Source of the DNA: a bacterium
GTDB taxonomy: Bacteria > Electryoneota > RPQS01
Length of the DNA: 64,000 nt
Direction: 5' to 3'
NCBI GenBank assembly: GCA_023382385.1
Contig: JAHDVH010000001.1
Location: 248,001-312,000 of the forward strand
Below the pieces are notes generated by a model. The model worked only from the letters and a program-made list of their open reading frames with translations. It did not search any database and was not told the origin of the DNA. Of this stretch, positions 1 through 64,000 are shown piece after piece. Every line of letters begins with the position of its first letter. Positions within the stretch are counted from its first letter, which is position 1. The position numbers were made by a program, and so were the translations under genes.

Positions 1-224
1 ACTTCCAAGGGAATCTCAATCTGACATAGGCAACGATCACATTCAGTCTTCGCAGACGTTTCAAGCTTTATACGGAAATCGAAATAGGGATCATGCCTGT
101 CCAACCTGAGCCGTGCTTGAATCGGCCGACTGAAGGACTCTGGATCCAGCTCGAGCTCTGAAGCCACCAGCTCCTCGCTGATTTCGTGCACTCCTTGCCC
201 GTAAGCCGGAAGGTGAATTTTCAC
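1..224 (-). CDS. yceD: YceD/DUF177 family protein, N-terminal part (runs off window)
   Basis: Translating the minus strand from a GTG gives a protein beginning VKIHLPAYGQGVHEIS and reaching a CDRCLCQ motif before the window ends. The Cys-x-x-Cys placed about 65 residues in is typical of the DUF177/YceD family, which is linked to 23S rRNA and L32 (rpmF) accumulation; rpmF usually follows and would lie outside the window. The GTG is chosen because an AGGA ribosome site sits 8 bases upstream and a promoter-like pair lies just before that. The frame stays open upstream to a TTG at 323, but that extension has no family-like residues. It is partial at the 3' end. The family call is by motif and layout only. 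Confidence 0.7.
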   Translation of the reverse strand, partial: MKIHLPAYGQGVHEISEELVASELELDPESFSRPIQARLRLDRHDPYFDFRIKLETSAKTECDRCLCQIEIPLE

Positions 225-245
225 GTCAAGATTCCTGAAGTCATA

Positions 246-274
246 AAGATAACAAGACTTTGCTTCAATATCAA
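246..274 (-). promoter_or_regulatory. Candidate promoter of yceD
   Basis: On the minus strand TTGATA and TATCTT are separated by exactly 17 bases. The predicted start of transcription lies about 15 bases before the GTG start of yceD, leaving room for the AGGA ribosome site. The layout matches the other promoter candidates in the window. Confidence 0.45.
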
Positions 275-361
275 GCTGCCGAGAGGCAACATGGTGCAAC
301 GCAACGAAGAGGACTCGACTCAATTAATTCATTATTATCAATAATTTATGGATAGCGTGCG

Positions 362-943
362 CTATTGTTGCCCTTCAGGGGGATTTCCCGTATCAAGCGG
401 GTCATTATCAGTAAGACGATGTTCGAGTGACCGAATATGATCACGGATCTTTGCTGCTTCTTCGTATGCTTCAACTTCGACATACTCTTTCAGCTTCTGA
501 TGCAAGTACGCGATTTGCTCAACAATGGATCGATTCACAGGCTCGTTACTGACAGCGGCACTGTCCATGACTTTGTTCGCCACTTGTATCGGAGCTTTGC
601 TTTTCAGCGCAAGCGCGATGGCATCCGATGGGCGTGAATCTATCCGGCGCGTCTCACCGCCAGAAATTCGCAGTTCAACTTCGGCATAGAATGTGTTATC
701 CTTGAGATCGCATATGGTAGTCGAAACGACACTTACCCCGCTTTCCAAGAGGATCGCAGCGAATAAGTCGTAAGTCATCGGACGCGCATACTCAAGTCCT
801 TGAAGCAGGAGCGAAATGCTCTGAGCTTCAGCTGCCCCGATAAAAATGGGCAGCCAGCGCTCGCCATCCTTCTCTTTCAGGATGACAACATAGCCTTGAT
901 ATGGAGGACAAACTGAGATTCCAATAACCTCAACGCTTATCAT
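362..943 (-). CDS. Bifunctional nuclease family (DUF151) protein with UVR motif
   Basis: The protein has 193 residues. The first ~130 are a DUF151/BFN domain, with the family hallmarks GYVVILKE near the N-terminus, WLPIFIGAAEAQSI, and RPSDAIALALK around 105. The C-terminus carries a UvrB/UvrC-type motif (residues ~140-175, YEEAAKIRDHIRSLE), a combination common in this family in FCB and other bacteria. Characterised plant and Thermotoga homologues suggest nuclease activity, but the role in most bacteria is unsettled. It follows the adenylate-forming enzyme gene by 18 bases and is probably its operon partner. Family membership is secure; substrate is unknown. Confidence 0.85.
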   Translation of the reverse strand: MISVEVIGISVCPPYQGYVVILKEKDGERWLPIFIGAAEAQSISLLLQGLEYARPMTYDLFAAILLESGVSVVSTTICDLKDNTFYAEVELRISGGETRRIDSRPSDAIALALKSKAPIQVANKVMDSAAVSNEPVNRSIVEQIAYLHQKLKEYVEVEAYEEAAKIRDHIRSLEHRLTDNDPLDTGNPPEGQQ

Positions 944-961
944 GACAACTCCGAGAGTGAA

Positions 962-2563
962 TCAAACATCTTCAATAGGCAAGGATTCGTCTCTGGAATC
1001 CTCCTCCGTGGCTCGGGTAAGCCTTGGATCGAATGACGGGAGAACGAATTCCGGCAGAGGCTTCAGCGGATCAACATTCTTTCCTGCCGCGGCCAGCCCG
1101 AATCTAATCCGTTTTCCAGACGGCGTCGATGCCAAATCATTGACAACAGAAAGTGAAGTCGGTACCATGAAACGAGGCAACATTGCATCCAGCAGTCGGG
1201 GAATATTAGATGCATCTGCATTGCCATTTGATAAGAGCAAAGTAGCTGCGACTTCGGAACCAATCTCCTCATGGGGCTTCGCATAAACTACAGCATCAGA
1301 TACTCCATCCATATGCTTCAGACTCTTTTCCAAGTCCTCGGCGCGGACATGGAATCCACCTTTCAGAAAAACTGCTCTGTCACAACCAACTATTCCAAGA
1401 AAGTCCTGCTCATCAAGTACTGCCCAATCATCAACCGGAAGCCATTCTTCCTCGTCACGCTTTGAGCTACTCTTGTAGCTAAGCGAAACGAACTTGAGGG
1501 GTCGTGGTGCATTACTCACTTCCAATCGACCAATTGATCCGCATGGCAGACTCTCGCCGCTCTCCCCTACGACTTTGAAAACTGCTCCGCCAATCGGTCG
1601 GCCGACGGACTCGAAAGGCCAGACGCCGGGCAAAGTGTTCAGTGCGACAAATCCTGCGGTCTCCGAAGTGTAGTACCCAGACCAAACTTGTCCGTCAGTT
1701 GCGCGAGTTACCAACAGCGCAAACTCTTCTGTTAGCGACGAGTCCGTCACTAACACTGCGGAGACTTTCCCTTTGAGTTGAAGGAGTTTATCCGCATTCC
1801 AATAAGACCGGTCACGCGCTTCGGCCAACAGGAGTAGACGTTGTTTCGCGTCTGAATCGGCCTTCACAAGCTCCTCAGAAGGATCATCCAAAACGAACGT
1901 GGCATCTGATGACAACGCGGCAAACATTCCGAGAGATAGCACCGCAACAGACGCTAAAGTACCCGTGTACCAAACTTCCGTTCCTTGACGAATTCTCAGT
2001 TGAGAAGCAAGCGCGGACGACTGCCATGCAATCGCATCCGCACTATGAAAAAGAGCCTTAGGCGGTGCACAGGTCCCGGCAGAATGATTCACGAAAGCGG
2101 GTGACTGATCGGTCGCTGTGACCGCAATCCCTTGCGGCTCAGTCCAAGACCGCGCATCTTGTTCTGCAATCCAACGAAGATAAGGTAATCGCGCAGCAAA
2201 CAGAGCAGAATCCAATGTCTTGCCGCAATAGAGGCCGTGAATTCTAACCGCATCTAAAAGCTTTACCAGCGATTCAAATTCAAGACGCGGATCAACAAAG
2301 AACGGCAAAATACCGCTCTGGAGACACGATAGAAAGAGAGTCACAGCTTCGAGACTTCGATCTGCAGCGATTGCGATAACTTGTCCGGGTTCAATTTGTG
2401 CGGTATTTAGCGAAGCCCGCCACGCCTTGGAGTACTCGGATACGTCACGTCCACTGAACTTATTCCCCTGGTACTGGAACATACATCGATCGGGGACCAA
2501 ATTCATGAGTTCAGATGCCCAACGACTTGCGGAGAATCCCTGCTGCTTCTCACCACTAGTCAC
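962..2563 (-). CDS. ANL-superfamily adenylate-forming enzyme (acyl-CoA/acyl-ACP ligase-like)
   Basis: This 533-residue protein has the AMP-binding fold of acyl-CoA synthetases. Visible core motifs are a degenerate phosphate loop (SAGTCAPPKAL, ~165-175), the YTSETAG motif (~297), the hinge GCDRAVFLKGGFHVRAEDLE (~390-410), and the C-terminal PSGKRIR with the catalytic lysine (~493). The phosphate loop is weaker than the usual S/T-G-T-T-G-x-PK. The last ~35 residues are acidic and family-atypical. It starts with GTG overlapping the stop of the upstream gene (GTGA), so it is translationally coupled. Because serine palmitoyltransferase and a ceramide synthase candidate lie just upstream, a role in activating the fatty acid for sphingolipid synthesis is possible, but this is inference from position. 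Confidence 0.65.
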   Translation of the reverse strand: MTSGEKQQGFSASRWASELMNLVPDRCMFQYQGNKFSGRDVSEYSKAWRASLNTAQIEPGQVIAIAADRSLEAVTLFLSCLQSGILPFFVDPRLEFESLVKLLDAVRIHGLYCGKTLDSALFAARLPYLRWIAEQDARSWTEPQGIAVTATDQSPAFVNHSAGTCAPPKALFHSADAIAWQSSALASQLRIRQGTEVWYTGTLASVAVLSLGMFAALSSDATFVLDDPSEELVKADSDAKQRLLLLAEARDRSYWNADKLLQLKGKVSAVLVTDSSLTEEFALLVTRATDGQVWSGYYTSETAGFVALNTLPGVWPFESVGRPIGGAVFKVVGESGESLPCGSIGRLEVSNAPRPLKFVSLSYKSSSKRDEEEWLPVDDWAVLDEQDFLGIVGCDRAVFLKGGFHVRAEDLEKSLKHMDGVSDAVVYAKPHEEIGSEVAATLLLSNGNADASNIPRLLDAMLPRFMVPTSLSVVNDLASTPSGKRIRFGLAAAGKNVDPLKPLPEFVLPSFDPRLTRATEEDSRDESLPIEDV

Positions 2564-4104
2564 GCTATAATCTCTCCAAGCCGGTCAAGTGAACGATATT
2601 GAACAGCTTCAGTAACATGAGTTATCTGAATCTCGTTGCATCCCTCAAGATCGGCAATTGTCCTCGCAACTTTTCGAATGCGATGATATGCACGCGCAGA
2701 GAGTCCCATTCTTTCGACTATCTGCCTCAGAAGTTCAAGGCTGTGCGAATCGATGGGAGCAAACTGCTCGATCTCTTTGTTGGTCATCTGGGCGTTTGAA
2801 TAGAGTCCCGGACGATATTTGCTAAATCGCTCACGCTGCCTGCGTCGAGCATGCTCAACACGTTGCCGTATGTTATGTGTTTCGTCGCCTGCGGCGTGAG
2901 AAGACAACTCATTCCAAGACACGCGAGGAACTTCCACATGCAAGTCAATTCGGTCCAGCAGCGGTCCTGAAATCTTTGATACATACCGTCGGATTTGCTC
3001 GGTTGTGCACTTGCATTCCCGATCTGGATCAGTCGCAAAGCCGCACGGACAGGGGTTCATCGCAGCAATAAGCATGAATTGGGCAGGGTATGCCAGCGTG
3101 ACCGCCGCTCTCGACAAGGTGACTACTCCATCTTCCAAAGGCTGTCGCAAAACCTCGAGGACATTCTTATGAAACTCAGGAAGCTCGTCTAAGAATAGTA
3201 CACCGTGATGGGCTAATGAGACTTCACCAGGCCTTGGAATCATGCCACCACCAATTAATCCTGCATCGGATACCGTATGATGCGGCGATCGGAACGGACG
3301 ATTAGCGACAACGGCTTTCCCTGCCTTCAGCATTCCGGCAACGGAGTGAACGCGGGTTGTTTCAAGTGCCTCTTCTAAACTGAATTCCGGCAAGATACCC
3401 GGCAGTCGTTTCGCAAGCATCGTCTTGCCTGAACCGGGTGGCCCAATCATTAGAACATTATGGGATCCGGCGGCAGCAACTTCCAGTGCACGTTTTACTG
3501 ACGACTGTCCACGCACATCACTAAAATCACCGACGGGCTCGCGCGCTTCGTCGAACAGTCGCTGATGATCAACCGTATGTCTGACAATAGGCTTCAAACC
3601 ATTCACAAAGTCTACAGCATCGCGCAGCGACCTTATGGGGTAGACCTCGATTTTTGGAATTAATGCGGCCTCTTGCGCATTGTCGTCAGGGACAAGGATG
3701 CGCTCAATGCCCTCACGTTGCAACGCAGTTACAATAGGAAGCATTCCCCGCACGGGGCGTACCTGACCGTCCAACGCCAGTTCGCCAACGACAGCAGTGT
3801 TCGCGGCAGAATCTATCTTGAGTTGACCGGATGCGGCCAGAATTCCGAACGCCATGGGCAGGTCAAATCCACTACCCTCTTTCCGGATGTTCGCCGGTGC
3901 AAGGTTGATCGTAATCTTGCGCTGCGGCATCGAGTATCCCGAGTTCTTAATCGCAGCAGCGACGCGCTCACGTGCTTCCTTCACCGCATTGTCTGGAAGC
4001 CCAACAACCGTGAATGCGGCTTCAGAGTTCTCTAAGTGACATTCAGAGCGAACGCGAAAAGCATCCACGCCGAGCAGTGCCGCAGTAGTGACATCAGCGA
4101 ACAT
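2560..4104 (-). CDS. comM: YifB/ComM family Mg-chelatase-like AAA+ ATPase
   Basis: The protein has 514 residues, normal for the family. An N-terminal Lon-protease-like domain (~20-190, ending in the LVPDDNAQEAALIP region) precedes the Mg-chelatase ATPase core with Walker A GPPGSGKT (~222) and Walker B LFLDELPEF (~305). A C-terminal domain holds NPCPCGF and the LSARAYHRI motif near 475. ComM promotes branch migration during natural transformation in Vibrio and others, and is widespread also in bacteria not known to be competent. It lies 9 bases after the ceramide synthase candidate and overlaps the following gene by 4 bases. Its place inside a lipid-gene run looks incidental. Confidence 0.93.
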   Translation of the reverse strand: MFADVTTAALLGVDAFRVRSECHLENSEAAFTVVGLPDNAVKEARERVAAAIKNSGYSMPQRKITINLAPANIRKEGSGFDLPMAFGILAASGQLKIDSAANTAVVGELALDGQVRPVRGMLPIVTALQREGIERILVPDDNAQEAALIPKIEVYPIRSLRDAVDFVNGLKPIVRHTVDHQRLFDEAREPVGDFSDVRGQSSVKRALEVAAAGSHNVLMIGPPGSGKTMLAKRLPGILPEFSLEEALETTRVHSVAGMLKAGKAVVANRPFRSPHHTVSDAGLIGGGMIPRPGEVSLAHHGVLFLDELPEFHKNVLEVLRQPLEDGVVTLSRAAVTLAYPAQFMLIAAMNPCPCGFATDPDRECKCTTEQIRRYVSKISGPLLDRIDLHVEVPRVSWNELSSHAAGDETHNIRQRVEHARRRQRERFSKYRPGLYSNAQMTNKEIEQFAPIDSHSLELLRQIVERMGLSARAYHRIRKVARTIADLEGCNEIQITHVTEAVQYRSLDRLGEIIA

Positions 4105-4113
4105 AACTAATGA

Positions 4114-5229
4114 TCAGATAGGTTTCTCGTAGATTCGCCAAGTCTTGTATGGCTTTGAACCCATTGTCTCTGCCGCCTTGGTCATCAGCACATTATCGGC
4201 CAGTATCCATGAGAACTCTCCCCACCGATACCCCGCAGAAGTCCCCGCTTCGTAGGCTCTTAGATAAAGCACGGTATCAATACCCTTCCTGCGAAACTGT
4301 GGTTTTACCCCCATTGCGAGGATTCTCGCGCGGCCAACTCTGTGCCTGCCATATAGAAGACGGAGTATCCCAAACGGGAATAGCTTTCCGTTCAGCTTCT
4401 TGAAGATAACGTTCAAATCAGGCAGGCCAAGTATGAACCCCACAGGTTCACCATCATACGTCTCTGCGAACTGAATCAACCGCGGATCAAGCACCAGTTT
4501 AAGGCTTGATGCCATCACGTCGATTTCGGCATCACTCATTGGCACAAAGCCCCAATTGTCTTCCCATGCAGAATTATAGATGCTCTTGAAACGCTCCACT
4601 TCTGCATTGAAGTCACGGCGATCAAAAAAACGGAACCGAATCTCAAGTCGTTCTTCAAGTTTCCTGCCGAACTCCCTGACTCTATCAGTCATCTGACCTT
4701 CAAACATCTGGTAGGCCAGCAAGTCCTTGACTTTTGACAACCCTGCCTGTTCGAGCAATGTCGCATAGTATGGCGGGTTGTGTGTCATCATCACTGCAGG
4801 CGGTGTGTCAAAACCGTCCACCAACAAGCCGCACTCTTCATTTGTTGAAAAATTCATTGGGCCCCGGATTGAATCGAGGCCCCTATTCTTCAAGAAGTTT
4901 TCTGCGGCACTAAGCAGCGCCGCAGAGACCAGCGGGTTATCGACTGAGTCGAAAAATCCAAAGAAACCAACCTTGTCTTTCCAATATTGATTGTGAGCAT
5001 GATTCACAATCGCGCTAATTCGGCCCTTCACTTCCCCGTTATCGTCAAAGGCAAGATAGTGTTCCACATCGGCATGCCTATGAAAGGGATGCTTCGTCGA
5101 AAACAACTGACGCTGGTCATAGAGCACGGGTGGAACCCACGCAGTATCAGCGGCTTGGACTTTCCACGGAAATTGAAGAAACTTGGTCAGAGTCTTCCGG
5201 TCTGAAACCGTTTGGATGCGGATGCGAAT
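4114..5229 (-). CDS. GNAT-fold N-acyltransferase, probable bacterial ceramide synthase (bCerS/YghO-like); likely ATT start
   Basis: The reading frame opens far upstream of its first GTG (5127). The extra codons give IRIRIQTVSDRKTLTKFL, then FPWK and WVPPVLYDQ, which match the conserved N-terminus of YghO-like acyltransferases (xxFIRFPWxxY...WVPPL). No ATG, GTG or TTG lies in this stretch. The best start is ATT at 5229, with AGAGGA five bases before it. From there the protein has 371 residues, close to what I recall for the family. Other hallmarks are RGPMNFSTNEECGLL (about 125 residues in), MTHNPPYY, and a GNAT-like C-terminal half. It overlaps serine palmitoyltransferase by 83 bases. Homologues act as ceramide synthase in Caulobacter (bCerS); the pairing with SPT supports that role here. 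Function is inference; the extended frame is seen directly. A CTG at 5190 is a fallback start. Confidence 0.68.
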   Translation of the reverse strand: MRIRIQTVSDRKTLTKFLQFPWKVQAADTAWVPPVLYDQRQLFSTKHPFHRHADVEHYLAFDDNGEVKGRISAIVNHAHNQYWKDKVGFFGFFDSVDNPLVSAALLSAAENFLKNRGLDSIRGPMNFSTNEECGLLVDGFDTPPAVMMTHNPPYYATLLEQAGLSKVKDLLAYQMFEGQMTDRVREFGRKLEERLEIRFRFFDRRDFNAEVERFKSIYNSAWEDNWGFVPMSDAEIDVMASSLKLVLDPRLIQFAETYDGEPVGFILGLPDLNVIFKKLNGKLFPFGILRLLYGRHRVGRARILAMGVKPQFRRKGIDTVLYLRAYEAGTSAGYRWGEFSWILADNVLMTKAAETMGSKPYKTWRIYEKPI

Positions 5230-6418
5230 AGCTTTCCTCTGCGCGGAAGGGAATTATTTTTGCAATCTTGCCGACTTTATCGAGTGCGAAGTCAAGCTGG
5301 TCGGTGGTATGTGTTGACATCACCGAAAAGCGAATCAATGATTGACCAGGCTGAACAGCTGGTGGAATGACCGGATTGATAAAGACACCTTCGTCCTGCA
5401 TCATCCTGCAAACCTTGAATACGTTTGTTGCATCCCCCACAACAACGGGAATAATCGGTGTGTTACTGTGTCCAGTGTCCAATCCAAGATTTCGCAGCCC
5501 ATCTCGCAAGTAATTCGCATTTCTCCACAGTAGTTCACGCCGCTCTGGCTCTTCGTCTATGATCTTTAGTGCTGCAAGTACTGCCCCGACTGTAGCTGGG
5601 GGCGGGCTGGCAGAGAAAATGAGCGCCCTGGCGTGATGTCTTAAGAAATGGACAATATCTTCTGAGGCGGCGACAAAACCTCCAATAGCGGCCAGCGACT
5701 TCGAGAATGTTCCGACAATTATGTCAGTTTCATCATTCAGGCCAAAGTGCCCTGCGGTGCCTTCACCATGCTTTCCATAGACTCCCACACCGTGAGCGTC
5801 ATCAAGAAGAAGATCGACATCATACTTCTTACAGAGCCCAACGATTGCAGGAAGGTCTGCGGTATCTCCCTCCATGGAAAAAACACCCTCTGTCACAACA
5901 AGAACATCCTTACCTTGATGCACTTTTAGCAGCCTCTCGAGGTCCTCGATGTCGTTGTGACGGAATTTTGCCACACGGCCAAACGAGAGTCTCGCGGCGT
6001 CAATGATTGACGCATGCGAGAGCGCGTCGGCAACAATCCACGTATTTCGTTCAACAAGTGTGGCTATTGTGCCTACATTTGCCTGATAGCCAGTCGTAAA
6101 AAGAAGGACTGACTCTTTACGCAGAAATTCAGCCAGTCGATCTTCACACTCTTTGTGAATGCTAAGAGTTCCATTCAGAAAACGCGAACCGGCACATCCT
6201 GCACCAAAGCGCCGGACAGCGTCAATCGCCGCCTCCTTCACTTTGGGATGATTGGTAAGTCCCAAATAGTTGTTAGAGCCAAGCATGAGGATGTCGCGAC
6301 CCTCAATCTTAACCACCGCGTCCTGGTCTGTCTCGATCGCGCGGAAGTACGGATAGAGTCCTTGCGCCATTACCTCTCTGGCGGTCTTAAACTGCGCGAC
6401 TTTCTCCAAGAGTCTCAA
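5147..6418 (-). CDS. spt: Serine palmitoyltransferase-like alpha-oxoamine synthase
   Basis: This 423-residue PLP enzyme condenses an acyl thioester with an amino acid. The alpha-oxoamine synthase signatures are all present: GSNNYLGL (~48), GSRFLNGTL (~77), DDAHG (206-210) and the PLP lysine K240 in GTFSKSLA. The start, MRLLEKVAQF followed by GLYPYFRAIE, resembles Bacteroidota serine palmitoyltransferases more than BioF or KBL. The neighbouring acyltransferase overlaps its 3' end, which makes sphingolipid synthesis the best reading. The C-terminal tail of about 30 residues past the fold (SHPHPNGF...) is poorly conserved and is where the next gene begins. 2-Amino-3-ketobutyrate CoA ligase or BioF remain alternatives. 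Confidence 0.82.
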   Translation of the reverse strand: MRLLEKVAQFKTAREVMAQGLYPYFRAIETDQDAVVKIEGRDILMLGSNNYLGLTNHPKVKEAAIDAVRRFGAGCAGSRFLNGTLSIHKECEDRLAEFLRKESVLLFTTGYQANVGTIATLVERNTWIVADALSHASIIDAARLSFGRVAKFRHNDIEDLERLLKVHQGKDVLVVTEGVFSMEGDTADLPAIVGLCKKYDVDLLLDDAHGVGVYGKHGEGTAGHFGLNDETDIIVGTFSKSLAAIGGFVAASEDIVHFLRHHARALIFSASPPPATVGAVLAALKIIDEEPERRELLWRNANYLRDGLRNLGLDTGHSNTPIIPVVVGDATNVFKVCRMMQDEGVFINPVIPPAVQPGQSLIRFSVMSTHTTDQLDFALDKVGKIAKIIPFRAEESYSHPHPNGFRPEDSDQVSSISVESPSR

Positions 6419-6448
6419 GCTTCTACCCCACTTCTCAACATAGACAAC

Positions 6449-6781
6449 CTAATCAAACCGGCGGCTGAACAGATCCGACAAAAACGGAACAAAGAAACCT
6501 TTTCCCTTAAAGACATTCAGGATTCCGAGACCAGCGATGATTATACAGAAGAATAAAACTAAGTCCCAAATGAAACGAAAGCGCAACAGCAGGGCAAGTA
6601 ATTCAACAAAAAAGAGTGACATGCCGAGCCGTACATGTCCCTGCACGAATGCCGATTCGTGCCGTTTGAAGAACGGAACAAGGCAGATAAAGGGAACGTA
6701 AGCGAGGACAGCGAGTAATTTCTCGTCCTCACTCACTTCCGTCAAATCACTTGGTGCGTGCGGTGTTTCGTCTGAATTCAT
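6449..6781 (-). CDS. Small DUF4870-like membrane protein
   Basis: From the ATG at 6781 the protein has 110 residues. An acidic N-terminus (MNSDETPHAPSDL) is followed by EDEKLLAVLAYVPFICLVPF and three or so hydrophobic segments (~20-40, ~53-70, ~75-95). The start KLLAxLAYVP...F and the HVRLGM stretch resemble DUF4870/Tic20-like small membrane proteins of unknown function. A GTG at 6796 would extend it by five codons, but that overlaps the tRNA acceptor end, so the ATG is preferred. The AGGA ribosome site shares its first A with the CCA end of the tRNA. It is the first protein gene of the tRNA-SPT unit. Confidence 0.6.
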   Translation of the reverse strand: MNSDETPHAPSDLTEVSEDEKLLAVLAYVPFICLVPFFKRHESAFVQGHVRLGMSLFFVELLALLLRFRFIWDLVLFFCIIIAGLGILNVFKGKGFFVPFLSDLFSRRFD

Positions 6782-6790
6782 ATGTGTTCC

Positions 6791-6865
6791 TGGCACCCCC
6801 GACGGGACTCGAACCCATGCTCCCGGCTCCGGAGGCCGGTGCTCTATCCACTGAGCTACGGGGGC
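6791..6865 (-). tRNA. tRNA-Arg (anticodon CCG), CCA encoded
   Basis: The minus strand folds as a cloverleaf. The acceptor is GCCCCCG with CGGGGGT (first pair G-U), the D arm GCTC/GAGC, the anticodon arm CCGGC-CTCCGGA-GCCGG, and the T arm holds TTCGAGT. The anticodon CCG reads the arginine codon CGG. The 3' CCA is encoded. Only 9 bases separate CCA from the next start codon. Confidence 0.96.
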
Positions 6866-6902
6866 TAGGTGCTTGGCAAACGCGGAGAGCCTCTAATCTC
6901 TT

Positions 6903-6931
6903 AATATACAACATCTGGACAGGAAACGCAA
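6903..6931 (-). promoter_or_regulatory. Promoter for tRNA-Arg and the downstream sphingolipid genes
   Basis: TTGCGT and TATATT on the minus strand are exactly 17 bases apart. The predicted start is about 30 bases before the tRNA. No terminator is seen between the tRNA and the next genes, so the promoter may also serve the SPT run. The rest of the gap between purL and the tRNA (6866-6970) shows no gene. Confidence 0.65.
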
Positions 6932-6970
6932 CATCATTTGCAGGAATACAGAATTAATATAAACAACAGT

Positions 6971-9211
6971 TTACACTGCTTGTTTTGTTCGCTGCCCGAG
7001 TGCATTAACCAGAGAGTTCTCGTATGTATTACGTGCTAGTTCAAGGGGCAAGGTAATCCAATCATTGATTGCGATAAGTTCTCCGCCAACCCTCCCCAGC
7101 ATTTGAAGGGGAATGAAATACTCTTCACTCAATCGCTTCAGTGCCGGCCAGTGCTCGTGAGCGACAGAGACAACCGCACAGCCTTGTGACTCGGCGAAAA
7201 GCGTATTGACGACCTGCTCTCTCCATGGAAACGTCAAGATACAGCCGATGTTCCCGGCAAGACAGCACTCAGAGATCGCAACCGCCAGCCCCCCCTCTGA
7301 AATGTCATGCGCTGAACGCAAAACATTCATGCTCGCCAGATCCGCGAGCAGGCGAATCAACTTCACATTGGCGTCCACGTCCAGTTTTGGCGGAGCACCG
7401 GCAACAACATTGTGAAGGACAGCTAAATACTCGCTGCAGCCCAAATCCGGCCCAATACTTCCCAACAGGGCGACAAAGTCCCCTTCATTGGCAAATCCGA
7501 TCTTGACGTGATTCTTGATATTTTCAATCAAACCCACCATGCCGATCACAGGGGTAGGACGAATGGGACCACCTGCCGACTCGTTATAGAAAGAAACGTT
7601 GCCTCCTGTCACAGGAATGCCGAGAGCTCGACATGCATCCGAGATTCCGCTGACAGCCTCATGAAAGAAGTAGTAGTTCTGCGGCTTCATTGGATTTGCG
7701 AAATTCAGGCAGTTCGTAATCCCTACCGGAACCCCTCCTGTGCAAGCAACGTTCCTCGCTCCCTCAAATACCGCCAATGCCGCGCCCCTACGCGGATCGA
7801 TGGAGACGTATCTCGAATTACAATCAACTGAAAGTGCAAGTCCCTTGTTCGTCCCAGGTACTCGAACCACCCCAGCGTCGGTGAATCCCCCCCCCTGCGC
7901 CGTACCGGCGCCGATGGTATGGTCATATTGCTCAAAAACAGATCTTCGGGAAGCGATGTTAGGAGACTTCAGTATTGCTAACAAGGCCTCATTCCAATCG
8001 TCAGGATCCGGCAAATGCGTAGGGTCAAAACTCAGCAGATGGTCAAGCAGCGGAGGGCGTTCAAAGTCGCGCTTGTATTGAGGGGCACCGCCGCCCAAGA
8101 CCAAGGACTCGGCCGGAATCCGGCCGACGACGATACCATTCTCCACGATCTCGAAGATCTTGTCGTCCGTGACAAGTCCGACCTCATCCGCATGAAGATC
8201 CCACTTTGCGAAGATTTCTTGAGCATAATGCTCCTTCCCGCGCTGCAGAATCACCAGCATTCTCTCTTGCGACTCCGAAAGGCAGACTTCGTAAGCGTTC
8301 ATCCCAGATTCGCGTCGAGACACTTTGTCCACATCAAGCCTTAGGCCTGTTCCACCACGTGCCGGGGTTTCACTACAAGAGCAACAAATGCCCGCTGCCC
8401 CCATGTCCTGCATTCCAACTAAAGCATCTGTTCCTGCCAATTCAAGGCTCGCCTCGAGTAATAGTTTCTCCTTAAATGGATCACCAATTTGAACAGATGG
8501 TCGTTTTTCTTTCGATGCATCTGAAAGGTCTTCAGATGCGAACGAAGCGCCGTGAATACCGTCGCGACCTGTGGACGAACCCACCACAAAGACAGGGTTA
8601 CCCACGCCCTTGGCCGCTCCCCTGATAATCTTTGCAACCTCGACAACTCCTACGGCCATCGCATTGACAAGCGGATTTTCATTGTATGAAGCGTCAAAGT
8701 AGATTTCTCCCGCGACGGTAGGGACACCAAAGCAATTTCCGTAGTGGCTGATACCCCTTACAACTCCATCCACAAGTTCGGCGGTACGCGGATGAGAGGG
8801 ATCACCAAAGCGCAGGGAATTCAAAGCGGCGATTGGTCTTGCTCCCATCGAGAAAATGTCTCGAAGGATTCCTCCGACTCCTGTTGCAGCGCCTTGAAAT
8901 GGTTCGATGGCAGAAGGATGATTGTGACTTTCTATCTTGAAGCAGACAGCTAATCCATCACCGATGTCAATTAGTCCCGCATTCTCCTCTCCAGCCTCCG
9001 CCAATACATGCTCGCCGCCTTTCGGAAAACGTTTCAACTCCAGAATAGAGTTCTTATAAGAACAGTGCTCAGACCACATCGCTGAAAAGATTCCCAGCTC
9101 AACGAACGTTGGTGTCCGCCCAAGAATTTGTAGTATCCGCTCATACTCCTCAGTCGTCAGACCGTGCGCGAGCGCGGTATTAAGTGTCACCTGCGGGTAG
9201 TTGATTATCAT
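6971..9211 (-). CDS. purL: Phosphoribosylformylglycinamidine synthase subunit PurL (small form)
   Basis: The 746-residue protein is the ATP-dependent amidotransferase subunit that makes FGAM from FGAR in purine synthesis. The length is that of the small PurL type, which needs separate PurS and PurQ; both are encoded near 60-61 kb of this window. Seen motifs include [11 protein letters not shown] (~45), [21 protein letters not shown] (~90-110) and the repeated AIRS-like halves with [10 protein letters not shown] (~545). Its start overlaps the stop of uvrC by 4 bases. A run of nine C (G in the gene) at 7887-7895 encodes consecutive glycines. Confidence 0.97.
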
Positions 9212-11049
9212 GACTGAGGGGTTGATTTTTTGTTCTCAAAGAAGGCAATGACTCGGTCGGCAATCGCTGGGCTGATGCCTTGCACTTCGAGCAGCTCCAA
9301 TCTGGTAGCCTCTGACAGACGTTGCAAGCTACGAAAGTGTGTCAGAAGGCTCTTACGCCGGGCTGCGCCAATTCCGGGAATGTCCAGCAACCCAGAAGAC
9401 ATAGTCCCTTTTTGCCTAACCAGTCGGTGGTATGTAATCGCATAGCGATGGACTTCATCGCGAATCTGCTGAAGAAGCCGCAATGCAGATGAAGTCTTTG
9501 GCAAGTTATAGGGTTCGGAGTCACCCGGTTTGTAAATTTCTTCCAGCTTCTTTGCCAGTCCGATTATCGGCAAGTTCTTTATATCGAGAGACTCAAGGGC
9601 TTCTACTGCGGCGGACAGCTGTCCTTTGCCTCCATCTATCAGGATAAGATCCGGAAGAGGCTGTTGTTCACGTAATAGTCGAGTGAAACGCCTCGTCACA
9701 ACCTCGCGCATCGCAGCGAAATCATCTTGACCCGCAACAGACTTGATCTTGAACCGCCGGTACTCTGACCGAGCCGGCTTACCCATCCGATAGACGACCA
9801 TACCGGCAACTTGATACTCCCCCATCAAGGTGGAATTGTCGAACGCAACGATTTCCTTCGGCAGTCCGGGAAGTTGAAGCCGAGTCTGCAACTCGCTCAG
9901 ACCGGCGGGAATTCGCTCCCGCTTCGCGGCAGAACGGAGGATTTCGTGCAATTGCAGCTCGGCATTCCGCTGTGCAAGATCAACCATTCTGACCTTCTCT
10001 CCGCGCTCTGGAACCTTCACTACAACCTTTCCGTCGGACTGGGACTTGAGCCACTTCCCGAGCAACTCACGTGAACTCGGCTCAAAAGGCAGAACAAGCT
10101 CAGATGGAACGAGCGCCTGCGAATAGTAGTGCTGCAAGGCCTGCGTCAGCACGTCCTCCATAGGGGTATCCTTCGGAATTCGCAACGGATAGTGAACTCT
10201 ACCAAGTAACCGCCCTTCACGAACTTGCATCACAACTAGACAACCATCCTCGTCTTGAACTGCAATACCTACGATGTCACGCTCAATCGGCTCAGGCGAA
10301 ATGATGGTCTGCCTGCGCGTCAGATTGTCCATTGCAGTCAGCCAATCGCGCAATTGCGCAGCACGCTCGAACCGCAACTCGTCAGACGCCAAGTCCATTT
10401 CAGAGCGCAAACGTTGAATAATGTCCGAACCCTTACCCTTCAAAACAAGCGTGAAGTCTCTGACGCGCATTGCATATTCTTCCATCGACTCATTCGCAAT
10501 GCAGGGGGCATTACATCGCCCTAAGTGAAACTCCAAGCAAGCCTTGAACTTTCCTCGAGCAATGCTCTCGACCGACAGCGGAAGATTGCAGGTTCGAATC
10601 TTGAGCATCCCGCGCAGTACGTGCAGGAGACCTTTAAGGTAACGCAGATCACCGTAGGGTCCAAAATGCTTCGAACCGTCTGAAAGTGGCCTGCGAGTTA
10701 GAAAAATCCGTGGAAACTGCTCGTTGGCAATCCGCAGAAAGGGTTGAGACTTGTCGTCCTTCAGAGCAACATTGTAACGCGGTTTGTGCTCGCGGATTAG
10801 GTTGGCTTCAAGTATGATCGCCTCATACTCAGTCTTTGTGACAATGACTTCCAAGTCTGCAATCTTCGCGACCAGAATCTCAAACTGAGGTCGACCGTCA
10901 GATGACTTTTGAAAGTACTGACGAACTCTGTTGCGAAGCACCTTGGCTTTCCCCACATAGATGATTCTGCCGCGTACATCACGAAAGATGTAGACTCCTG
11001 AATCAATTGGAAGGTTGTTTAACTTTTCAGTCAGCGATGCCTGCACCAC
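9208..11049 (-). CDS. uvrC: Excinuclease ABC subunit C
   Basis: UvrC makes both incisions around a bulky DNA lesion during nucleotide excision repair, acting with UvrA and UvrB. At 613 residues it has full length. The GIY-YIG endonuclease domain is N-terminal ([18 protein letters not shown], ~18-35), the UVR motif follows (~200-235), then the RNase H-like endonuclease region with [17 protein letters not shown] (~405) and [11 protein letters not shown] (~480), and helix-hairpin-helix motifs at the end ([16 protein letters not shown], ~560). It overlaps purL by 4 bases and follows mce by 12 bases. Confidence 0.97.
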
Positions 11050-11061
11050 AACTCGATCAGG

Positions 11062-11466
11062 TCACTTGGAATGCTCAACAACTTCCACCAGAACACCTCC
11101 GAAAGACTTCGGATGCACGAAGCCGACCATAGTTTCCTCAGCACCGGGCCTTAAGTGACGGTCAATCAACTCTGCTCCTCGCGCTGCGAAGTCACTTAGA
11201 AGCTTCTGCCCATCAGAGGCCCTAAAGGCAATATGATGCAAACCCGGGCCGCGCTTCTCGAGAAACTTGACAATTAAGCTATCGGAGTCCCCAGGCGCTA
11301 TCAACTCCAACCTAAGACCACAAAGTCCGAGGAAGGCTACGTGCGCGTTCTGGGCCTCAACAAACTCGCGGTGCAAAACCTCAGCGCCGGTAAGTCTCAC
11401 CCACAAGTCAATTGCATCATCGATATTGCTGACCGCGATAGCTATGTGATCGAGCGATTCAATCAT
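11062..11466 (-). CDS. mce: Methylmalonyl-CoA epimerase
   Basis: The protein of about 134 residues belongs to the glyoxalase/VOC fold and interconverts methylmalonyl-CoA epimers in propionate metabolism. Motifs: LDHIAIAVSNIDDAI with the first metal histidine at the start, HHIAFRA with a second near 94, and GVLVEVVEH with the metal-binding Glu at the end. I take the ATG before IESLDHIA; a start four codons upstream is open. The gene starts inside the end of the DinG-like gene (8-base overlap). No mutase genes lie in the window, so the partner is elsewhere. Confidence 0.9.
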   Translation of the reverse strand: MIESLDHIAIAVSNIDDAIDLWVRLTGAEVLHREFVEAQNAHVAFLGLCGLRLELIAPGDSDSLIVKFLEKRGPGLHHIAFRASDGQKLLSDFAARGAELIDRHLRPGAEETMVGFVHPKSFGGVLVEVVEHSK

Positions 11467-14251
11467 CAGAGTTCTCAAAAAACCTCAAAATGTCCTTGAG
11501 CATTGAGTCTGAACTTTCGTGCACGCGCAAGGATACCGGAAGTGAGTCCTGCATTTTTCTGCCATAGCGAGTTGAAACGAGGCGTGTATCGGTAATTACA
11601 GCAATACCGCGATCCTCTGTGTGACGAATGAGACGTCCCAGTCCCTGACGGAGTCGAGTCACACAAGCGGGGATACTGACTGTTTCGAAGGCGTTTTCAT
11701 GCCGCGCCTGCGCAAATTCACTACGAGCCTGAACCCATGGATCTGTCGGTACGTCAAATGGCAGTTTAACAACCACAAGCATCTCGAGGGCATCACCCAC
11801 GAGGTCAATTCCTTCCCAAAGCGACGAAGAACCAATCAATATTCCGTTCTCTGATTCGCGAAACGCCCGGACGAGTTCATGCGTATCACGACCGCCCGTT
11901 TGATGAAACAGAGGCCTTTTGATCGCTCGTGATGTCGGTAGCAGAGCGGTTGCCAAACTCTCGGCTGATGCGTGTGACGTGCAAAGAATCAGGCAGGATC
12001 GTCTGACCTCATGAACAAGTCTTTGAATCAAAGAACTGACTTCGAAGAGGTGTTCATCGGTCTTCTGAGGAGCAGGTAGAAACGAGGGGCAGTAGCACCT
12101 CATCTGCGCTTCGAGGTCAAACGGCGACTCTAACGTGTGGGCTACGACACGGTCACTAAGTTCACCGGCCAACCCCAGTGAGTTTGCGAAACCGTCGAAT
12201 TCACCGTTCTGTGCAAGTGTCGCAGACGTCAAGAGCACGCCTGTCGTTTTGCTCCAAAATCTTTGTTCAAGCATATCAGCGACCGATATCGGCGCGGCAA
12301 ACAGCGTAAGCGTAGAAATTTGATGTGAACGTGAACACTCCAGCCAATAGACATAAGCATTATCATCTGCGCTAATCACGCGCTTGCCAGTTTCCAACAG
12401 GTCACGTATTGCAAGAGCCGCGGAGTTTAGTTCTGCAACTCTGTCACGAGTATCCTTTCCTTGATCCTCATTCTTTGTCAATGTTGATGAGAGCCTGCCC
12501 AATCTTAGAGAGAAATCATCTAATCTGTTGACAAATGGAACCAAGGCGTCTTCAAGATGCTTTGCAAGCGCAGAATCCGGTAGAATCCTGACTTTCACAT
12601 CATCTTTACCCGCCGAGCCTAATGCCTCTGCTGCCTCTTGAAACGAAATCTTCGAACCTTGTAATAGCGATTTTGCCGCCGAGTCCATCAGAATAAGCTC
12701 AGAAGCGATCTCCCCGTCCTTTACTTCCTTTGCAAGCTTTAACAGCAGTCCGCGAGCAGACCGTTCATCAGTTAGACGTTGAATTAGATTGCGGACAACA
12801 CGAAAGCCGAAAGATTCTGTGTAGGCAGACACAACCGCTCGTTCGAACTGATGCGCCTCATCAATTATGAGGCGTCGATTCTCATCACAGCTGCCTATGA
12901 ACCTATCGAAATCCGTAGCGAGCAACGCATGGTTAATAAGAAGGAGTTTTGCGGCCTTTGCCTGCTCAACCGCTTGTCTATGAAAATCTCCACGGTGAGC
13001 ACCGCATCTTGCGCCTGCACAACCAATTGCGTCCGAGCATACCATGGACCAAAGCAATGGATCTGCCTCGGGCCGAAACGCACCAATCTCGCCAATGTCG
13101 CCGCGCATCGTCAAACTCGACCATCGAAGCAGTGGCAACAATCGCAATCGATCGCCGTCAGAGAGTCGGCCATCCAGATTCGAAATCGCGGCGCGTAGTC
13201 GACGTTTGCACAAGTAGTTGTCCCGACCTTTTAGGACAGCGGCAGGCACACTAGCACCGAAAACACGGCCAATATCTGAGATCTCCTTGCCTATAAGCTG
13301 TTCCTGAAGTGAACGGGTATGGGAGGAGATAACCACTTGACGTGGGCATTCATCAGTTTCAGCGGTAACCCACTGCAAAGCGGGGACGAGGTAACCAAGC
13401 GACTTCCCTGTGCCTGTTGGAGCTTCAAGCAGCAGAATACTCTCCTCATCAAAGGCCGACTGAACATATGCGGCCATTTCAAGTTGCTGCTTGCGCGGAG
13501 AGAAATTCCGCAGCGATGTCTCGAAAATCCCATCCTGCCCAAGCGACGAGATTTCAACACCACTAAGCCATTCGGTTTGTTGTGTTTTCCCCGAAGGGAT
13601 AGAGAATGGAATGTCTCGAGAAAGCAGCTGAAGCTTTTCAAAGAACATCTCTGCACGATGATGCGCAGCGGTGCACAAGGATGCAATCTCCTCAGTCAAT
13701 TCTGACCAAACACGGTCACGTAATTCTCCGACCATTTGAACAAGAACTTCGCCCGTTGCTCTTGCATCTGCTCCTGCCCGATGTGCAGAATCTTGATGGA
13801 CTCCAAACTGATAGCACAGATTCGCGAGAGAAAATCTTGGGAACTCCGCCCAGAAGATCCGCGCAATCTCTGCGGTATCAATGACGAGGCGTCCCGGGAA
13901 TCTAAATTGACTTCCACCTGCAGACGATAGAAAACTCAGATCAAAATTGATATTCTGGCCGACTATCGGGTCATCGCCGATGAACGAAAGAAGTTCGTCG
14001 TGCACTTCGGCAAAGCGAGGCGCATCTCTCAAGTCGTCGTCAGTGATGCCCGTCATTCCGACGATGAATGGGGAGAGGTAGCGGCCTGGATTCACAAACC
14101 TTTCAAAGCTCGCGGATGGAACCCCGTCCACGAACCGAACTACACCAACCTCAATTATCTCGTCAACGCCGGCGGTGATACCCGTCGTCTCCAGATCAAT
14201 TGCGACAAATTGACCTAACCCGAGATCGGTCAACCAACTTGAAGGACTCAA
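11459..14251 (-). CDS. DinG-like helicase fused to a DnaQ-type 3'-5' exonuclease
   Basis: The 930-residue protein joins two enzymes. Residues ~12-175 form a DEDDh exonuclease: D19 and E21 in AIDLETTG, D104 in NFDLSF, H157 and D162 in AHRAGADA. After a linker comes an XPD/DinG superfamily 2 helicase with Walker A APTGTGKS (278-284), an iron-sulfur cysteine set (CKRRL, then CSDAIGCAGARC), the DEAH box (IIDEAHQFE) and C-terminal motifs SSLWEGIDL and RQGLGRLIRH. The fusion is typical of Firmicutes DinG and many other bacteria. It likely unwinds DNA or R-loops; the exonuclease residues are intact here. It ends inside mce. Confidence 0.92.
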   Translation of the reverse strand: MSPSSWLTDLGLGQFVAIDLETTGITAGVDEIIEVGVVRFVDGVPSASFERFVNPGRYLSPFIVGMTGITDDDLRDAPRFAEVHDELLSFIGDDPIVGQNINFDLSFLSSAGGSQFRFPGRLVIDTAEIARIFWAEFPRFSLANLCYQFGVHQDSAHRAGADARATGEVLVQMVGELRDRVWSELTEEIASLCTAAHHRAEMFFEKLQLLSRDIPFSIPSGKTQQTEWLSGVEISSLGQDGIFETSLRNFSPRKQQLEMAAYVQSAFDEESILLLEAPTGTGKSLGYLVPALQWVTAETDECPRQVVISSHTRSLQEQLIGKEISDIGRVFGASVPAAVLKGRDNYLCKRRLRAAISNLDGRLSDGDRLRLLPLLRWSSLTMRGDIGEIGAFRPEADPLLWSMVCSDAIGCAGARCGAHRGDFHRQAVEQAKAAKLLLINHALLATDFDRFIGSCDENRRLIIDEAHQFERAVVSAYTESFGFRVVRNLIQRLTDERSARGLLLKLAKEVKDGEIASELILMDSAAKSLLQGSKISFQEAAEALGSAGKDDVKVRILPDSALAKHLEDALVPFVNRLDDFSLRLGRLSSTLTKNEDQGKDTRDRVAELNSAALAIRDLLETGKRVISADDNAYVYWLECSRSHQISTLTLFAAPISVADMLEQRFWSKTTGVLLTSATLAQNGEFDGFANSLGLAGELSDRVVAHTLESPFDLEAQMRCYCPSFLPAPQKTDEHLFEVSSLIQRLVHEVRRSCLILCTSHASAESLATALLPTSRAIKRPLFHQTGGRDTHELVRAFRESENGILIGSSSLWEGIDLVGDALEMLVVVKLPFDVPTDPWVQARSEFAQARHENAFETVSIPACVTRLRQGLGRLIRHTEDRGIAVITDTRLVSTRYGRKMQDSLPVSLRVHESSDSMLKDILRFFENSDD

Positions 14252-14253
14252 AC

Positions 14254-15729
14254 TTACAGCACTTCGTCGAAATATCGAATGTTGAGGTTTCGCGCGGCAC
14301 CAGCTTCATCCAACCTGCGAACTGGAGTCGTATATGGGGAATTCTTTAGGAGTTCCGGAGTCTCGCTCGCTTCGCGATCAATTTGCAGCATGACTTCGAC
14401 GAATTCGTCAAGTGTCTCACGCGACTCCGACTCTGTCGGTTCAATCATCAAGCACTCAGGAACAATCAGAGGAAAGTAAACTGTCGGGGGATGAATGCCA
14501 TAGTCGAGCAAACGCTTTGCAATGTCGGTTGTGCGGACGCCTTTCGCCTTCTGCAAATTACCGGAAAAGACAGCTTCGTGCATGGATGGTTTGTCAACAA
14601 ATATCTGATAGGTCGGCGACAGTTTCTTTCGCAAATAGTTTGCGTTTATGATCGCGTTGTCACTAATTGCTCTTAAACCATCACCACCAAGACTCTTGAT
14701 GTAAGTTAACGCCCTCACATGCATGCCAAAATTTCCGTAGAACGTGTGAACTGACCCAATGGAGTCCGGTCGATCCCAGTCCCAAACAAATGCATTCCCC
14801 TTGGAAGTCAACACCGGAACCGGCAAGTACTTCTCAAGCTTAGCTTTGATTGCAACCGGTCCACTACCTGGTCCTCCCCCACCATGCGGCGTTGAGAACG
14901 TCTTGTGCAGGTTCATGTGACAGGCGTCAAAGCCCATATCACCCGGGCGCGAAATTCCCATAAGCGCATTGAGATTCGCACCGTCCATGTAGGCAAGACC
15001 ACCTGCATCATGAACCAAATCTATGATTTTAGCAATATTCGACTCAAAAAGGCCAAGCGTATTGGGATTCGTTATCATCAGACCCGCAACATCTTCATCG
15101 AGAGAACGCTTTAACGCTTCAATGTCCATTAGTCCATTGGCATCTGACGGAAGCTGAGTCACACTATAACCTGCCAGAATGATCGAGGCGGGATTTGTAC
15201 CGTGCGCACTATCGGGAATAATTATCCTTTTGCGTGGGTTACCATTTGCCTGATGATACGACCTGAACATCAACAGAGCCGTAAACTCGCCCTGCGCACC
15301 TGCCGCGGGCTGCAGTGTGATACTGTCCATACCAGTGACTTCAAGCAGAGCATCAGCAAGTTCACTCATGACTTGCATTGCACCCTGTACCATCTGGCCA
15401 CTTTGCCAGGGATTCAGACCGGAAAAGCCATGCAAGGCAGCCATATCGTCATTGACTTTTGGGTTATACTTCATCGTACAAGACCCAAGCGGATAGAAAT
15501 CACGGTCGATATGATGATTCCGGGTTGATAGATTCACATAGTGACGTACGACTGCGTTTTCCGAAACCTCCGGCAATCGCGGTAGGGATTTTCTGGCGAA
15601 ATTCTCAGGAATTGAGAACTTCGGGAAGTCATCTGGAGTTGGCGGAACTTGAAATCCGGTCCTCCCAGTTCGACTGAGTTCAAAGATTAGTGCACTTTCT
15701 TTCTGAAGGGATTGCAATTCACGCTTCAT
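14254..15729 (-). CDS. gcvPB: Glycine dehydrogenase (decarboxylating) subunit 2
   Basis: This 491-residue protein is the C-terminal half of the split P-protein of the glycine cleavage system. It binds PLP through the lysine in MNLHKTFSTPHGGGGPGSGP (~270); the glycine-rich run after it is the family hallmark. The FYPLGSCTMKYNP motif (~80) is also present. The enzyme decarboxylates glycine and passes the aminomethyl group to GcvH. It overlaps gcvPA by 4 bases and sits in the order gcvH-gcvPA-gcvPB. gcvT is not in this window. Confidence 0.97.
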   Translation of the reverse strand: MKRELQSLQKESALIFELSRTGRTGFQVPPTPDDFPKFSIPENFARKSLPRLPEVSENAVVRHYVNLSTRNHHIDRDFYPLGSCTMKYNPKVNDDMAALHGFSGLNPWQSGQMVQGAMQVMSELADALLEVTGMDSITLQPAAGAQGEFTALLMFRSYHQANGNPRKRIIIPDSAHGTNPASIILAGYSVTQLPSDANGLMDIEALKRSLDEDVAGLMITNPNTLGLFESNIAKIIDLVHDAGGLAYMDGANLNALMGISRPGDMGFDACHMNLHKTFSTPHGGGGPGSGPVAIKAKLEKYLPVPVLTSKGNAFVWDWDRPDSIGSVHTFYGNFGMHVRALTYIKSLGGDGLRAISDNAIINANYLRKKLSPTYQIFVDKPSMHEAVFSGNLQKAKGVRTTDIAKRLLDYGIHPPTVYFPLIVPECLMIEPTESESRETLDEFVEVMLQIDREASETPELLKNSPYTTPVRRLDEAGAARNLNIRYFDEVL

Positions 15730-17081
15730 CGCTTGCCCTCCACTGCATAATCGCGAGCGAACCTAACATACGCATCCATTTCTTCACGTGAGCGAGTCTC
15801 CGTAAGGGCAACGAGCATACCTCGTTCATCAGACATCCCAAGTCGTGTTAAGGGAACACCCGGAAGAAGCCCTTTTGTGGTCATAAACTCAAAGAACTCT
15901 TCAGCTGTTCCGGGCACCTGAACAAGAAACTCACGAAAATGCGGCCCCTTATGGGGCACCGTGAATCCTGGCACTTCCTTCAGCTTCTGTTTCAGGTACT
16001 CTGTCCTTCTTCCACAAGCAATGCCAATTCCCTCAAGTCCTTTTGGACCAATGAGGGACAAGTAAAACGTCGCACGCGTCGCGACCAAGCCTTGGTTCGT
16101 GCAGATGTTTGAGGTTGCCTTGTCACGTCGAATGTGCTGCTCACGAGTCTGCAGAGTCAGCACAAATCCCCGCCTGCCGTCTACGTCCTTCGTGACACCA
16201 ACCATTCTTCCCGGCATCAATCGAATCAACTCCATACTGCATGCAAATAGTCCAAGATATGGCCCGCCATAGGACATATAATTGCCTAAAGATTGGCCTT
16301 CGCCTACCACAATATCGGCTCCAAGTTGTCCCGGCGAGTGTAAAATACCCATTGCTATTGGATCGGTTACGATGATGACTAGTGCCCCAACTTCATGGGC
16401 ACGGTCAATGATTAACCGCAAGTCATCAACTATTCCGAAGAAATTTGGATACTGCAAGACGACAGCGGCAACATCATCACCAAGAAGCATTGCCATTTCC
16501 TCTGCTGCTTGGCAACCGTCTTTGCACGGCGCGGTGTCAAATCTGATGCCTTGAGACAAATTGATTGTTTGCGCGACACGACGGTACGCTGGATTCACTG
16601 ATTCGCTCCAGAGGACTCTGCGTCGTTTTGTATAGGCAAGAGCCATCGAAATCGCTTCCGACAATGCCGTACCACCGTCGTATAGGCTGGCATTCGCAGC
16701 AGGCATTCCAAAGAGTTCACAAATCATCGACTGGAACTCATAAATAACCTGCAAAGTGCCTTGAGCGACTTCAGGTTGATACGGCGTGTAGGCAGTAACA
16801 AATTCACTCCGGGACGCAAGCGTGTCAACAGCAGCCGGAATGAAATGGTCATAGCACCCTGCGCCCATAAAGCACGGCATGTCCATCGCGCTGATATTGC
16901 GGTTTGCCATAGCGATCATCTCGCGCCGTACTTCCCACTCAGATTTCCCATCTGCGATGTTTAGGGATTTGTTGTATCGAAGCTCATGTGGGATGGCATC
17001 GAGCAAGTCTTCAAGAGAGGTGACCCCGATGTCCCGCAGCATCGCACTGCGTTCATCGGGGGTATTCGGAATGTATCGCAT
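15726..17081 (-). CDS. gcvPA: Glycine dehydrogenase (decarboxylating) subunit 1
   Basis: The 451-residue protein is the N-terminal half of the split glycine cleavage P-protein. It starts MRYIPNTPDERSAML, standard for the family, with FMGAGCYDHFIPAAVD near 90 and YTPYQPEVAQGTLQ near 118. It forms a heterotetramer with GcvPB, which follows with a 4-base overlap. gcvH precedes it by 29 bases. All key features are intact and the length is normal. Confidence 0.97.
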   Translation of the reverse strand: MRYIPNTPDERSAMLRDIGVTSLEDLLDAIPHELRYNKSLNIADGKSEWEVRREMIAMANRNISAMDMPCFMGAGCYDHFIPAAVDTLASRSEFVTAYTPYQPEVAQGTLQVIYEFQSMICELFGMPAANASLYDGGTALSEAISMALAYTKRRRVLWSESVNPAYRRVAQTINLSQGIRFDTAPCKDGCQAAEEMAMLLGDDVAAVVLQYPNFFGIVDDLRLIIDRAHEVGALVIIVTDPIAMGILHSPGQLGADIVVGEGQSLGNYMSYGGPYLGLFACSMELIRLMPGRMVGVTKDVDGRRGFVLTLQTREQHIRRDKATSNICTNQGLVATRATFYLSLIGPKGLEGIGIACGRRTEYLKQKLKEVPGFTVPHKGPHFREFLVQVPGTAEEFFEFMTTKGLLPGVPLTRLGMSDERGMLVALTETRSREEMDAYVRFARDYAVEGKR

Positions 17082-17110
17082 TAACGGATTCTATTTATGA
17101 TTTGCCGCGA

Positions 17111-17494
17111 CTACGCGCTAGTAAGGTCCTTATATGCTTCAGGAGTAAGCAATTCTGATTTCTCGCCGTCAAAGTTGACAGGCCTTATCTTAACAATCCA
17201 ACCCGCGCCATAAGGTTCACGATTGATTACTTCAGGAGTGTTGCCAAGTTCCTGATTAACCTCAGCCACTTCACCACTAATCGGTGCGTATAGCTCTGCA
17301 ACCGCCTTAACAGCCTCTATCGTACCGAAAGACTCGCCTTGCTTTGTCCTCGTGCCGATAGCCGGTAGCTGAACGAACACTACGTCGCCAAGTTCTCCTT
17401 GCGCAAACTCAGTAATCCCAACGAGCGCAACACCGTTCTCAAGCTTCACCCATTCGTGATCTTTAGTGTACAGACAATCTGTAGGAATGTGCAT
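17111..17494 (-). CDS. gcvH: Glycine cleavage system H protein
   Basis: This 127-residue carrier holds lipoate on the lysine in GTIEAVKAVAEL (~64) and shuttles the aminomethyl group between P, T and L proteins. KDHEWVKLENG at the N-terminus and LGDVVFVQLP near 37 are family motifs. It lies 29 bases before gcvPA and 34 bases after accC, so it may be read from the accBC transcript. Confidence 0.97.
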   Translation of the reverse strand: MHIPTDCLYTKDHEWVKLENGVALVGITEFAQGELGDVVFVQLPAIGTRTKQGESFGTIEAVKAVAELYAPISGEVAEVNQELGNTPEVINREPYGAGWIVKIRPVNFDGEKSELLTPEAYKDLTSA

Positions 17495-17528
17495 ACCGAA
17501 CCAGCTTTCTAGTAATTACAAGTTTTGA

Positions 17529-18893
17529 TTAAACTGCTGCTGTTGACCTTACCTGTTGCTCCATATATTGCTCGACCCACTTCGTGTGAACGTCGCCGTT
17601 TTGGAAGGCTTCAGTTTCCAGCATTTGCAGATGAAAAGGGATTGTCGTGTGAATGCCCTCCACAATAAATTCGGAGAGCGCGCGCTTGCATCTTACGATG
17701 GCTTCCTCTCTACTATTGCCCCATACGATGAGTTTAGCTATGAGCGAGTCGTAATAGGGAGGAATCATGTACCCCTGATAGACGTGCGTATCTACTCTAA
17801 CGCCCGGCCCTCCGGGCAAGTTCCAGACCGATACAACTCCGGGAGAAGGGAGAAAACCTCGAGCAGCATCTTCGGCGTTAACTCGGCACTCGATTGCATG
17901 TCCACGGATTTCAACATCCTTCTGTTTTGGAAGAGAGTTTCCTTGTGCGACGAGTAACTGCCACTTTACAAGGTCAGATCCTGTAACCAATTCAGTAACC
18001 GGATGCTCAACCTGAATACGAGTGTTCATTTCCATGAAATAGAAATGTCCCGACCTGTCCAGAAGAAACTCCATCGTCCCAGCACCGGAGTAGTTGATGG
18101 CCGCAGCGGCCTGTGTTGCCGTCTTTCCCATCTTCTCACGCAATTCCGGTGTTACTGCGGGGGACGGCGACTCTTCAATAAGTTTCTGATGTCGACGTTG
18201 CATTGAGCAATCACGTTCACCAAAATGAATACAATTGCCCTTGCCGTCACCCAAGACTTGAATCTCAATATGGCGAGGCTCTACAATCGCTTTCTCCAAA
18301 TAGAGTTCCCCGTTATTGAAGGCAGCTTCAGCTTCGGCACTTGCCATTTCAAAAGCAGTTTCAACATTTCCAAGCTCATGAACAAGCCGCATCCCGCGTC
18401 CCCCTCCACCAGCAACTGCCTTGATCATTACTGGTAAACCAAATTCCTCTGCAAGTTTTCTTGCTTCACTCGCGCTTCCAATTGGCCCGTCACTTCCCGG
18501 AATCACCGGGCAACCAGCCGCGATCATCGTCCGCTTGGCTTCTGACTTGTTGCCCATTAACTCGATAACCTTGGGAGACGGTCCAATCCAAACGACTTCG
18601 TGCGCGAGACAAATCTGCGCGAAATCCGCATTTTCAGCAAGAAAACCATAACCCGGGTGAATAGCTTCAGCACCTGTGATCTCCGCCGCAGACATAATCG
18701 CCTTTGGTGAAAGGTAACTTTCAAGTGCAGACGGCGGGCCGATACAAACGGATTCGTCAGCAAAACGCACGTGCAGCGAGTCTCTGTCCGCAGTCGAAAA
18801 CACCGCGACTGTTGATAGCCCCAGATCCTTGCAAGCGCGCAGTACGCGCAATGCAATCTCACCGCGATTCGCAACCAGAACCTTTTTGAACAT
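17529..18893 (-). CDS. accC: Acetyl-CoA carboxylase, biotin carboxylase subunit
   Basis: AccC carboxylates biotin on AccB with ATP and bicarbonate, the first step of fatty acid synthesis. The 454-residue protein starts [17 protein letters not shown], and shows the ATP-grasp loop [13 protein letters not shown] (~158-170), the [18 protein letters not shown] motif (~225) and [18 protein letters not shown] (~282). It shares one base with accB, the usual close pairing. The run efp-(ompA-like)-accB-accC resembles gene order in several phyla. Confidence 0.97.
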
Positions 18894-19417
18894 CAGGCCA
18901 GTCTTTCTATACGGAACATTACCTGTCCATACTCAACAGGTTGAGCATTCTCGACCAGAATCTCAGCAACTCGACCACGAACCTCTGCTTCAATTTCATT
19001 CATTAGTTTCATCGCTTCGACAATACAAAGCACTTTCCCTGGTTCAACAATGTCTCCAACCCGCACATAAACATCTGCGTCTGGTGAAGGAGCACGATAG
19101 AATGTTCCGACCATTGGTGCTTTTACTTCAACAAGATTGGCTGATGAAGCAGGTTTTGCAGGGGACTCAGAACCCGATTGAACTTGCTGTGTTGGAGCAA
19201 TCGCTGCAGGCGGAGCAAAGGCTAGCGGGGTGGACACGGGAACCGGAGAGACCTGTGTCACGGTTGTCACCTGTGTGCCATTCTTAGAGATCCTTATCCG
19301 TAGATCGTGCTCCACCAGTTCAAACTCATTTATTGGGCTGCGCTCGATCATTCGTACCAGCTTCTGAATTTCGCCAAGGTCAAGACGTGACTTCTCTTTT
19401 GTGGGCAGAGTTGCCAT
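18893..19417 (-). CDS. accB: Acetyl-CoA carboxylase, biotin carboxyl carrier protein
   Basis: The 174-residue carrier has an N-terminal helix region ([21 protein letters not shown]), a Pro/Ala-rich linker (~65-95) and a C-terminal biotinyl domain. The biotin-accepting lysine is in [14 protein letters not shown] (~135); [14 protein letters not shown] marks the start of the domain. A GGAG ribosome site precedes the start. It overlaps accC by one base. Confidence 0.96.
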
Positions 19418-19426
19418 TTGGACTCC

Positions 19427-20314
19427 TTAATTTGGCCTATGGACAAAACTTACGCAGGATTGTCCAGCTGTTTCGTTGCCGACGGGTATCAACCGTTCAG
19501 CGGGAATGCCTTCCGCCGCAAGGACTTTCATGACTGCCTCGGCGCGTGACTGCGTAAGCGACAAGCGCTCCGCTGGGGAGTTTAGTGACTCATCTGTTTG
19601 TGAGTGGATCTCAATGTGACCTGCCACGAGGTGTGACTTAAGTTCCGGAGCAAGAGATCTTAGATAACTCTTGCTCATAGAAGTCAGTTCAGCAGTTCCA
19701 GGCAGAAACTCGATTTCCCGCGATGCGTTGTCGGACTTGGTTTGAATCTTCTGACTTGATACCGGCGAGCCATAGGTCCCAAAAAAACGTTCAATTGCAT
19801 CAAAGGCGAAGACAACGGACGCCTCGACGACTTCATCAATCGAATCACCATTCACTTTTCTACTCGAATGCCTTGGCAACGGCTTCTGAGGTGGCCCGTG
19901 CACCGGTCTCAATTCCGTGTTCAGCAATTGAACGGTGCTATTTTTCAACTTCAACACGCCTTCCCGCTCTCTGTCAGGTTTCTTGTCCTCATTTCGCGAA
20001 CTCGCTGTTCGAGCTGAATCGGAGGACTGCTGTACAACCGGCTCTGGTTCCACCGGCATTGAATCAACAAAGATGCGGGATTCCATCTGTCTCGTTTCAA
20101 CAAGGTGATCCCTCTTGGAATCAACTTTCGCGGTCTCTTGATCACCAGCGCGCGAATAAAGCAATATCGCGGAAACGAAAAGCAAGATCGAGTATACCAG
20201 GGCAAACCCGCGCTTCTGGACAGAACGCTGCCGACCCCTTATCCACCAAATCGCTACCGAGATAACTGCAAAGACCAGTGCGACGGAGGCAAGTAAGAGG
20301 CGGATATTCTCCAT
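19427..20314 (-). CDS. Membrane-anchored OmpA-family C-terminal domain protein
   Basis: The 295-residue protein has two N-terminal hydrophobic segments (~5-25, ~37-55), a long low-complexity charged linker, and an OmpA/MotB-like domain in the last ~100 residues. The domain has LPGTAELTSMSKSYLRSLAPEL and the peptidoglycan-binding stretch with Asp in SQTDESLNSPAERLSLTQSRAEAV. It therefore probably sits in the inner membrane and touches the wall. It is inserted between efp and accB, 5 and 9 bases from its neighbours, and so is very likely co-transcribed. Its precise role is not known to me. Confidence 0.75.
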   Translation of the reverse strand: MENIRLLLASVALVFAVISVAIWWIRGRQRSVQKRGFALVYSILLFVSAILLYSRAGDQETAKVDSKRDHLVETRQMESRIFVDSMPVEPEPVVQQSSDSARTASSRNEDKKPDREREGVLKLKNSTVQLLNTELRPVHGPPQKPLPRHSSRKVNGDSIDEVVEASVVFAFDAIERFFGTYGSPVSSQKIQTKSDNASREIEFLPGTAELTSMSKSYLRSLAPELKSHLVAGHIEIHSQTDESLNSPAERLSLTQSRAEAVMKVLAAEGIPAERLIPVGNETAGQSCVSFVHRPN

Positions 20315-20319
20315 AGGTT

Positions 20320-20889
20320 CTACCCGGCACGTTTAACCCGGTCCAGATACTCACCTGTGCGAGTGTCGACACGCACCACATCTCCGGTCTCACAGAACAG
20401 GGGAACGTTAATCTCTGCGCCGGTTTCCAATGTGGCAGGCTTTCCAGTGTTTGAGACGGTATCACCCTTGAAACCAGGCGCTGTCTCCGTAATCTCAAAC
20501 TCCAAGAAGTTAGGCAATTCAAGTGTCAGAGCCTCGCTCTCAAGAAAATTCACGCGGCATACGACACCCTCTTTTAACCATTGGGCCTTATCCCCAATCC
20601 AGTCAGTTGTAAACTGGAACTGCTCGTAGGACTCTTGATCCATGAAGTGAAAAAACTCTCCATCTCCGTAAAGAAACTGCAAGTCTTTCCCCTCCACACG
20701 CACGGTATCGATGGAGGCGCCGGAGTTGAGAGTCCGCACAATCACCCTCCCGGTCCGGGCATTGCGCAACGTGATTCGCACAAACGCACCACCTTTGCCG
20801 GGCTTAACGTGCTGAAAGTCTGCAATCTCAAAAATCTGACCTTCCATTTGAATGGTAAGTCCCTTACGAATGTCCGCGGTTGTTGCCAT
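20320..20889 (-). CDS. efp: Translation elongation factor P
   Basis: EF-P relieves ribosome stalling at proline runs. The 189-residue protein has the normal three-domain length. The loop that carries the modified residue is HVKPGKGGAFVRI (~27-39), with Lys at the conserved tip (KPGKGG). The C-terminus has GDVVRVDTRTGEYLDRV, a family hallmark. It follows ligA by 40 bases and is 5 bases ahead of the OmpA-like gene. I saw no EpmA/EpmB-type modification gene in the window. Confidence 0.97.
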   Translation of the reverse strand: MATTADIRKGLTIQMEGQIFEIADFQHVKPGKGGAFVRITLRNARTGRVIVRTLNSGASIDTVRVEGKDLQFLYGDGEFFHFMDQESYEQFQFTTDWIGDKAQWLKEGVVCRVNFLESEALTLELPNFLEFEITETAPGFKGDTVSNTGKPATLETGAEINVPLFCETGDVVRVDTRTGEYLDRVKRAG

Positions 20890-20929
20890 GTGGTTCTATG
20901 ATTTTGTTTGTTTTAGTTGTCGAAATAGG

Positions 20930-23095
<2,166 letters not shown>

Positions 23096-23101
23096 TTAGG
23101 A

Positions 23102-24277
23102 ATGAGCATCGACACGGCCTTACCCTTAGCATTAGTTATTGCCATTTCTGTGGTAATTCTCGGGCCTGCCATAATCTGGTTCGTAGGGCTGGTGAAATGG
23201 GCATTAGAGGACTCTGCCGTCAGAAGCCAGCCTCCCGCCGACGTTTCGTTGGCCGTAGCAGTGGTAGGTAGAAACGAAGAGGCAACAATTGGCAGATGTC
23301 TGGAATCAATCCTGAAACAGGAAGAAGTCTGCCTGCAGCAAGTCATTTTCACGGACGATCAATCCGAGGATTCTACCCTGCGAGTCGCCCTTGAGTTTGC
23401 CACTCAAGACAACAGGCTGCTTGTTCGACAGCAAAGCGATACCTTGCTGAAGACAGGCGCAAGCCCTAAAAAGACCGCTCTTTCGTTTGCATTCACCGAG
23501 CTGCAGACAGACTTCATCGCCGTCACGGATGCGGACTGTATTGTCCCGGTAGCATGGCTTGCCGGTCTTACCTCGTATGCAGATAGCGAGACGGGATCAG
23601 TAATAGGCCCTTCATGGCCACTTGCTGACACAGGACTCAAAGCCCGTTTCTACCGATGGGAACGTCTGTTAGCGAACGTCACGATGGCCTCTGCTTGCGG
23701 CTGGGGATTCCCCGCATCTGCCTGCGGCCACAGCCTGCTATATCGAAGAAAGGCATTGATTGAGGTTGAAGCTCCCGTGCGACGCGACCTGCCCTCCGGT
23801 GATGACGACTTGACTGTCCAAGCTATTGCTCGGAAAGGCTGGAAGGTTAGATTCTCTGGTGCGCCGGAAAGTGTGGTAAGAGAAGCCGGAGTGCGTGGAT
23901 CTCTATTTGCCCAGGCTGCCAGACATCAGAGTGTGACTCGTTTCTATCCGGTGCGCTGGAGAATCCTCTATGCCTGGTCAGCAGCCGCCGGGATGCTATC
24001 TTTTCCTTTGCTCTTTGCCGCCGCGATAGATCTATCCTACATTGCGTTATCTGGTACAGTAATTCTCAAAGTCATAATAGAATCGGCAGTCGGGTACTGG
24101 TTTGCAAAGAAGCTAAGACTTGGGATAGGACTGCCAGAGACAATCGCAGGTGTGGCATTCCTCCCGGCTTGGACAGCTTGGCGCCTATCTGCCCATACTT
24201 TCTCAAGAAAGCAAGAATGGCGGGGACGTCGATTCTCGACACGTTCCGATTCGACATTGGAACCGATTCGTACATGA
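23102..24277 (+). CDS. Membrane glycosyltransferase, family 2
   Basis: The 391-residue protein starts at the ATG that begins MSIDTALPLAL; the frame is open 35 codons further up but this would pass through the promoter. A TM helix (~5-30) precedes a GT-A domain with AVVGRNEEATIGRCLESIL, the DADC metal motif (~140) and SGDDDLT (~235). The usual QxxRW motif reads QAARHQ. Two or more TM segments follow (~290-350), and the C-terminus is basic. The layout is that of membrane GT2 enzymes that transfer sugars to lipids or extend polymers. First gene of a five-gene operon; it ends with an ATGA overlap. Confidence 0.82.
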   Translation: MSIDTALPLALVIAISVVILGPAIIWFVGLVKWALEDSAVRSQPPADVSLAVAVVGRNEEATIGRCLESILKQEEVCLQQVIFTDDQSEDSTLRVALEFATQDNRLLVRQQSDTLLKTGASPKKTALSFAFTELQTDFIAVTDADCIVPVAWLAGLTSYADSETGSVIGPSWPLADTGLKARFYRWERLLANVTMASACGWGFPASACGHSLLYRRKALIEVEAPVRRDLPSGDDDLTVQAIARKGWKVRFSGAPESVVREAGVRGSLFAQAARHQSVTRFYPVRWRILYAWSAAAGMLSFPLLFAAAIDLSYIALSGTVILKVIIESAVGYWFAKKLRLGIGLPETIAGVAFLPAWTAWRLSAHTFSRKQEWRGRRFSTRSDSTLEPIRT

Positions 24278-25299
24278 CCCCTGAAGCTTCGGAAATGGCA
24301 TTAGCTGCAAATCCACCAATTCCTGATCAGCGATCTCTGCTCCCAAGGATCGTGAAAATCGTGGTTACACTAGCAGTTCTCGGACTGCTGGTGTATCAGG
24401 TCAATTGGGAGGGCGTTCTCGTAAGCCTGTCTCAAATTGCAGGATGGGGGATTGTGGTCGCGCTCTTGCTTTGGGCACCTAACCAGTTCCTCCAGTATCT
24501 GCGCTGGCGACTAATAGCCCAACGGGCAGGTGAATCCGTCAGTATAGAGGACATCCGCGCCAGCTATTGGCTTGGCCACACTTTGGGCTTTATCACTCCC
24601 GGTCGAATCGGTGCATACGGACGTGCGCTGTTTCTTTCGCAAGTACCTCTCGGCAGAGCGGCTGTACTTACTGTCGTGGAACGCACATACAGCGCTTTGA
24701 CGGTTAATGGTTTTGGTTTAATTGCACTTGGTGTTTTGCCTTATCTTGGGTGGAATGTAAGCTGGGTATTCTGGAGCGGAACAATTTCAATGCTCTTCGT
24801 ATTGTCCGGCTTTCTCCTTATTTGCATCGGTATTTTCCCTGGGAAAATCGTGTCGCTACTGCGGCGTGCATTTTCAACAAGGGCTTGGGCTGCACGCATG
24901 GTTTCGTCCCTTGATGCGGCTGCTCAAATTGGTACGGGCAGTGCGCTTCTGTATCTTTCTCTCGCGACACTATCGCTAATCATCTCCTTGTTCCAATTTG
25001 TTCTAATACTGGAAGCAATTGGAGTTGATATTCCGCTGATCGCAGGCATGCTTGCAGTACAGTTGAATTTTTTCCTCAAAGGCAATATTCCGCTCACGCT
25101 CGGAAACGTTGGAGTCGGAGAGTGGACAGCGCTCCTATGCCTTAGAGGATTGGGAGTTGCGGACACTCACGCTGTCGCTGCTTCTCTCATGCTCTTCACG
25201 TTAAACGTGGCCTTGCCCGCAGGCATTGGACTGCTATTCATAAAGCGCATTTTTGCTCTGCCAAAGAACTGGAGATTAAAGCCCTCTGGAACTCTATGA
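24274..25299 (+). CDS. Flippase-like (LPG synthase TM / UPF0104) integral membrane protein
   Basis: From the ATG in the ATGA overlap the protein has 341 residues. It consists almost wholly of hydrophobic segments: about eight by eye, starting at KIVVTLAVLGLLVYQVNWEGV. The segment WAPNQFLQYLRWRLIA and the GFITPGRIGAYGRALFL motif (~105-120) are typical of the AglD/UPF0104 family, whose best-known member region is the flippase half of MprF. In glycan clusters such proteins are often thought to flip or position lipid-linked sugars. The tail TLGNVGVGEWTALLCLRGLGV is also family-like. The substrate here is unknown. Confidence 0.8.
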   Translation: MTPEASEMALAANPPIPDQRSLLPRIVKIVVTLAVLGLLVYQVNWEGVLVSLSQIAGWGIVVALLLWAPNQFLQYLRWRLIAQRAGESVSIEDIRASYWLGHTLGFITPGRIGAYGRALFLSQVPLGRAAVLTVVERTYSALTVNGFGLIALGVLPYLGWNVSWVFWSGTISMLFVLSGFLLICIGIFPGKIVSLLRRAFSTRAWAARMVSSLDAAAQIGTGSALLYLSLATLSLIISLFQFVLILEAIGVDIPLIAGMLAVQLNFFLKGNIPLTLGNVGVGEWTALLCLRGLGVADTHAVAASLMLFTLNVALPAGIGLLFIKRIFALPKNWRLKPSGTL

Positions 25300-25324
25300 A
25301 CTACTAGCCATTGTCATTGCAATC

Positions 25325-26527
25325 ATGACGGCCATGTATGCTGCCATAATGGTCCTGTTCGCGCTAGGACTCCGCAGGTTGCACCGGAACGTCATTCAAG
25401 ATCCTGAGCATTGGCCAAGCGTTAGTGTCATCATGCCCGCGCGTAACGAGGCCGAAGTTCTACCTTGGACGCTTTGGTCATTGATGCGTCAAGACTATCC
25501 AGGGAAATGGGAAGTAATTGTCGTTGACGACCGTAGTGACGACAATACTCAGAGTGTTCTAAGCGACCTTCAGAGTAGATACCCGAATCTTAGATCAGTG
25601 CGCATCGACGAGCTATCTAACGGATCACCAAAGAAACGGGCCTTGTCAACTGGAATTGCAGCTTCCGATTCAGAAGTCATTTTTACAACGGATGCGGATT
25701 GTCAGTATCATAGGGAGTGGATTAAAGAGATGGTCAGGCATCTCAATGGCAAAACCGCTGTCGTAGCCGGACTTACGATCTTCGATCTGCCTGACTTCAA
25801 CTCATCGCCCCGTTGGCAAAAGATTCAGTGGCTTGACTTTTTCGTGCAGAATTTTCTTGCAGCAGGAGCGCTTGGATGGGGACATGCCGCAAGTTGCAAC
25901 GGTAGCAACCTCTGTTTCAAGAGATCAGTCTATGATGACATTTCGGGATATGGGAACACAGCTGACATAGTATCAGGTGATGATGTACTATTTGCGCAGC
26001 GTGTTGCAAAACTATCCCAATACCGCATGGCATTCTCCATCTCGCAGGAGACACTGGTCCGCTCATTGCCTGTGAACTCATTCGGTGGGCTGCTTAACCA
26101 GCGTCTGCGTTGGGCTTCAAAGGGACTTAGTTATCGCGGGAGCATGCTGTTATTCTTGTTTGCAATATATGCCTATTACTTAATGCTCATTGTGTTACCT
26201 GTTGCAGCTGTCTTTAAGACAGTGTTGGTACCTTACGTTCTCGCGATTTGGGGATTGAAGATGGTGGTAGATACGTATCTTGTAAAAACAGGCTGTTCAG
26301 TCTTTAGGCAGAATCGACTTCTCCCTTACTTTCCAGAGTATGAGTTCTGGCATACCTTTGCAACACCATTCTTCGGCATCGCTGGACTCTTGATGCCATA
26401 CAGGTGGAAAGGCGACTGGTACCGAACCGCTACCCTGCCATCGCCACTTAGACATCGCTGGTTAAGAAACAGCAAGCATAGAGAGACTACAGCGGAACGC
26501 GCCTCAACTCTTGAGTCTCGTCGATGA
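25325..26527 (+). CDS. Membrane glycosyltransferase, family 2
   Basis: The 400-residue protein has an N-terminal TM segment, VSVIMPARNEAEVLPWTLWSL (~38-58), the DADC metal motif (~120), SGDDVLF (~217) and the processive-type QRLRWASKG (~258), followed by TM segments (~275-330). It therefore looks like an active, possibly processive GT2. I use the ATG at 25325, but the frame is open for 13 more hydrophobic codons to a CTG (25286), which would make a longer and more normal first TM helix; the ATG lacks a good ribosome site. It ends overlapping the deacetylase gene by 4 bases. Confidence 0.83.
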   Translation: MTAMYAAIMVLFALGLRRLHRNVIQDPEHWPSVSVIMPARNEAEVLPWTLWSLMRQDYPGKWEVIVVDDRSDDNTQSVLSDLQSRYPNLRSVRIDELSNGSPKKRALSTGIAASDSEVIFTTDADCQYHREWIKEMVRHLNGKTAVVAGLTIFDLPDFNSSPRWQKIQWLDFFVQNFLAAGALGWGHAASCNGSNLCFKRSVYDDISGYGNTADIVSGDDVLFAQRVAKLSQYRMAFSISQETLVRSLPVNSFGGLLNQRLRWASKGLSYRGSMLLFLFAIYAYYLMLIVLPVAAVFKTVLVPYVLAIWGLKMVVDTYLVKTGCSVFRQNRLLPYFPEYEFWHTFATPFFGIAGLLMPYRWKGDWYRTATLPSPLRHRWLRNSKHRETTAERASTLESRR

Positions 26528-27171
26528 TGCGACTAAACCGAATTGCGCCCTTTTTCGCTTGGGGATGGAAGATTCGTACAGAAAGACCTGGGACTATTGC
26601 AATTACGTTTGACGACGGTCCTGATCCAAGGACTACACCATTTCTTCTAAGAGTACTCGATGACTTGCAATTGAAATGCACTATGTTTGTTATCGGTCAG
26701 AAGTGCATTAAACAAGCCGCCTTGTTGAGAGAGATTTCTTCAGCAGGTCATCATATAGCCTGCCATGGATTCGTTCACACTCGACACTCCTTTCGTACGG
26801 CGAAATTCCTGCTGAACAGCATCAACCAAACTCAGATCACCTTGGCGGAAGCGGGCGTTAGCATGGCGAAGGCATTTCGTGCACCTTACGGCTCTATCGA
26901 TTTGTCAACACATCTGAAGGTGACCAAAGCTGGTTTACAGCCTGTATTGTGGTCTGTTCATATTGCGGATTGGAAGGCTTCAGATTCAAACATACTGCTT
27001 TCAAGGACGCGAAGGGTACTGCATGATCAAATGATCCTGCTCTTGCATGACGGTCATCCAGCAAGCACAGCTTTAGGTCCCACACTCCACTTCCTGAAGA
27101 GTGAGATAGAAAAGCGTCGCTGGTTAGCCGTACCCTTGCCAGAGACGTCGCGCAAGTCGGAGGCATGTTGA
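26524..27171 (+). CDS. Polysaccharide deacetylase (NodB homology domain)
   Basis: The 215-residue protein is a carbohydrate esterase family 4-like enzyme. The catalytic and metal motifs are visible: TFDDGPDP (~28-36), the metal-binding HGFVH (~82), FRAPYGS (~118) and LLHDGHP near the C-terminus (~176). No signal peptide is evident, so it may act on a cytoplasmic lipid-linked sugar or be held at the membrane through its hydrophobic start. Coupled by 4 bases to the glycosyltransferase before it and by 7 to the one after, so deacetylation of an N-acetylated sugar made by these enzymes is a reasonable inference. Confidence 0.88.
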   Translation: MMRLNRIAPFFAWGWKIRTERPGTIAITFDDGPDPRTTPFLLRVLDDLQLKCTMFVIGQKCIKQAALLREISSAGHHIACHGFVHTRHSFRTAKFLLNSINQTQITLAEAGVSMAKAFRAPYGSIDLSTHLKVTKAGLQPVLWSVHIADWKASDSNILLSRTRRVLHDQMILLLHDGHPASTALGPTLHFLKSEIEKRRWLAVPLPETSRKSEAC

Positions 27172-28274
27172 TTACAGGATTTGCAGTAGTATCAAGTTTG
27201 CTGCATTTCTTTGCAGGCATCGCAATCTCACTTGCGCTTTTGAAGAAAAGACCACGGCTTGATGCCTCACCATTGATATCAATTGTGGTTCCTGCTCGCA
27301 ATGAGGCTCACAATCTGCCTCGACTTTTTGGATCTCTTCGCAAGCTGCATTATCCTGCCGACAAGATTGAACTCATTCTCGTTAACGACGACTCTACGGA
27401 CGACACAGAGCAAGTCGCCGAGAACCTCGGGAGATCATTGCCGTTCAAGTTGCGTGTCATCCGTGCTGAACACGGTCCTCGGGAGACCTTGCCGCCAACG
27501 AAAACACTCCCTCTAGCACAGGGGATAGATGCCGCAACAGGCGACTTTGTCCTGATGACAGACGGGGACTGTGAAGTCAACCCGGGTTGGGCACAAGACA
27601 TCGTTGCACATTTCCAGCCGGGTGTTGGACTAGTCTGTGGTGTCACGTTGCCCGATTATAAGTTGTCGCCGGATTCCGTGACGAAGCTCGAGACAGTGGA
27701 TTGGGCACTTCTACTGGGTGTTTGTGCCGGTATGTGCCGTCTTGGCAGTCCATTGGCCCTCGTTGGAAATAACTACGCAGTTCGTCGTGAAGCTTATCAC
27801 GATATTGGAACTTTTCGCAGGATTCCTCATAACCGCATTGACGACATCGCGCTTTTCCGCGCAGTAACGGAGTCCAAAAAGTGGCGACCTGCATTTGCAG
27901 TCACACATGGTGCTACCGTTGCAACACTCCCTGTCTCCAGCATGCGGTCCATAGTTACTCAGAGGTATCGCTGGATGGAGGGATTTGCGGCGGTTACTGG
28001 CGCTGGCAAGCTCTTGTTCGCTTTTGGACTTCTCAATCACCTGCTCTGGCCACTTGCGTTTCTGCTTCCCTTTCCTTTGGGGATCTTCATTGTAATGGCA
28101 GTACTGGTCGGAGACTGGATGGTCATCTCCACTTGTCTCCTTCGGCTGCGTCGCGATGGACTTACGCTCGCAATCATCGGGTATCCACTGTTTGCGTTTG
28201 CTTACGGATGGAAGCTGGTTAGCGCGCTTTTCCGAAGGCCTGAAGTCACATGGAAGGAGCGAAAGTTCGCCTGA
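27165..28274 (+). CDS. Membrane glycosyltransferase, family 2
   Basis: The 369-residue protein is a third GT2 of this operon and paralogous to the one two genes upstream. It has an N-terminal TM helix (~3-25), SIVVPARNEAHNLPRLFGSL (~39-58), DGDC (~130), a DDIALF motif (~228) and QRYRWMEG (~268), then two or three TM segments (~280-340). The key motifs are intact. It overlaps the deacetylase gene by 7 bases and is the last gene before a clear terminator. Confidence 0.85.
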   Translation: MLITGFAVVSSLLHFFAGIAISLALLKKRPRLDASPLISIVVPARNEAHNLPRLFGSLRKLHYPADKIELILVNDDSTDDTEQVAENLGRSLPFKLRVIRAEHGPRETLPPTKTLPLAQGIDAATGDFVLMTDGDCEVNPGWAQDIVAHFQPGVGLVCGVTLPDYKLSPDSVTKLETVDWALLLGVCAGMCRLGSPLALVGNNYAVRREAYHDIGTFRRIPHNRIDDIALFRAVTESKKWRPAFAVTHGATVATLPVSSMRSIVTQRYRWMEGFAAVTGAGKLLFAFGLLNHLLWPLAFLLPFPLGIFIVMAVLVGDWMVISTCLLRLRRDGLTLAIIGYPLFAFAYGWKLVSALFRRPEVTWKERKFA

Positions 28275-28296
28275 CATTCGAAAGATAGAATATGAC

Positions 28297-28325
28297 AGCG
28301 GCCTCCCAAAGGAAGGCCGCTTTTT
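28297..28325 (+). terminator. Intrinsic terminator of the glycan operon
   Basis: An 8-base-pair stem (AGCGGCCT with AGGCCGCT) with a 9-base loop is followed by TTTTT on the plus strand. It lies 22 bases past the stop of the last glycosyltransferase. The minus strand lacks a T run after the stem, so I read it as one-way. Confidence 0.8.
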
Positions 28326-28344
28326 CATGCGCTATACGGATAGA

Positions 28345-29442
28345 CTAACGAATTCGATACATAAAGCCAATGCCGACCTCCCGCCTCACAAAGTCCTTAA
28401 CCTGCGCAAGTTTTACATAGTCGGACTGGCTTGAACGCTCCTCGTACGTGAAATACAAGTTGACATCCCAAGCTTGACTCGGACTCCACCCTATCGACGG
28501 GGTTAACTCCCAACGAGTATCCAAGCGGCCTCTGTGAAACGGATCTGATTCCAGTGAACGTTCAGTCGTATAGACTCGTCTTCTAATTCGAGAGGAAAGT
28601 GCCGTATTGACTGATTCAGCTTTATAGACTTTCACTCTCGAGCGAATCGCAAGGCGAAACTCATCCTCACTAAAATCACCATCACCATACTCGGTGTCCT
28701 CGACAATCAACTGCCCTTCGTCTTCGGAAGTAAATACTAACGGAAGTGACTTGCCGACATTGTCCGAAATTCTTCGGGTATATCGCGCAGTGACCCGAGG
28801 ACTCCATGGTGTTGAATAATCTGCCTCCAACCCGATATCCTGATATTCTGAATCGTACTCCGTGAATCGTGAACCATAGTAGAAAGTCCCGTAGCCTACT
28901 TGCGCGCGCATCCAGAGCGGGTCTGCCAGTTTGTATGAGAATTCCCCGCTATACTCCCAGTTCTCGAATCGACAGTCATCGTAGGTTCCGAAGTCCCGAT
29001 CCCTGTATGCACGGAGGTAGAATGATGGGATCGTAAAAACGCTTGCGCGAGCTGACCACTTGTAGCCTCTCACCCGAGGCCTGACATTGGCACTAAAGCT
29101 ATGCGTCTGGTAATTGGTATGATCATTCTGTACACGCTGCGTTGCCTTGAAACGGTAATTGACATTTACCATTGTCATCGCCGGCGCACGCCACTGAAGT
29201 GTGGGCGCAAGCAATATCTCCGTCTCTCCATCGTCCAGTGTTTCCATCGGCGTCCTGAACGAGGGATCGAATCTCTTGAAAGCCAGTTGATCTGACTTTG
29301 AGAAACGCAAGAGATTGTCATTGTAGATGGCACTAATCCCGGCACGAAGGCCCCACTCCAACTTCGGGTAACGACGTTGCGCCTGGGCTTGCCCGGCAAC
29401 AAAAATGAGCACCGCAAACAGTAGTGTTACGCGTAGACTCAC
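28345..29442 (-). CDS. Outer-membrane beta-barrel protein of the poly-gamma-glutamate operon
   Basis: The 365-residue protein starts with a signal peptide (LRVTLLFAVLIFVAGQAQA, cut near residue 21). The rest is an alternating polar-aromatic pattern with many Tyr, Trp and Arg and repeated strands such as WSARASVFTIPSFYLRAY and MRAQVGYGTFYYGSRF. This is the pattern of an outer-membrane barrel of perhaps 14-18 strands by eye. I do not recognise a named family. It ends YRIR rather than with the usual aromatic residue. It overlaps the preceding gene by 4 bases and is the last gene of the pgs operon; a role as outer-membrane outlet for the polymer is inference. Confidence 0.6.
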   Translation of the reverse strand: MSLRVTLLFAVLIFVAGQAQAQRRYPKLEWGLRAGISAIYNDNLLRFSKSDQLAFKRFDPSFRTPMETLDDGETEILLAPTLQWRAPAMTMVNVNYRFKATQRVQNDHTNYQTHSFSANVRPRVRGYKWSARASVFTIPSFYLRAYRDRDFGTYDDCRFENWEYSGEFSYKLADPLWMRAQVGYGTFYYGSRFTEYDSEYQDIGLEADYSTPWSPRVTARYTRRISDNVGKSLPLVFTSEDEGQLIVEDTEYGDGDFSEDEFRLAIRSRVKVYKAESVNTALSSRIRRRVYTTERSLESDPFHRGRLDTRWELTPSIGWSPSQAWDVNLYFTYEERSSQSDYVKLAQVKDFVRREVGIGFMYRIR

Positions 29443-30353
29443 TCTTGCCCGTCTCCAGTCAACTCTTTTGATGGCAGCAAGAAACGCAACAATGAGGTTC
29501 GGCGGTCATCAGGAAGCCTGAATTCGTACACGTGCTCGCCTGCTGGAACTTCGACAAAGAAAGTTTCGGCACGACTTGGGACAAACTTGGACGGCAGCTT
29601 ATATTGAATGACGTCGCTCGTACTTGCAGCCAAACTGTACGTCTTCTTCAATTTTCCGTCTTCAATCAATTGAAGTCGCCAACGCTGGCTTCCTTTCATT
29701 TCGGGACCAAACTCAATCCTGCTAAGTACCTTCAGAGTTGCTGGACCAACGAGATGAAGCGCGACCCGATCTTCTCCACCGACCCTATAGTACGTATAGA
29801 TTGTCTCATTTGTAACCAGGTCGACCGCTGATGTGTACTCGAACGGTGTCATTGGAACCACGGACGTGCGACCAGTAAACTCATTTGTCTTTTGCGAGAG
29901 ACGCACCAGCACACGATCTTTCGAACCTTTTGGCAGTTTGATCACTACTTCGTGTTTCCCAGAAGGAATATCCAGTACCTTTGATCGAAGCACACCAAGA
30001 TAACCCTCGCTCCCGTCTGACATATCTGCTTTCTCAGACAGTTTGCTCGTGTGGCGAACTAAACGAGGCTTCTTACCATCGTCAATAGAGACCTCAAGAG
30101 TATAGTTGGGCGTCTCGGTAGCCGACTTGAGTTCAAGTCGCGACATCACTTTCAGCTGAGACGGTCCCTCGACCGTGACACTAACTTGACTATACTCGGT
30201 AAGGACGAAATAGGTGCGGGACTTGCCGGCAATCGTAAGCTTCATCATTTGGTCAAAATATGAAGGCTTAAGATACTTGAAGCCGTTATCGGCAGCGATT
30301 GCCGAAACAAGCAGGCCAGACGTCAAGAGTGCAAGGATTACGTATTTGCGCAT
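29439..30353 (-). CDS. Exported two-repeat protein of the poly-gamma-glutamate operon
   Basis: The 304-residue protein has a signal peptide (MRKYVILALLTSGLLVSAIA). The mature part is an internal duplication: residues ~35-160 and ~170-295 share the pattern YF.V.....V.V.GP..LKV.SR.E, then a lysine-rich stretch, then IPSGKHEV or VPAGEHVY and a final L.RL...K. The repeats look like beta-sandwich domains. No known family is recognised. It is coupled to the beta-barrel gene by a 4-base overlap and follows pgsW by 20 bases, so it is very likely a periplasmic part of the same system. Confidence 0.6.
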   Translation of the reverse strand: MRKYVILALLTSGLLVSAIAADNGFKYLKPSYFDQMMKLTIAGKSRTYFVLTEYSQVSVTVEGPSQLKVMSRLELKSATETPNYTLEVSIDDGKKPRLVRHTSKLSEKADMSDGSEGYLGVLRSKVLDIPSGKHEVVIKLPKGSKDRVLVRLSQKTNEFTGRTSVVPMTPFEYTSAVDLVTNETIYTYYRVGGEDRVALHLVGPATLKVLSRIEFGPEMKGSQRWRLQLIEDGKLKKTYSLAASTSDVIQYKLPSKFVPSRAETFFVEVPAGEHVYEFRLPDDRRTSLLRFLLPSKELTGDGQE

Positions 30354-30373
30354 TGTGACATTTGTTAGTTTGC

Positions 30374-31495
30374 TTAAAGTAATGACTCAGGATCAACGCC
30401 CGCGTCGGCAAGACGAAAATACTTGGCATCGATACGAATTAGTGTGAATAGCGCCGCTAAAGCAAGCAAGAGCGCGGCGGCAGCCACGCGTACATCGTAC
30501 CTTTCCGTCGTAAAGACATCGCCAAAACCAGGCTCTGCAAGTGGAATTCTGGGCGCGCCAAGACCGTAGTTTCTGGCAACTCGTGTCATATCGTAGAGAT
30601 GAATTACTTGAACACCTTCATCAGCCGCAAGGTGCATTGCGCCACGTGCAGGCCAGTTCCGGGCAGGCAGTCGGCGATGCACGCCATCTGAAAGTAATCT
30701 CCCATTCTCTGAATGACCTGTGCTGGCTACCCCTTCGCCGATGTTTATGTATGCCGCATATTTCGGACCCTTGATAGCTCCCTTAAACGATTCCCACCAG
30801 ACTTTCGCGGCTTGATCGGCAGATTCTGCGGTCAGCAGAGGTAGACCAGCCCGATGGGCAGCGGCTTCCAGTTCTGCTCGACCAGCACTTGAGAGTCCTG
30901 TTGCAGCATCATCAAGGCCGCCACGTGATGCAGCTACCGCTTTCGCAGAGAGGGTCTTCTTGTCGATTAACAAGCGCTGCATGTCAACCCACGTGAAAAG
31001 GGGATCGTTTGCCCCCCACCAAGTCGAGCCGATCGATGTGATGGTATTGGCTTTAACTCCGAGGACTTCGCAAGCGCATAGTACAGCAAGATTTGCTCCG
31101 GGATTTGATCCGGTCATCGCGACGGCGACCTCATCGCCTGACTTTAGCCCAGCCTCCAAAAGAATTTGTACGGCCGCAGCAGCGAAATTCGGATTCAGCC
31201 CATTGAGCTTAGCTTCAAAGCTGCCAATATCAGTTGTAATCGTCGAAAACTGTTGGCCTACAAGAGCATCCAATCGAGGATCGCCATAAGACTCAATTGC
31301 TTCAAAATTCCTTGCGGGACTCGCGGCAAGAGCGTTCATGGACTCATTCATTAACTGGGCAGCGGCAAGTTTCTGATCGTAGTGCGGTTGCTTCACTTCT
31401 ACGATATTGAATTCGGCCCACAGGTAGAGTCCGTAGCAAACCACCGCCATTGCAATAAGCGTCCAAATGGATCGAAGACTTGGCCTAAACGCCAT
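30374..31495 (-). CDS. pgsW: Poly-gamma-glutamate system protein PgsW
   Basis: The 373-residue protein has an N-terminal TM helix (~10-28) and a C-terminal one (~333-352), with an extracytoplasmic domain between. It matches what I know of the PgsW family (poly-gamma-glutamate system protein, TIGR04332): the GEGVASTGHSENG and RRLPARNWPARGAMHLA stretches and the position after pgsC are typical. The domain also holds VAVAMTGSNPGANLA and a Trp-rich ITSIGSTWWGAND. Its activity is not established. It overlaps pgsC by 11 bases. Confidence 0.82.
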   Translation of the reverse strand: MAFRPSLRSIWTLIAMAVVCYGLYLWAEFNIVEVKQPHYDQKLAAAQLMNESMNALAASPARNFEAIESYGDPRLDALVGQQFSTITTDIGSFEAKLNGLNPNFAAAAVQILLEAGLKSGDEVAVAMTGSNPGANLAVLCACEVLGVKANTITSIGSTWWGANDPLFTWVDMQRLLIDKKTLSAKAVAASRGGLDDAATGLSSAGRAELEAAAHRAGLPLLTAESADQAAKVWWESFKGAIKGPKYAAYINIGEGVASTGHSENGRLLSDGVHRRLPARNWPARGAMHLAADEGVQVIHLYDMTRVARNYGLGAPRIPLAEPGFGDVFTTERYDVRVAAAALLLALAALFTLIRIDAKYFRLADAGVDPESLL

Positions 31496-31940
31496 GGTAT
31501 ATCACTCCGCCCGTAACCACGATAACCAAGAGCTTAACAATAGGCGCAGCGATCAGCATCATGGCAAGAGTCTTCACTACTCCCTGGCGTTCAAACCAGT
31601 TTGCAATTAGTCCAGGGATAATGAAGCCAATTGCCTCAAGTCGAATATCAGCAACCATGACGTCATTCAAGACGAGGTTTCTGCTAAGATAGCCGAAAAT
31701 AAAGCCGAACATAATAGCGAGAACCATTCTACGTCGCCCATAAACGAACATGAATCGGGAGACTAACCGAATACAAAGGTACGCAATGAAGGCAACCGAG
31801 AAAGTACCAACCATGCGAGCCGGATCGTTCAAATGCATCGCAATATAGCCGGGGACGACAATACCGCCGGCCGCTGCGCCCACCAGCTCGTGAAAAAGCA
31901 AGCTGATTAAGACACCAAGGCCAATAGTAAGCTCAATCAT
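31485..31940 (-). CDS. pgsC: Poly-gamma-glutamate biosynthesis protein PgsC/CapC
   Basis: This 151-residue integral membrane protein has four to five hydrophobic segments. The family start MIELTIGLGVLISLLFHELVG and GGIVVPGYIAMHLNDP (~27-42) are intact. With PgsB it forms the membrane-bound polymerase that makes poly-gamma-glutamate. It lies 3 bases after pgsB and overlaps pgsW by 11 bases. Length and position are typical. Confidence 0.93.
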   Translation of the reverse strand: MIELTIGLGVLISLLFHELVGAAAGGIVVPGYIAMHLNDPARMVGTFSVAFIAYLCIRLVSRFMFVYGRRRMVLAIMFGFIFGYLSRNLVLNDVMVADIRLEAIGFIIPGLIANWFERQGVVKTLAMMLIAAPIVKLLVIVVTGGVIYHGV

Positions 31941-31943
31941 CTC

Positions 31944-33167
31944 TTAATGTGCCGGATTAGAGTTCCCATTGGAATTTTGTGCACCGATTCCCTTACGAAC
32001 GCGGCGCTTATTAGCAAAGTATGTCGCGATGTCAAGTCCCCCCTTCCCAACATTGCCCATTGCGAACACAGTGCCGATATTAGACACCCGTTCGAAAATC
32101 GCATTATAGGTTACCGATGGGACATTCATGCCAATTCGGATAGCCTTCGCCTGATCAATGTTGTATTCGGGCAAGCTGTTGTATACTCTGTCTAAGTTTT
32201 CACCGTTGAGCAGAAGATAGTCAAATTCACCGACTAAATGGTCCCGAATCATTTCGAGAAGTTGAATGGTCCTGTCGTATCTGTCCGCGCGGGTATTCAA
32301 CATGAACATGACAGTGCCAACTTCCGTCGAGAGTTCCTTAACTTTGTGCCAAATTGCCAGCGTAGACATCGGATCATTTGCCGCAAGCGCATTGATGAAC
32401 TGAACAACTTTGCCGTTCTCTTCTGTTTCGAGTACCTTCAAAGCGCCGGGATCAGGGAAGGCTGCGTACATGCCCTCAAGAGCAACTTCGCGAGGCACGT
32501 GGTAGTGTTCGCAAACGGCCAATGCCAATGCAACATTGTCGGCATGCTCAATATACGAAAACCTGCCCAATTCCAAATACGATACACTATCAGAGTTGAC
32601 GCGCCAAAGTCGACAATCAGCCTTCTCCGCTTCTTTGCGCATCAGCCAAAACATATTCTGCTCTGCCGTATAAGCCACGCCGCGTATCGGGAGAGTATTA
32701 CACAAAGATCTGGTTACGTTCTCGAGTGTTGGCCCCATTTCGAGAATGTGATCCAATCGCGTGTTTGTGACAACGCCCACCGTTGCACGAACGAACCGAT
32801 GCTCGCAAATCCATTGATACTCAGGATTCACGGCCATGCACTCAATGACAATCGCTTCCGGATTGTACCTTGAGAAGTACCGGAACACTTTCACTTGTTC
32901 GATGATATTAGCGCCACTACGGCGCCGAATAGGCAATTCAAGTCCATCTTCACGGATTATTCGAGGCAGTGTTCCGGTTGTTTTCGCCAATGTCCGAATA
33001 CCGCCCGCGCGCAATCCCGCGGCAATCAGACGCGTAACCGAAGATTTACCGCGTGTACCGTTAACATGGATGCGGATTGGAATTGATTTGACGCGCCGCT
33101 GGTGCTGGAGATACTCCCAGATAGCGTACGCAAGGAAGGCGGAGAAGGCGAGGAAGAGGAAGACCAT
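31944..33167 (-). CDS. pgsB: Poly-gamma-glutamate synthase PgsB/CapB
   Basis: PgsB is the ATP-dependent amide ligase that adds glutamate to the gamma-linked chain. The 407-residue protein has an N-terminal TM helix (~2-18) and a Mur-ligase-like fold: ATP loop VNGTRGKSSVTRL (35-47), AKTTGTLPRIIREDG (~61), RRRSGANIIEQ (~78), ECMAVNPEYQ (~104) and VTNTRLDHILEMG (~127). All the motifs I expect are present. It is the first gene of a five-gene operon with its own promoter. No PgsA/CapA homologue is in the operon. Confidence 0.94.
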   Translation of the reverse strand: MVFLFLAFSAFLAYAIWEYLQHQRRVKSIPIRIHVNGTRGKSSVTRLIAAGLRAGGIRTLAKTTGTLPRIIREDGLELPIRRRSGANIIEQVKVFRYFSRYNPEAIVIECMAVNPEYQWICEHRFVRATVGVVTNTRLDHILEMGPTLENVTRSLCNTLPIRGVAYTAEQNMFWLMRKEAEKADCRLWRVNSDSVSYLELGRFSYIEHADNVALALAVCEHYHVPREVALEGMYAAFPDPGALKVLETEENGKVVQFINALAANDPMSTLAIWHKVKELSTEVGTVMFMLNTRADRYDRTIQLLEMIRDHLVGEFDYLLLNGENLDRVYNSLPEYNIDQAKAIRIGMNVPSVTYNAIFERVSNIGTVFAMGNVGKGGLDIATYFANKRRVRKGIGAQNSNGNSNPAH

Positions 33168-33220
33168 CGCTACAGGGCAGGAAGCACTTCTTGGTCAGTG
33201 GGCGATAGTTATAAAAACGT

Positions 33221-33249
33221 AATATAACAATGAGTTCCGCAGATGTCAA
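33221..33249 (-). promoter_or_regulatory. Promoter of the pgs operon
   Basis: TTGACA and TATATT on the minus strand are exactly 17 bases apart. The predicted start is ~47 bases before pgsB. The -35 box overlaps the end of the rodZ-like gene. It is the closest match to a sigma-70 promoter seen in the window. Confidence 0.75.
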
Positions 33250-34100
33250 CTCCCAGGCTTGGGTAATTCCTTATCCAGCGCAAAATCAAGGGAATCCCGA
33301 TTGTCAGGAACGCTAATCCATGCCTCCGAAGAATCCTTGGAATAAGAAGTTCGAAATGTCTCACTTTCTGGGGTGGGAAAGATCCGCAGATCTGCCCCAA
33401 AGCCAATTCGCAGGCCAGTCTGATGTATAAACTCAATAGTATCATATGGATACAATTCGAACGTATACCAATCGTCGATTCCCAGGGTGGCCTTCACGCG
33501 CCCAGTATCTGTAGTGAAAACTTGTGTCTTGAAAGTATTTCTTGACTTTCGAGGTCCGTCAGGGGGGATCTGGGCTTCCTCGAACCTCTGGAACGGGATG
33601 CTTCGAGCTGAAACCACGAGTTTTGGGATCCGAGCCTTCTGATCCGCAGCTCCTCCCGACTGGCGCATCCAGTCGGCACTGGTGAAGCCAGCCGCAATGA
33701 GGAAGAAAAGCGTAATCCCCCAATGCAGCGGACGGTTTGAAGCAATCTTTGCAAACCACGCAGTCCTAATCTGAACCCGGGTCATTCCAATTGTCATGGA
33801 CTCCCCAAGTACGCGCTCGGTATCGAGGCTTCCTGAAGAGCTTCTTGTTCTTAGTTGCTCACTTTCCGCGATGGACTTCAAGACTTTGTCCGCATTCATT
33901 CCCGCCGCCTTTGCGTACTCTACTATCACGCCTCGGCGGATTGCGGCCGGAATCACCTCGAAATCCCCGTCTTCAAGCGCTTCAAGATACTCGATCGGGA
34001 TTCTCGTCGTGCGAGCGAGCGACTCAAGCGAAAGGCCTTTAAATTCTCGGGCCTTTCTCAGTTCCTCACAAAAATCTGAATTTGGCGTAATGTTGTTCAA
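33246..34100 (-). CDS. RodZ-like helix-turn-helix membrane protein
   Basis: The 284-residue protein has an N-terminal Xre-type helix-turn-helix (~10-75, LRKAREFKGLSLESLARTT and EYLEALEDGDFEVIPA), a TM helix (~128-148) and a C-terminal extracytoplasmic domain that resembles DUF4115. RodZ links MreB to the wall-building machine in rod cells. The HTH hallmark RRGVIVEYAKAAGMN is present. It overlaps the end of maf by 35 bases, and its stop lies in the pgs promoter. The family call is good; the C-terminal domain is more divergent. Confidence 0.8.
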   Translation of the reverse strand: MNNITPNSDFCEELRKAREFKGLSLESLARTTRIPIEYLEALEDGDFEVIPAAIRRGVIVEYAKAAGMNADKVLKSIAESEQLRTRSSSGSLDTERVLGESMTIGMTRVQIRTAWFAKIASNRPLHWGITLFFLIAAGFTSADWMRQSGGAADQKARIPKLVVSARSIPFQRFEEAQIPPDGPRKSRNTFKTQVFTTDTGRVKATLGIDDWYTFELYPYDTIEFIHQTGLRIGFGADLRIFPTPESETFRTSYSKDSSEAWISVPDNRDSLDFALDKELPKPGS

Positions 34101-34665
34101 TTTCCTGACGAATTCTTTCTACTGGGAGGCCAACAACGTTGGAGTAGTCACCTCGCAAATCCTCAACAAAGGCGGCAGCCTTCCCTTGAATCGCGTAGGC
34201 ACCTGCTTTGCCTTCCCACTCCGAAGAACATAAGTAAGAAGATAGTTCCGAAGTGTCAATGATCCGCATCTTCACTTCGGTGACGACATAGCCGGCTTGC
34301 ACCCCCTCGGAGTCCTGATTACCCCTACAGACGTAAACCAGGCAGTACCCAGTAATCACTCTGTGCCACCGACCTGACAAACGGCTTAGCATTCTTCCGG
34401 CGGAATCAGGACCTGCTGGTTTTCCAAAAACATTGGCACCTACTGAAATGATTGTGTCAGCTCCCAACAGGATTCGCGGTACATTGTTCGGAACTGTAGA
34501 GCGCTCTACTTTCCTTCGGGCATTTGCCACAGCGATCTGTTCCGGCGAGTCACCGATCCACAGCTCCGTTGCACGTGTCGGAACCACTTCAAACGGCAAC
34601 CCGAGACTCGAAAGTAGCTCTCGCCTTCGCGGTGATCCTGACACGAGCGTCAGACGAACATCCAC
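34066..34665 (-). CDS. maf: Maf-type nucleoside triphosphate pyrophosphatase
   Basis: The 199-residue protein hydrolyses non-canonical or modified nucleoside triphosphates. The family start LVSGSPRRRELLSSLGLPF (~7-25) and the motifs LGADTIISVG (~67) and KAGAYAIQGKAAAFVE (~152) are all present. It ends inside the start of the rodZ-like gene (35-base overlap) and directly abuts the preceding membrane protein gene. Length is normal. Confidence 0.94.
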   Translation of the reverse strand: MDVRLTLVSGSPRRRELLSSLGLPFEVVPTRATELWIGDSPEQIAVANARRKVERSTVPNNVPRILLGADTIISVGANVFGKPAGPDSAGRMLSRLSGRWHRVITGYCLVYVCRGNQDSEGVQAGYVVTEVKMRIIDTSELSSYLCSSEWEGKAGAYAIQGKAAAFVEDLRGDYSNVVGLPVERIRQEIEQHYAKFRFL

Positions 34666-35490
34666 CTAAGATGCCAAAATTGCAATGATGTGAAAAAGAC
34701 CAAGCAACGGAGCAATGCGATTAAAGCGAGTCAAGGCAACGCGCGCACCCTCCAATTTGGGCTGGCGAATCCTGCCCCAGAAAAAAGCAAGAGGTAATAG
34801 CACACCTAACAGAAGTATCCAGAAGTACGCTTGACCGTATACCTCACCCAACCATGGCCACAGGCTGACCGTCCCAAAAAGGAAGAAAATCACAGCGGTA
34901 ATGGTTAGTCGATGTCTGTAGTGATCCTCCACTGCCACCACATCAACATCTGAGTAGGTCCTTATAACTTCTTCCTCGATGTCAATCGTTGCACGCAGAA
35001 CCGCGATGAACAGCACTGCAATTACAGCCGGAAACGCTCCAAGTCTCTCCACACCAAGAGATGCAGACACGAACATGAAGATCGAGCCAAACAAAAGTGA
35101 CACTATGCACTGGCGTACCAATTTCCGCTCGCGATTCATGCGGGAATGCAAGTAAAGCAACCCGGCCGGCAGAACTAACCAGAAGAATCCCCAAAATGAA
35201 AATAGGTCAGCAAGAAACAAACCAATAAGCGACACCACAATCGCTCCTGCACACTGAAGCCACCACCATCTCGATTCAGACAAGCGATTGGGATAGGATG
35301 AGCTGAGACTCCACCCGAAGAAGAGAAGTGACGATGCCAATAATGACGTGACAACAACAGGGAAATGAATCTCAGGAGTCAAGCGAAAGTAGAGAATTAG
35401 GGGAACAATTCCGCAAAGAACGACCGCGCACTTCAAAAGCACGCCCGGAATCGGTGCCCGTTCATGTGACAGAATGCTGTTACTAATCAT
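34666..35490 (-). CDS. Polytopic membrane protein, weakly UbiA-like
   Basis: The 274-residue protein is hydrophobic throughout, with about eight segments by eye. The layout, and the RATIDIEEEVIRTYSD stretch (~165) that recalls the second Asp motif of UbiA prenyltransferases, suggest a distant UbiA relation. The first Asp-rich motif (NDxxDxxxD) is not visible; the corresponding region reads GWSLSSSYPNRLSES. If it is UbiA-derived it is probably not an active prenyltransferase. It overlaps the deoxynucleoside kinase gene by 8 bases and abuts maf. Confidence 0.4.
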   Translation of the reverse strand: MISNSILSHERAPIPGVLLKCAVVLCGIVPLILYFRLTPEIHFPVVVTSLLASSLLFFGWSLSSSYPNRLSESRWWWLQCAGAIVVSLIGLFLADLFSFWGFFWLVLPAGLLYLHSRMNRERKLVRQCIVSLLFGSIFMFVSASLGVERLGAFPAVIAVLFIAVLRATIDIEEEVIRTYSDVDVVAVEDHYRHRLTITAVIFFLFGTVSLWPWLGEVYGQAYFWILLLGVLLPLAFFWGRIRQPKLEGARVALTRFNRIAPLLGLFHIIAILAS

Positions 35491-36139
35491 GTCGAAAAGG
35501 AATCTCCAGTTGGAGGTTTACACGAAGCAGACGTAAGCACTCCGCAAAGACTTCGTGTTCCCGCGAGCTGCCGTCTGCCATCGTGTCAATTGTTACAATC
35601 AACAACTTGCCTGCGTAATTCTCTGCCCAACTATTGTACGCGTCGTTCAAGTCCGCTAAATACGACAATTCGATCTTAGATTCAAACCCACGCCCGCGCT
35701 GCTGAATCCGTTTAATCAGCTCGTCTACATCGCACTTCAAGTAAACAACAAGATCGGGAGGACGTAGATGTGGAACCATCGCTTCGAATAACGACAAGTA
35801 ATTTTCCCAATCTCGACTTGCAAGCTTTCCACGTTTGTGCAGAGTTCGCGCGAAGATCTGCGCATCCTCATAAATCGTGCGGTCCTGAACAGACGACATA
35901 GGGTCAGCGTCTATAGCAACCTGGTTTTGAAACCGCTTACTAAGAAAGTAAACTTGCAGGTGAAATGCCCACCTTTCCATGTCGGCATAGAAATCAGGCA
36001 GATACGGATTCTCAATTACTGGCTCAAGATGACACTTCCAGCCTAACTGCCGCGCCAGCTTCTCCGCCAACGTCGTCTTCCCGGCCCCGATGTTGCCTGC
36101 GATGGCAACAAAGAACTTGCGATCGTTAGCGATGCTCAC
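35483..36139 (-). CDS. Deoxynucleoside kinase
   Basis: The 218-residue protein phosphorylates deoxynucleosides for salvage. It has the P-loop AGNIGAGKTTLAEKLA (~14-29), the EPVIENPYLPDFY substrate motif (~38), RWAFHLQVYFLSKRF (~55) and DRTIYEDAQIFA (~85), with the lid YLKCDVDELIKRIQQRGR (~138). These match the dGK/dCK/dNK family. Which base is preferred cannot be read from the sequence. It overlaps its neighbours on both sides by 4-8 bases. Confidence 0.9.
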   Translation of the reverse strand: MSIANDRKFFVAIAGNIGAGKTTLAEKLARQLGWKCHLEPVIENPYLPDFYADMERWAFHLQVYFLSKRFQNQVAIDADPMSSVQDRTIYEDAQIFARTLHKRGKLASRDWENYLSLFEAMVPHLRPPDLVVYLKCDVDELIKRIQQRGRGFESKIELSYLADLNDAYNSWAENYAGKLLIVTIDTMADGSSREHEVFAECLRLLRVNLQLEIPFRHD

Positions 36140-36552
36140 GGTTCACGGTCTCTAAGCAAACGCAATCCAAGTTCAGGGTCAAATGTGCGCAGATGATAGT
36201 CAAGAATCGGCCAAACGGCAATCTCGACTGTAAGTGCGACCTTGCAGCTGTTCAGATGACCCCCAAAACATCGACCATTTTGATCAGCTACGATGGCATG
36301 CAGGTGCCAAAGGGGATCGCCTACATCTCCAGTCAAGTTACCATGCAGCGAAACGAGCTCAACCACTCCTTCGACAAAGAACTCGCGATAGCTTTTGGTA
36401 TCAAGGTTATAATATGCGAGTTCAACGTCCGAAACTCCGCCAATTCCAGTACATACAGCAGCGGGCCACCCGCGGTTCAGTGCAATTTCACGCAATACGT
36501 CTGGAATTCTCGCGCCCGTCGGTAACCGCACTAATTGAACTGCTGCACTCAT
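36136..36552 (-). CDS. PPC/DUF296 domain protein
   Basis: The 138-residue protein is a single PPC (plants and prokaryotes conserved, DUF296) domain. The hallmark HLHAIVADQNGRCFGGHLNS, with metal-binding-type histidines and the GGHL loop, is at ~80-102, and VCTGIGGVSDVELAYYN lies near 32. The plant versions occur in AT-hook proteins; bacterial ones are small trimeric proteins of unclear function. It is coupled by 4 bases to genes on both sides. Confidence 0.88.
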   Translation of the reverse strand: MSAAVQLVRLPTGARIPDVLREIALNRGWPAAVCTGIGGVSDVELAYYNLDTKSYREFFVEGVVELVSLHGNLTGDVGDPLWHLHAIVADQNGRCFGGHLNSCKVALTVEIAVWPILDYHLRTFDPELGLRLLRDREP

Positions 36553-37445
36553 GCTGAACGCCCGAGCATCATACTACTTTCCTGTACAAAGCAATCACGG
36601 ATTGTCTCGCTCCCGAGATCTGGATACAACGATTGAAGTTTGCCGGTATCAAAGCTACTATCATGATGCAGTAAATGCGCTTGCATGTGAGTCTTGAAAG
36701 AAACAGGAACAAGACGCCTCGGATCAATCTTGAAGGCAAGAGCGAGTGCGATGCCCGTCTCGTACCTGCTCAATCGTTCCGCACCGCCGGCATGCAGTAT
36801 ACCTTCACACCTGTCCTTAACGCAACGAACAATCAGTTCAGATATAGTATCTATGTGGATCGGCGATCTAAATTGATCGTCAAACAGTTCAACCGTCACA
36901 CCGCGATTTAACGCCTCCATAATCGAATCCGTGAAACTCTGCCCAAATCCCATGCCTTGACCGACGATGTTGTTACTGCGCAAAATCAGGTGAGAGCTGC
37001 ACACCTTTTGGACTATGGATTCCGCACGGGTCTTACTTCTGCCATACTCATGCGTTGGCGCTGGCAAATCGCCCTCTGAGTAACGACCACTTAGTCCATT
37101 GAAGACTTGGTCAGTCGAAATGAAAATGAAATACGCGCTTAAGTCCTGAGCGTTCTTTGCAAGTATCTCGGTTGCGATGACATTCGCTCTGTGTGCCTCA
37201 TCTGCTGATCGCTCACAATCGATTACTCTTGAAAGTGCCGCAGCGTGTATGACAACATCTGGGCGAATTGATTTCAATAGCGACGAGACAGAATCCGCAT
37301 CGCGGAGATCAACACGACGCACTGGAAATCCAAAACGGCGATCGTGAGACCAGAAGACTCCTGTTACGTCTAGTCCTTCTCGAAGAAGTTTAAGAGACAC
37401 ACGTGAACCCAGCAAACCTGAGGCACCGGTTACCAAGACCTTCAC
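36549..37445 (-). CDS. RmlD-like NAD(P)-dependent reductase (extended SDR)
   Basis: The 298-residue protein has an N-terminal Rossmann motif VTGASGLLGSRVSLKLL (~4-20), a catalytic YGRSK (~137-141) after FISTDQVFNG, and the domain layout of dTDP-4-dehydrorhamnose reductase. Without other rhamnose genes nearby the substrate is open. VIHAAALSRVIDCERS (~65) is the RmlD-like region. It overlaps the PPC gene by 4 bases and follows a DUF5683-like gene by 12 bases. Confidence 0.85.
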   Translation of the reverse strand: MKVLVTGASGLLGSRVSLKLLREGLDVTGVFWSHDRRFGFPVRRVDLRDADSVSSLLKSIRPDVVIHAAALSRVIDCERSADEAHRANVIATEILAKNAQDLSAYFIFISTDQVFNGLSGRYSEGDLPAPTHEYGRSKTRAESIVQKVCSSHLILRSNNIVGQGMGFGQSFTDSIMEALNRGVTVELFDDQFRSPIHIDTISELIVRCVKDRCEGILHAGGAERLSRYETGIALALAFKIDPRRLVPVSFKTHMQAHLLHHDSSFDTGKLQSLYPDLGSETIRDCFVQESSMMLGRSA

Positions 37446-37457
37446 GTCAGGAGTGCC

Positions 37458-38099
37458 TCACCACCAAAGGAAGAGCCGTACGCCGGCACCATCATATACT
37501 TTCTCAGGTGCAACATTCCATCCGAAACCCGTGTCACTTGGTTTTTCATGTTGCGCCGCAAGTCTGCCAGCATGAAATGCGCTGACCAAGTGATTGACAC
37601 CAGTCAGGGCTACCGCATAAATCACACGGTTCCGCGATCGATCTGACTGAACACGCATTTCATCCATTCTTGCGCGGTCAGCATCGCTTCTCCAGTACCA
37701 GTAGTCTGTCTCAGTATCGTAGAGTGCGCCAAAGCTCCTTTCAGCCATTCTCTGCTGATTGTAGTCAAACACATTCATCCAATTAGCAACGTCTATGTAG
37801 AAGTCTCTGCTATGCGACCCCGTAACACCGGCGTGCGTAGCCGCAAACGCGCGATAGTCATCTTCGAGAGATTTGCCATGATGTTGCAAAGTCAACGCGG
37901 ATCCGATAAAGAGAAGATCTGCGCCGAAGAACGCAAGAGCGTGCTTTGGTCGTCCAAGCTCATACTGTCCCCAACCGGGGATCACAAGTGACTTCAGAAA
38001 GGCTGCCTGACCGCGTTCGCCTGCGTTCGCACTAAGCAAGTGACAAAAGAGTACGAGGACGGCAACAACGCCAAGTGGAGTCCGCTTAGTCAATGTCAA
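37458..38099 (-). CDS. DUF5683-like envelope protein
   Basis: The 213-residue protein has a signal peptide (~8-27) and then FLKSLVIPGWGQYELGR (~34-50) and a hydrophobic stretch, the layout of DUF5683-type proteins often found in FCB bacteria. The middle is charged (NWMNVFDYNQQRMAE), and a second hydrophobic region follows (YAVALTGVNHLVSAFHAGRLAA, ~160). It ends LFLWW. It is paralogous to the next gene upstream. Function unknown; likely envelope. Confidence 0.6.
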   Translation of the reverse strand: MTLTKRTPLGVVAVLVLFCHLLSANAGERGQAAFLKSLVIPGWGQYELGRPKHALAFFGADLLFIGSALTLQHHGKSLEDDYRAFAATHAGVTGSHSRDFYIDVANWMNVFDYNQQRMAERSFGALYDTETDYWYWRSDADRARMDEMRVQSDRSRNRVIYAVALTGVNHLVSAFHAGRLAAQHEKPSDTGFGWNVAPEKVYDGAGVRLFLWW

Positions 38100-38103
38100 A
38101 CTC

Positions 38104-39075
38104 TCACTTGATATGTGGAATCGGCATACTTAACGTCAGATAACGGGCAAGTTCGCCATCGCGGTTCTTGATGTCGTATCGCAAATCAAGAGAACCTAAC
38201 TGCGCAGCATCCATTTTACGATTATAGCTGCGAGCCGCGAACGCGGCGTCGAGAGCGGACAACACGTGATTCACCAGAACAATTTCCATCATAGTATTCC
38301 CCTTTTCAAGCAAATCATTTGCTTCGCCGCGCATGTTACGGTAAGTGAAAAAGAGTGAGCTTGTTCCGTCGTACCATGCCGTTGCTTCGTCATCGCCGCC
38401 GAAATCGCGCCATATGTTGTCGAGCGTCTGCGTCCCAGATTGATAGCTTGGATCCCACGTGTCGTTCCAGCCGTAGCCAAATTGCTCGAAGTACTTTCCA
38501 ATCATTTCGTAGTATTGCTGCACGTCAGGAGTATTGATGTCGTGCGTATACGGGGCTGGTAAGTGTTCAGATCGATCGGTCCAAGGCAGTGTTCGCCACT
38601 CCGACAGATCTCCTTCCCAAGGCGTTCTTGCGAAAACTTGATTCACAGCAACTTGATACTCTCGAAGCATATAAACTTCATAATTGAAGTTACCGGTATT
38701 TCTGCTACCGTTCTTCCAGGGACCAGCAAACGCCTCAAACTCTTTAGTCTTATCATTGCCCTGACCATGATAACTCGCGAACAATGCCCAACCAGCGACT
38801 TCAACGGCTACCCATGGTAACGCGCGCAACCATGATCCCGAATACAACTGGCCGGTTCCGGGAATTATCAAGCTGAACATCACCGCACGCCCGATATTCT
38901 TCTTCCCTGCAAGATTTGCAGATGCTGACTCATCTGCGGTTGTTTGCTCAAAACTTGGCGCTGACATCTGCATGCGATGCGGTGAAAGCCCAAGGCTCTT
39001 CCCGCTGACCATGCCAGGCAGCAGCAAGACGACGAGCAGTAGAGTCATTAACCACTTAAGGTTCGTGGAGTGCAT
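38104..39075 (-). CDS. DUF5683-like envelope protein
   Basis: The 323-residue protein has a signal peptide (~8-25) and the core MFSLIIPGTGQLYSGSWLRALPWV... (from ~67), which parallels the IPGWGQ core of the following gene. A longer, tryptophan- and tyrosine-rich insert fills residues ~100-230 (YGWNDTWDP and similar). Near the C-terminus IVLVNHVLSALDAAFAARS recalls the matching region of its paralogue. The two genes are 4 bases apart. I know no function; association with the outer envelope is inference. Confidence 0.58.
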   Translation of the reverse strand: MHSTNLKWLMTLLLVVLLLPGMVSGKSLGLSPHRMQMSAPSFEQTTADESASANLAGKKNIGRAVMFSLIIPGTGQLYSGSWLRALPWVAVEVAGWALFASYHGQGNDKTKEFEAFAGPWKNGSRNTGNFNYEVYMLREYQVAVNQVFARTPWEGDLSEWRTLPWTDRSEHLPAPYTHDINTPDVQQYYEMIGKYFEQFGYGWNDTWDPSYQSGTQTLDNIWRDFGGDDEATAWYDGTSSLFFTYRNMRGEANDLLEKGNTMMEIVLVNHVLSALDAAFAARSYNRKMDAAQLGSLDLRYDIKNRDGELARYLTLSMPIPHIK

Positions 39076-39105
39076 TCACTTCTCCAATCTATGTTGATTA
39101 CTTTG

Positions 39106-42100
39106 TTAGTATTGTGCGCAACGCGAGCACCCGCAGCTTGATGGATGTCTCGCGGGCGGGATAATTGGCGTATAGAAATCAAAGAGCACAGTTAGGTAGT
39201 ACCGAACTTCTTCGCCATAGCTGGTCCTTACGTTGTCCTCCACAACATCGAACTTGTCTAAACCGTATGCAACATCAAATGAGATAGCAGTCGGATATGA
39301 ATAGAATGAATGCAATTGCATTCGCAGTCCACCACCAATATCCTTTTTGGGCGATCTCGCACCGTATTCTCCGGTCCAAGCATCGCCAATGTCTGCAAAG
39401 AGGGATCCATAAACACGATTCAGTGATACTGGCCATAGGTTTATAGCTGCACGCTTTATCATGGGAAACCGATACGTAACGGTGCCAATTGCCGTACGTG
39501 TTCCACCTAAGCTGTAGAACGAGTAGCCTCGCATACCGGGAAGTCCGCCCGCATACTGGTAGAAGAATGGATCGACGTTCTCGTCAATGAATCCGCCACG
39601 TAATCTAACTTCCATTGAGTGGATCTGAATCGGAGATTTGAAATAGCGCTCCAAACCTGCTTCAAAAAGATTGTAATTGTTGGGATCGTATATCTCGCGC
39701 AAGCCGACTGCATCTCCGCCTACTTCAATATCGGAAATGAAATTGTGATTCGCTCGCGTGTACTCTACAAAACCGCGGTATCCACTCGACGGACTGATGT
39801 TCGTTAGAATGCCCGGTCTTCGCGCATCAAGATAGAAACCTGTCTTCCATGACCAACCCTTAAAATACGTCAAACTCACACTGGTTTCATCATCAAAACG
39901 ATTATGGGCTACGTATTGATCGTATGTCGCACGAGTCTTCACATTCGCTGTTGCAACGAGCGGGATTCCCACCCCGACACTAACTTCATTAAGATTATAT
40001 CTGTACCGGATCCGATACTGGTCAAAAAGCGGGCTTGGTCTCCCTCCGATCTCCTCTTCACCAATTATCCGACTCGAATCGGCAAAAAAGGAGGTCATTC
40101 GACGTTGCACATTGAAATACTCCGCGAAAATCGTGGGGTAAAATTCTCGGTATTCCGCAAGCCCGTAAAGATCATACTCACGATCTTGATTTACAGCCGC
40201 CCCTCCAATGAAAGTGAGCTTGTCCAGCACGTCGTTCAACAACAAATATGTGCCGGGCTTAAACTTGTTGTAGTCAAATGCAATGCGAGGAAACCAATAC
40301 AAAGACTCAAATCGTGGTCTGTATGGTTCGGTTTCACGCTGCACACCTCGCAATGCAACTTCGTTCTTAGGAACCCGAGCGAGATAGCTCTCTGCCTCAT
40401 CAAGGGCACTTCTGGGCAATCTAACTACGCTCGGACTGTCTGCTACACAAATTCTAAAGCCATCTCCACAAAACTCCGAATATGCCAGCTTCTCACCGCG
40501 CACTGCTGGGTAGAAAGCCCCCCCCAGTACGACTGTCAATCTGTCAAGGTTTCCATCCTTTATGCTTAAACGGTAAATATTCGCAATCCCACTCTCATCG
40601 TAGGAGACATACAGAGAGTCGCCAGTCGAGCTCCAGGTTGGGTCCCGAAGTTCACCACCGTTTCCTTCAAATTCATTCAAAAGGCTGATAGAGTTTGATT
40701 CTGACATGAACTCATAGATTCGAACTGAGCGTCCTTCGCGCAAGTGATGGCCAACAGCGATTCGCGAACCATCGGGAGACCACCTTGGCAGGTAGAATTG
40801 TTCATGCGGCAATGAGGGGACACGCATCAATAGGTCACCCAGGCCAAACGGACGGACTTTCACCTTGTGATCGGGCATGGATGCGATTGCAATGTCACGA
40901 CGGCCCTCTTCGTTAACAGTAAGGACAAGCAGCCTTCCATCCGGACTGACATCGACAGATTCCGCGCGCAACCCGCGGCTTAAACGAATGGTCTTCTTGT
41001 CGGAAAATGTATACAAATAGATGTCATGCAGAAGCGCACCATGAGGATTCTTCGTAGATCTTGCGGCATACAAAATCCCTGAATCATCGGGAAGCCACGA
41101 AATTCCGCCTTGCACTCCACCCACGACGAGCTTCGTGCTGTCCGACCTGAGGTCATAAACATATAATGAAGACTGCCCGAAGTACTCCCGCCCGGAGTTT
41201 GACACAAAGGCTAGTTTCGTGCCGTCATGCGAGAATCTTGGGTAGAAACCGACGAATCCTTTCTTGTCCATCGTGTCTGCGACCGTGAAGTAAGGCTCAA
41301 GATTCTCCTTCACATATCGGTACTGCACTTCAATGTCTCGCTTCCACTCGCGATACCACTCAATGCCCGCCTTACCTGTCACTGAGGCAATTGCGTCGTT
41401 GAGAGTCACCGGCCAGGCGCTTGACATCTTGTGCGAAATGTCTGCAAGAGTAACTACTCCGTTTGATCTGTCCGCAATGTACTTGACAAGCGCATATCCC
41501 TGATTGTAAACTCCTTCACTTTCCAGACTCGTCTTGCCGAAGAAACCCATGTCTTCAAACGAAAGCAGGCGATTTGCAAGCACCGCTTGTCTCAAGAGCA
41601 TATCCCGATGGCTATCCCAGAAGTCGTATCCAGTCCCTTTGAACTGATACTGCGCAGTACCTTCAGCAAACCAAGCAGGTATGGTAACCGAAGGAAGCGG
41701 CCAGCTAACGAGAGTATTGGGATACCCGTATAACACGTCGGGCCGCCGCTCCGGTTCATAACCAAGGGCTTGGATATATATTGCAGGAAAGCGACGCGAC
41801 CACTTACGTGACGCACCAAGTTGAATCATGTGCGTATACTCGTGTGTTACGACATTGCGCAACCAGTTATGAGTTCCACGAAAGTCCCAAGCCATTGACG
41901 TTGCGTAGAACTTGATCTTGTTCGACTGGAAGTACGCGCCGGCGTTTGCGACATCGTCTTCGTCTGAGAAGATTAGCGAAACCTTTGTGTCCGGCCGATA
42001 GTCATATATTCTGCAAAGCGGCTCGTGAATCTCTTCAGCTATGTCTGCAGCGAGAAAGGCAACCTCTTCCAAGCCTTCTGTAAAATGGACAACAAAATTA

Positions 42101-42213
42101 TCAGTTTCAAAGGTCTTCCAGACAAGATGCGGGCGAGTGAATTCTGCTGTCTGTGAAAGCGTCGGCGACACAGTTGTCACACAGATTAGAACGCAGAGCA
42201 ATAGAAGTTGCAT
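39106..42213 (-). CDS. Metallopeptidase-beta-propeller-outer-membrane barrel fusion
   Basis: From the ATG at 42213 (TGATG overlap with the previous gene) the protein has 1035 residues. Signal peptide (~1-20), then a gluzincin-type peptidase domain with HEYTH (H124, E125, H128) and a later WFAEGTAQY (E184), the three expected zinc ligands. Residues ~310-600 hold WD40/TolB-like blades (FSHDGTKLAFVSNSG, SPDGSRIAVGHH). The last ~400 residues are a D15/surface-antigen-like barrel (GGLPGMRGYSFYSLGGTRTAIGTVTYRFP). The C-terminus has a short tail with SCGCSRC after the last strand. The frame is open upstream to 42318, but those residues lie within the previous gene and lack a signal peptide. Exact substrate unknown. 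Confidence 0.78.
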   Translation of the reverse strand: MQLLLLCVLICVTTVSPTLSQTAEFTRPHLVWKTFETDNFVVHFTEGLEEVAFLAADIAEEIHEPLCRIYDYRPDTKVSLIFSDEDDVANAGAYFQSNKIKFYATSMAWDFRGTHNWLRNVVTHEYTHMIQLGASRKWSRRFPAIYIQALGYEPERRPDVLYGYPNTLVSWPLPSVTIPAWFAEGTAQYQFKGTGYDFWDSHRDMLLRQAVLANRLLSFEDMGFFGKTSLESEGVYNQGYALVKYIADRSNGVVTLADISHKMSSAWPVTLNDAIASVTGKAGIEWYREWKRDIEVQYRYVKENLEPYFTVADTMDKKGFVGFYPRFSHDGTKLAFVSNSGREYFGQSSLYVYDLRSDSTKLVVGGVQGGISWLPDDSGILYAARSTKNPHGALLHDIYLYTFSDKKTIRLSRGLRAESVDVSPDGRLLVLTVNEEGRRDIAIASMPDHKVKVRPFGLGDLLMRVPSLPHEQFYLPRWSPDGSRIAVGHHLREGRSVRIYEFMSESNSISLLNEFEGNGGELRDPTWSSTGDSLYVSYDESGIANIYRLSIKDGNLDRLTVVLGGAFYPAVRGEKLAYSEFCGDGFRICVADSPSVVRLPRSALDEAESYLARVPKNEVALRGVQRETEPYRPRFESLYWFPRIAFDYNKFKPGTYLLLNDVLDKLTFIGGAAVNQDREYDLYGLAEYREFYPTIFAEYFNVQRRMTSFFADSSRIIGEEEIGGRPSPLFDQYRIRYRYNLNEVSVGVGIPLVATANVKTRATYDQYVAHNRFDDETSVSLTYFKGWSWKTGFYLDARRPGILTNISPSSGYRGFVEYTRANHNFISDIEVGGDAVGLREIYDPNNYNLFEAGLERYFKSPIQIHSMEVRLRGGFIDENVDPFFYQYAGGLPGMRGYSFYSLGGTRTAIGTVTYRFPMIKRAAINLWPVSLNRVYGSLFADIGDAWTGEYGARSPKKDIGGGLRMQLHSFYSYPTAISFDVAYGLDKFDVVEDNVRTSYGEEVRYYLTVLFDFYTPIIPPARHPSSCGCSRCAQY

Positions 42214-45179
42214 CAACGCACCACAGCAATCTTGACTTCTGCTGAGTGGGTTTGCCCACCTCCAATGGCCTCGACACGACCAATATAAACACCGCTCTGA
42301 ACTCCTGACGCCTTCCACGGAATCTCAAACGCACCTGCTGCAGATGAGGAACCGCTTACCTCCGCAATTCGCCTGCCCGCAATGTCAAAGATCGATACGC
42401 TCGCTCTTGCTGCGTATGGAAGTGTTAGTCGGAAATTTGCAACACTATTGCTTGGGTTTGGCCAGACGTAAACAAAACTCTCCCGCTCATGTACTTGTGG
42501 CCTCAATGGTCCGACGACAATGATGTTATCCGGTGCATGGTAGACTACATTAACAGTACCTTCAGGCGAAATTGGAAGCCGCATTACATTCAGCGTCAAC
42601 TGCTCGCCGTTCTTGACTTCCGTAAAAATATGGTAGCGGTGCTCAGAGTTGCTTAGACGAATCAACTTCGGATCGCCGTTGATTGCGAGCGGGAAGTCTG
42701 GGAACCTGTTCGTATTGTGATCATATGCCACCAATTCACGGCCAGTTAGACTGCTCTCAGCGTTTGAAAGCACAACCAATCGCAATATATCCGGATCGCC
42801 ATCGAAATTCAAATCAAAAACTTCGCTTGAAGTTACATCATTCAAGGCAAAATTCTCTCGTGGCACACGGGCTGCGCCGTCGACACCTCCGCCATCAACT
42901 CTCCCGTCGCCGTCCCAATCGACTTCCGGCGGAAGACAATCACTAACGTCGCATATCAACTCTCCGGTCTCCGCGTCAAGATAGCCGACCCCGGGGAAAA
43001 ATATATTCGATCGCGTCACTTCCTGGACGATGACAGGATAGTCTAGCAGTTGGAAAAACTCAGCACTCCACTGGAGCAAGAGAGAGGTCGAAATTTCAAA
43101 TCGATGCACCGAGTTACTATCCCATCCAATGAGATATCGCGCGGGGGGAATCTCAAGATATGTGAAGTTAGGAATATATTGCAGTGAATCAGGAATCGTT
43201 CCAAGGAGTTCAAGGTTTTCGTCGTAAACGGCACCTAAATGACTTCCGGTGAACACATAGCGTGTCGCACCTGTGGCATCCCGACAAATAAACACCTTTT
43301 CAGCACTAATTGCCCCCTGTGGCAGCGGCCGAAAGACAGAATCCATACCATGCTCAGTTCTCTGAATCAAGCCGATCTGACTGCCAACGAAAGTCAATAC
43401 CTTGGCAATTTCAATCGTGGTCTTGCCTGTATTGCTCAAATGGGAACCTGACGGAACCGTCAGTTGATAGACGGCACCGCTGTCAGCCACAAGGAACAAT
43501 GAATCGTGTGCTTGCACATATACTTCGCGTCGCCCGTCCTGATCGAGATCAGCGGCGGACCAGTGTGCCGCGGAATCACTAACATGAATCGGGAAACCAC
43601 GTTCAACAAGCGTTCCTCGAATTCTACATGTCATGACAGGAGCAACACTGGAGAAGTCAGATATCTCGAGGAATGTATATGCATGGTCACTTAACCGAGC
43701 CGAAGGCCGTGTGTTATCATTGAATCGAACAAAAACAGTACCGCCGTTGGCATCGCGGAATGCGCGATTCTCACGGAACCAACAGTCTTCTTGAATCCCA
43801 AGTTCGGTACCCGATCCGGATGAGGCAAAGCCGTACTCGCGACCAATGTCCTGCGAGCCGTCGGCTTCAACTAAATCAACTCCACGCCTATTGGGATCAA
43901 TATTTACGCGGTTTCTGCCAATCCCTTCTGCAATCACTTGCTCATTTACGTGCCAAATAAGAATACCGCTTCCAGGGATACCGTAGTCATAGTGCGTAGC
44001 TCGTACCGGCACGCGGAATTCATCTTCCACGAAAAGATTCCCGCCGCGATCAATGTGCATTGTCCTGCCATCTCTATCCTCAACAGTCACAAATCCTATG
44101 GAATCTGCATCTGCATCGCGGTTTTCGAGCAAGTAGTATTCGCTTCCGCTTACCGGGACCTTCACAATCTTGGTCCCGGACTCGCCAAAACGCCCAATCC
44201 GTACTGTGTCACCGATTCCAGAAGGGTGAATGACTTGCGGAACATCCCAACCCATATAGATTCTCGACCAGGCGTCCGGCAACGCGGGAACGATGGCATT
44301 CACGTTTCCCGATCCTTGATCCATCATGCCCCAACGGCCGATTCCGCTCGCACCAGTTTCTGTGTTATAAAGATCCGGCATCCCGAGCCAGTTCCCAAAC
44401 AGTTTGATCATGACCCCATTCAATGAAAGTTCGATCCCAAGGTCAAGCGTCTCGTTCTGATTCTGCGATTCCGGCAAAATCAGTCCGCGTGTGACTCCGG
44501 CAGGAATCGCGCCGCTTATACGTGTTAGATCATCCTCCGAAATATATGCGGAAGGAATATCAAACGGCGTGTTGTCAAAACCTACATTGAAGTCTTTTCC
44601 CACTCCTGCATGGAATAGGATAATGGCATCGTATTCGGTAAAGTCTATGTCGGTCTCAGCTAACCTCATTGACTCGACAAAGAGCTCGACCAATCGCATA
44701 TTCAGTAGTGCGGTATCCGAATTGTAGTTGTAATGCCACATCGGATGCGCTAATTGATACGCTTCCGTGGCACCATCCGGATACACGTCAAGACTTGCAA
44801 ACGATATGGATCCTCGCGACGCGGTGGAATAGTAGTCGGCGAGAAACGCCAGGTGATCCTCGAAGTATGCTTTGTCATGTGGAAGTGGATCGATTCTTAA
44901 AGTGTCAGGAAGTCCCGAACCGAATGTTCCATTTCCTGTTGTTCCGGACAGTTCATCGGTCTGAAACTCGACGCGAACTGCACACAGTCGAATCGGCAGA
45001 CCGACTGGCCAACGATCATCAAGCCGCGATGGCGCACATTGCACGAAGTTATTCGGCAGCGCCGTTCCTGCCCATGCAGGCGACAAGGACGACAGCAGTA
45101 CTGCGAGAAGGACAATAAACAGGTTAGAACTCCACGGAAAGCGAATAGCGCATTGTGTCAGTGAGAGGATGATTCTCAC
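42213..45179 (-). CDS. M6-type protease homologue with dead active site and T9SS-like C-terminal domain
   Basis: The 988-residue protein starts with GTG and a signal peptide (cleaved near 38). The region around 259-285 aligns with the immune-inhibitor-A (M6) signature HExGHxLGLPDLYD and GIGxWdlM, but reads KLFGNWLGMPDLYNT and GIGRWGMMDQ: the two His and the Glu are replaced by Lys259, Leu260 and Asn263. FG-GAP/VCBS-like stretches follow (DLDQDGRREVYV, DWDGDGRVDG, DLNFDGDPDI). The C-terminus (VWPNPSNSVANFRL...SGVYIGRVEA) is the type A sorting or FlgD-like domain of type IX substrates. Its start overlaps PorV by 56 bases. Likely a surface-exported, non-catalytic protein. Confidence 0.75.
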   Translation of the reverse strand: MRIILSLTQCAIRFPWSSNLFIVLLAVLLSSLSPAWAGTALPNNFVQCAPSRLDDRWPVGLPIRLCAVRVEFQTDELSGTTGNGTFGSGLPDTLRIDPLPHDKAYFEDHLAFLADYYSTASRGSISFASLDVYPDGATEAYQLAHPMWHYNYNSDTALLNMRLVELFVESMRLAETDIDFTEYDAIILFHAGVGKDFNVGFDNTPFDIPSAYISEDDLTRISGAIPAGVTRGLILPESQNQNETLDLGIELSLNGVMIKLFGNWLGMPDLYNTETGASGIGRWGMMDQGSGNVNAIVPALPDAWSRIYMGWDVPQVIHPSGIGDTVRIGRFGESGTKIVKVPVSGSEYYLLENRDADADSIGFVTVEDRDGRTMHIDRGGNLFVEDEFRVPVRATHYDYGIPGSGILIWHVNEQVIAEGIGRNRVNIDPNRRGVDLVEADGSQDIGREYGFASSGSGTELGIQEDCWFRENRAFRDANGGTVFVRFNDNTRPSARLSDHAYTFLEISDFSSVAPVMTCRIRGTLVERGFPIHVSDSAAHWSAADLDQDGRREVYVQAHDSLFLVADSGAVYQLTVPSGSHLSNTGKTTIEIAKVLTFVGSQIGLIQRTEHGMDSVFRPLPQGAISAEKVFICRDATGATRYVFTGSHLGAVYDENLELLGTIPDSLQYIPNFTYLEIPPARYLIGWDSNSVHRFEISTSLLLQWSAEFFQLLDYPVIVQEVTRSNIFFPGVGYLDAETGELICDVSDCLPPEVDWDGDGRVDGGGVDGAARVPRENFALNDVTSSEVFDLNFDGDPDILRLVVLSNAESSLTGRELVAYDHNTNRFPDFPLAINGDPKLIRLSNSEHRYHIFTEVKNGEQLTLNVMRLPISPEGTVNVVYHAPDNIIVVGPLRPQVHERESFVYVWPNPSNSVANFRLTLPYAARASVSIFDIAGRRIAEVSGSSSAAGAFEIPWKASGVQSGVYIGRVEAIGGGQTHSAEVKIAVVR

Positions 45180-46170
45180 CGGCCGTTAGGTAGCTGAAGT
45201 CAAATCTATAGGTACTATACTTAAGCGAGACGCCGAACGTATACGGAAAGACGCGGCCTAAGTGGTCGTTGTAGTATCCGCCACGAAGCCCCACAAGTGT
45301 AGAATACCAGTACTCTGCACCGAGATGCCAGATCAGGGACTTGACAAGATCTCCGTCACCCCAAGCCGAAAAAAGCGCTTCATAGAATTCATCCGAACGA
45401 CCAAGATTGTCACGCTTTACCAATTCCTTGTCAACGTCCGTTGCCACGGTCAGCTTATTGTACTCTTGGTCCAGAACCTTAAACGCAAGACCAAGCTTTA
45501 ACGTCGTTGGCAGTGGATCGGCTTGCGCTCGATCAATATACGACACTTTCGGACCCATGTTAGAAAGGTTTGCACCCAAGGACAGCCCTGGCATGAATGT
45601 AGCTTTGTAAAGCAAGCCGAGATCGGCCGCTATTGCCGTTGCTACGCCCTTCCCTTGCTCTGCACCGGCGCCTACTGGAGACAGATTACTATATGCCAGC
45701 TTTAGCGCGACGCCCATAGAGAGATTCTCATTCACCAAAGCACCATATGTACCTGTGACTGCCATCTCGTATGACGAAAATGTTCCAAGATCCTCACCCG
45801 AGGGACCAGTCCTTTGAGTCTCACCGAGGTTCAGAAACATCACATTGCCACCGACGGTTCCCCACTCTGGTATATAGTACGAACCACCAACAAACGCGTA
45901 ATAGAGGTCCGACAAATTGAATTGCGGTAACCAGCGGGAATACATCATTGTCACTTCGTTCTTGGTTTGGAAACCAAGACCGGCGGGATTCCACCACGTC
46001 GCCGTTGCATCATCAGCAATTGCAACAAACGTCTCTCCCATTCCTGCAGGTCGCGCTCCGGGTGCAATCTTGAGGAAAAGCAGCGTCGCTTGACTGACAC
46101 TGGCCGCATAAACTTGCGAAGCCATTAAGCCAGCAAGAATGACGCAGATTGCAAACATCCTTCTCTTCAT
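45124..46170 (-). CDS. porV: PorV/PorQ-family outer-membrane protein
   Basis: The 348-residue protein has a signal peptide (cut near residue 22) and then LKIAPGARPAGMGETFVAIADDATATWWNPAGL (in pieces ~32-65), the clear hallmark of the PorV/UPF0164 family. The rest is a barrel of the FadL type and ends in Phe (SLSVEF), the classical BamA signal. In Bacteroidota PorV shuttles type IX substrates to the PorU sortase. An AGGAG ribosome site precedes the start. It lies 32 bases after porU and overlaps the next gene. Confidence 0.88.
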   Translation of the reverse strand: MKRRMFAICVILAGLMASQVYAASVSQATLLFLKIAPGARPAGMGETFVAIADDATATWWNPAGLGFQTKNEVTMMYSRWLPQFNLSDLYYAFVGGSYYIPEWGTVGGNVMFLNLGETQRTGPSGEDLGTFSSYEMAVTGTYGALVNENLSMGVALKLAYSNLSPVGAGAEQGKGVATAIAADLGLLYKATFMPGLSLGANLSNMGPKVSYIDRAQADPLPTTLKLGLAFKVLDQEYNKLTVATDVDKELVKRDNLGRSDEFYEALFSAWGDGDLVKSLIWHLGAEYWYSTLVGLRGGYYNDHLGRVFPYTFGVSLKYSTYRFDFSYLTAGENHPLTDTMRYSLSVEF

Positions 46171-46202
46171 GTGATCTCCTACCTATATTTCAGTTTTCTT
46201 CG

Positions 46203-49200
46203 TCAGCGTAGTATAACGAGTTTACCCGTGGCTTCGGCACTAAAACCTCTTTCATGTTGGGCAATCACTCTATAGAAGTAAACACCGTTTGCGAGTTCGC
46301 GTCCTTCACGATCACGGCCATGCCAAGGCCGATTGCTGTTGCTATTATATAGTTGACGGACACCCAGACCGTCAATTTCGTCAACTTGCTTGCCTGTCAT
46401 GGTGTAGATACGGATCCTAACGTCCCTCGCACCGTCCTGAGTCAAAGAATAAGTGAAGTAAGTCTCATCGCTCATTGGGTTTGGCCAATTCAGCACGTCG
46501 CGGATGGCAAATCCTTCCTCTGCGCTCTGACCAACAACAAAGTCGAATCTCTTGAGATTAAGATTGTTGAATGAGTCCCAAGCTTCTATCGTCATTTGAT
46601 GTGGTCCATCTGAGAAAGGTCCGAGCGTACGCACCAATTCTCCTTCAATGTGACTGTTTATGTCATAATTGAAAAACTGAGTGATATCCTCAGCTTGTGC
46701 GTCATCGATACGGACTGTAATCCGATGGCCAACTTCACCTGAGAGGTTGATGCCCGATTCATCCGATAGTCGGACGATAAGTCGTGGTGTTCTACTCACC
46801 TGATCACCACTTCTAAACGATGTATTCTCGAGCCACGCCTCGATTTGCGGCGGAATCGAGTCCGTAACCACCGCCGCCTGACTTGCGATACGCAGCGGTT
46901 GTTCAATTCCTATTCCATCGGCGGAGTCCTGTTCACTTTCCGACTTGCCATAAAAGTACAAACTCACTTTCGCATTCTCGCCGCCATACTGGATGTCCCG
47001 GGGGACTCGAAATGTCACATTAAATCGTCCATTCACGATGGATGAACGGCCGCGGAAAATAGCATTTCCGGGGAGACCGTAATAGTATGGAATCTGCGAG
47101 GGTACGCTGCAATTCGTACGTAACGGGAAATAATACGCTGCAGAATCTTCTGAATCGAAGACTCGAGCTTCAACAATACCATGAAAGTCAGTCCATACAT
47201 CCTCATCAAGAGAGCGATCAGTCGGTAGCTTCTTGAGATTTGCCTCGAGAGTCCCACTCGATTGCGACACATACCCGCTCAGCGTAAAAAGTGCTCCTGC
47301 CTGAAGTGAATCATCACGTTGGTCAACGTATGCATAGTACTCGGGAGTTGCTAATCGCAGCACCGGATTTCCAAGACAATGATACAGGCTGTTATTGGAC
47401 CTCAATGGCTTGACAAGCTGGAGTGCCTCGCCAAGACTCTGTCGGCGATCTATCCCCTGCCTGAACACTTCCTCGTAGAATACTTCTGTGAGCTGCTGAT
47501 TCTGGTTCACGAATGTAAATCGTGTCGCTGCAATGCATGCGACACTGCCAACATATCGTCCGCCCAGGAGCAGCTCAGGAAAACATCTCTCATTCGGTCG
47601 GTCGAAGCCTCCCCACGTGCACGTCCCAGCCACGATTACCGGCCAAACGCGTTCATTTCTGATCATTGGAAAGTCACGATCCATTACAAACATTTGCTCG
47701 TCAGTCCAGACGCGCTCGTTTCCGTGACCGACATAGTTGATCAACAACGTGCCGTTGTTTATTGTTTCCAGCAGGTCTCTTGTCGCATCAGGCTTCTGAG
47801 AGGTCGAGCTGGATTGACGGAAAGGATAGAGAATGCCATATATCTTTCGGAACGTGAAGTAGTTTGGAAGAACTTCATTTATAAGATTCTCAGAATCCGT
47901 TGTATGGAAGTCTTCCGCACAGCGTCCTTCCTTCCATTCATCGTCGGCGACAAATGTTGCTGTATTCTTCCACGCACCGTAGAATGGCCTCAAAGCATAC
48001 TCGACAGTCTTCTCCACTATCGCTCGCACCTCTTGCGCCGATTGAACTGGCCAGCGACCTGAGATCATATCAAGAAGCGTCGCGCTGTCATCAAAATCCA
48101 CATAGTAATCATCCGTGCAGACCCCCCCATTCTCCCAGGGAGGCATCCAATTATCATCGGTATTTGAAAGCAGATTGCGATAGTCATAGTCACCGTCACC
48201 TACAAACAACACATACCTCGGCGGCTCCGCCTGCCCAGCCGGACCTCGCCAATTCAGATAAGCATATCGCAAGAAGTTACGAATTGCAACCGGATCGTAG
48301 ACGCCGCCCGAAAACTCGTCAAAGATGTCACTCAACTTGACCCGTACGGCCCGAAGAGGCTCCTCTTCATATTGCGCGTGCATGTCCAGCAATGGCTCAA
48401 GTTCCTCGTACCATGCGGCATAAGTAACAATAATGATACCGGCCTCATTCTGTGAACTGCGCAAGCGCGCGTAGTCTGCCGCATCAAAGACCTTGCGGCC
48501 GCGGAACAAAGGAGTACGAATTCTGCTCGGACTGGTCGCCCAATACCGGCGCAATGCCCCTGCTTGCGATGAATCCGAAAAACTGCTTCCACGCCTGACA
48601 CGCGGCATTAGCGGATCAGATACGTCAAGTAGATACGAGCTCGCATCTAGACCGGTAACCTGATACCCGTACCAATCAGACCCGCTTGGCGAAATTATCT
48701 CAATCGTTCCGGAAGATGTTTGTACAGCCCGCTCATACTCGACTTCAATATAATTCAGATGAATCTGGCCGCTTGCGGACCGATTAGTCAGCCTGATGAC
48801 ATTGTTTCCTGCGGCGAAGACGCCGGCCGGAACCTGAATTACGAGCGGATCGGAAAATACCCCTTGGCTGACGTACTGGTCATTCACCCTGACATCGAAT
48901 CCCCCGCCAATTCCCGAACCCCTCATTCTCAAGCGAAGCATACCGCGACCGGTGTTGGCCGCTTCAAGGTTGATTGAAAACGACCGCTCCGTTTGGGCGT
49001 CCAGTGTGGCCATATACCAGATGATGCCTGAATTGGTCTGATCTGAGCCTGCCGCGTAGATATACAGATCCTGGTCCACGTAATTGCGTCCTGTAATCGT
49101 GGATACCTGAGTCGAAGATGACGAAAACTCCGGTAGTGTTCCCATTCGCAGTCCAGGCATCCCCGCAGGATCGACGCCGACCCAATAGACATTTTCTGTG

Positions 49201-50159
49201 GCATATGGGCTTGCGTGACCGTGGTCACCAAGCAAACTGCCGTCAGCGTAGTCATAGCCCTTGAGACCTTCTGCGTAGAATAGAATTCGGTCACCGGAGT
49301 CCATTCTGCCATCTCCGCCATCTTCCACAAGGATTGCATTCTCTCGAAGAAGCGAGTCCGGAACGGACAACAATCCTGACGGGAGCATCCGACCACCATT
49401 ACCAAACACCTTGATTTGACTCGATGTGACGCCAATCACAGGAACACCTTGCTGCTGCAACCACTCCGCTGTCATGGCATGCAATCCAGCTTCCGTAACT
49501 CCAAGCTTGTAGAGCTGAAAATCTGGCCAAGATTCAGTATCATCGAGCCTGCTAACGGGTGACACAGGCAATCTCCACCAGCGGGTCGCGTTATCGCCAT
49601 TTAAGGTAAGTGCGCGCAGAAGTTTCTCTTCGCGCGGATATGGTCCTATCGGTACGGTCGCACCCTCAAAAATCACCTCTAAATCAAGAGATGTCAGGAT
49701 TTTGGTACTCCCCCCTTCGGTCTCGGCAACTCTCACAGCAATATGGGCGATCTGAAATCCGCGCCACGCTTCAACAGCGCGCAACGTGACGGCCGACTTT
49801 GGTGCTCTTTCGTCTTCATTTGCAGCAACCTCAGCGTCCGGTAACAGTATCTCTGAGACTTGGTACCTTATTCCCCGATTAACAATCCTCGGAGTTGTTC
49901 CGATCGGACACGCCACAAGCAGGACTTGAACAGGAATTAGTCTCCCGTTTTCCGGCATCCATTCCACGGACGTTATAAGCGATTCCAATCTTGTGTCTGG
50001 ACCTTTAGAACCCAGATCAAGATTGGGCGACCAAAGTGCTTGAAACCTTTCTGCGGTCGACTCAAGAACTACCGCTGACGATGCCAGAACCAAACTTGTA
50101 ACGCATGTTCCAAGCAGGTAGGCCAAAAGTCCAAGATATCTGTAAGATTGCTTCGTCAT
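46203..50159 (-). CDS. porU: PorU-like type IX sortase, peptidase C25 (gingipain) family
   Basis: From the ATG at 50159 the protein has 1318 residues. A signal peptide (~1-28) is followed by a long N-terminal beta region. The C25 domain shows the catalytic dyad: His812 in INYVGHGNERVW and Cys847 in VIVAGTCTWGGFDRP, as in PorU of Porphyromonas. The C-terminus has a FlgD-like/CTD domain (NWPNPMSDETYF...GVYFYRV). PorU cleaves the C-terminal signal of type IX substrates and attaches them to lipid. The frame is open for 15 more codons to an ATG at 50204, but these would encode the terminator hairpin. No good ribosome site is seen at either ATG. Intact dyad. Confidence 0.85.
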   Translation of the reverse strand: MTKQSYRYLGLLAYLLGTCVTSLVLASSAVVLESTAERFQALWSPNLDLGSKGPDTRLESLITSVEWMPENGRLIPVQVLLVACPIGTTPRIVNRGIRYQVSEILLPDAEVAANEDERAPKSAVTLRAVEAWRGFQIAHIAVRVAETEGGSTKILTSLDLEVIFEGATVPIGPYPREEKLLRALTLNGDNATRWWRLPVSPVSRLDDTESWPDFQLYKLGVTEAGLHAMTAEWLQQQGVPVIGVTSSQIKVFGNGGRMLPSGLLSVPDSLLRENAILVEDGGDGRMDSGDRILFYAEGLKGYDYADGSLLGDHGHASPYATENVYWVGVDPAGMPGLRMGTLPEFSSSSTQVSTITGRNYVDQDLYIYAAGSDQTNSGIIWYMATLDAQTERSFSINLEAANTGRGMLRLRMRGSGIGGGFDVRVNDQYVSQGVFSDPLVIQVPAGVFAAGNNVIRLTNRSASGQIHLNYIEVEYERAVQTSSGTIEIISPSGSDWYGYQVTGLDASSYLLDVSDPLMPRVRRGSSFSDSSQAGALRRYWATSPSRIRTPLFRGRKVFDAADYARLRSSQNEAGIIIVTYAAWYEELEPLLDMHAQYEEEPLRAVRVKLSDIFDEFSGGVYDPVAIRNFLRYAYLNWRGPAGQAEPPRYVLFVGDGDYDYRNLLSNTDDNWMPPWENGGVCTDDYYVDFDDSATLLDMISGRWPVQSAQEVRAIVEKTVEYALRPFYGAWKNTATFVADDEWKEGRCAEDFHTTDSENLINEVLPNYFTFRKIYGILYPFRQSSSTSQKPDATRDLLETINNGTLLINYVGHGNERVWTDEQMFVMDRDFPMIRNERVWPVIVAGTCTWGGFDRPNERCFPELLLGGRYVGSVACIAATRFTFVNQNQQLTEVFYEEVFRQGIDRRQSLGEALQLVKPLRSNNSLYHCLGNPVLRLATPEYYAYVDQRDDSLQAGALFTLSGYVSQSSGTLEANLKKLPTDRSLDEDVWTDFHGIVEARVFDSEDSAAYYFPLRTNCSVPSQIPYYYGLPGNAIFRGRSSIVNGRFNVTFRVPRDIQYGGENAKVSLYFYGKSESEQDSADGIGIEQPLRIASQAAVVTDSIPPQIEAWLENTSFRSGDQVSRTPRLIVRLSDESGINLSGEVGHRITVRIDDAQAEDITQFFNYDINSHIEGELVRTLGPFSDGPHQMTIEAWDSFNNLNLKRFDFVVGQSAEEGFAIRDVLNWPNPMSDETYFTYSLTQDGARDVRIRIYTMTGKQVDEIDGLGVRQLYNSNSNRPWHGRDREGRELANGVYFYRVIAQHERGFSAEATGKLVILR

Positions 50160-50164
50160 CTCGT

Positions 50165-50202
50165 AAAATAAAAAGCCGAACCGGGCGAGCTGCCCGTTCG
50201 GC
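50165..50202 (-). terminator. Intrinsic terminator directly before porU
   Basis: On the minus strand an 11-pair stem (GCCGAAC plus GGGC, loop AGCTC, one bulged G) is followed by TTTTTATTTT. The T run ends 5 bases before the porU ATG. It is a textbook terminator in an unusual place: between a promoter candidate and the gene it should serve. Confidence 0.8.
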
Positions 50203-50342
50203 ATATATAGCCATTAGCGGAGCGAGCGAACGCCAACGTTAGAGGAATAGGAATATCACACAAAAGATGACAAGGCCAACTTGGCCACGCCTATAGAAAC
50301 CTCTAACGAAGGATCATTACGCTCCAATCAAAATTTCGGAAA
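50165..50342 (-). ncRNA. Candidate structured small RNA or regulatory leader of porU
   Basis: A promoter candidate, a nested fold and an intrinsic terminator follow each other on the minus strand, giving a predicted RNA of ~178 bases. The stems are: GGAGCG/CGCTCC (50320-50325 with 50219-50224), an 11/12-base bubble, CGTTAGAGG/CCTCTAACG (50300-50308 with 50237-50245), ATAGG/CCTAT (50290-50294 with 50247-50251) and a GGCCA/TGGCC hairpin (50274-50286). The fold, with its central bubble, recalls 6S RNA in outline, but no 6S sequence is recognised and the core is short. It might instead be a riboswitch or attenuator for porU. No known riboswitch motif was recognised. Confidence 0.5.
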
Positions 50343-50348
50343 CTTCTA

Positions 50349-50377
50349 AATATAAGCACTTGCGTTGGTTTACGCAA
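50349..50377 (-). promoter_or_regulatory. Promoter of the small RNA / porU leader
   Basis: TTGCGT and TATATT on the minus strand are 17 bases apart, with both boxes identical to those of the tRNA-Arg promoter. TTGCGT is also one arm of a 6-base inverted repeat (50360-50377). In the remaining gap to the HD-GYP gene (50378-50480) I see no gene or clear terminator. Confidence 0.6.
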
Positions 50378-50480
50378 TACCCCTGTAAAAAATTCCCCAA
50401 CATCTAAAAGGCGACAAGATAAATTAAGATTATGTAAAAACAAACTCTTAGAGACCATACCACATACGGATAACTCTTGC

Positions 50481-51137
50481 TCAACCTGGTTGGCGAACGA
50501 AAATGCGTGAGTCGTGTAAATTGGGTCCCTCGGACTCTAATTCTTCAACAAGAGCATAAAAAGCGGCAGGCCTAAACTGCCTTCCGACTTCACTTTCCAT
50601 CCACCCGATGGCTTCTTCTGCTGTCAACGGCTCTCTGTAGGGACGCTCGTGACATAGCGCATCAAAAGCATCCGCTGCTGCTAATAGACTACTTTCAATC
50701 AGAATCTCATCCCCCCGTCTTCCCGCCGGATAGCCAGATCCATCATGTCTCTCGTGATGCTGGAGTATGATCTCCCGTGCACGTTCGAATTTGGTGAAAG
50801 GAATTAGAATTTCTGCACTTAAGGCAGGATGACGTGCAATCTCGCTTCGCTCGTGTTTGGTTAGTCTGCCGGACTTATTGAGCACGTGGTCTGGCAGCGC
50901 CAGCTTTCCGATGTCATGAAGAAGGCCAGCCAACAAGATGTTTTGTTGAGCATCGCTCGCCAGCCCCAATCTCGCGGAGGCTCGCCGCGCCAAGTCCCCA
51001 ACTCTCAAACTATGAAAGTATGTCGGCTCATCCCTGAACCTCAGTGCAGTTAATAAGGTCTGGAGCACAGCCCCCTCTGCTGCACTGAGGCCTGCCGCCG
51101 CAATAATGATTGGAAAAGCGGGTGTCTTTCGATTCAT
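50481..51137 (-). CDS. HD-GYP domain protein
   Basis: From the ATG at 51137 the protein has 218 residues; a TTG six codons up is open. It is a single HD-GYP domain: FHSLRVGDLARRASARLGL (~40-58), LLHDIGKLALPDHVLNK (~72-88), QHHERHDGSGYPAG (~130-143), and ADAFDALCHERPYR (~160). The HD pair, GYP and further metal histidines are intact. Such domains break down cyclic di-GMP or related dinucleotides. No receiver or sensor domain is attached. It starts 32 bases after the ABC ATPase gene ends, and ends the downstream run at the porU gap. Confidence 0.88.
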   Translation of the reverse strand: MNRKTPAFPIIIAAAGLSAAEGAVLQTLLTALRFRDEPTYFHSLRVGDLARRASARLGLASDAQQNILLAGLLHDIGKLALPDHVLNKSGRLTKHERSEIARHPALSAEILIPFTKFERAREIILQHHERHDGSGYPAGRRGDEILIESSLLAAADAFDALCHERPYREPLTAEEAIGWMESEVGRQFRPAAFYALVEELESEGPNLHDSRIFVRQPG

Positions 51138-51169
51138 TGCACCCGTCTTTCGCAAAGGTAGGGCCAGAT

Positions 51170-51934
51170 TCAGTTGAGAAAGACAGACGATTCCTCGCCG
51201 ATTGCACGAAGAAAGACAACTTCCAGGTGAGAACTATCATACCGCCGCTGCAGTTCCGCTACAGATCCTTGGTCTCTCACCTCTCCTCTATGGATCAGCA
51301 ATATTTCATCACACAACAACTCAGCTTCACGCATAACATGAGTCGAAAGCAATACACATTTGCCCTCTTCCCTGCTCTTCTTCATGAACTTCACAATTTG
51401 CGAAGCGGCCAGTATATCCAAACCACTTGTGGGTTCATCGAAGATCAGCACGGGGGGATCGTGCAGAATTGTCCGGGCTATGCTGACACGCTGCCTCTGT
51501 CCAGTAGACAACTTCTCGCACCGACGGTCAAGGAAGTCATCTAAGTCAAGCAATGCCGACACATTCTGAATTTTTTGTCGGGCTTCCGAACTCGAAAACC
51601 CATGCAGCGCGGCAAAGTACCTAAGCATTTCTTCAGCTGTCAGTCTTCCATACACTCCGGTCGAAGCAGAGAGGAATCCGATGGACCTGCGAACAGCCTG
51701 TGGTTCGCCAAGCAGATCTTTTCCAGCAACCTTAGCCGATCCCAAAGTGGGCTTCAGCATCGTCGCGAGCATGCGAAGTATGGTCGTCTTGCCTGCACCA
51801 TTGGTCCCAAGAACTCCAAATATGGTGCCGTAGCCAGCTTGAAATGAGACGTCCTTGCAACCAATTACGACCGAACCGGCGGCATCGCGGTACGTCTTCC
51901 CGAGGGACTCAACACGCACTGCACAATCAATCAC
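51170..51934 (-). CDS. ABC transporter ATP-binding protein (NatA-like)
   Basis: The 254-residue ATPase has Walker A GTNGAGKTT (~44-52), the signature KLSTGQRQRVSIAR (~140), Walker B LIFDEPTSGLD (~163) and the H-loop STHVMRE (~200). The layout with SIGFLSASTGVYGRLTAEEML resembles NatA/CcmA-type exporters. The partner permease expected directly downstream is missing; an HD-GYP gene follows. Substrate unknown. The start overlaps the GWxTD gene stop by 4 bases. Confidence 0.9.
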   Translation of the reverse strand: MIDCAVRVESLGKTYRDAAGSVVIGCKDVSFQAGYGTIFGVLGTNGAGKTTILRMLATMLKPTLGSAKVAGKDLLGEPQAVRRSIGFLSASTGVYGRLTAEEMLRYFAALHGFSSSEARQKIQNVSALLDLDDFLDRRCEKLSTGQRQRVSIARTILHDPPVLIFDEPTSGLDILAASQIVKFMKKSREEGKCVLLSTHVMREAELLCDEILLIHRGEVRDQGSVAELQRRYDSSHLEVVFLRAIGEESSVFLN

Positions 51935-53325
51935 CTGAGTCCTCGAGTCGAAGTATTCTTGTCGGGGATATTTTGCATCCAGTTTGGATTATAGATTTCT
52001 CCTCGCTTGGTAGAGTGAACGAGATCCAGGTCGCCGAATCCGGAACGATCGAAGAACACGAAGTAGACTCCACCTTCTATCCGATCGAAGTGCCAAATCT
52101 CGTGATCTGGGACTTGCGCCTCCGCATACCTGCGATCAATCACGTCAGGTTCACCGTACATGATTAGAACCCTGCCTCGATCTGTCCGCCATCCTTCGTT
52201 CTGTAAGAAGCTGTATCTTCTATTCGCTTCGGCCACTCGCGCGAAATACCGATTCGGCGCTTCTGCATCAGAAGGCTCACGATTCTTCCAGAAATCAATA
52301 AGAAAGGCTCGTTTACCTTCCGCATCCATGTTACGTACTCGCTTGTCATCCTGTCTGGTCAGCAGGTACTTCATCAGTGTGATGGCGCTATCAGGGTCAA
52401 TTCGATCGAGAATATTGCCGCTGCTCGCCAAAAGCAGACTTTGCATTTCCGGATCAAGCTGTGCATCGCGACCAACAGCCAGATCTTCTGGGCGATAGAC
52501 GTAGAATTTCCTTTTTGCTTTCCGATCCGGCATCCCAGGTTCCGAAACAACAATCTCCAACTGGTAAGTTCCTGTCCGCAGAGTGTACGCCGGAAAACCG
52601 TCAGTTATAACGGCCGAAGTACCTGGCTTCTTCAGTCTACGAACAGCGGGTTGCTTGGCCGGCTCGCCGGACTCCGCAAATAAGACTCGTCGTGTTATGG
52701 TCAGCGAATCGGCAAAGTTCGCATCCGCGCTCAAACCATAACACTCGAGATAGTAATACAGCATCGGCAGTTCACGACCATAGAATCCAGAAGGGTTGGG
52801 AACAAAATGCAGTCCAGTTCGGTAGAAAGCAGAGCTGGAATCCGTAAAACTCATTTCTGCACCCAACGCGATCCCTGACAATCCAAAAGCATCCCTTACT
52901 TCAGATACGTAAAATGTGCGCTTAACCTGATGGACACTTCGGGCAGCCTGTTGCAGCAGCGATATGTCAAGCTCATACTCACCTGGTCGCATAAAGTACC
53001 GAAAGGTGTACGGGAAGTATGATCCAGCATCTCGCTGAACTACTCCTCTTACGGCATCACGTGTGTCAATAGTATCTGACAGAAAGACGGCATTATCCAT
53101 AGCAAGGGATGACACTATCGAGAACTCCGCCACAAGGCTATCCTCTCCTACCTTGTTGTAGTAGAGAACATCACGCTCGACACCGACGTAGATTTCACAG
53201 TACGTTAGGCTGTCGTTGCCATAGAAGGTCACGATGTCAACTTCCACGCCAACGGCGTGTACCTCAAGCGCGCAAATCACATACACACAAGCGAACGTCG
53301 CTAACCTGTAACACATGCGCGGCAT
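51931..53325 (-). CDS. GWxTD domain protein
   Basis: The 464-residue protein has a signal peptide (~1-24) and beta-rich middle domains. Near 375-400 it has EGWRTDRGRVLIMYGEPD, the defining motif of the GWxTD family, followed by an aromatic region (EIWHFDRIEGGVYFVFFDRSG) also typical. The family is common in FCB and related phyla, usually exported, with unknown function. It follows smc by 5 bases and overlaps the ABC ATPase gene by 4. Confidence 0.87.
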   Translation of the reverse strand: MPRMCYRLATFACVYVICALEVHAVGVEVDIVTFYGNDSLTYCEIYVGVERDVLYYNKVGEDSLVAEFSIVSSLAMDNAVFLSDTIDTRDAVRGVVQRDAGSYFPYTFRYFMRPGEYELDISLLQQAARSVHQVKRTFYVSEVRDAFGLSGIALGAEMSFTDSSSAFYRTGLHFVPNPSGFYGRELPMLYYYLECYGLSADANFADSLTITRRVLFAESGEPAKQPAVRRLKKPGTSAVITDGFPAYTLRTGTYQLEIVVSEPGMPDRKAKRKFYVYRPEDLAVGRDAQLDPEMQSLLLASSGNILDRIDPDSAITLMKYLLTRQDDKRVRNMDAEGKRAFLIDFWKNREPSDAEAPNRYFARVAEANRRYSFLQNEGWRTDRGRVLIMYGEPDVIDRRYAEAQVPDHEIWHFDRIEGGVYFVFFDRSGFGDLDLVHSTKRGEIYNPNWMQNIPDKNTSTRGLR

Positions 53326-53330
53326 CCTTC

Positions 53331-56300
53331 TTAACCAGTCGCGACCGTTTCCGTGCGCGCAGTCTGTGCATCCGCCGGATTCAACAAACGCACAGAGACC
53401 AATTTTGAAACGCCCTCTTCCTGCATCGTGACGCCATAGAGGTTATCCGTCACTTCCATCGTTCTCTTATTGTGCGTAATCATAATGAACTGCGTATGAT
53501 CACTATGACGTCTAATCATGCGAGTGAAACGATCAATATTCGCATCATCTAGCGGCGCATCCACTTCGTCAAGCACGCAGAAAGGCGAAGGCTTGACTTG
53601 ATACAAAGAGAATAGAAGGGCAATCGCAGTCATAGTCTTCTCTCCGCCGGACATCAGCGACAACGACTTCAACCGCTTTCCAGACGGATTTGCCCACATT
53701 GTGATATCCGCCTCGAGCAGATCTTTTCCGCTCAATATTAAATCAGCCTCTCCGGCGGGGAAAAACTCAGAAAACAACGATTGAAAATTTCCGCGAACCG
53801 CTTCAAATGTGTGTAAGAACTTAGCTTCAGCTGTCTCATTGATCTTTCGAATCGTCTCTTCCAGAGTTGACTTCGCCTGGAGAAGTTCAGCGCGATTGCT
53901 CAGCATGTCATCCAGCCTCAGGGTCTCCCGCTCAAACTCCTCGACTGACAGCAAATTCACTTGGCCAAGATTCTCAATCTTCTTCCGTAACTCCGAAATC
54001 TTCTCTTCAGTAACTTCAAGTGACCTCAACTCATGCAAGTTCTCCGGAACTCGATCTTGAGAGAGGTCGAGATCAAAGTGCGATTTACTGTGGGAAGCCA
54101 AAGACTCCAACTCTCCCTCGTACTTCGCGATTGCAACTTCCAGCTTGCGTTGATTCTCTATCGCAAGCTCACGGTTCTCCCGCAACTTCTTCAACTGCTC
54201 CTCCATTGCGGACACTTCGCCGCGAGCAGCATCTTTTCCACGTTGTGCATCGTCGACCGCGCGAAACCGCGCATCACGCGCCTTGAAAAGTTCCCCTAAT
54301 TTCCGAGCGATATCCTGAAGCTGTGATTCGCATTCTCGAATGGTATTCGCTCCAGTCTCGGCGAGATCAGAACTGTTGGAGATTGATTCATGTTGTTCTC
54401 TTTCCGTCGACGTCAGTCGATTAGACTCCGCATCCAGAAGCTCCCGCCTGTGTCGAACTTTATCGAGAGCACGCATCGCCTCATGGTAACGATCACGTGA
54501 CGCACTATTCTCTTGGCGCGCCTGCCATACCCGTTCTGACAGTACTTCAATCTCCGTTTGGACACTTCCTCCTTCTCTTCGGCACTCCTCCAGGACTTCA
54601 AGAATTCGCGAAACCTCTTCACGAAGCCTTTCCTCAGCCTCCTCTGATTCCGAAATCAGGCTTAATGCAGCCTCCTCGCGCTGATTAAGCGAATGTACCA
54701 GCGTTTCCAATCGTAGCACTTCAGCATTCTCACGGTCTTTCAGCGTTCTCGCAAGCGAAACCTCGTCAGCAAACTCCTTTAGACGATTCTTCCATGCTTC
54801 AATCTCACCATTGATGACCAATATCTCCTCTTCAACCAGGCCACGCTCTTTAAGCGCAGAGTCTAACGTCTGATTCAGGATCTCCAACTGATGCGCCAGC
54901 CCAAGGTCATTCGGTGTATCAAGTTCCTCGGCACCTGTGAAACAACTTCCAGTCCAATCAAGCCACTCGCCATCGAGCGTAACAGCACGAGCATTGTGCT
55001 GCACGAGGAATGGCTGCAATTTGAGCGCCGTCGGGAAGCTATCCACGATTAAACACTTCTCAAGCAGCGCTTTGATTACATCAGAGCATTCCGAGACATT
55101 AACGAAACTGCCTGCCCACCCTATTGCCTGTGGGGGTATAATTGGCAGCTCATGATGGGTTACAAGATCCGCGATCACAAAACCGCACCGTCCAGCATCT
55201 CCTTGGACAATAGCTCCAACTGCCTCTTGTAACAACTGTGTATCTTTAACAACAAGGTGATAAGCGTAGTCACCCAATGCCGCGTGAATAGCCTTTGAGT
55301 ACCTCGCATCAACCACTGCGTGATCCGCAACCAGCAAGACGCTTGCGATTCTTTCACGCACTAACTTTATCGGCAAAGAAGCGCGCTGCCCACGCTGCTC
55401 CAATGTTCGCAAAAGACCTATGTGCGATTGAGTCGCATGTTCAATTCGCTTTAGCTCGTGCAGCTTCGATTCAAGTACCTTCAGCTTTTCACTTACAAGA
55501 AACCCGCCTTGCTCTACTTGTTCGTGATCATGAATCGCTGTGCGTAACTTCGCTTCACTTAATTTCAGAGTCTCCCTTGCTGCCGCCAATTTCCGCTCCA
55601 ACTCGGCTCGCTCCGCATGAACCTGATCCTGCGATTGAATTGCCGACTCACGTCTGCCCTTTTGGCGAGCAATATTCTCCAGATGCTTCGCACGTTCGTT
55701 CTCAAGCGTAGTCTGTGACTTGTTCAATGCGGCGAGTCGTGAATCAGCATCCTTGTAGGATGTCTCTGCGTCTCTCAGTGCTGCTTGACTAACGTCAAAC
55801 GAATTCTTTGATTCGTGACTTAGATGCGTCGCCTCAAGCAAAGCAATGTCGCAGTCAGAGATGTCTTTTGTCAAACCTTCTCGTCTTGCTTCCAGAGATG
55901 AAAGCTTATCCTTTGCGAGGATAATCTGTCGTTGCGCGCGTTCGAGAGAATCTCGAGCAGCAGCAAGCTTCGCCTCAGCCCCCGCCTTCTCGGCTTCCAA
56001 CATGGAGATTTCAGCAACTGCCTCCTGCAGTTCCTTGCGCAATTCACCTAAATGTTGATCACTCTCGAATTGTTCTAACCTCATCTTTTCAACTTGCGCT
56101 TCGAATCGTCGCAAGTGTCCAACACTATCCTCGGCACGGTTGCTTGCATCCGCCAATGCATGCTTCATCGGTGCGAGTTCGTCGACAATTCTGTAATACT
56201 CTGTGACCGCGAGGGCTCTTTCCGCCAGACTAAGTTCGTTTGCCAACTCCTGGTAGCGCTTCGCCTTGCTAACCTGACGTTTTAGCGAATTCACCTGACG

Positions 56301-56897
56301 TTCCACTTCAGCAATAATGTCTGCGAGCCGAAGTAGATCCTCGTCAGTCTGAGCAAGCTTTGCCAGCGCTTGGCGACGCCTTAGCTTATACTTTGCAATT
56401 CCAGATGCTTCCTCGAAGAGCTGGCGGCGTCCTTCACCTTCCTCCCGCAGAATATCCTCGATCATCTTTAGTTCAAGGATCGTATACGCATTCGGGCCGA
56501 GTCCGCTATCCTGGAGCATATCTGTAATGTCTCGCAGGCGGCAAACATTTCCATTGATCAGATACTCTGACGTACCATCCCGATGCAACTTTCTTGCTAT
56601 CTCGATTTGCGAGTACGGTAGATTAATCCTGCCGGAATCGTTGTCAAACTTAACACGAACTTCCGCCATATTCAATGGTTTTCGCTTCGCAGTACCATTG
56701 AAGATGACGTTCTCCATCCTCTCTCCGCGAAGTATTGATGAACGCTGCTCTCCCAAGACCCATCGAAGCGCGTCAACAACGTTTGACTTGCCGCAGCCGT
56801 TGGGTCCCACGACGCCAGTAACGCCAGGAGCGAATTGAATAGCCGTTTCTATGGCGAAAGACTTGAATCCTGAGATACTGAGAGAGATGAGCTGCAT
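53331..56897 (-). CDS. smc: Chromosome partition protein SMC
   Basis: The 1188-residue SMC compacts and segregates the chromosome with ScpA and ScpB. It has the N-terminal Walker A GPNGCGKSNVVDALRWVLGE (~32-51), two long coiled coils, a hinge (~520-650, with AVTLDGEWLDWTGSCFTG), and the C-terminal signature LSLMSGGEKTMTAIALLF and Walker B CVLDEVDAPLDDANIDRF (~1095-1130). The length is normal and the ATPase motifs intact. It lies 9 bases after gatB. Confidence 0.97.
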   Translation of the reverse strand: MQLISLSISGFKSFAIETAIQFAPGVTGVVGPNGCGKSNVVDALRWVLGEQRSSILRGERMENVIFNGTAKRKPLNMAEVRVKFDNDSGRINLPYSQIEIARKLHRDGTSEYLINGNVCRLRDITDMLQDSGLGPNAYTILELKMIEDILREEGEGRRQLFEEASGIAKYKLRRRQALAKLAQTDEDLLRLADIIAEVERQVNSLKRQVSKAKRYQELANELSLAERALAVTEYYRIVDELAPMKHALADASNRAEDSVGHLRRFEAQVEKMRLEQFESDQHLGELRKELQEAVAEISMLEAEKAGAEAKLAAARDSLERAQRQIILAKDKLSSLEARREGLTKDISDCDIALLEATHLSHESKNSFDVSQAALRDAETSYKDADSRLAALNKSQTTLENERAKHLENIARQKGRRESAIQSQDQVHAERAELERKLAAARETLKLSEAKLRTAIHDHEQVEQGGFLVSEKLKVLESKLHELKRIEHATQSHIGLLRTLEQRGQRASLPIKLVRERIASVLLVADHAVVDARYSKAIHAALGDYAYHLVVKDTQLLQEAVGAIVQGDAGRCGFVIADLVTHHELPIIPPQAIGWAGSFVNVSECSDVIKALLEKCLIVDSFPTALKLQPFLVQHNARAVTLDGEWLDWTGSCFTGAEELDTPNDLGLAHQLEILNQTLDSALKERGLVEEEILVINGEIEAWKNRLKEFADEVSLARTLKDRENAEVLRLETLVHSLNQREEAALSLISESEEAEERLREEVSRILEVLEECRREGGSVQTEIEVLSERVWQARQENSASRDRYHEAMRALDKVRHRRELLDAESNRLTSTEREQHESISNSSDLAETGANTIRECESQLQDIARKLGELFKARDARFRAVDDAQRGKDAARGEVSAMEEQLKKLRENRELAIENQRKLEVAIAKYEGELESLASHSKSHFDLDLSQDRVPENLHELRSLEVTEEKISELRKKIENLGQVNLLSVEEFERETLRLDDMLSNRAELLQAKSTLEETIRKINETAEAKFLHTFEAVRGNFQSLFSEFFPAGEADLILSGKDLLEADITMWANPSGKRLKSLSLMSGGEKTMTAIALLFSLYQVKPSPFCVLDEVDAPLDDANIDRFTRMIRRHSDHTQFIMITHNKRTMEVTDNLYGVTMQEEGVSKLVSVRLLNPADAQTARTETVATG

Positions 56898-56906
56898 TCG
56901 GTGTAA

Positions 56907-58349
56907 CTACTCCGTGCTTTGAAGCAATTCCATTAGTATTCGGCGAGATGCGACTGGGTCCGCTTTACCATTCGTTTCCTTCATTATCTGTCCCATGAAG
57001 AAACCAAGCATCTTAGTCTTGCCTTCATGGAACCTCTGCTTCTCCTCTGGGTGGCTATTCAGGATGCCCAATACCACACTCTTTAGCGCAGCCTCATCCT
57101 GAACCTGCAGCAATCCTTCTGTCCTAATGATTTCATCAGCTGAACGAGAGTCTGTCAGCATCCTACGAAGTAGGTCACGGCCTACGGACCGATTGATATC
57201 CTGGCGCTCTACAGCAGCAATAACGCCAGCTAATCGCTTCGGTCCAACTGGAAACTCCTCGATTTCCATAGAGTTTTCGCGAAGCAATCGCTGAATATCG
57301 CCCTGAACCCATGCAGCGCAGGTAACTGGAGATTGACCTTCTTTCAGGAGGGCTTCGAAGTAGTCGCTGAGCGCGCGATCCGACGCCAAGAGAAACACGG
57401 CTTCTTCATTCAGTTCATACTCCTTGCGGTAACGAATTCGACGGGAGTCCGGGAGTTCGGGAAGGCTTGCTCGAATTGAGTTTACATAGTCGCTTTGCAG
57501 TTCTAACCAAGGAAGGTCCGGATCGGGGAAGTATCTATAGTCGTCTGAGCCTTCCTTCTCACGCATCGGTGACAGCTTCGCTTCTTGATCGTCCCATTGC
57601 ATCGTCTGACGAAATATCCTGCCACCACTCTCATATACTGCAATTTGTCTGCGCATCTCTGCATCAATAGCGCGCTCTACACCGCGAATTGAGTTGAGAT
57701 TCTTCATTTCGGTTCTCTCGCGCAGGTTAGTCTCGCCTAATCGCCGCACCGAAACATTGGCATCGCAGCGCAACGATCCCTGTTCCATGTTTCCATCGCA
57801 CACTCCGATGAATCTCAATAGCTCCCGCATCGCAGCCAAGTAAGCACCGGCTTCCTGAGGTGAACGAATGTCTGGCTCTGTCACTATTTCGATGAGAGGC
57901 ACGCCGCAACGATTCATATCGATTACGGTCGACCCGTCCGGCAGGTGCATGGATTTCCCTGCATCCTCCTCAATATGAGCACGTGTGATACGTATAGTCT
58001 TTCCCTGATCGTTCGCCTTTACTCGGATTGAACCACCAGTCGAAAACGGAAAGTTAAACTGCGAAATCTGATAACCCTTTGGGAGATCCGGATAAAAGTA
58101 GTTCTTTCTGTCAAACCGAGAACGAAGGTGCACCGTTGCTTGCACAGCGACAGCAAGGCGAATAGCCTGTGCAACCACCTCTCTGTTGAGAACAGGCAGA
58201 GCCCCTGGGGTGCCAAGGCATACTGGACAAACAAGTGTATTGGGTTCCACACCATAGAGATTGGGGCAGCGGCAGAAAGCCTTCGTTCTCGTAGAGAGCT
58301 GTGCATGAATCTCCAGTCCAGCTATCAACTCGTACTCAGAATTCATCAT
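56907..58349 (-). CDS. gatB: Aspartyl/glutamyl-tRNA amidotransferase subunit B
   Basis: GatB binds misacylated tRNA in the GatCAB complex that makes Asn-tRNA or Gln-tRNA. The 480-residue protein begins with GLEIHAQLSTRTKAFC, with cysteines CRCPNLYG and CPVCLGTPGALPVLN (~27-52), and RKNYFYPDLPKGYQISQ (~85). The YqeY-like tail is present (KMLGFFMGQIMKETNGKADP). It overlaps gatA by 4 bases. gatC is not next to it and must lie elsewhere if the complex is complete. Confidence 0.97.
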   Translation of the reverse strand: MMNSEYELIAGLEIHAQLSTRTKAFCRCPNLYGVEPNTLVCPVCLGTPGALPVLNREVVAQAIRLAVAVQATVHLRSRFDRKNYFYPDLPKGYQISQFNFPFSTGGSIRVKANDQGKTIRITRAHIEEDAGKSMHLPDGSTVIDMNRCGVPLIEIVTEPDIRSPQEAGAYLAAMRELLRFIGVCDGNMEQGSLRCDANVSVRRLGETNLRERTEMKNLNSIRGVERAIDAEMRRQIAVYESGGRIFRQTMQWDDQEAKLSPMREKEGSDDYRYFPDPDLPWLELQSDYVNSIRASLPELPDSRRIRYRKEYELNEEAVFLLASDRALSDYFEALLKEGQSPVTCAAWVQGDIQRLLRENSMEIEEFPVGPKRLAGVIAAVERQDINRSVGRDLLRRMLTDSRSADEIIRTEGLLQVQDEAALKSVVLGILNSHPEEKQRFHEGKTKMLGFFMGQIMKETNGKADPVASRRILMELLQSTE

Positions 58350-59767
58350 GACGAGCGTAACTTTTCCAAGACAGAACCCGCAGCCAGAAGTTCCCGCTCT
58401 GCAAAATGCTTACCTATTAGCTGAATTCCGATTGGCAATCCCGCGCGATCCGTGCTCCAGGGAACCGATAGTGCAGGCACGCCCGCAAGATTTGCAGGAA
58501 CAGTAAAGACATCAGAGAGGTACATTGCGACTGGATCATTCGACTTCTCGCCCAAGCGAAACGCGGTGGTAGGAGTCGTTGGTGTTAAAATAAAGTCAAC
58601 CACACCTAATGACGATACGATCTGATCGGAAATCACTCTTCGAACTTTCAGCGCTGTATTATAGTACGCATCATAATACCCTGTGGAGAGAACGTACGTT
58701 CCCATCATTATGCGCCGTCTTACTTCTGCACCAAAACCACGACCTCGCGACTTGTCGTAAACTGACAAAAGGTCACGAGCATCGGGATTCCTGAAACCAT
58801 ACCGGACTCCATCAAATCTTGCGAGATTCGAACTTGCCTCTGCAGTAGCTACGATGTAATAGACTGGAATCGAGTACTTAAGGGCAGGAAGCGCTAAGTC
58901 AACAAGCTCGTGGCCTGCTAACCTCAGCTTCGTAATTGCATCTTGGCAGGCTGATGCTACTTCAGGTGAAAGCGCATCATGCTCAAGGTAGTCACGGAGC
59001 AAGCCAATTCGAAGTGGTCGCACTGGATCAAGCAATGAGGCCGCGTCCGGCACAGGCGTATCAGAAGAGGTCGAATCGCGCGGATCGCTCCCCGACATCA
59101 CTTTCAACGATTGATAAACGTGCTCGCATGACCGGGCAAACGGCGCAATCTGGTCGAGCGACGAACCGAATGCGACCAGACCGTAGCGCGAAATTCGGCC
59201 GTACGTCGGCTTTAACCCAACAACGCCGCAGAAAGCAGCGGGTTGTCTGACACTGCCTCCAGTCTCACTGCCCAATGCCAGATGGCATGTATCAGTTGCC
59301 ACAGCGACAGCGCTGCCGCCCGAAGATCCCCCTGGAACCCTTGTGGGATCAACAGGGTGACGAGTTGGGCCGAAAGCAGAATTCTCCGTTGACGACCCCA
59401 TTGCAAACTCATCCAGATTCGTTTTGCCAATGATCACAGCACCAGCACGCTCGAGTCTCTCCACTGCCGTTGCGGTGAATAGAGCAGGGTGATAGTCAAG
59501 AATCTTCGATCCACACGTTAATGCACAATCCTTAACGGAAATGTTGTCTTTCACAGCAACAATAAAGCCGGCAAGGGGGAGCTGTTGGCCCGTCTCGAGT
59601 GCTGTGACCACCTTCTCTGCATGGAGTAGCGCACGCTCATCAAGCAAGGAAATAAACGCGCCCAAAGACTCACACTCGCGTGCGCGAGCCAGCGCAGACC
59701 TTACCGCATCAGGAATCTGTCGAGGATTTTGTCTTAACGTCTCCGGGCTGGGGATGCAAAGATGCAT
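58346..59767 (-). CDS. gatA: Aspartyl/glutamyl-tRNA amidotransferase subunit A
   Basis: The amidase subunit of GatCAB releases ammonia from glutamine. The 473-residue protein has the full Ser-cisSer-Lys triad: Lys in VAVKDNISVK (~72), Ser in ALGSETGGSVRQPAAF (~170), and the Gly/Ser-rich PGGSSGGSAVAVA (~145). The start used (ATG, HLCIPSPET) lies 59 bases inside tatA; the true start may be further in, but no ATG/GTG/TTG follows soon. Length is normal from here. Confidence 0.95.
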   Translation of the reverse strand: MHLCIPSPETLRQNPRQIPDAVRSALARARECESLGAFISLLDERALLHAEKVVTALETGQQLPLAGFIVAVKDNISVKDCALTCGSKILDYHPALFTATAVERLERAGAVIIGKTNLDEFAMGSSTENSAFGPTRHPVDPTRVPGGSSGGSAVAVATDTCHLALGSETGGSVRQPAAFCGVVGLKPTYGRISRYGLVAFGSSLDQIAPFARSCEHVYQSLKVMSGSDPRDSTSSDTPVPDAASLLDPVRPLRIGLLRDYLEHDALSPEVASACQDAITKLRLAGHELVDLALPALKYSIPVYYIVATAEASSNLARFDGVRYGFRNPDARDLLSVYDKSRGRGFGAEVRRRIMMGTYVLSTGYYDAYYNTALKVRRVISDQIVSSLGVVDFILTPTTPTTAFRLGEKSNDPVAMYLSDVFTVPANLAGVPALSVPWSTDRAGLPIGIQLIGKHFAERELLAAGSVLEKLRSS

Positions 59768-59969
59768 TCGGCGCGTTTGTGTCTTTCTGGGTTGGAGAAA
59801 CAGTTGAACTCAGGCTGGATGCTATATCCCGCTTGACTTCGAGATAGGAACGGCGAAGTTCGGAAATGCCTCGCCCTAATTGTCGCGCAGTGTCCGGCAG
59901 GCGCTTCCCGCCAAACAGCAGCATGACAACAAGGACAACAACAGCTATCTCGCCTACGCCAAGATTCAT
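59709..59969 (-). CDS. tatA: Twin-arginine translocase component TatA
   Basis: The 86-residue protein has one TM helix (~6-20) that ends FGGKRLPDTARQLGRGISELRRSY, the amphipathic helix hallmark of TatA/E. FGGKRLP is the family core. The rest is a polar tail. TatA forms the pore that exports folded proteins. tatC is not in the window. It overlaps gatA by 59 bases and follows purQ by 5. Confidence 0.92.
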   Translation of the reverse strand: MNLGVGEIAVVVLVVMLLFGGKRLPDTARQLGRGISELRRSYLEVKRDIASSLSSTVSPTQKDTNAPNASLHPQPGDVKTKSSTDS

Positions 59970-59974
59970 CTGAG

Positions 59975-60691
59975 CTAAGAAGAGAACTCTACACGGGCAC
60001 TTTGCAGCGCGGCTTCCGCAAATGCACTAAGAAGAGGCAGTCCATCCACAGACCCTACAATCTCCTCGGAAGCACGGTCCGGGTGCGGCATAAGCCCCAT
60101 GACATTTCCTGATCTATTTATAAGGCCGGCAATCGCGTTTGTACTGCCGTTCGGGTTCCCGTTCGGAGAATCCGAACGCGATGGTTCCGCGTACCTGAAC
60201 ACCACCTGGTTGTTGGCCTCGATACTGGATATAGTTGTAATATCAGCAGTGAAATTGCCTTCTGCATGCGCGATTGGCATCCGGACAATTTGACCTTGCC
60301 AAAGGTGCTTCGTAAAGATCGTGTCTGTATTTTCCACCCGGAGTCCTACCCAGCGCGAAATGAAGCGCAAATTTCGGTTTAGCATCAGAGCGCCGGGCAA
60401 CAGTCCGACTTCACAGAGGATTTGAAAACCGTTACAAATGCCGAGAACTGGTCCCCCGGAATCTGCAAATTCGTTGATGGCTGGCATGATCGGAGAAATC
60501 TTTGCAAGCGCTCCAGCTCGAAGGTAGTCACCATAAGAGAATCCTCCAGGAAGGAGCACCCCAGAACAACTTCCCAGACTGGTCTCCTTGTGAAACACCT
60601 CTTGCACTGTTGCGCCAACAATGTTTCTGAGAACATGGACGCAATCACGGTCACAATTCGAACCTGGAAACGTGACAACTGCAATGCTCAT
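59975..60691 (-). CDS. purQ: Phosphoribosylformylglycinamidine synthase subunit PurQ
   Basis: The 238-residue glutaminase supplies ammonia to PurL. The nucleophile Cys is in GPVLGICNGFQILCE (~80-94), and the class I triad His and Glu lie near MGLMPHPDRASEE (~210). The start VVTFPGSNCDRDC is standard. It overlaps purS by 4 bases. With PurS here and PurL at 7-9 kb, the three-part enzyme is complete in this window. Confidence 0.97.
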   Translation of the reverse strand: MSIAVVTFPGSNCDRDCVHVLRNIVGATVQEVFHKETSLGSCSGVLLPGGFSYGDYLRAGALAKISPIMPAINEFADSGGPVLGICNGFQILCEVGLLPGALMLNRNLRFISRWVGLRVENTDTIFTKHLWQGQIVRMPIAHAEGNFTADITTISSIEANNQVVFRYAEPSRSDSPNGNPNGSTNAIAGLINRSGNVMGLMPHPDRASEEIVGSVDGLPLLSAFAEAALQSARVEFSS

Positions 60692-60939
60692 GCAATCTCG
60701 ACTCGGTACGTCTCAATGATTGGGTTTGCCAGCAAACGGTCTGCAATTTCGGACACAATCACTCTTCCCTGCTCTTCACTGACCTGCTGCAACTCAATTT
60801 CGACCTTCTTGCCCACGCGCACTCCGGCGACTTGCGTATACCCACGTTGGACAAGTAACTGCTGGATGGCTTGACCCTGAGGATCAAGTACGCCACCTTT
60901 TAATTCCACTGTAACAATAGCTTTCAAGGATTCTTCCAA
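60688..60939 (-). CDS. purS: Phosphoribosylformylglycinamidine synthase subunit PurS
   Basis: PurS bridges PurQ and PurL. The 83-residue protein is of normal size, with VTVELKGGVLDPQGQAIQ (~9-26) and VRVGKKVEIEL (~41). Its start overlaps the end of pssA by 16 bases, and its stop overlaps purQ by 4. Short but complete. Confidence 0.93.
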   Translation of the reverse strand: MEESLKAIVTVELKGGVLDPQGQAIQQLLVQRGYTQVAGVRVGKKVEIELQQVSEEQGRVIVSEIADRLLANPIIETYRVEIA

Positions 60940-61664
60940 CGTGTGGTGAAGGGTTCAGGCTGATCCACATCTGCAAGCTCGTGAAGTCTTCTCGTTTGAA
61001 ATTGACCCGTTATAGCAGCAGACACAATGAGAAGCAATATAACTGGGAAAGCCAGCAATGGCGGATCAATCATTGCCGCGCCGATGCAAAGGGCAAGTAT
61101 AACAACACGTCTCGAATTCCTACCCTGCTCTCTTAATGTGAATCGTGGCAAAGCGCCAATCGGTACCTTGCTAACCATCAGAAGCGCTGTGAGCAAAAGC
61201 AAACCGGCCAATACTTCAACACTTCGTACTTCCCCCCAAATTCTGAAATTCAGTATAACAAATGTGGAAATGAGACAGGCATGCAAAGGAGAAGTCAGCC
61301 CTTCGTAAGCGCCTGAATGTTTTGACGCCTTAACATTGAATCGGGCAAGTCTGTAGGCCGCAGCAAGAACTGGCAGTGTGCAAACCACCATTCCTATCAC
61401 CGAGTCCTCGCGGAAAGCTACAATATAACAAAGAACAGAGGGCGCGACTCCCATGGAAACGACATCGGCCATGGAATCGAACTGAAGGCCAAGTGGCGAA
61501 GAGCCGCCGAAGAATCGTGCAGCTTTTCCGTCAAACGCGTCCATAATCACTGCCAAGACGATTAGCCAGGCCGCAAGCGATGCATGTCCGTCAATGGCTA
61601 GCAGAATAGCAGAAAACCCGAAAACCAGATTTAAGGCTGTGAGAATATTTGCTAGATACTTCAT
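60924..61664 (-). CDS. pssA: CDP-diacylglycerol-serine O-phosphatidyltransferase
   Basis: PssA makes phosphatidylserine from CDP-diacylglycerol and serine. The 246-residue membrane protein has the CDP-alcohol phosphatidyltransferase motif, read here as DAFDGKAARFFGGSS followed by GLQFDSMAD (~42-68); the motif Asp residues are intact. Several TM segments follow. The start NILTALNLVFGFSA is typical of the class II (Bacillus-type) enzyme. Psd follows two genes upstream on the strand, 14 bases away, giving a phosphatidylethanolamine route. Confidence 0.93.
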   Translation of the reverse strand: MKYLANILTALNLVFGFSAILLAIDGHASLAAWLIVLAVIMDAFDGKAARFFGGSSPLGLQFDSMADVVSMGVAPSVLCYIVAFREDSVIGMVVCTLPVLAAAYRLARFNVKASKHSGAYEGLTSPLHACLISTFVILNFRIWGEVRSVEVLAGLLLLTALLMVSKVPIGALPRFTLREQGRNSRRVVILALCIGAAMIDPPLLAFPVILLLIVSAAITGQFQTRRLHELADVDQPEPFTTRWKNP

Positions 61665-61678
61665 TTACGTCCTCACGT

Positions 61679-62317
61679 TTACATAAGGTCACGAAATCGA
61701 GCAATCACAGTCTCACCGGCCTTGGTCCGTTGACCGGTCTTGACCACGATATCAGCAGTCTCCGGCAACTCAACTTCCATGCGCGATCCAAAATAGATAA
61801 GTCCGAACCTCTCACCTGCCGCAAGTCTGTCTCCCAGTTTTGCCTTACATGAGATCTTCCGCGCAATCAGTCCTGACAACTGACTGAAACGAATGTCCCC
61901 TTGTTCAGACTGCAACTCGATATCAATGCGCGCATTTCCACGTGCGCCTTCACGCGAATTTGCGTGGCGATATGTTCCCGGACGTGCCACAATTGAACTC
62001 ACCACCCCGGTGAATGGCGAGCGATTGACATGGACATCAAATACAGAGAGAAAAACCGCCACGAACTTTCTGCCATCATCAAGTGTCTCAATCTCGACCA
62101 CAACGCCATCGGCAGGTGCAAGGACAGCACGCCTATCAGCGGGTGCCTGTCGCTCAGGATCCCGAAAAAACAATAATATTGCAATACCAAGTACAATTAG
62201 AAAGACACCCACAGCACATAACATCTGCAGATCCAATGTGATCGACACGAAACACAGTCCTGTGCCGGAAATCACTGGAGGCAAAACAAGTGGCCATGCT
62301 TCCTTCGCAAATCTCAT
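61679..62317 (-). CDS. psd: Phosphatidylserine decarboxylase (short type)
   Basis: The 212-residue protein converts phosphatidylserine to phosphatidylethanolamine. Two N-terminal TM segments (~8-28, ~32-50) precede the core with APADGVVVEIE (~67), LSVFDVHVNRSP (~93-104) and the self-cleavage Gly-Ser in LIYFGSRMEVEL (~174), where cleavage makes the pyruvoyl group. This short form is usual in FCB bacteria and archaea. It lies 14 bases before pssA and 13 after purC. Confidence 0.94.
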   Translation of the reverse strand: MRFAKEAWPLVLPPVISGTGLCFVSITLDLQMLCAVGVFLIVLGIAILLFFRDPERQAPADRRAVLAPADGVVVEIETLDDGRKFVAVFLSVFDVHVNRSPFTGVVSSIVARPGTYRHANSREGARGNARIDIELQSEQGDIRFSQLSGLIARKISCKAKLGDRLAAGERFGLIYFGSRMEVELPETADIVVKTGQRTKAGETVIARFRDLM

Positions 62318-62330
62318 ACAATTGTGACTT

Positions 62331-63047
62331 TTAGACTGCGCTGGTCAGGCGCTCGTAGAGTTCACGATAGGCTTTTTCAACGCCGGTTGGATCTTGCAAC
62401 GCCCGATCACGATCAAGCTTTCGGTTTGTTTTGTGATCCCATACTCTGAAGGTGTCCGCGGTAAGCTCATCGCCGATACAAATGTGATCACCCGCGTCAC
62501 CAAACTCAAGCTCAAACTCGACAAGCAATAACCCACGTCGCTCAAATAGCGATTTTAAAACTGCGTTTGTCTTGGTTGCAATACGCTGCATTGTACGCAA
62601 GTCATCCGATCGACCATAACCAAGTGCGACGGCATGACTCTCATTTACCATTGGATTATTCAGGCTGGGATCTTTCAGGAAGTACTCAACAACTGGATAG
62701 TCAAGTGGCCTTCCGTCGTCTAATCGAAACCGCCTTGCGAATTCCCCTGTCGCTACGTTGTACACAATTGCCTTGATGTCAAACATCTCCACGCGACGCA
62801 CTGCAACCTCTGTTGGCGACTGTCTTTCCACAAAGTGTGTGGGCACGTGATAATTCTCAAGGTACTGAAACAGAAAACTCGAAACGCCGCAGTTGATTTC
62901 ACCCTTTCCCACAAATGACGACTTACGTGACTCACGGGGATTACCAGCGTCGTCCGTAAACTCAAGGATTGCATAGCTCGGGCGATTTGTCGCAAAGAGC
63001 TTCTTTGAGCTTCCTTGCACAATTAGTTCAAGTTTATCGAGGTTCAT
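62331..63047 (-). CDS. purC: SAICAR synthase PurC
   Basis: PurC joins CAIR with aspartate in purine synthesis. The 238-residue protein has the bacterial length. Family motifs: FTDDAGNP near 29 (the usual place of FTDDxxA), GISS-like region, RRVEMFDIKAIVYNVATGEFARR (in part ~85-105), LLLVEFELEFG (~175), GDELTADTFRVWD (~190) and LDRDRALQDPTGVEKAY. It lies 11 bases after purB. Confidence 0.95.
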   Translation of the reverse strand: MNLDKLELIVQGSSKKLFATNRPSYAILEFTDDAGNPRESRKSSFVGKGEINCGVSSFLFQYLENYHVPTHFVERQSPTEVAVRRVEMFDIKAIVYNVATGEFARRFRLDDGRPLDYPVVEYFLKDPSLNNPMVNESHAVALGYGRSDDLRTMQRIATKTNAVLKSLFERRGLLLVEFELEFGDAGDHICIGDELTADTFRVWDHKTNRKLDRDRALQDPTGVEKAYRELYERLTSAV

Positions 63048-63058
63048 TGTAAGTTCAG

Positions 63059-64000
63059 TTAATCCACGATCCCTAGCCGACGCAATAACAGATCAGCTGT
63101 TTCATAATCAGGCTTAAGTTCGACAAGAGAATCAATCGTCTTTACATCCAGTGTCTGCATCACCTCAGCATCAGCCTTTAACAAGTCTGCCATCGGCCTG
63201 CGGCTGCGGATTGCCTCTCGTGCGGACCTCTGGACTACGGTGTAAGCGGCTTCACGAAGCCAACCTCGTTCAATTAGGGCATGTAATACCCTCTCCGATG
63301 CCAAGGCTCCATGTGTCAAATCCAAATTTCTCACCGCCTGATCGGTGTCAACCTCTAAACCTTCAAGAACGCGCAAAAGGAGGTGCAACATGTAATCAAT
63401 AGCAATACAAGCGTCTGGAAAGACAACACGTTCAGTCGATGAATGGGAGATATCTCTCTCATGCCATAGTGCGATATTCTCCATACCTACAACGGCATAG
63501 CCACGCAACATCCGCGACAGGCCGGTGAGTCGTTCACAGAGAATCGGGTTGCGCTTGTGTGGCATCGCCGAAGACCCCTTTTGCTTCCGCCCAAAGGGTT
63601 CAAATGCTTCGCTTACTTCCGTGCGCTGGAGGTGACGAATCTCGACAGCAATTTTCTCGATTGTTCCGCCGATGACTGCCAGCATATTCAAGAACTCGGC
63701 GTGCAAGTCCCTGCTTACGACTTGAGTCGAAATCGGAGCGACTCCAATTCCAAGTTCTGCCATAACCAATTCCTCAAGCTCAGGGTCAGTGTGGCCGAAA
63801 TTGCCGACGGCACCTGAAAGCTTTCCCACGAGGATCCGCGGTAAGCACTCTCTGAATCGTATTTCATGTCGGGAGAACTCATCCTCCCACAACGCGAACT
63901 TTAGTCCGAAAACAGTCGGTTCTGCATGAATTCCATGAGTTCGTCCGACACATGGCGTACGTCGATACTCCAATGCTCGACGACGCAGGACGATTCTAAC
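63059..64000 (-). CDS. purB: Adenylosuccinate lyase PurB (C-terminal part; start is outside the window)
   Basis: The reading frame is open to the end of the window, so at least 313 residues of the C-terminal part are present. It has GRTHGIHAEPTVFGLKFA (~20), the flexible catalytic loop GSSAMPHKRNPILCERL (~145-161) and HSSTERVVFPDA (about 190). The enzyme cleaves SAICAR and adenylosuccinate. The Ser-rich loop is intact. The N-terminal ~115 residues lie beyond the window. It opens the purine-lipid run with purC. Confidence 0.96.
   Translation of the reverse strand, partial: VRIVLRRRALEYRRTPCVGRTHGIHAEPTVFGLKFALWEDEFSRHEIRFRECLPRILVGKLSGAVGNFGHTDPELEELVMAELGIGVAPISTQVVSRDLHAEFLNMLAVIGGTIEKIAVEIRHLQRTEVSEAFEPFGRKQKGSSAMPHKRNPILCERLTGLSRMLRGYAVVGMENIALWHERDISHSSTERVVFPDACIAIDYMLHLLLRVLEGLEVDTDQAVRNLDLTHGALASERVLHALIERGWLREAAYTVVQRSAREAIRSRRPMADLLKADAEVMQTLDVKTIDSLVELKPDYETADLLLRRLGIVD

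What the first reader, a model, noticed from the sequence alone, without database searches (positions are those of the whole stretch)
28345..33249. A poly-gamma-glutamate operon extended by a periplasmic and an outer-membrane component
pgsB, pgsC and pgsW are followed, with gaps of 20 bases or overlaps of 4-11, by an exported duplicated-domain protein and a signal-peptide beta-barrel. All five genes sit behind one near-consensus promoter (TTGACA-17-TATATT), and no PgsA/CapA is present. In Gram-positives the polymer needs only to cross one membrane. A diderm needs an outlet, and I know of no described dedicated outer-membrane partner for PgsBC. The coupling makes these two genes the natural candidates. 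Their role is inference; the operon is seen directly.
Basis: partly seen in the sequence, partly recalled or inferred. Interest (0 to 1): 0.75.

Follow-up and report, generated by a model that had tools for sequence, protein, structure and literature searches.

The report
Poly-gamma-glutamate operon with outer-membrane outlet
Bacteria with two membranes from several phyla carry, directly behind their genes for the capsule polymer poly-gamma-glutamate, two undescribed genes for a periplasmic polymer-binding-like protein and an outer-membrane pore, which are the best candidates for how this polymer leaves a two-membrane cell.

Summary
Window 28345-33167(-) is pgsB-pgsC-pgsW-Rep-Bar, with gaps or overlaps of 20 bases or less, behind TTGACA-17-TATATT; that promoter is conserved in relatives. 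PgsB, PgsC and PgsW match curated families above cut-off; Rep and Bar match none. Rep is predicted to be two tandem CBM-like jelly rolls. Its best solved matches are tandem carbohydrate-binding modules, with BcsB of cellulose secretion also listed. Bar is predicted to be a 14-strand barrel resembling OmpG and CymA, with PgaA also listed.

In the window's phylum (Electryoneota), 37 of 39 genomes have CapC, Rep and Bar; the other two lack all three. Across 386 genomes Bar occurs only where CapC occurs (61 of 61). The order recurs in Bacteroidota, Cloacimonadota, Zixibacteria, Ignavibacteriota, Chlorobiota, Fibrobacterota and others. Rep-domain-Bar fusions and one PgsW-Rep fusion suggest a physical complex. 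About eleven distant diderm genomes have Pgs-like genes without Rep or Bar, so the pair is not universal.

Best explanation: a trans-envelope export apparatus for poly-gamma-glutamate, built like cellulose or PNAG synthase systems from unrelated parts. Export is inferred; the conserved unit is shown. Papers found here describe only CapB, CapC and CapA in such diderms.

The parts
33221..33249 (-). sigma-70-type promoter TTGACA-N17-TATATT; -35 box overlaps the end of the upstream RodZ-like gene
   Evidence: exact match; identical boxes in the same genus and TTGACT-17-TATATT in four other relatives
31944..33167 (-). pgsB/capB, poly-gamma-glutamate synthase (Mur-ligase-like ATPase, P-loop GTRGKSS)
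   Evidence: TIGR04012 8e-121, above cut-off
31485..31940 (-). pgsC/capC, polytopic membrane subunit
   Evidence: TIGR04011 1.8e-35 and PF14102 8e-35, above cut-offs
30374..31495 (-). pgsW: inner-membrane protein with N- and C-terminal hydrophobic segments and a large periplasmic domain, in the place of PgsA/CapA
   Evidence: TIGR04332 5e-73, above cut-off; alignment A3
29439..30353 (-). Rep: exported protein of two tandem CBM-like jelly-roll domains
   Evidence: signal peptide; halves homologous; model pLDDT 91.4; Foldseek matches to tandem CBM22/CBM51 and BcsB
28345..29442 (-). Bar: predicted 14-strand outer-membrane beta-barrel with signal peptide
   Evidence: model pLDDT 87.7, pTM 0.81; Foldseek matches to OmpG, CymA, PgaA; hydrophilic/hydrophobic alternation in every strand

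Best explanation
The five genes encode one trans-envelope machine that makes poly-gamma-glutamate (PGA) in the cytoplasm and delivers it to the cell surface of a diderm. PgsB-PgsC polymerise glutamate and pass the chain through the inner membrane. PgsW, anchored in the inner membrane, takes the place of PgsA/CapA and receives the chain. Rep, two tandem carbohydrate-binding-module-like jelly rolls, holds or guides the chain across the periplasm. Bar, a 14-strand barrel with a polar, slightly basic lumen, lets it out through the outer membrane. Shown: gene identities, conserved order, co-occurrence, domain fusions and predicted folds. Inferred: that the polymer is PGA in this organism, the complex, and the direction of transport.
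For: Curated family matches for PgsB, PgsC and PgsW. Conserved five-gene order in the phylum and in named MAGs of many other phyla. Bar occurs only in CapC genomes: 61 of 61, with 311 of 386 having neither (Fisher 7e-58; outside the own phylum 24 of 24, 1e-27). Bar stays in the genome even where it has moved away from pgsC. Fusions: Rep domain at the N-terminus of Bar in several lineages (L075, L140, L146, L189, L200, L201, L202; hhalign of five of these extensions with Rep E 6e-22), and PgsW-Rep in one polypeptide (L146). Rep resembles tandem CBMs and, lower in the list, BcsB, the periplasmic polymer-handling subunit of cellulose secretion; Bar resembles monomeric 14-strand porins and, at rank 14, PgaA, the PNAG outlet. 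Lumen-facing positions carry more Lys/Arg than Asp/Glu (472 against 355), and several basic residues are invariant in the barrel, e.g. R144, R289, R336, K349. A diderm must get the polymer over the outer membrane: Cloacimonadota, which carry this operon (L106, L128 and others), are reported embedded in a DAPI-stained PGA-like matrix (PMC13082233).
Against: No experiment on any of these proteins. About eleven distant diderm genomes have Pgs-like genes without Rep or Bar, so a different route exists. Foldseek matches are fold-level only (TM about 0.5 for Bar, low whole-chain TM for Rep because two domains are flexible). The lumen charge bias is modest and whole-protein charge varies in sign between members. 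PGA itself has not been shown in Electryoneota, and PGA in Cloacimonadota rests on staining.
Confidence: 0.68

Rival explanations
1. Rep and Bar retain PGA rather than export it: they tether an already exported chain at the outer membrane or the surface, as an anchoring or capsule-organising pair, and the polymer crosses by another pore.
For: Rep has a binding-module fold. In Bacteroidota and Cloacimonadota a C25 protease gene (gingipain/PorU-like catalytic domain, type IX secretion tail) sits directly upstream of pgsB in 30 of 85 loci, which suggests surface assembly.
Against: Rep has a signal peptide but is fused to the N-terminal (periplasm-side) end of Bar in several lineages, and to PgsW of the inner membrane in one, which puts it in the periplasm. 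No other outer-membrane exporter is conserved in the locus.
Confidence: 0.17
2. PgsBCW-Rep-Bar makes and exports a different polymer or short gamma-glutamyl chains, not high-molecular PGA.
For: PgsA/CapA is missing and PgsW, of unknown activity, replaces it. Rep resembles carbohydrate-binding modules.
Against: PgsB and PgsC exceed equivalog cut-offs for PGA synthesis; a PgsW paralogue in the same genome sits between a gamma-glutamyltranspeptidase and a DctM transporter gene, which points to gamma-glutamyl chemistry.
Confidence: 0.1
3. Bar and Rep import or recycle PGA fragments, with synthesis and uptake genes in one operon.
For: Top structural matches of Bar (OmpG, CymA) are diffusion porins used for uptake.
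Against: A separate conserved locus with gamma-glutamyltranspeptidase, PgsW paralogue and DctM transporter looks like the uptake side. Bar is found only where a CapC gene exists.
Confidence: 0.05

Closest known systems
PGA synthase PgsBCA(E) / CapBCA(D)E of Bacillus
   Same: PgsB and PgsC are members by curated models; an inner-membrane-anchored third protein follows in the operon
   Different: PgsW (TIGR04332) in the place of PgsA/CapA; two extra genes for periplasm and outer membrane; diderm hosts with Omp85
Synthase-dependent exopolysaccharide secretion (Bcs cellulose, Pga PNAG, Alg alginate)
   Same: Layout: inner-membrane synthase, periplasmic polymer-binding component with jelly-roll domains (BcsB), outer-membrane beta-barrel outlet (PgaA, BcsC, AlgE)
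   Different: Peptide synthase instead of a processive glycosyltransferase; no TPR scaffold found; no sequence similarity to Bcs, Pga or Alg proteins
OmpG / CymA monomeric 14-strand porins
   Same: 14 strands, closest solved folds, TM about 0.5 on the query
   Different: No sequence match even with a profile; confined to genomes with CapC and encoded in the PGA operon
PGA capsule model of CapsuleFinder (PMC5542703) and the Cloacimonadota PGA operon (PMC13082233)
   Same: CapB and CapC as the mandatory core; the same operon in Cloacimonadota
   Different: Neither lists an outer-membrane part; the Cloacimonadota paper reports only CapB, CapC and CapA(PgsF), while here PgsW, Rep and Bar follow in nine or more Cloacimonadota loci

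Membership tests
PGA synthase (PgsBC/CapBC) | PgsB ligase with Mur-ligase P-loop | tested here: met
   TIGR04012 403 bits against cut-off 223
PGA synthase (PgsBC/CapBC) | PgsC/CapC membrane subunit | tested here: met
   TIGR04011 122 bits against 96; PF14102
PGA synthase (PgsBC/CapBC) | PgsA/CapA (PF09587) in the operon | tested here: not met
   absent from the operon; one unrelated 978-aa PF09587 protein elsewhere. CapA is an accessory, not a mandatory, part in PMC5542703
PGA synthase (PgsBC/CapBC) | makes gamma-linked polyglutamate | not testable with these tools
   needs cells
Synthase-dependent exopolysaccharide secretion | processive glycosyltransferase synthase | tested here: not met
   the synthase is a Mur-ligase-like amide ligase
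Synthase-dependent exopolysaccharide secretion | outer-membrane beta-barrel outlet | tested here: met
   by prediction only: 14-strand barrel, pLDDT 87.7
Synthase-dependent exopolysaccharide secretion | periplasmic TPR scaffold | tested here: not met
   no TPR in Rep or Bar; Rep is all-beta
Wza/OPX exporters | Poly_export (PF02563) domain | tested here: not met
   no match in the five operon proteins; one of 34 Rep members at E 0.027, chance level
OmpG/CymA porins | sequence homology to solved members | tested here: not met
   profile search of the PDB: no hit

The most novel reading that the evidence does not exclude
PgsW-Rep-Bar is the first dedicated trans-envelope secretion apparatus for a polypeptide capsule polymer in diderms, an independently evolved parallel of Bcs/Pga-type secretion. 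In Bacteroidota and Cloacimonadota it is further coupled to a type IX secretion C25 protease/sortase-like enzyme that works on, or attaches proteins to, the surface polyglutamate.
Probability: 0.3. Interest if true: 0.88.

Novelty: new variant of a known kind. Interest (0 to 1): 0.72.

Why it matters
How poly-gamma-glutamate crosses the outer membrane is not addressed by the published PGA capsule model, which has no outer-membrane part (PMC5542703), nor by the Cloacimonadota PGA paper, which sees only three genes (PMC13082233). Two named, purifiable proteins with a conserved operon, strict co-occurrence and fusions make the question directly testable. They also give marker genes for predicting extracellular PGA in large uncultured diderm phyla, including Cloacimonadota of anaerobic digesters, and the unit would be a second, independent solution to the problem solved by cellulose and PNAG secretion systems.

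Tried and rejected
Single-protein search of named genomes with PgsW found nothing; the alignment search worked. Two apparent 672/676-aa Rep-Bar fusions (L122, L143) were rejected: the extra 306 residues are a spurious upstream reading of GC-rich DNA and have no similarity to Rep; Rep lies there in another frame. Apparent absence of Rep in L119, L134, G178 and G315 was an ORF-picking or profile-sensitivity artefact. CapC hits in G225, G256 and G355 are 800-1053-aa multidomain proteins with no PgsB nearby, so they are not PGA operons. Chance clustering was rejected by co-occurrence statistics. OPX/Wza and TPR-type exporters were considered and not found. The hypothesis that Rep/Bar-less hosts are monoderm was rejected: all have Omp85. 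Sequence searches of the PDB with Bar, Rep and PgsW profiles gave nothing significant. Paper searches for a PGA outer-membrane exporter found none; the held library lacks most subscription journals.

Full report
What is there. The minus strand of window 28345-33167 carries pgsB, pgsC, pgsW, Rep and Bar in that order, with junctions of +3, -11, +20 and -4 bases. PgsB, PgsC and PgsW exceed the curated cut-offs of TIGR04012, TIGR04011 and TIGR04332; Rep and Bar match no family. A TTGACA-17-TATATT promoter ends 53 bases before pgsB. It is the only site of that quality in the window. The same-genus relative has the identical boxes 54 bases upstream, and four other relatives have TTGACT-17-TATATT at 26-68 bases. 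No CapA is in the operon. The genome has one PF09587 protein, a 978-aa secreted protein on another contig in an unrelated setting.

Organism. The window lies in a 2.9-Mb genome. One genome of its phylum (G020, contig of 60,648 bases) is the same record as Candidatus Electryonea clarkiae (L095), so the phylum is Candidatus Electryoneota in the FCB group; other contigs of the phylum carry older labels such as Calditrichaeota, KSB1 and LCP-89. It is diderm by Omp85 and has a type IX secretion SprA.

Conservation. In the phylum, Rep was found in 37 of 39 genomes, Bar and CapC in the same 37, and none of the three in G006 and G007, which are 80% and 88% complete. Over 386 genomes CapC is in 75 (over cut-off), Rep in 59 and Bar in 61. 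All 61 Bar genomes have CapC (Fisher 7e-58; outside the own phylum 24 of 24, 1e-27). Rep and CapC overlap in 57, or 59 once G178 and G315, found with a broader profile, are added. Of 62 Rep hits, 49 lie 1.1-1.7 kb downstream of CapC on the same strand. Among 73 named loci with PgsW linked to PgsB or PgsC, 71 have Rep and/or Bar among the next genes. After correction of three missed Rep genes, 61 have both, and most of the rest end at a contig edge. The two without either are a contig end (L147) and L161, whose contig has the same length as a contig of genome G189, where Rep and Bar lie on other contigs. Named hosts include Bacteroidales, Cloacimonadota (also Ca. Tenebribacter), Zixibacteria, Fermentibacteria, Latescibacterota, Ignavibacteriota, Chlorobiota, a Fibrobacter-labelled MAG and KSB1; MAG labels may be wrong in single cases.

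Exceptions. Fourteen non-phylum CapC genomes lack Bar. Three of them (G225, G256, G355) carry CapC inside 800-1053-aa proteins with no PgsB nearby and are not PGA operons. The other eleven have Pgs-like genes and Omp85, so some diderms do without this pair. In a PgsB tree those operons fall mostly on separate deep branches (L174; L076; L177/L079/L172/L168), plus one nested clade (L169/L175/L178); other 'none' rows are truncated loci or have Rep and Bar elsewhere in the genome.

Anatomy of the two new proteins. Rep has a signal peptide and two homologous halves (hhalign E 1.6e-28, 22% identity). The model is all-beta with pLDDT 91.4. Foldseek's best solved matches are tandem CBM51 and CBM22 modules, and the BcsB crown of cellulose secretion appears at ranks 23 and 27; 7 of 34 members weakly match the Pfam AMPK1_CBM family. 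Bar has a signal peptide and 14 long strands, pLDDT 87.7 and pTM 0.81. Every strand has a hydrophilic and a more hydrophobic face, and the hydrophilic (lumen) face carries 472 Lys/Arg against 355 Asp/Glu over the alignment. Best solved matches are OmpG and CymA, with PgaA, the PNAG outlet, at rank 14.

Fusions. A Rep domain is fused to the N-terminus of Bar in L075, L140, L146, L189, L200, L201 and L202 (hhalign of five of these extensions with Rep E 6e-22). In L146 PgsW and Rep form one 685-aa frame with its transmembrane part kept. A lost stop through an assembly error cannot be excluded for that single case. Two further apparent fusions, L122 and L143, were artefacts.

Mechanism. The simplest reading is a five-part line: PgsB-PgsC make the chain and pass it through the inner membrane, PgsW receives it, Rep guides it across the periplasm, Bar lets it out. 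The parts list, order, co-occurrence and fusions are shown. The polymer, the complex and the direction of transport are inferred from the PgsB/PgsC families and from the analogy with BcsA-BcsB-BcsC and PgaCD-PgaB-PgaA (the layout of those systems is from general knowledge). The analogy is one of design: no sequence homology was found, the synthase is not a glycosyltransferase, and no TPR scaffold is present, so the unit is not filed as a member of those systems.

Literature. CapsuleFinder's PGA model has CapB and CapC as mandatory, CapA, CapE and CapD as others, and no outer-membrane component; [quoted passage not shown] The 2026 Cloacimonadota paper reports a three-gene CapB-CapC-CapA(PgsF) operon and cells embedded in a DAPI-stained PGA-like matrix, and does not mention further genes (PMC13082233). 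The Ace Lake paper reports CapBC in Ca. Tenebribacter (PMC8542988), whose operons carry Rep and Bar here (L128, L135, L156). Fusobacterium nucleatum is cited as the first Gram-negative bacterium shown to produce polyglutamate (reference in PMC4497714). No paper found describes an outer-membrane partner, within the limits of an open-access library.

Verdict. The outlet function is likely but unproven.

Noticed in passing
G000:C3:229175-230086 (locus L033:5860-9901): A second, secreted PgsW-family protein (TIGR04332, 1e-84) lies between a gamma-glutamyltranspeptidase lipoprotein (PF01019) and a DctM-type transporter (PF06808); the same trio recurs in several genomes of the family. It looks like a PGA cleavage and uptake locus and gives a second link of the PgsW family to gamma-glutamyl chemistry.
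   Followed up: partly
L106, L108, L144, L158 and 26 other loci: In Bacteroidota, Cloacimonadota and Ignavibacteriota a 1100-1280-aa C25 (gingipain/PorU-like) protease gene, with a type IX secretion tail in those scanned, lies directly upstream of pgsB on the same strand (30 of 85 loci); LVIVD-repeat, GH53 or similar genes often follow Bar.
   Followed up: partly
window 42213-50204 (-): A 1333-aa C25 protein followed by a 348-aa PorV-like barrel protein and a 988-aa metallopeptidase-like protein with a C-terminal sorting-like domain: probably the PorU-PorV part of a type IX secretion system; SprA lies at G000:C2:119211, and the genome has nine C25 domains.
   Followed up: no
L168 (G192): A PgsBCW operon without Rep or Bar is followed by a DUF6305 protein and a DctM-like transporter, a possible alternative arrangement in a diderm.
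   Followed up: no
L190, L191, L193 (G041, G328, G189): In three genomes where Rep has left the PGA operon it sits alone beside other genes; in G041 these are seryl-tRNA synthetase, a sensor kinase and a response regulator.
   Followed up: no
window 24169-28274 (+): Convergent neighbour operon: LPG-synthase-type membrane protein, two family-2 glycosyltransferases and a polysaccharide deacetylase, kept beside the PGA operon in several family members.
   Followed up: no

What the first reader, a model, noticed from the sequence alone, without database searches (positions are those of the whole stretch)
50165..50377. Promoter, nested RNA fold and intrinsic terminator packed directly ahead of porU
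The minus strand has a TTGCGT-17-TATATT promoter, then four nested or stacked stems with a central 11/12-base bubble, then a strong terminator whose T run stops 5 bases before the porU ATG. This looks either like a stand-alone ~178-base RNA (6S-like in outline) or an attenuated leader. An alternative 6-base pairing, CGTTCG (in the bubble's 3' strand) with CGAACG in the terminator arm, could act as an anti-terminator. I recognise no known riboswitch.
Basis: partly seen in the sequence, partly recalled or inferred. Interest (0 to 1): 0.72.

Follow-up and report, generated by a model that had tools for sequence, protein, structure and literature searches.

The report
Conserved RNA attenuator ahead of porU
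In a little-known bacterial phylum, the gene for a secretion-system protease (porU) sits behind a conserved folded RNA that ends in a transcription stop signal, so the cell most likely decides whether to make the protease by letting RNA polymerase read past that stop or not.

Summary
In detail: promoter, nested hairpin and intrinsic terminator occupy the porU leader, with the terminator ending 5 bases before the ATG. It is not a one-genome oddity. All 11 complete porU leaders of the same order (12 counting one cut by a contig end) have it once, directly ahead of porU. Each has a promoter with a 17-base spacer, an invariant GGAG-N4-ATG, an in-frame stop at codon 4-5, a hairpin and a terminator. 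Swap tests show the 5' and 3' hairpin strands co-evolve (p=0.00015). A second family of the phylum has a related-looking element ahead of porU in all 9 genomes. There a competing pairing between the hairpin's 3' strand and the terminator arm is also supported (p=0.0026), which is the layout of a transcription attenuator. Where porU lies in an operon behind another gene, no such element was found there or elsewhere. Rfam has no match; 6S, CsrA and a specialised NusG are not supported. Best reading: an undescribed cis-acting attenuator of a type IX secretion gene with an unknown signal, possibly read by a ribosome on a four-codon mini-ORF in the window's order.

The parts
50349..50377 (-). sigma-70-type promoter TTGCGT-17-TATATT
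   Evidence: 17-base spacer conserved in all 12 genomes of the order, TTGACA/TTGACT in most; start site near 50341 is inferred
50322..50325 (-). invariant GGAG (Shine-Dalgarno-like; base of P1)
   Evidence: invariant in 12 of 12 genomes; paired with probability of at least 0.9 in 9 of 11 folded leaders
50303..50317 (-). possible mini-ORF ATG ATC CTT CGT TAG (M-I-L-R-stop), 4 bases after GGAG
   Evidence: start codon and an in-frame stop at codon 4-5 in all 12 genomes of the order; absent in other families
50219..50325 (-). P1 helix GGAGCG/CGCTCC enclosing the hairpin
50237..50308 (-). P2 helix CGTTAGAGG (50308-50300) / CCTCTAACG (50245-50237); 5' strand holds the conserved UUCGNUAGAGG core
   Evidence: strand-swap test p = 0.00015 over 11 genomes; pair table
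50246..50299 (-). variable apical part of the hairpin
50175..50202 (-). intrinsic terminator stem-loop GCCGAACGGGC..GCCCGGTTCGGC (one bulged G)
   Evidence: arms co-vary in relatives, p = 0.00005
50165..50174 (-). T-rich tail TTTTTATTTT of the terminator
46203..50159 (-). porU (peptidase C25), the gene behind the terminator
   Evidence: Pfam PF01364, E = 1.9e-74; orthologues in 38 of 39 genomes of the phylum
45124..46170 (-). porV, next gene downstream
   Evidence: Pfam PF19572, E = 2e-24
50481..51155 (-). HD-domain gene upstream; neighbour of the element in this order, not in other families

Best explanation
A cis-acting transcription attenuator of porU. Transcription starts about 7 bases after the -10 box. 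The leader folds into a long hairpin, 5' strand A with GGAG, AUG and UUCGNUAGAGG pairing with 3' strand B, and an intrinsic terminator (arms C and D) then stops most transcripts just before the porU start. When strand A is held by something, B is left free, the terminator is weakened, and polymerase reads on into porU-porV. Shown by sequence: the promoter, the A:B hairpin, the C:D terminator, the fixed place directly ahead of porU, and in a sister family (f3) a competing B:C pairing. Inferred: that termination is regulated, and in which direction. In the window's order the likeliest thing to hold A is a ribosome on the four-codon mini-ORF ATG..TAG; in f3, which lacks the ATG, some other factor would have to act. 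The mini-ORF step alone has about 0.3 probability.
For: The element is found once per genome ahead of porU in all 12 genomes of the order where the site is covered (one cut at a contig end), and in 9 of 9 genomes of family f3; one f3 member (G026) was found by a model built without it. Own A:B pairing is stronger than strand-swapped pairing (-26.7 against -21.9 kcal/mol, p = 0.00015), C:D p = 0.00005; in f3 A:B p = 0.001 and B:C p = 0.0026. In f3 B:C is 90% paired, with one compensated change (G029) and a register-shifted change in G032. Leader folds without the terminator have mean z = -2.1 over 11 genomes. The terminator ends 5 bases before porU here and there is no room for another promoter. 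In family f7 porU follows another gene directly and no element is found at porU or elsewhere.
Against: No transcript or termination data. In the window's own order the B:C antiterminator is only weakly supported (p = 0.07) and A:C not at all (p = 0.65). The homology of the f1/f2 and f3 elements rests on place and a short motif; the f3 model does not hit f1/f2. Codon pattern inside the mini-ORF is not coding-like: third bases are among the most conserved, and Shine-Dalgarno sites look scarce in this genome (22 of 39 long ORFs without one).
Confidence: 0.7

Rival explanations
1. A discrete small RNA made from its own promoter and terminator that acts in trans; porU is only its neighbour and is expressed by leaky read-through.
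For: Strong promoter and strong terminator; the 5' strand is conserved beyond what pairing needs.
Against: Always directly ahead of porU although the upstream gene differs (HD gene in f1/f2, Trm112-like gene in f3 and f6), single copy, and not found elsewhere in f7, where porU has no leader.
Confidence: 0.15
2. A metabolite- or ion-binding riboswitch of an undescribed class controlling porU by termination (a special case of the best explanation in which the signal is a ligand).
For: Conserved core UUCGNUARRGG, terminator control, competing pairings in f3.
Against: The conserved nucleotides lie mostly on one strand and no multi-stem aptamer is seen; no Rfam riboswitch matches.
Confidence: 0.2
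3. A 6S RNA.
For: Roughly 180 bases, long hairpin with a central bubble.
Against: No Rfam 6S match even at a permissive threshold; separate 6S-like hits elsewhere in four genomes of the order; GGAG and AUG constraints and the porU linkage are not 6S features.
Confidence: 0.02
4. Processive antitermination by a specialised NusG (RfaH, LoaP or UpxY type) recruited at the conserved 5' core (CGGTAG resembles the ops element).
For: Short conserved core ahead of a terminator; the resemblance to ops is recalled from memory.
Against: One NusG-domain gene or none per genome at E <= 1e-5; core not ops-like in f3 and f5.
Confidence: 0.04

Closest known systems
Terminator-type transcription attenuators with mutually exclusive hairpins (trp/his operon type)
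   Same: Short ORF at the 5' strand of the first hairpin (f1/f2), hairpin A:B, terminator C:D, and in f3 a competing B:C pairing
   Different: ORF of only 4-5 codons with no run of regulatory codons; downstream genes are not amino-acid biosynthesis; B:C not clearly supported in f1/f2
Terminator-controlled riboswitch candidates in Rfam
   Same: Structured 5' leader with promoter, conserved core and intrinsic terminator before one gene
   Different: No match to any of 4227 Rfam families; conserved bases mainly on one strand; no multi-helix aptamer seen
6S RNA (RF00013)
   Same: About 180 bases, long hairpin with central bubble
   Different: No model match; cis-linked to porU
PorXY-SigP regulation of the type IX secretion system in Porphyromonas gingivalis (PMC4800418, PMC8265659)
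   Same: Controls expression of type IX secretion genes
   Different: Two-component system and sigma factor acting on promoters, not an RNA leader

Membership tests
6S RNA (RF00013) | covariance-model match | tested here: not met
   No match at gathering score in the window or at E <= 10 in the leader
6S RNA (RF00013) | product RNA synthesis from the central bubble | not testable with these tools
   needs biochemistry
Known Rfam riboswitch or leader families | match to any of 4227 models | tested here: not met
Transcription attenuator (kind, not a homology family) | intrinsic terminator between the promoter and the gene | tested here: met
Transcription attenuator (kind, not a homology family) | competing antiterminator pairing | tested here: inconclusive
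   supported in f3 (p = 0.0026; 90% paired), weak in f1/f2 (p = 0.07)
Transcription attenuator (kind, not a homology family) | condition-dependent read-through | not testable with these tools
   needs transcription data
Leader-peptide attenuator | conserved translated short ORF over strand A | tested here: inconclusive
   GGAG-N4-ATG and a stop at codon 4-5 in 12 of 12 f1/f2 genomes, kept in G012 despite a 1-base insertion; absent in f3-f6
CsrA-regulated leader | CsrA encoded in the genome | tested here: not met
   CsrA found in 1 of 39 genomes, not in the window's genome
Specialised-NusG antitermination | second NusG-domain gene | tested here: not met
   at most one NusG-domain hit per genome at E <= 1e-5

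The most novel reading that the evidence does not exclude
A phylum-wide, previously undescribed RNA switch for the type IX secretion system: an attenuator whose sensor is a ribosome loading on a four-codon ORF in one order and a different factor in sister families, so that secretion-protease output is set by translation status or an unknown signal.
Probability: 0.25. Interest if true: 0.75.

Novelty: new variant of a known kind. Interest (0 to 1): 0.55.

Why it matters
In the paper abstracts seen here, regulation of type IX secretion is a two-component system and sigma factor in Porphyromonas (PMC4800418, PMC8265659). A conserved RNA attenuator at porU in an uncultured phylum would be another layer of control. 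It offers a defined element, with strands A to D mapped, that can be tested in a reporter without culturing the organism.

Tried and rejected
6S RNA: no model match in the leader; sub-threshold 6S-like hits lie elsewhere. Rfam in the leaders of other families: only matches far below gathering scores, taken as chance. CsrA binding at GGAG: CsrA absent in 38 of 39 genomes. Specialised NusG: no second copy at E <= 1e-5. MAFFT alone misaligned the 3' strand in f1/f2, so RNAalifold saw only the terminator; the strand-swap test replaced it. f3 model outside the phylum: none of about 350 other genomes has a convincing match; one weak hit at E = 0.002. Paper searches for a porU riboswitch and for type IX secretion in KSB1 found nothing relevant.

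Full report
What is there. On the minus strand between an HD-domain gene (50481-51155) and porU (peptidase C25, start 50159) lie a TTGCGT-17-TATATT promoter, a 5' segment, a long hairpin and a terminator whose T-rich tail ends at 50165, 5 bases before the porU ATG. The fold is better than chance (z = -3.4) and stays so without the terminator (z = -3.4). It missed that the 5' strand of the bubble carries GGAG-N4-ATG-ATC-CTT-CGT-TAG.

Relatives. The window lies in a genome of a phylum represented by 39 genomes here. In the window's order, all 11 genomes with a readable porU start have the same layout. A twelfth, G004, has the 5' half at a contig end. All 12 have a promoter with an exact 17-base spacer, GGAG, 4 variable bases, ATG, a core exactly 11 bases after GGAG, and an in-frame stop at codon 4 or 5. 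Sequence is otherwise poorly conserved (mean column identity 58%), and a nucleotide search finds only G006.

Is the hairpin real? Alignment alone misplaces the 3' strand, so I compared each genome's own 5'/3' strand pairing with pairings swapped between genomes. Own pairs are stronger for the hairpin (A:B -26.7 against -21.9 kcal/mol, p = 0.00015; inner part alone p = 0.003) and for the terminator (C:D, p = 0.00005). Per-position pairs change between G-C, A-U and G-U types (individual folds, so biased towards pairs). Mean z of the leader without terminator is -2.1 over 11 genomes.

Other families of the phylum. In family f3 (9 genomes) porU is again preceded by promoter, GGAG, a core TTGTTAGGG or TTCGTTAGGGG, a hairpin and a terminator, G035 being the most divergent. 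The upstream gene is a different one, a Trm112-like gene by my reading. A covariance model from 8 of them finds the ninth (G026, E = 4.7e-17) and exactly one place per f3 genome. No convincing match appears in about 350 genomes outside the phylum. In f3 the 3' strand CCAGAUGACCC can instead pair with the terminator arm and loop GGGCAUCUG. This pairing is 90% kept, with a compensated change in G029 and a shifted one in G032, and the swap test supports it (p = 0.0026; A:B p = 0.001). The alignment shuffles alone are not significant (55 of 500), so the support is moderate. Families f4-f6 show GGAG and core-like pieces ahead of porU in several genomes, with more divergence. In f7, porU follows the Trm112-like gene with little or no gap, and neither the pattern nor the f3 model finds a convincing copy at porU or elsewhere.

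Mechanism. The terminator is so close to porU that in this genome porU must be transcribed through it. With strand A paired to B, the terminator is free to form. If A is occupied, B is released; in f3 B can then pair with the terminator arm and prevent termination. That is an attenuator. In the window's order the candidate occupant of A is a ribosome: GGAG-N4-ATG is invariant although neighbouring bases vary, AUG is kept even where it is unpaired, and G012 has an inserted base yet still meets an in-frame stop (TAA). Against this, third codon positions are among the most conserved, Shine-Dalgarno sites look scarce in the genome, and f3 has no ATG there. I give attenuation 0.7 and the ribosome step 0.3.

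Compared with what is known. Rfam 15 has no match. 6S is not supported, and separate sub-threshold 6S-like hits exist in four genomes of the order. CsrA is encoded in one of 39 genomes only, and no second NusG-type gene was found at E <= 1e-5. Known type IX secretion control in Porphyromonas is PorXY-SigP (PMC4800418, PMC8265659, abstracts only), which is a different kind. Paper searches found no RNA leader at porU in the open library. I file it as a new variant of the attenuator kind, without membership in any described RNA family.

Limits. No transcripts were available. Homology between the f1/f2 and f3 elements is inferred from place and a short core, not from a shared model. Phylum sampling is 39 genomes, mostly draft.

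Noticed in passing
L063, L064, L065, L066 (match in each locus): Full-length but sub-threshold 6S RNA (RF00013) matches in G010, G011, G007 and G001 (29-36 bits, E 1e-5 to 6e-4); none in the window's genome at E <= 0.001.
   Followed up: no
L261, L263, L264 (upstream of porU): Three f5 genomes lack a T run before porU and share a hairpin followed by TTACCAAGGA-like sequence at the porU start, suggesting translational rather than transcriptional control there.
   Followed up: no
L265 (upstream of porU): In G014 (f4) CAACTTGTAA near the leader start is complementary to TTACAAGTTG just before the porU ATG, a simple hairpin over the start region.
   Followed up: no
window 50202-50204: An ATG in frame with porU lies at the foot of the terminator, giving a longer ORF from 50204; the signal-peptide-like start at 50159 is more likely.
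   Followed up: partly
G032:C246:4290-4448: CsrA is encoded in only one (G032) of 39 genomes of the phylum.
   Followed up: no
window 6794-6865: tRNA gene on the minus strand, the only Rfam match in the window.
   Followed up: no
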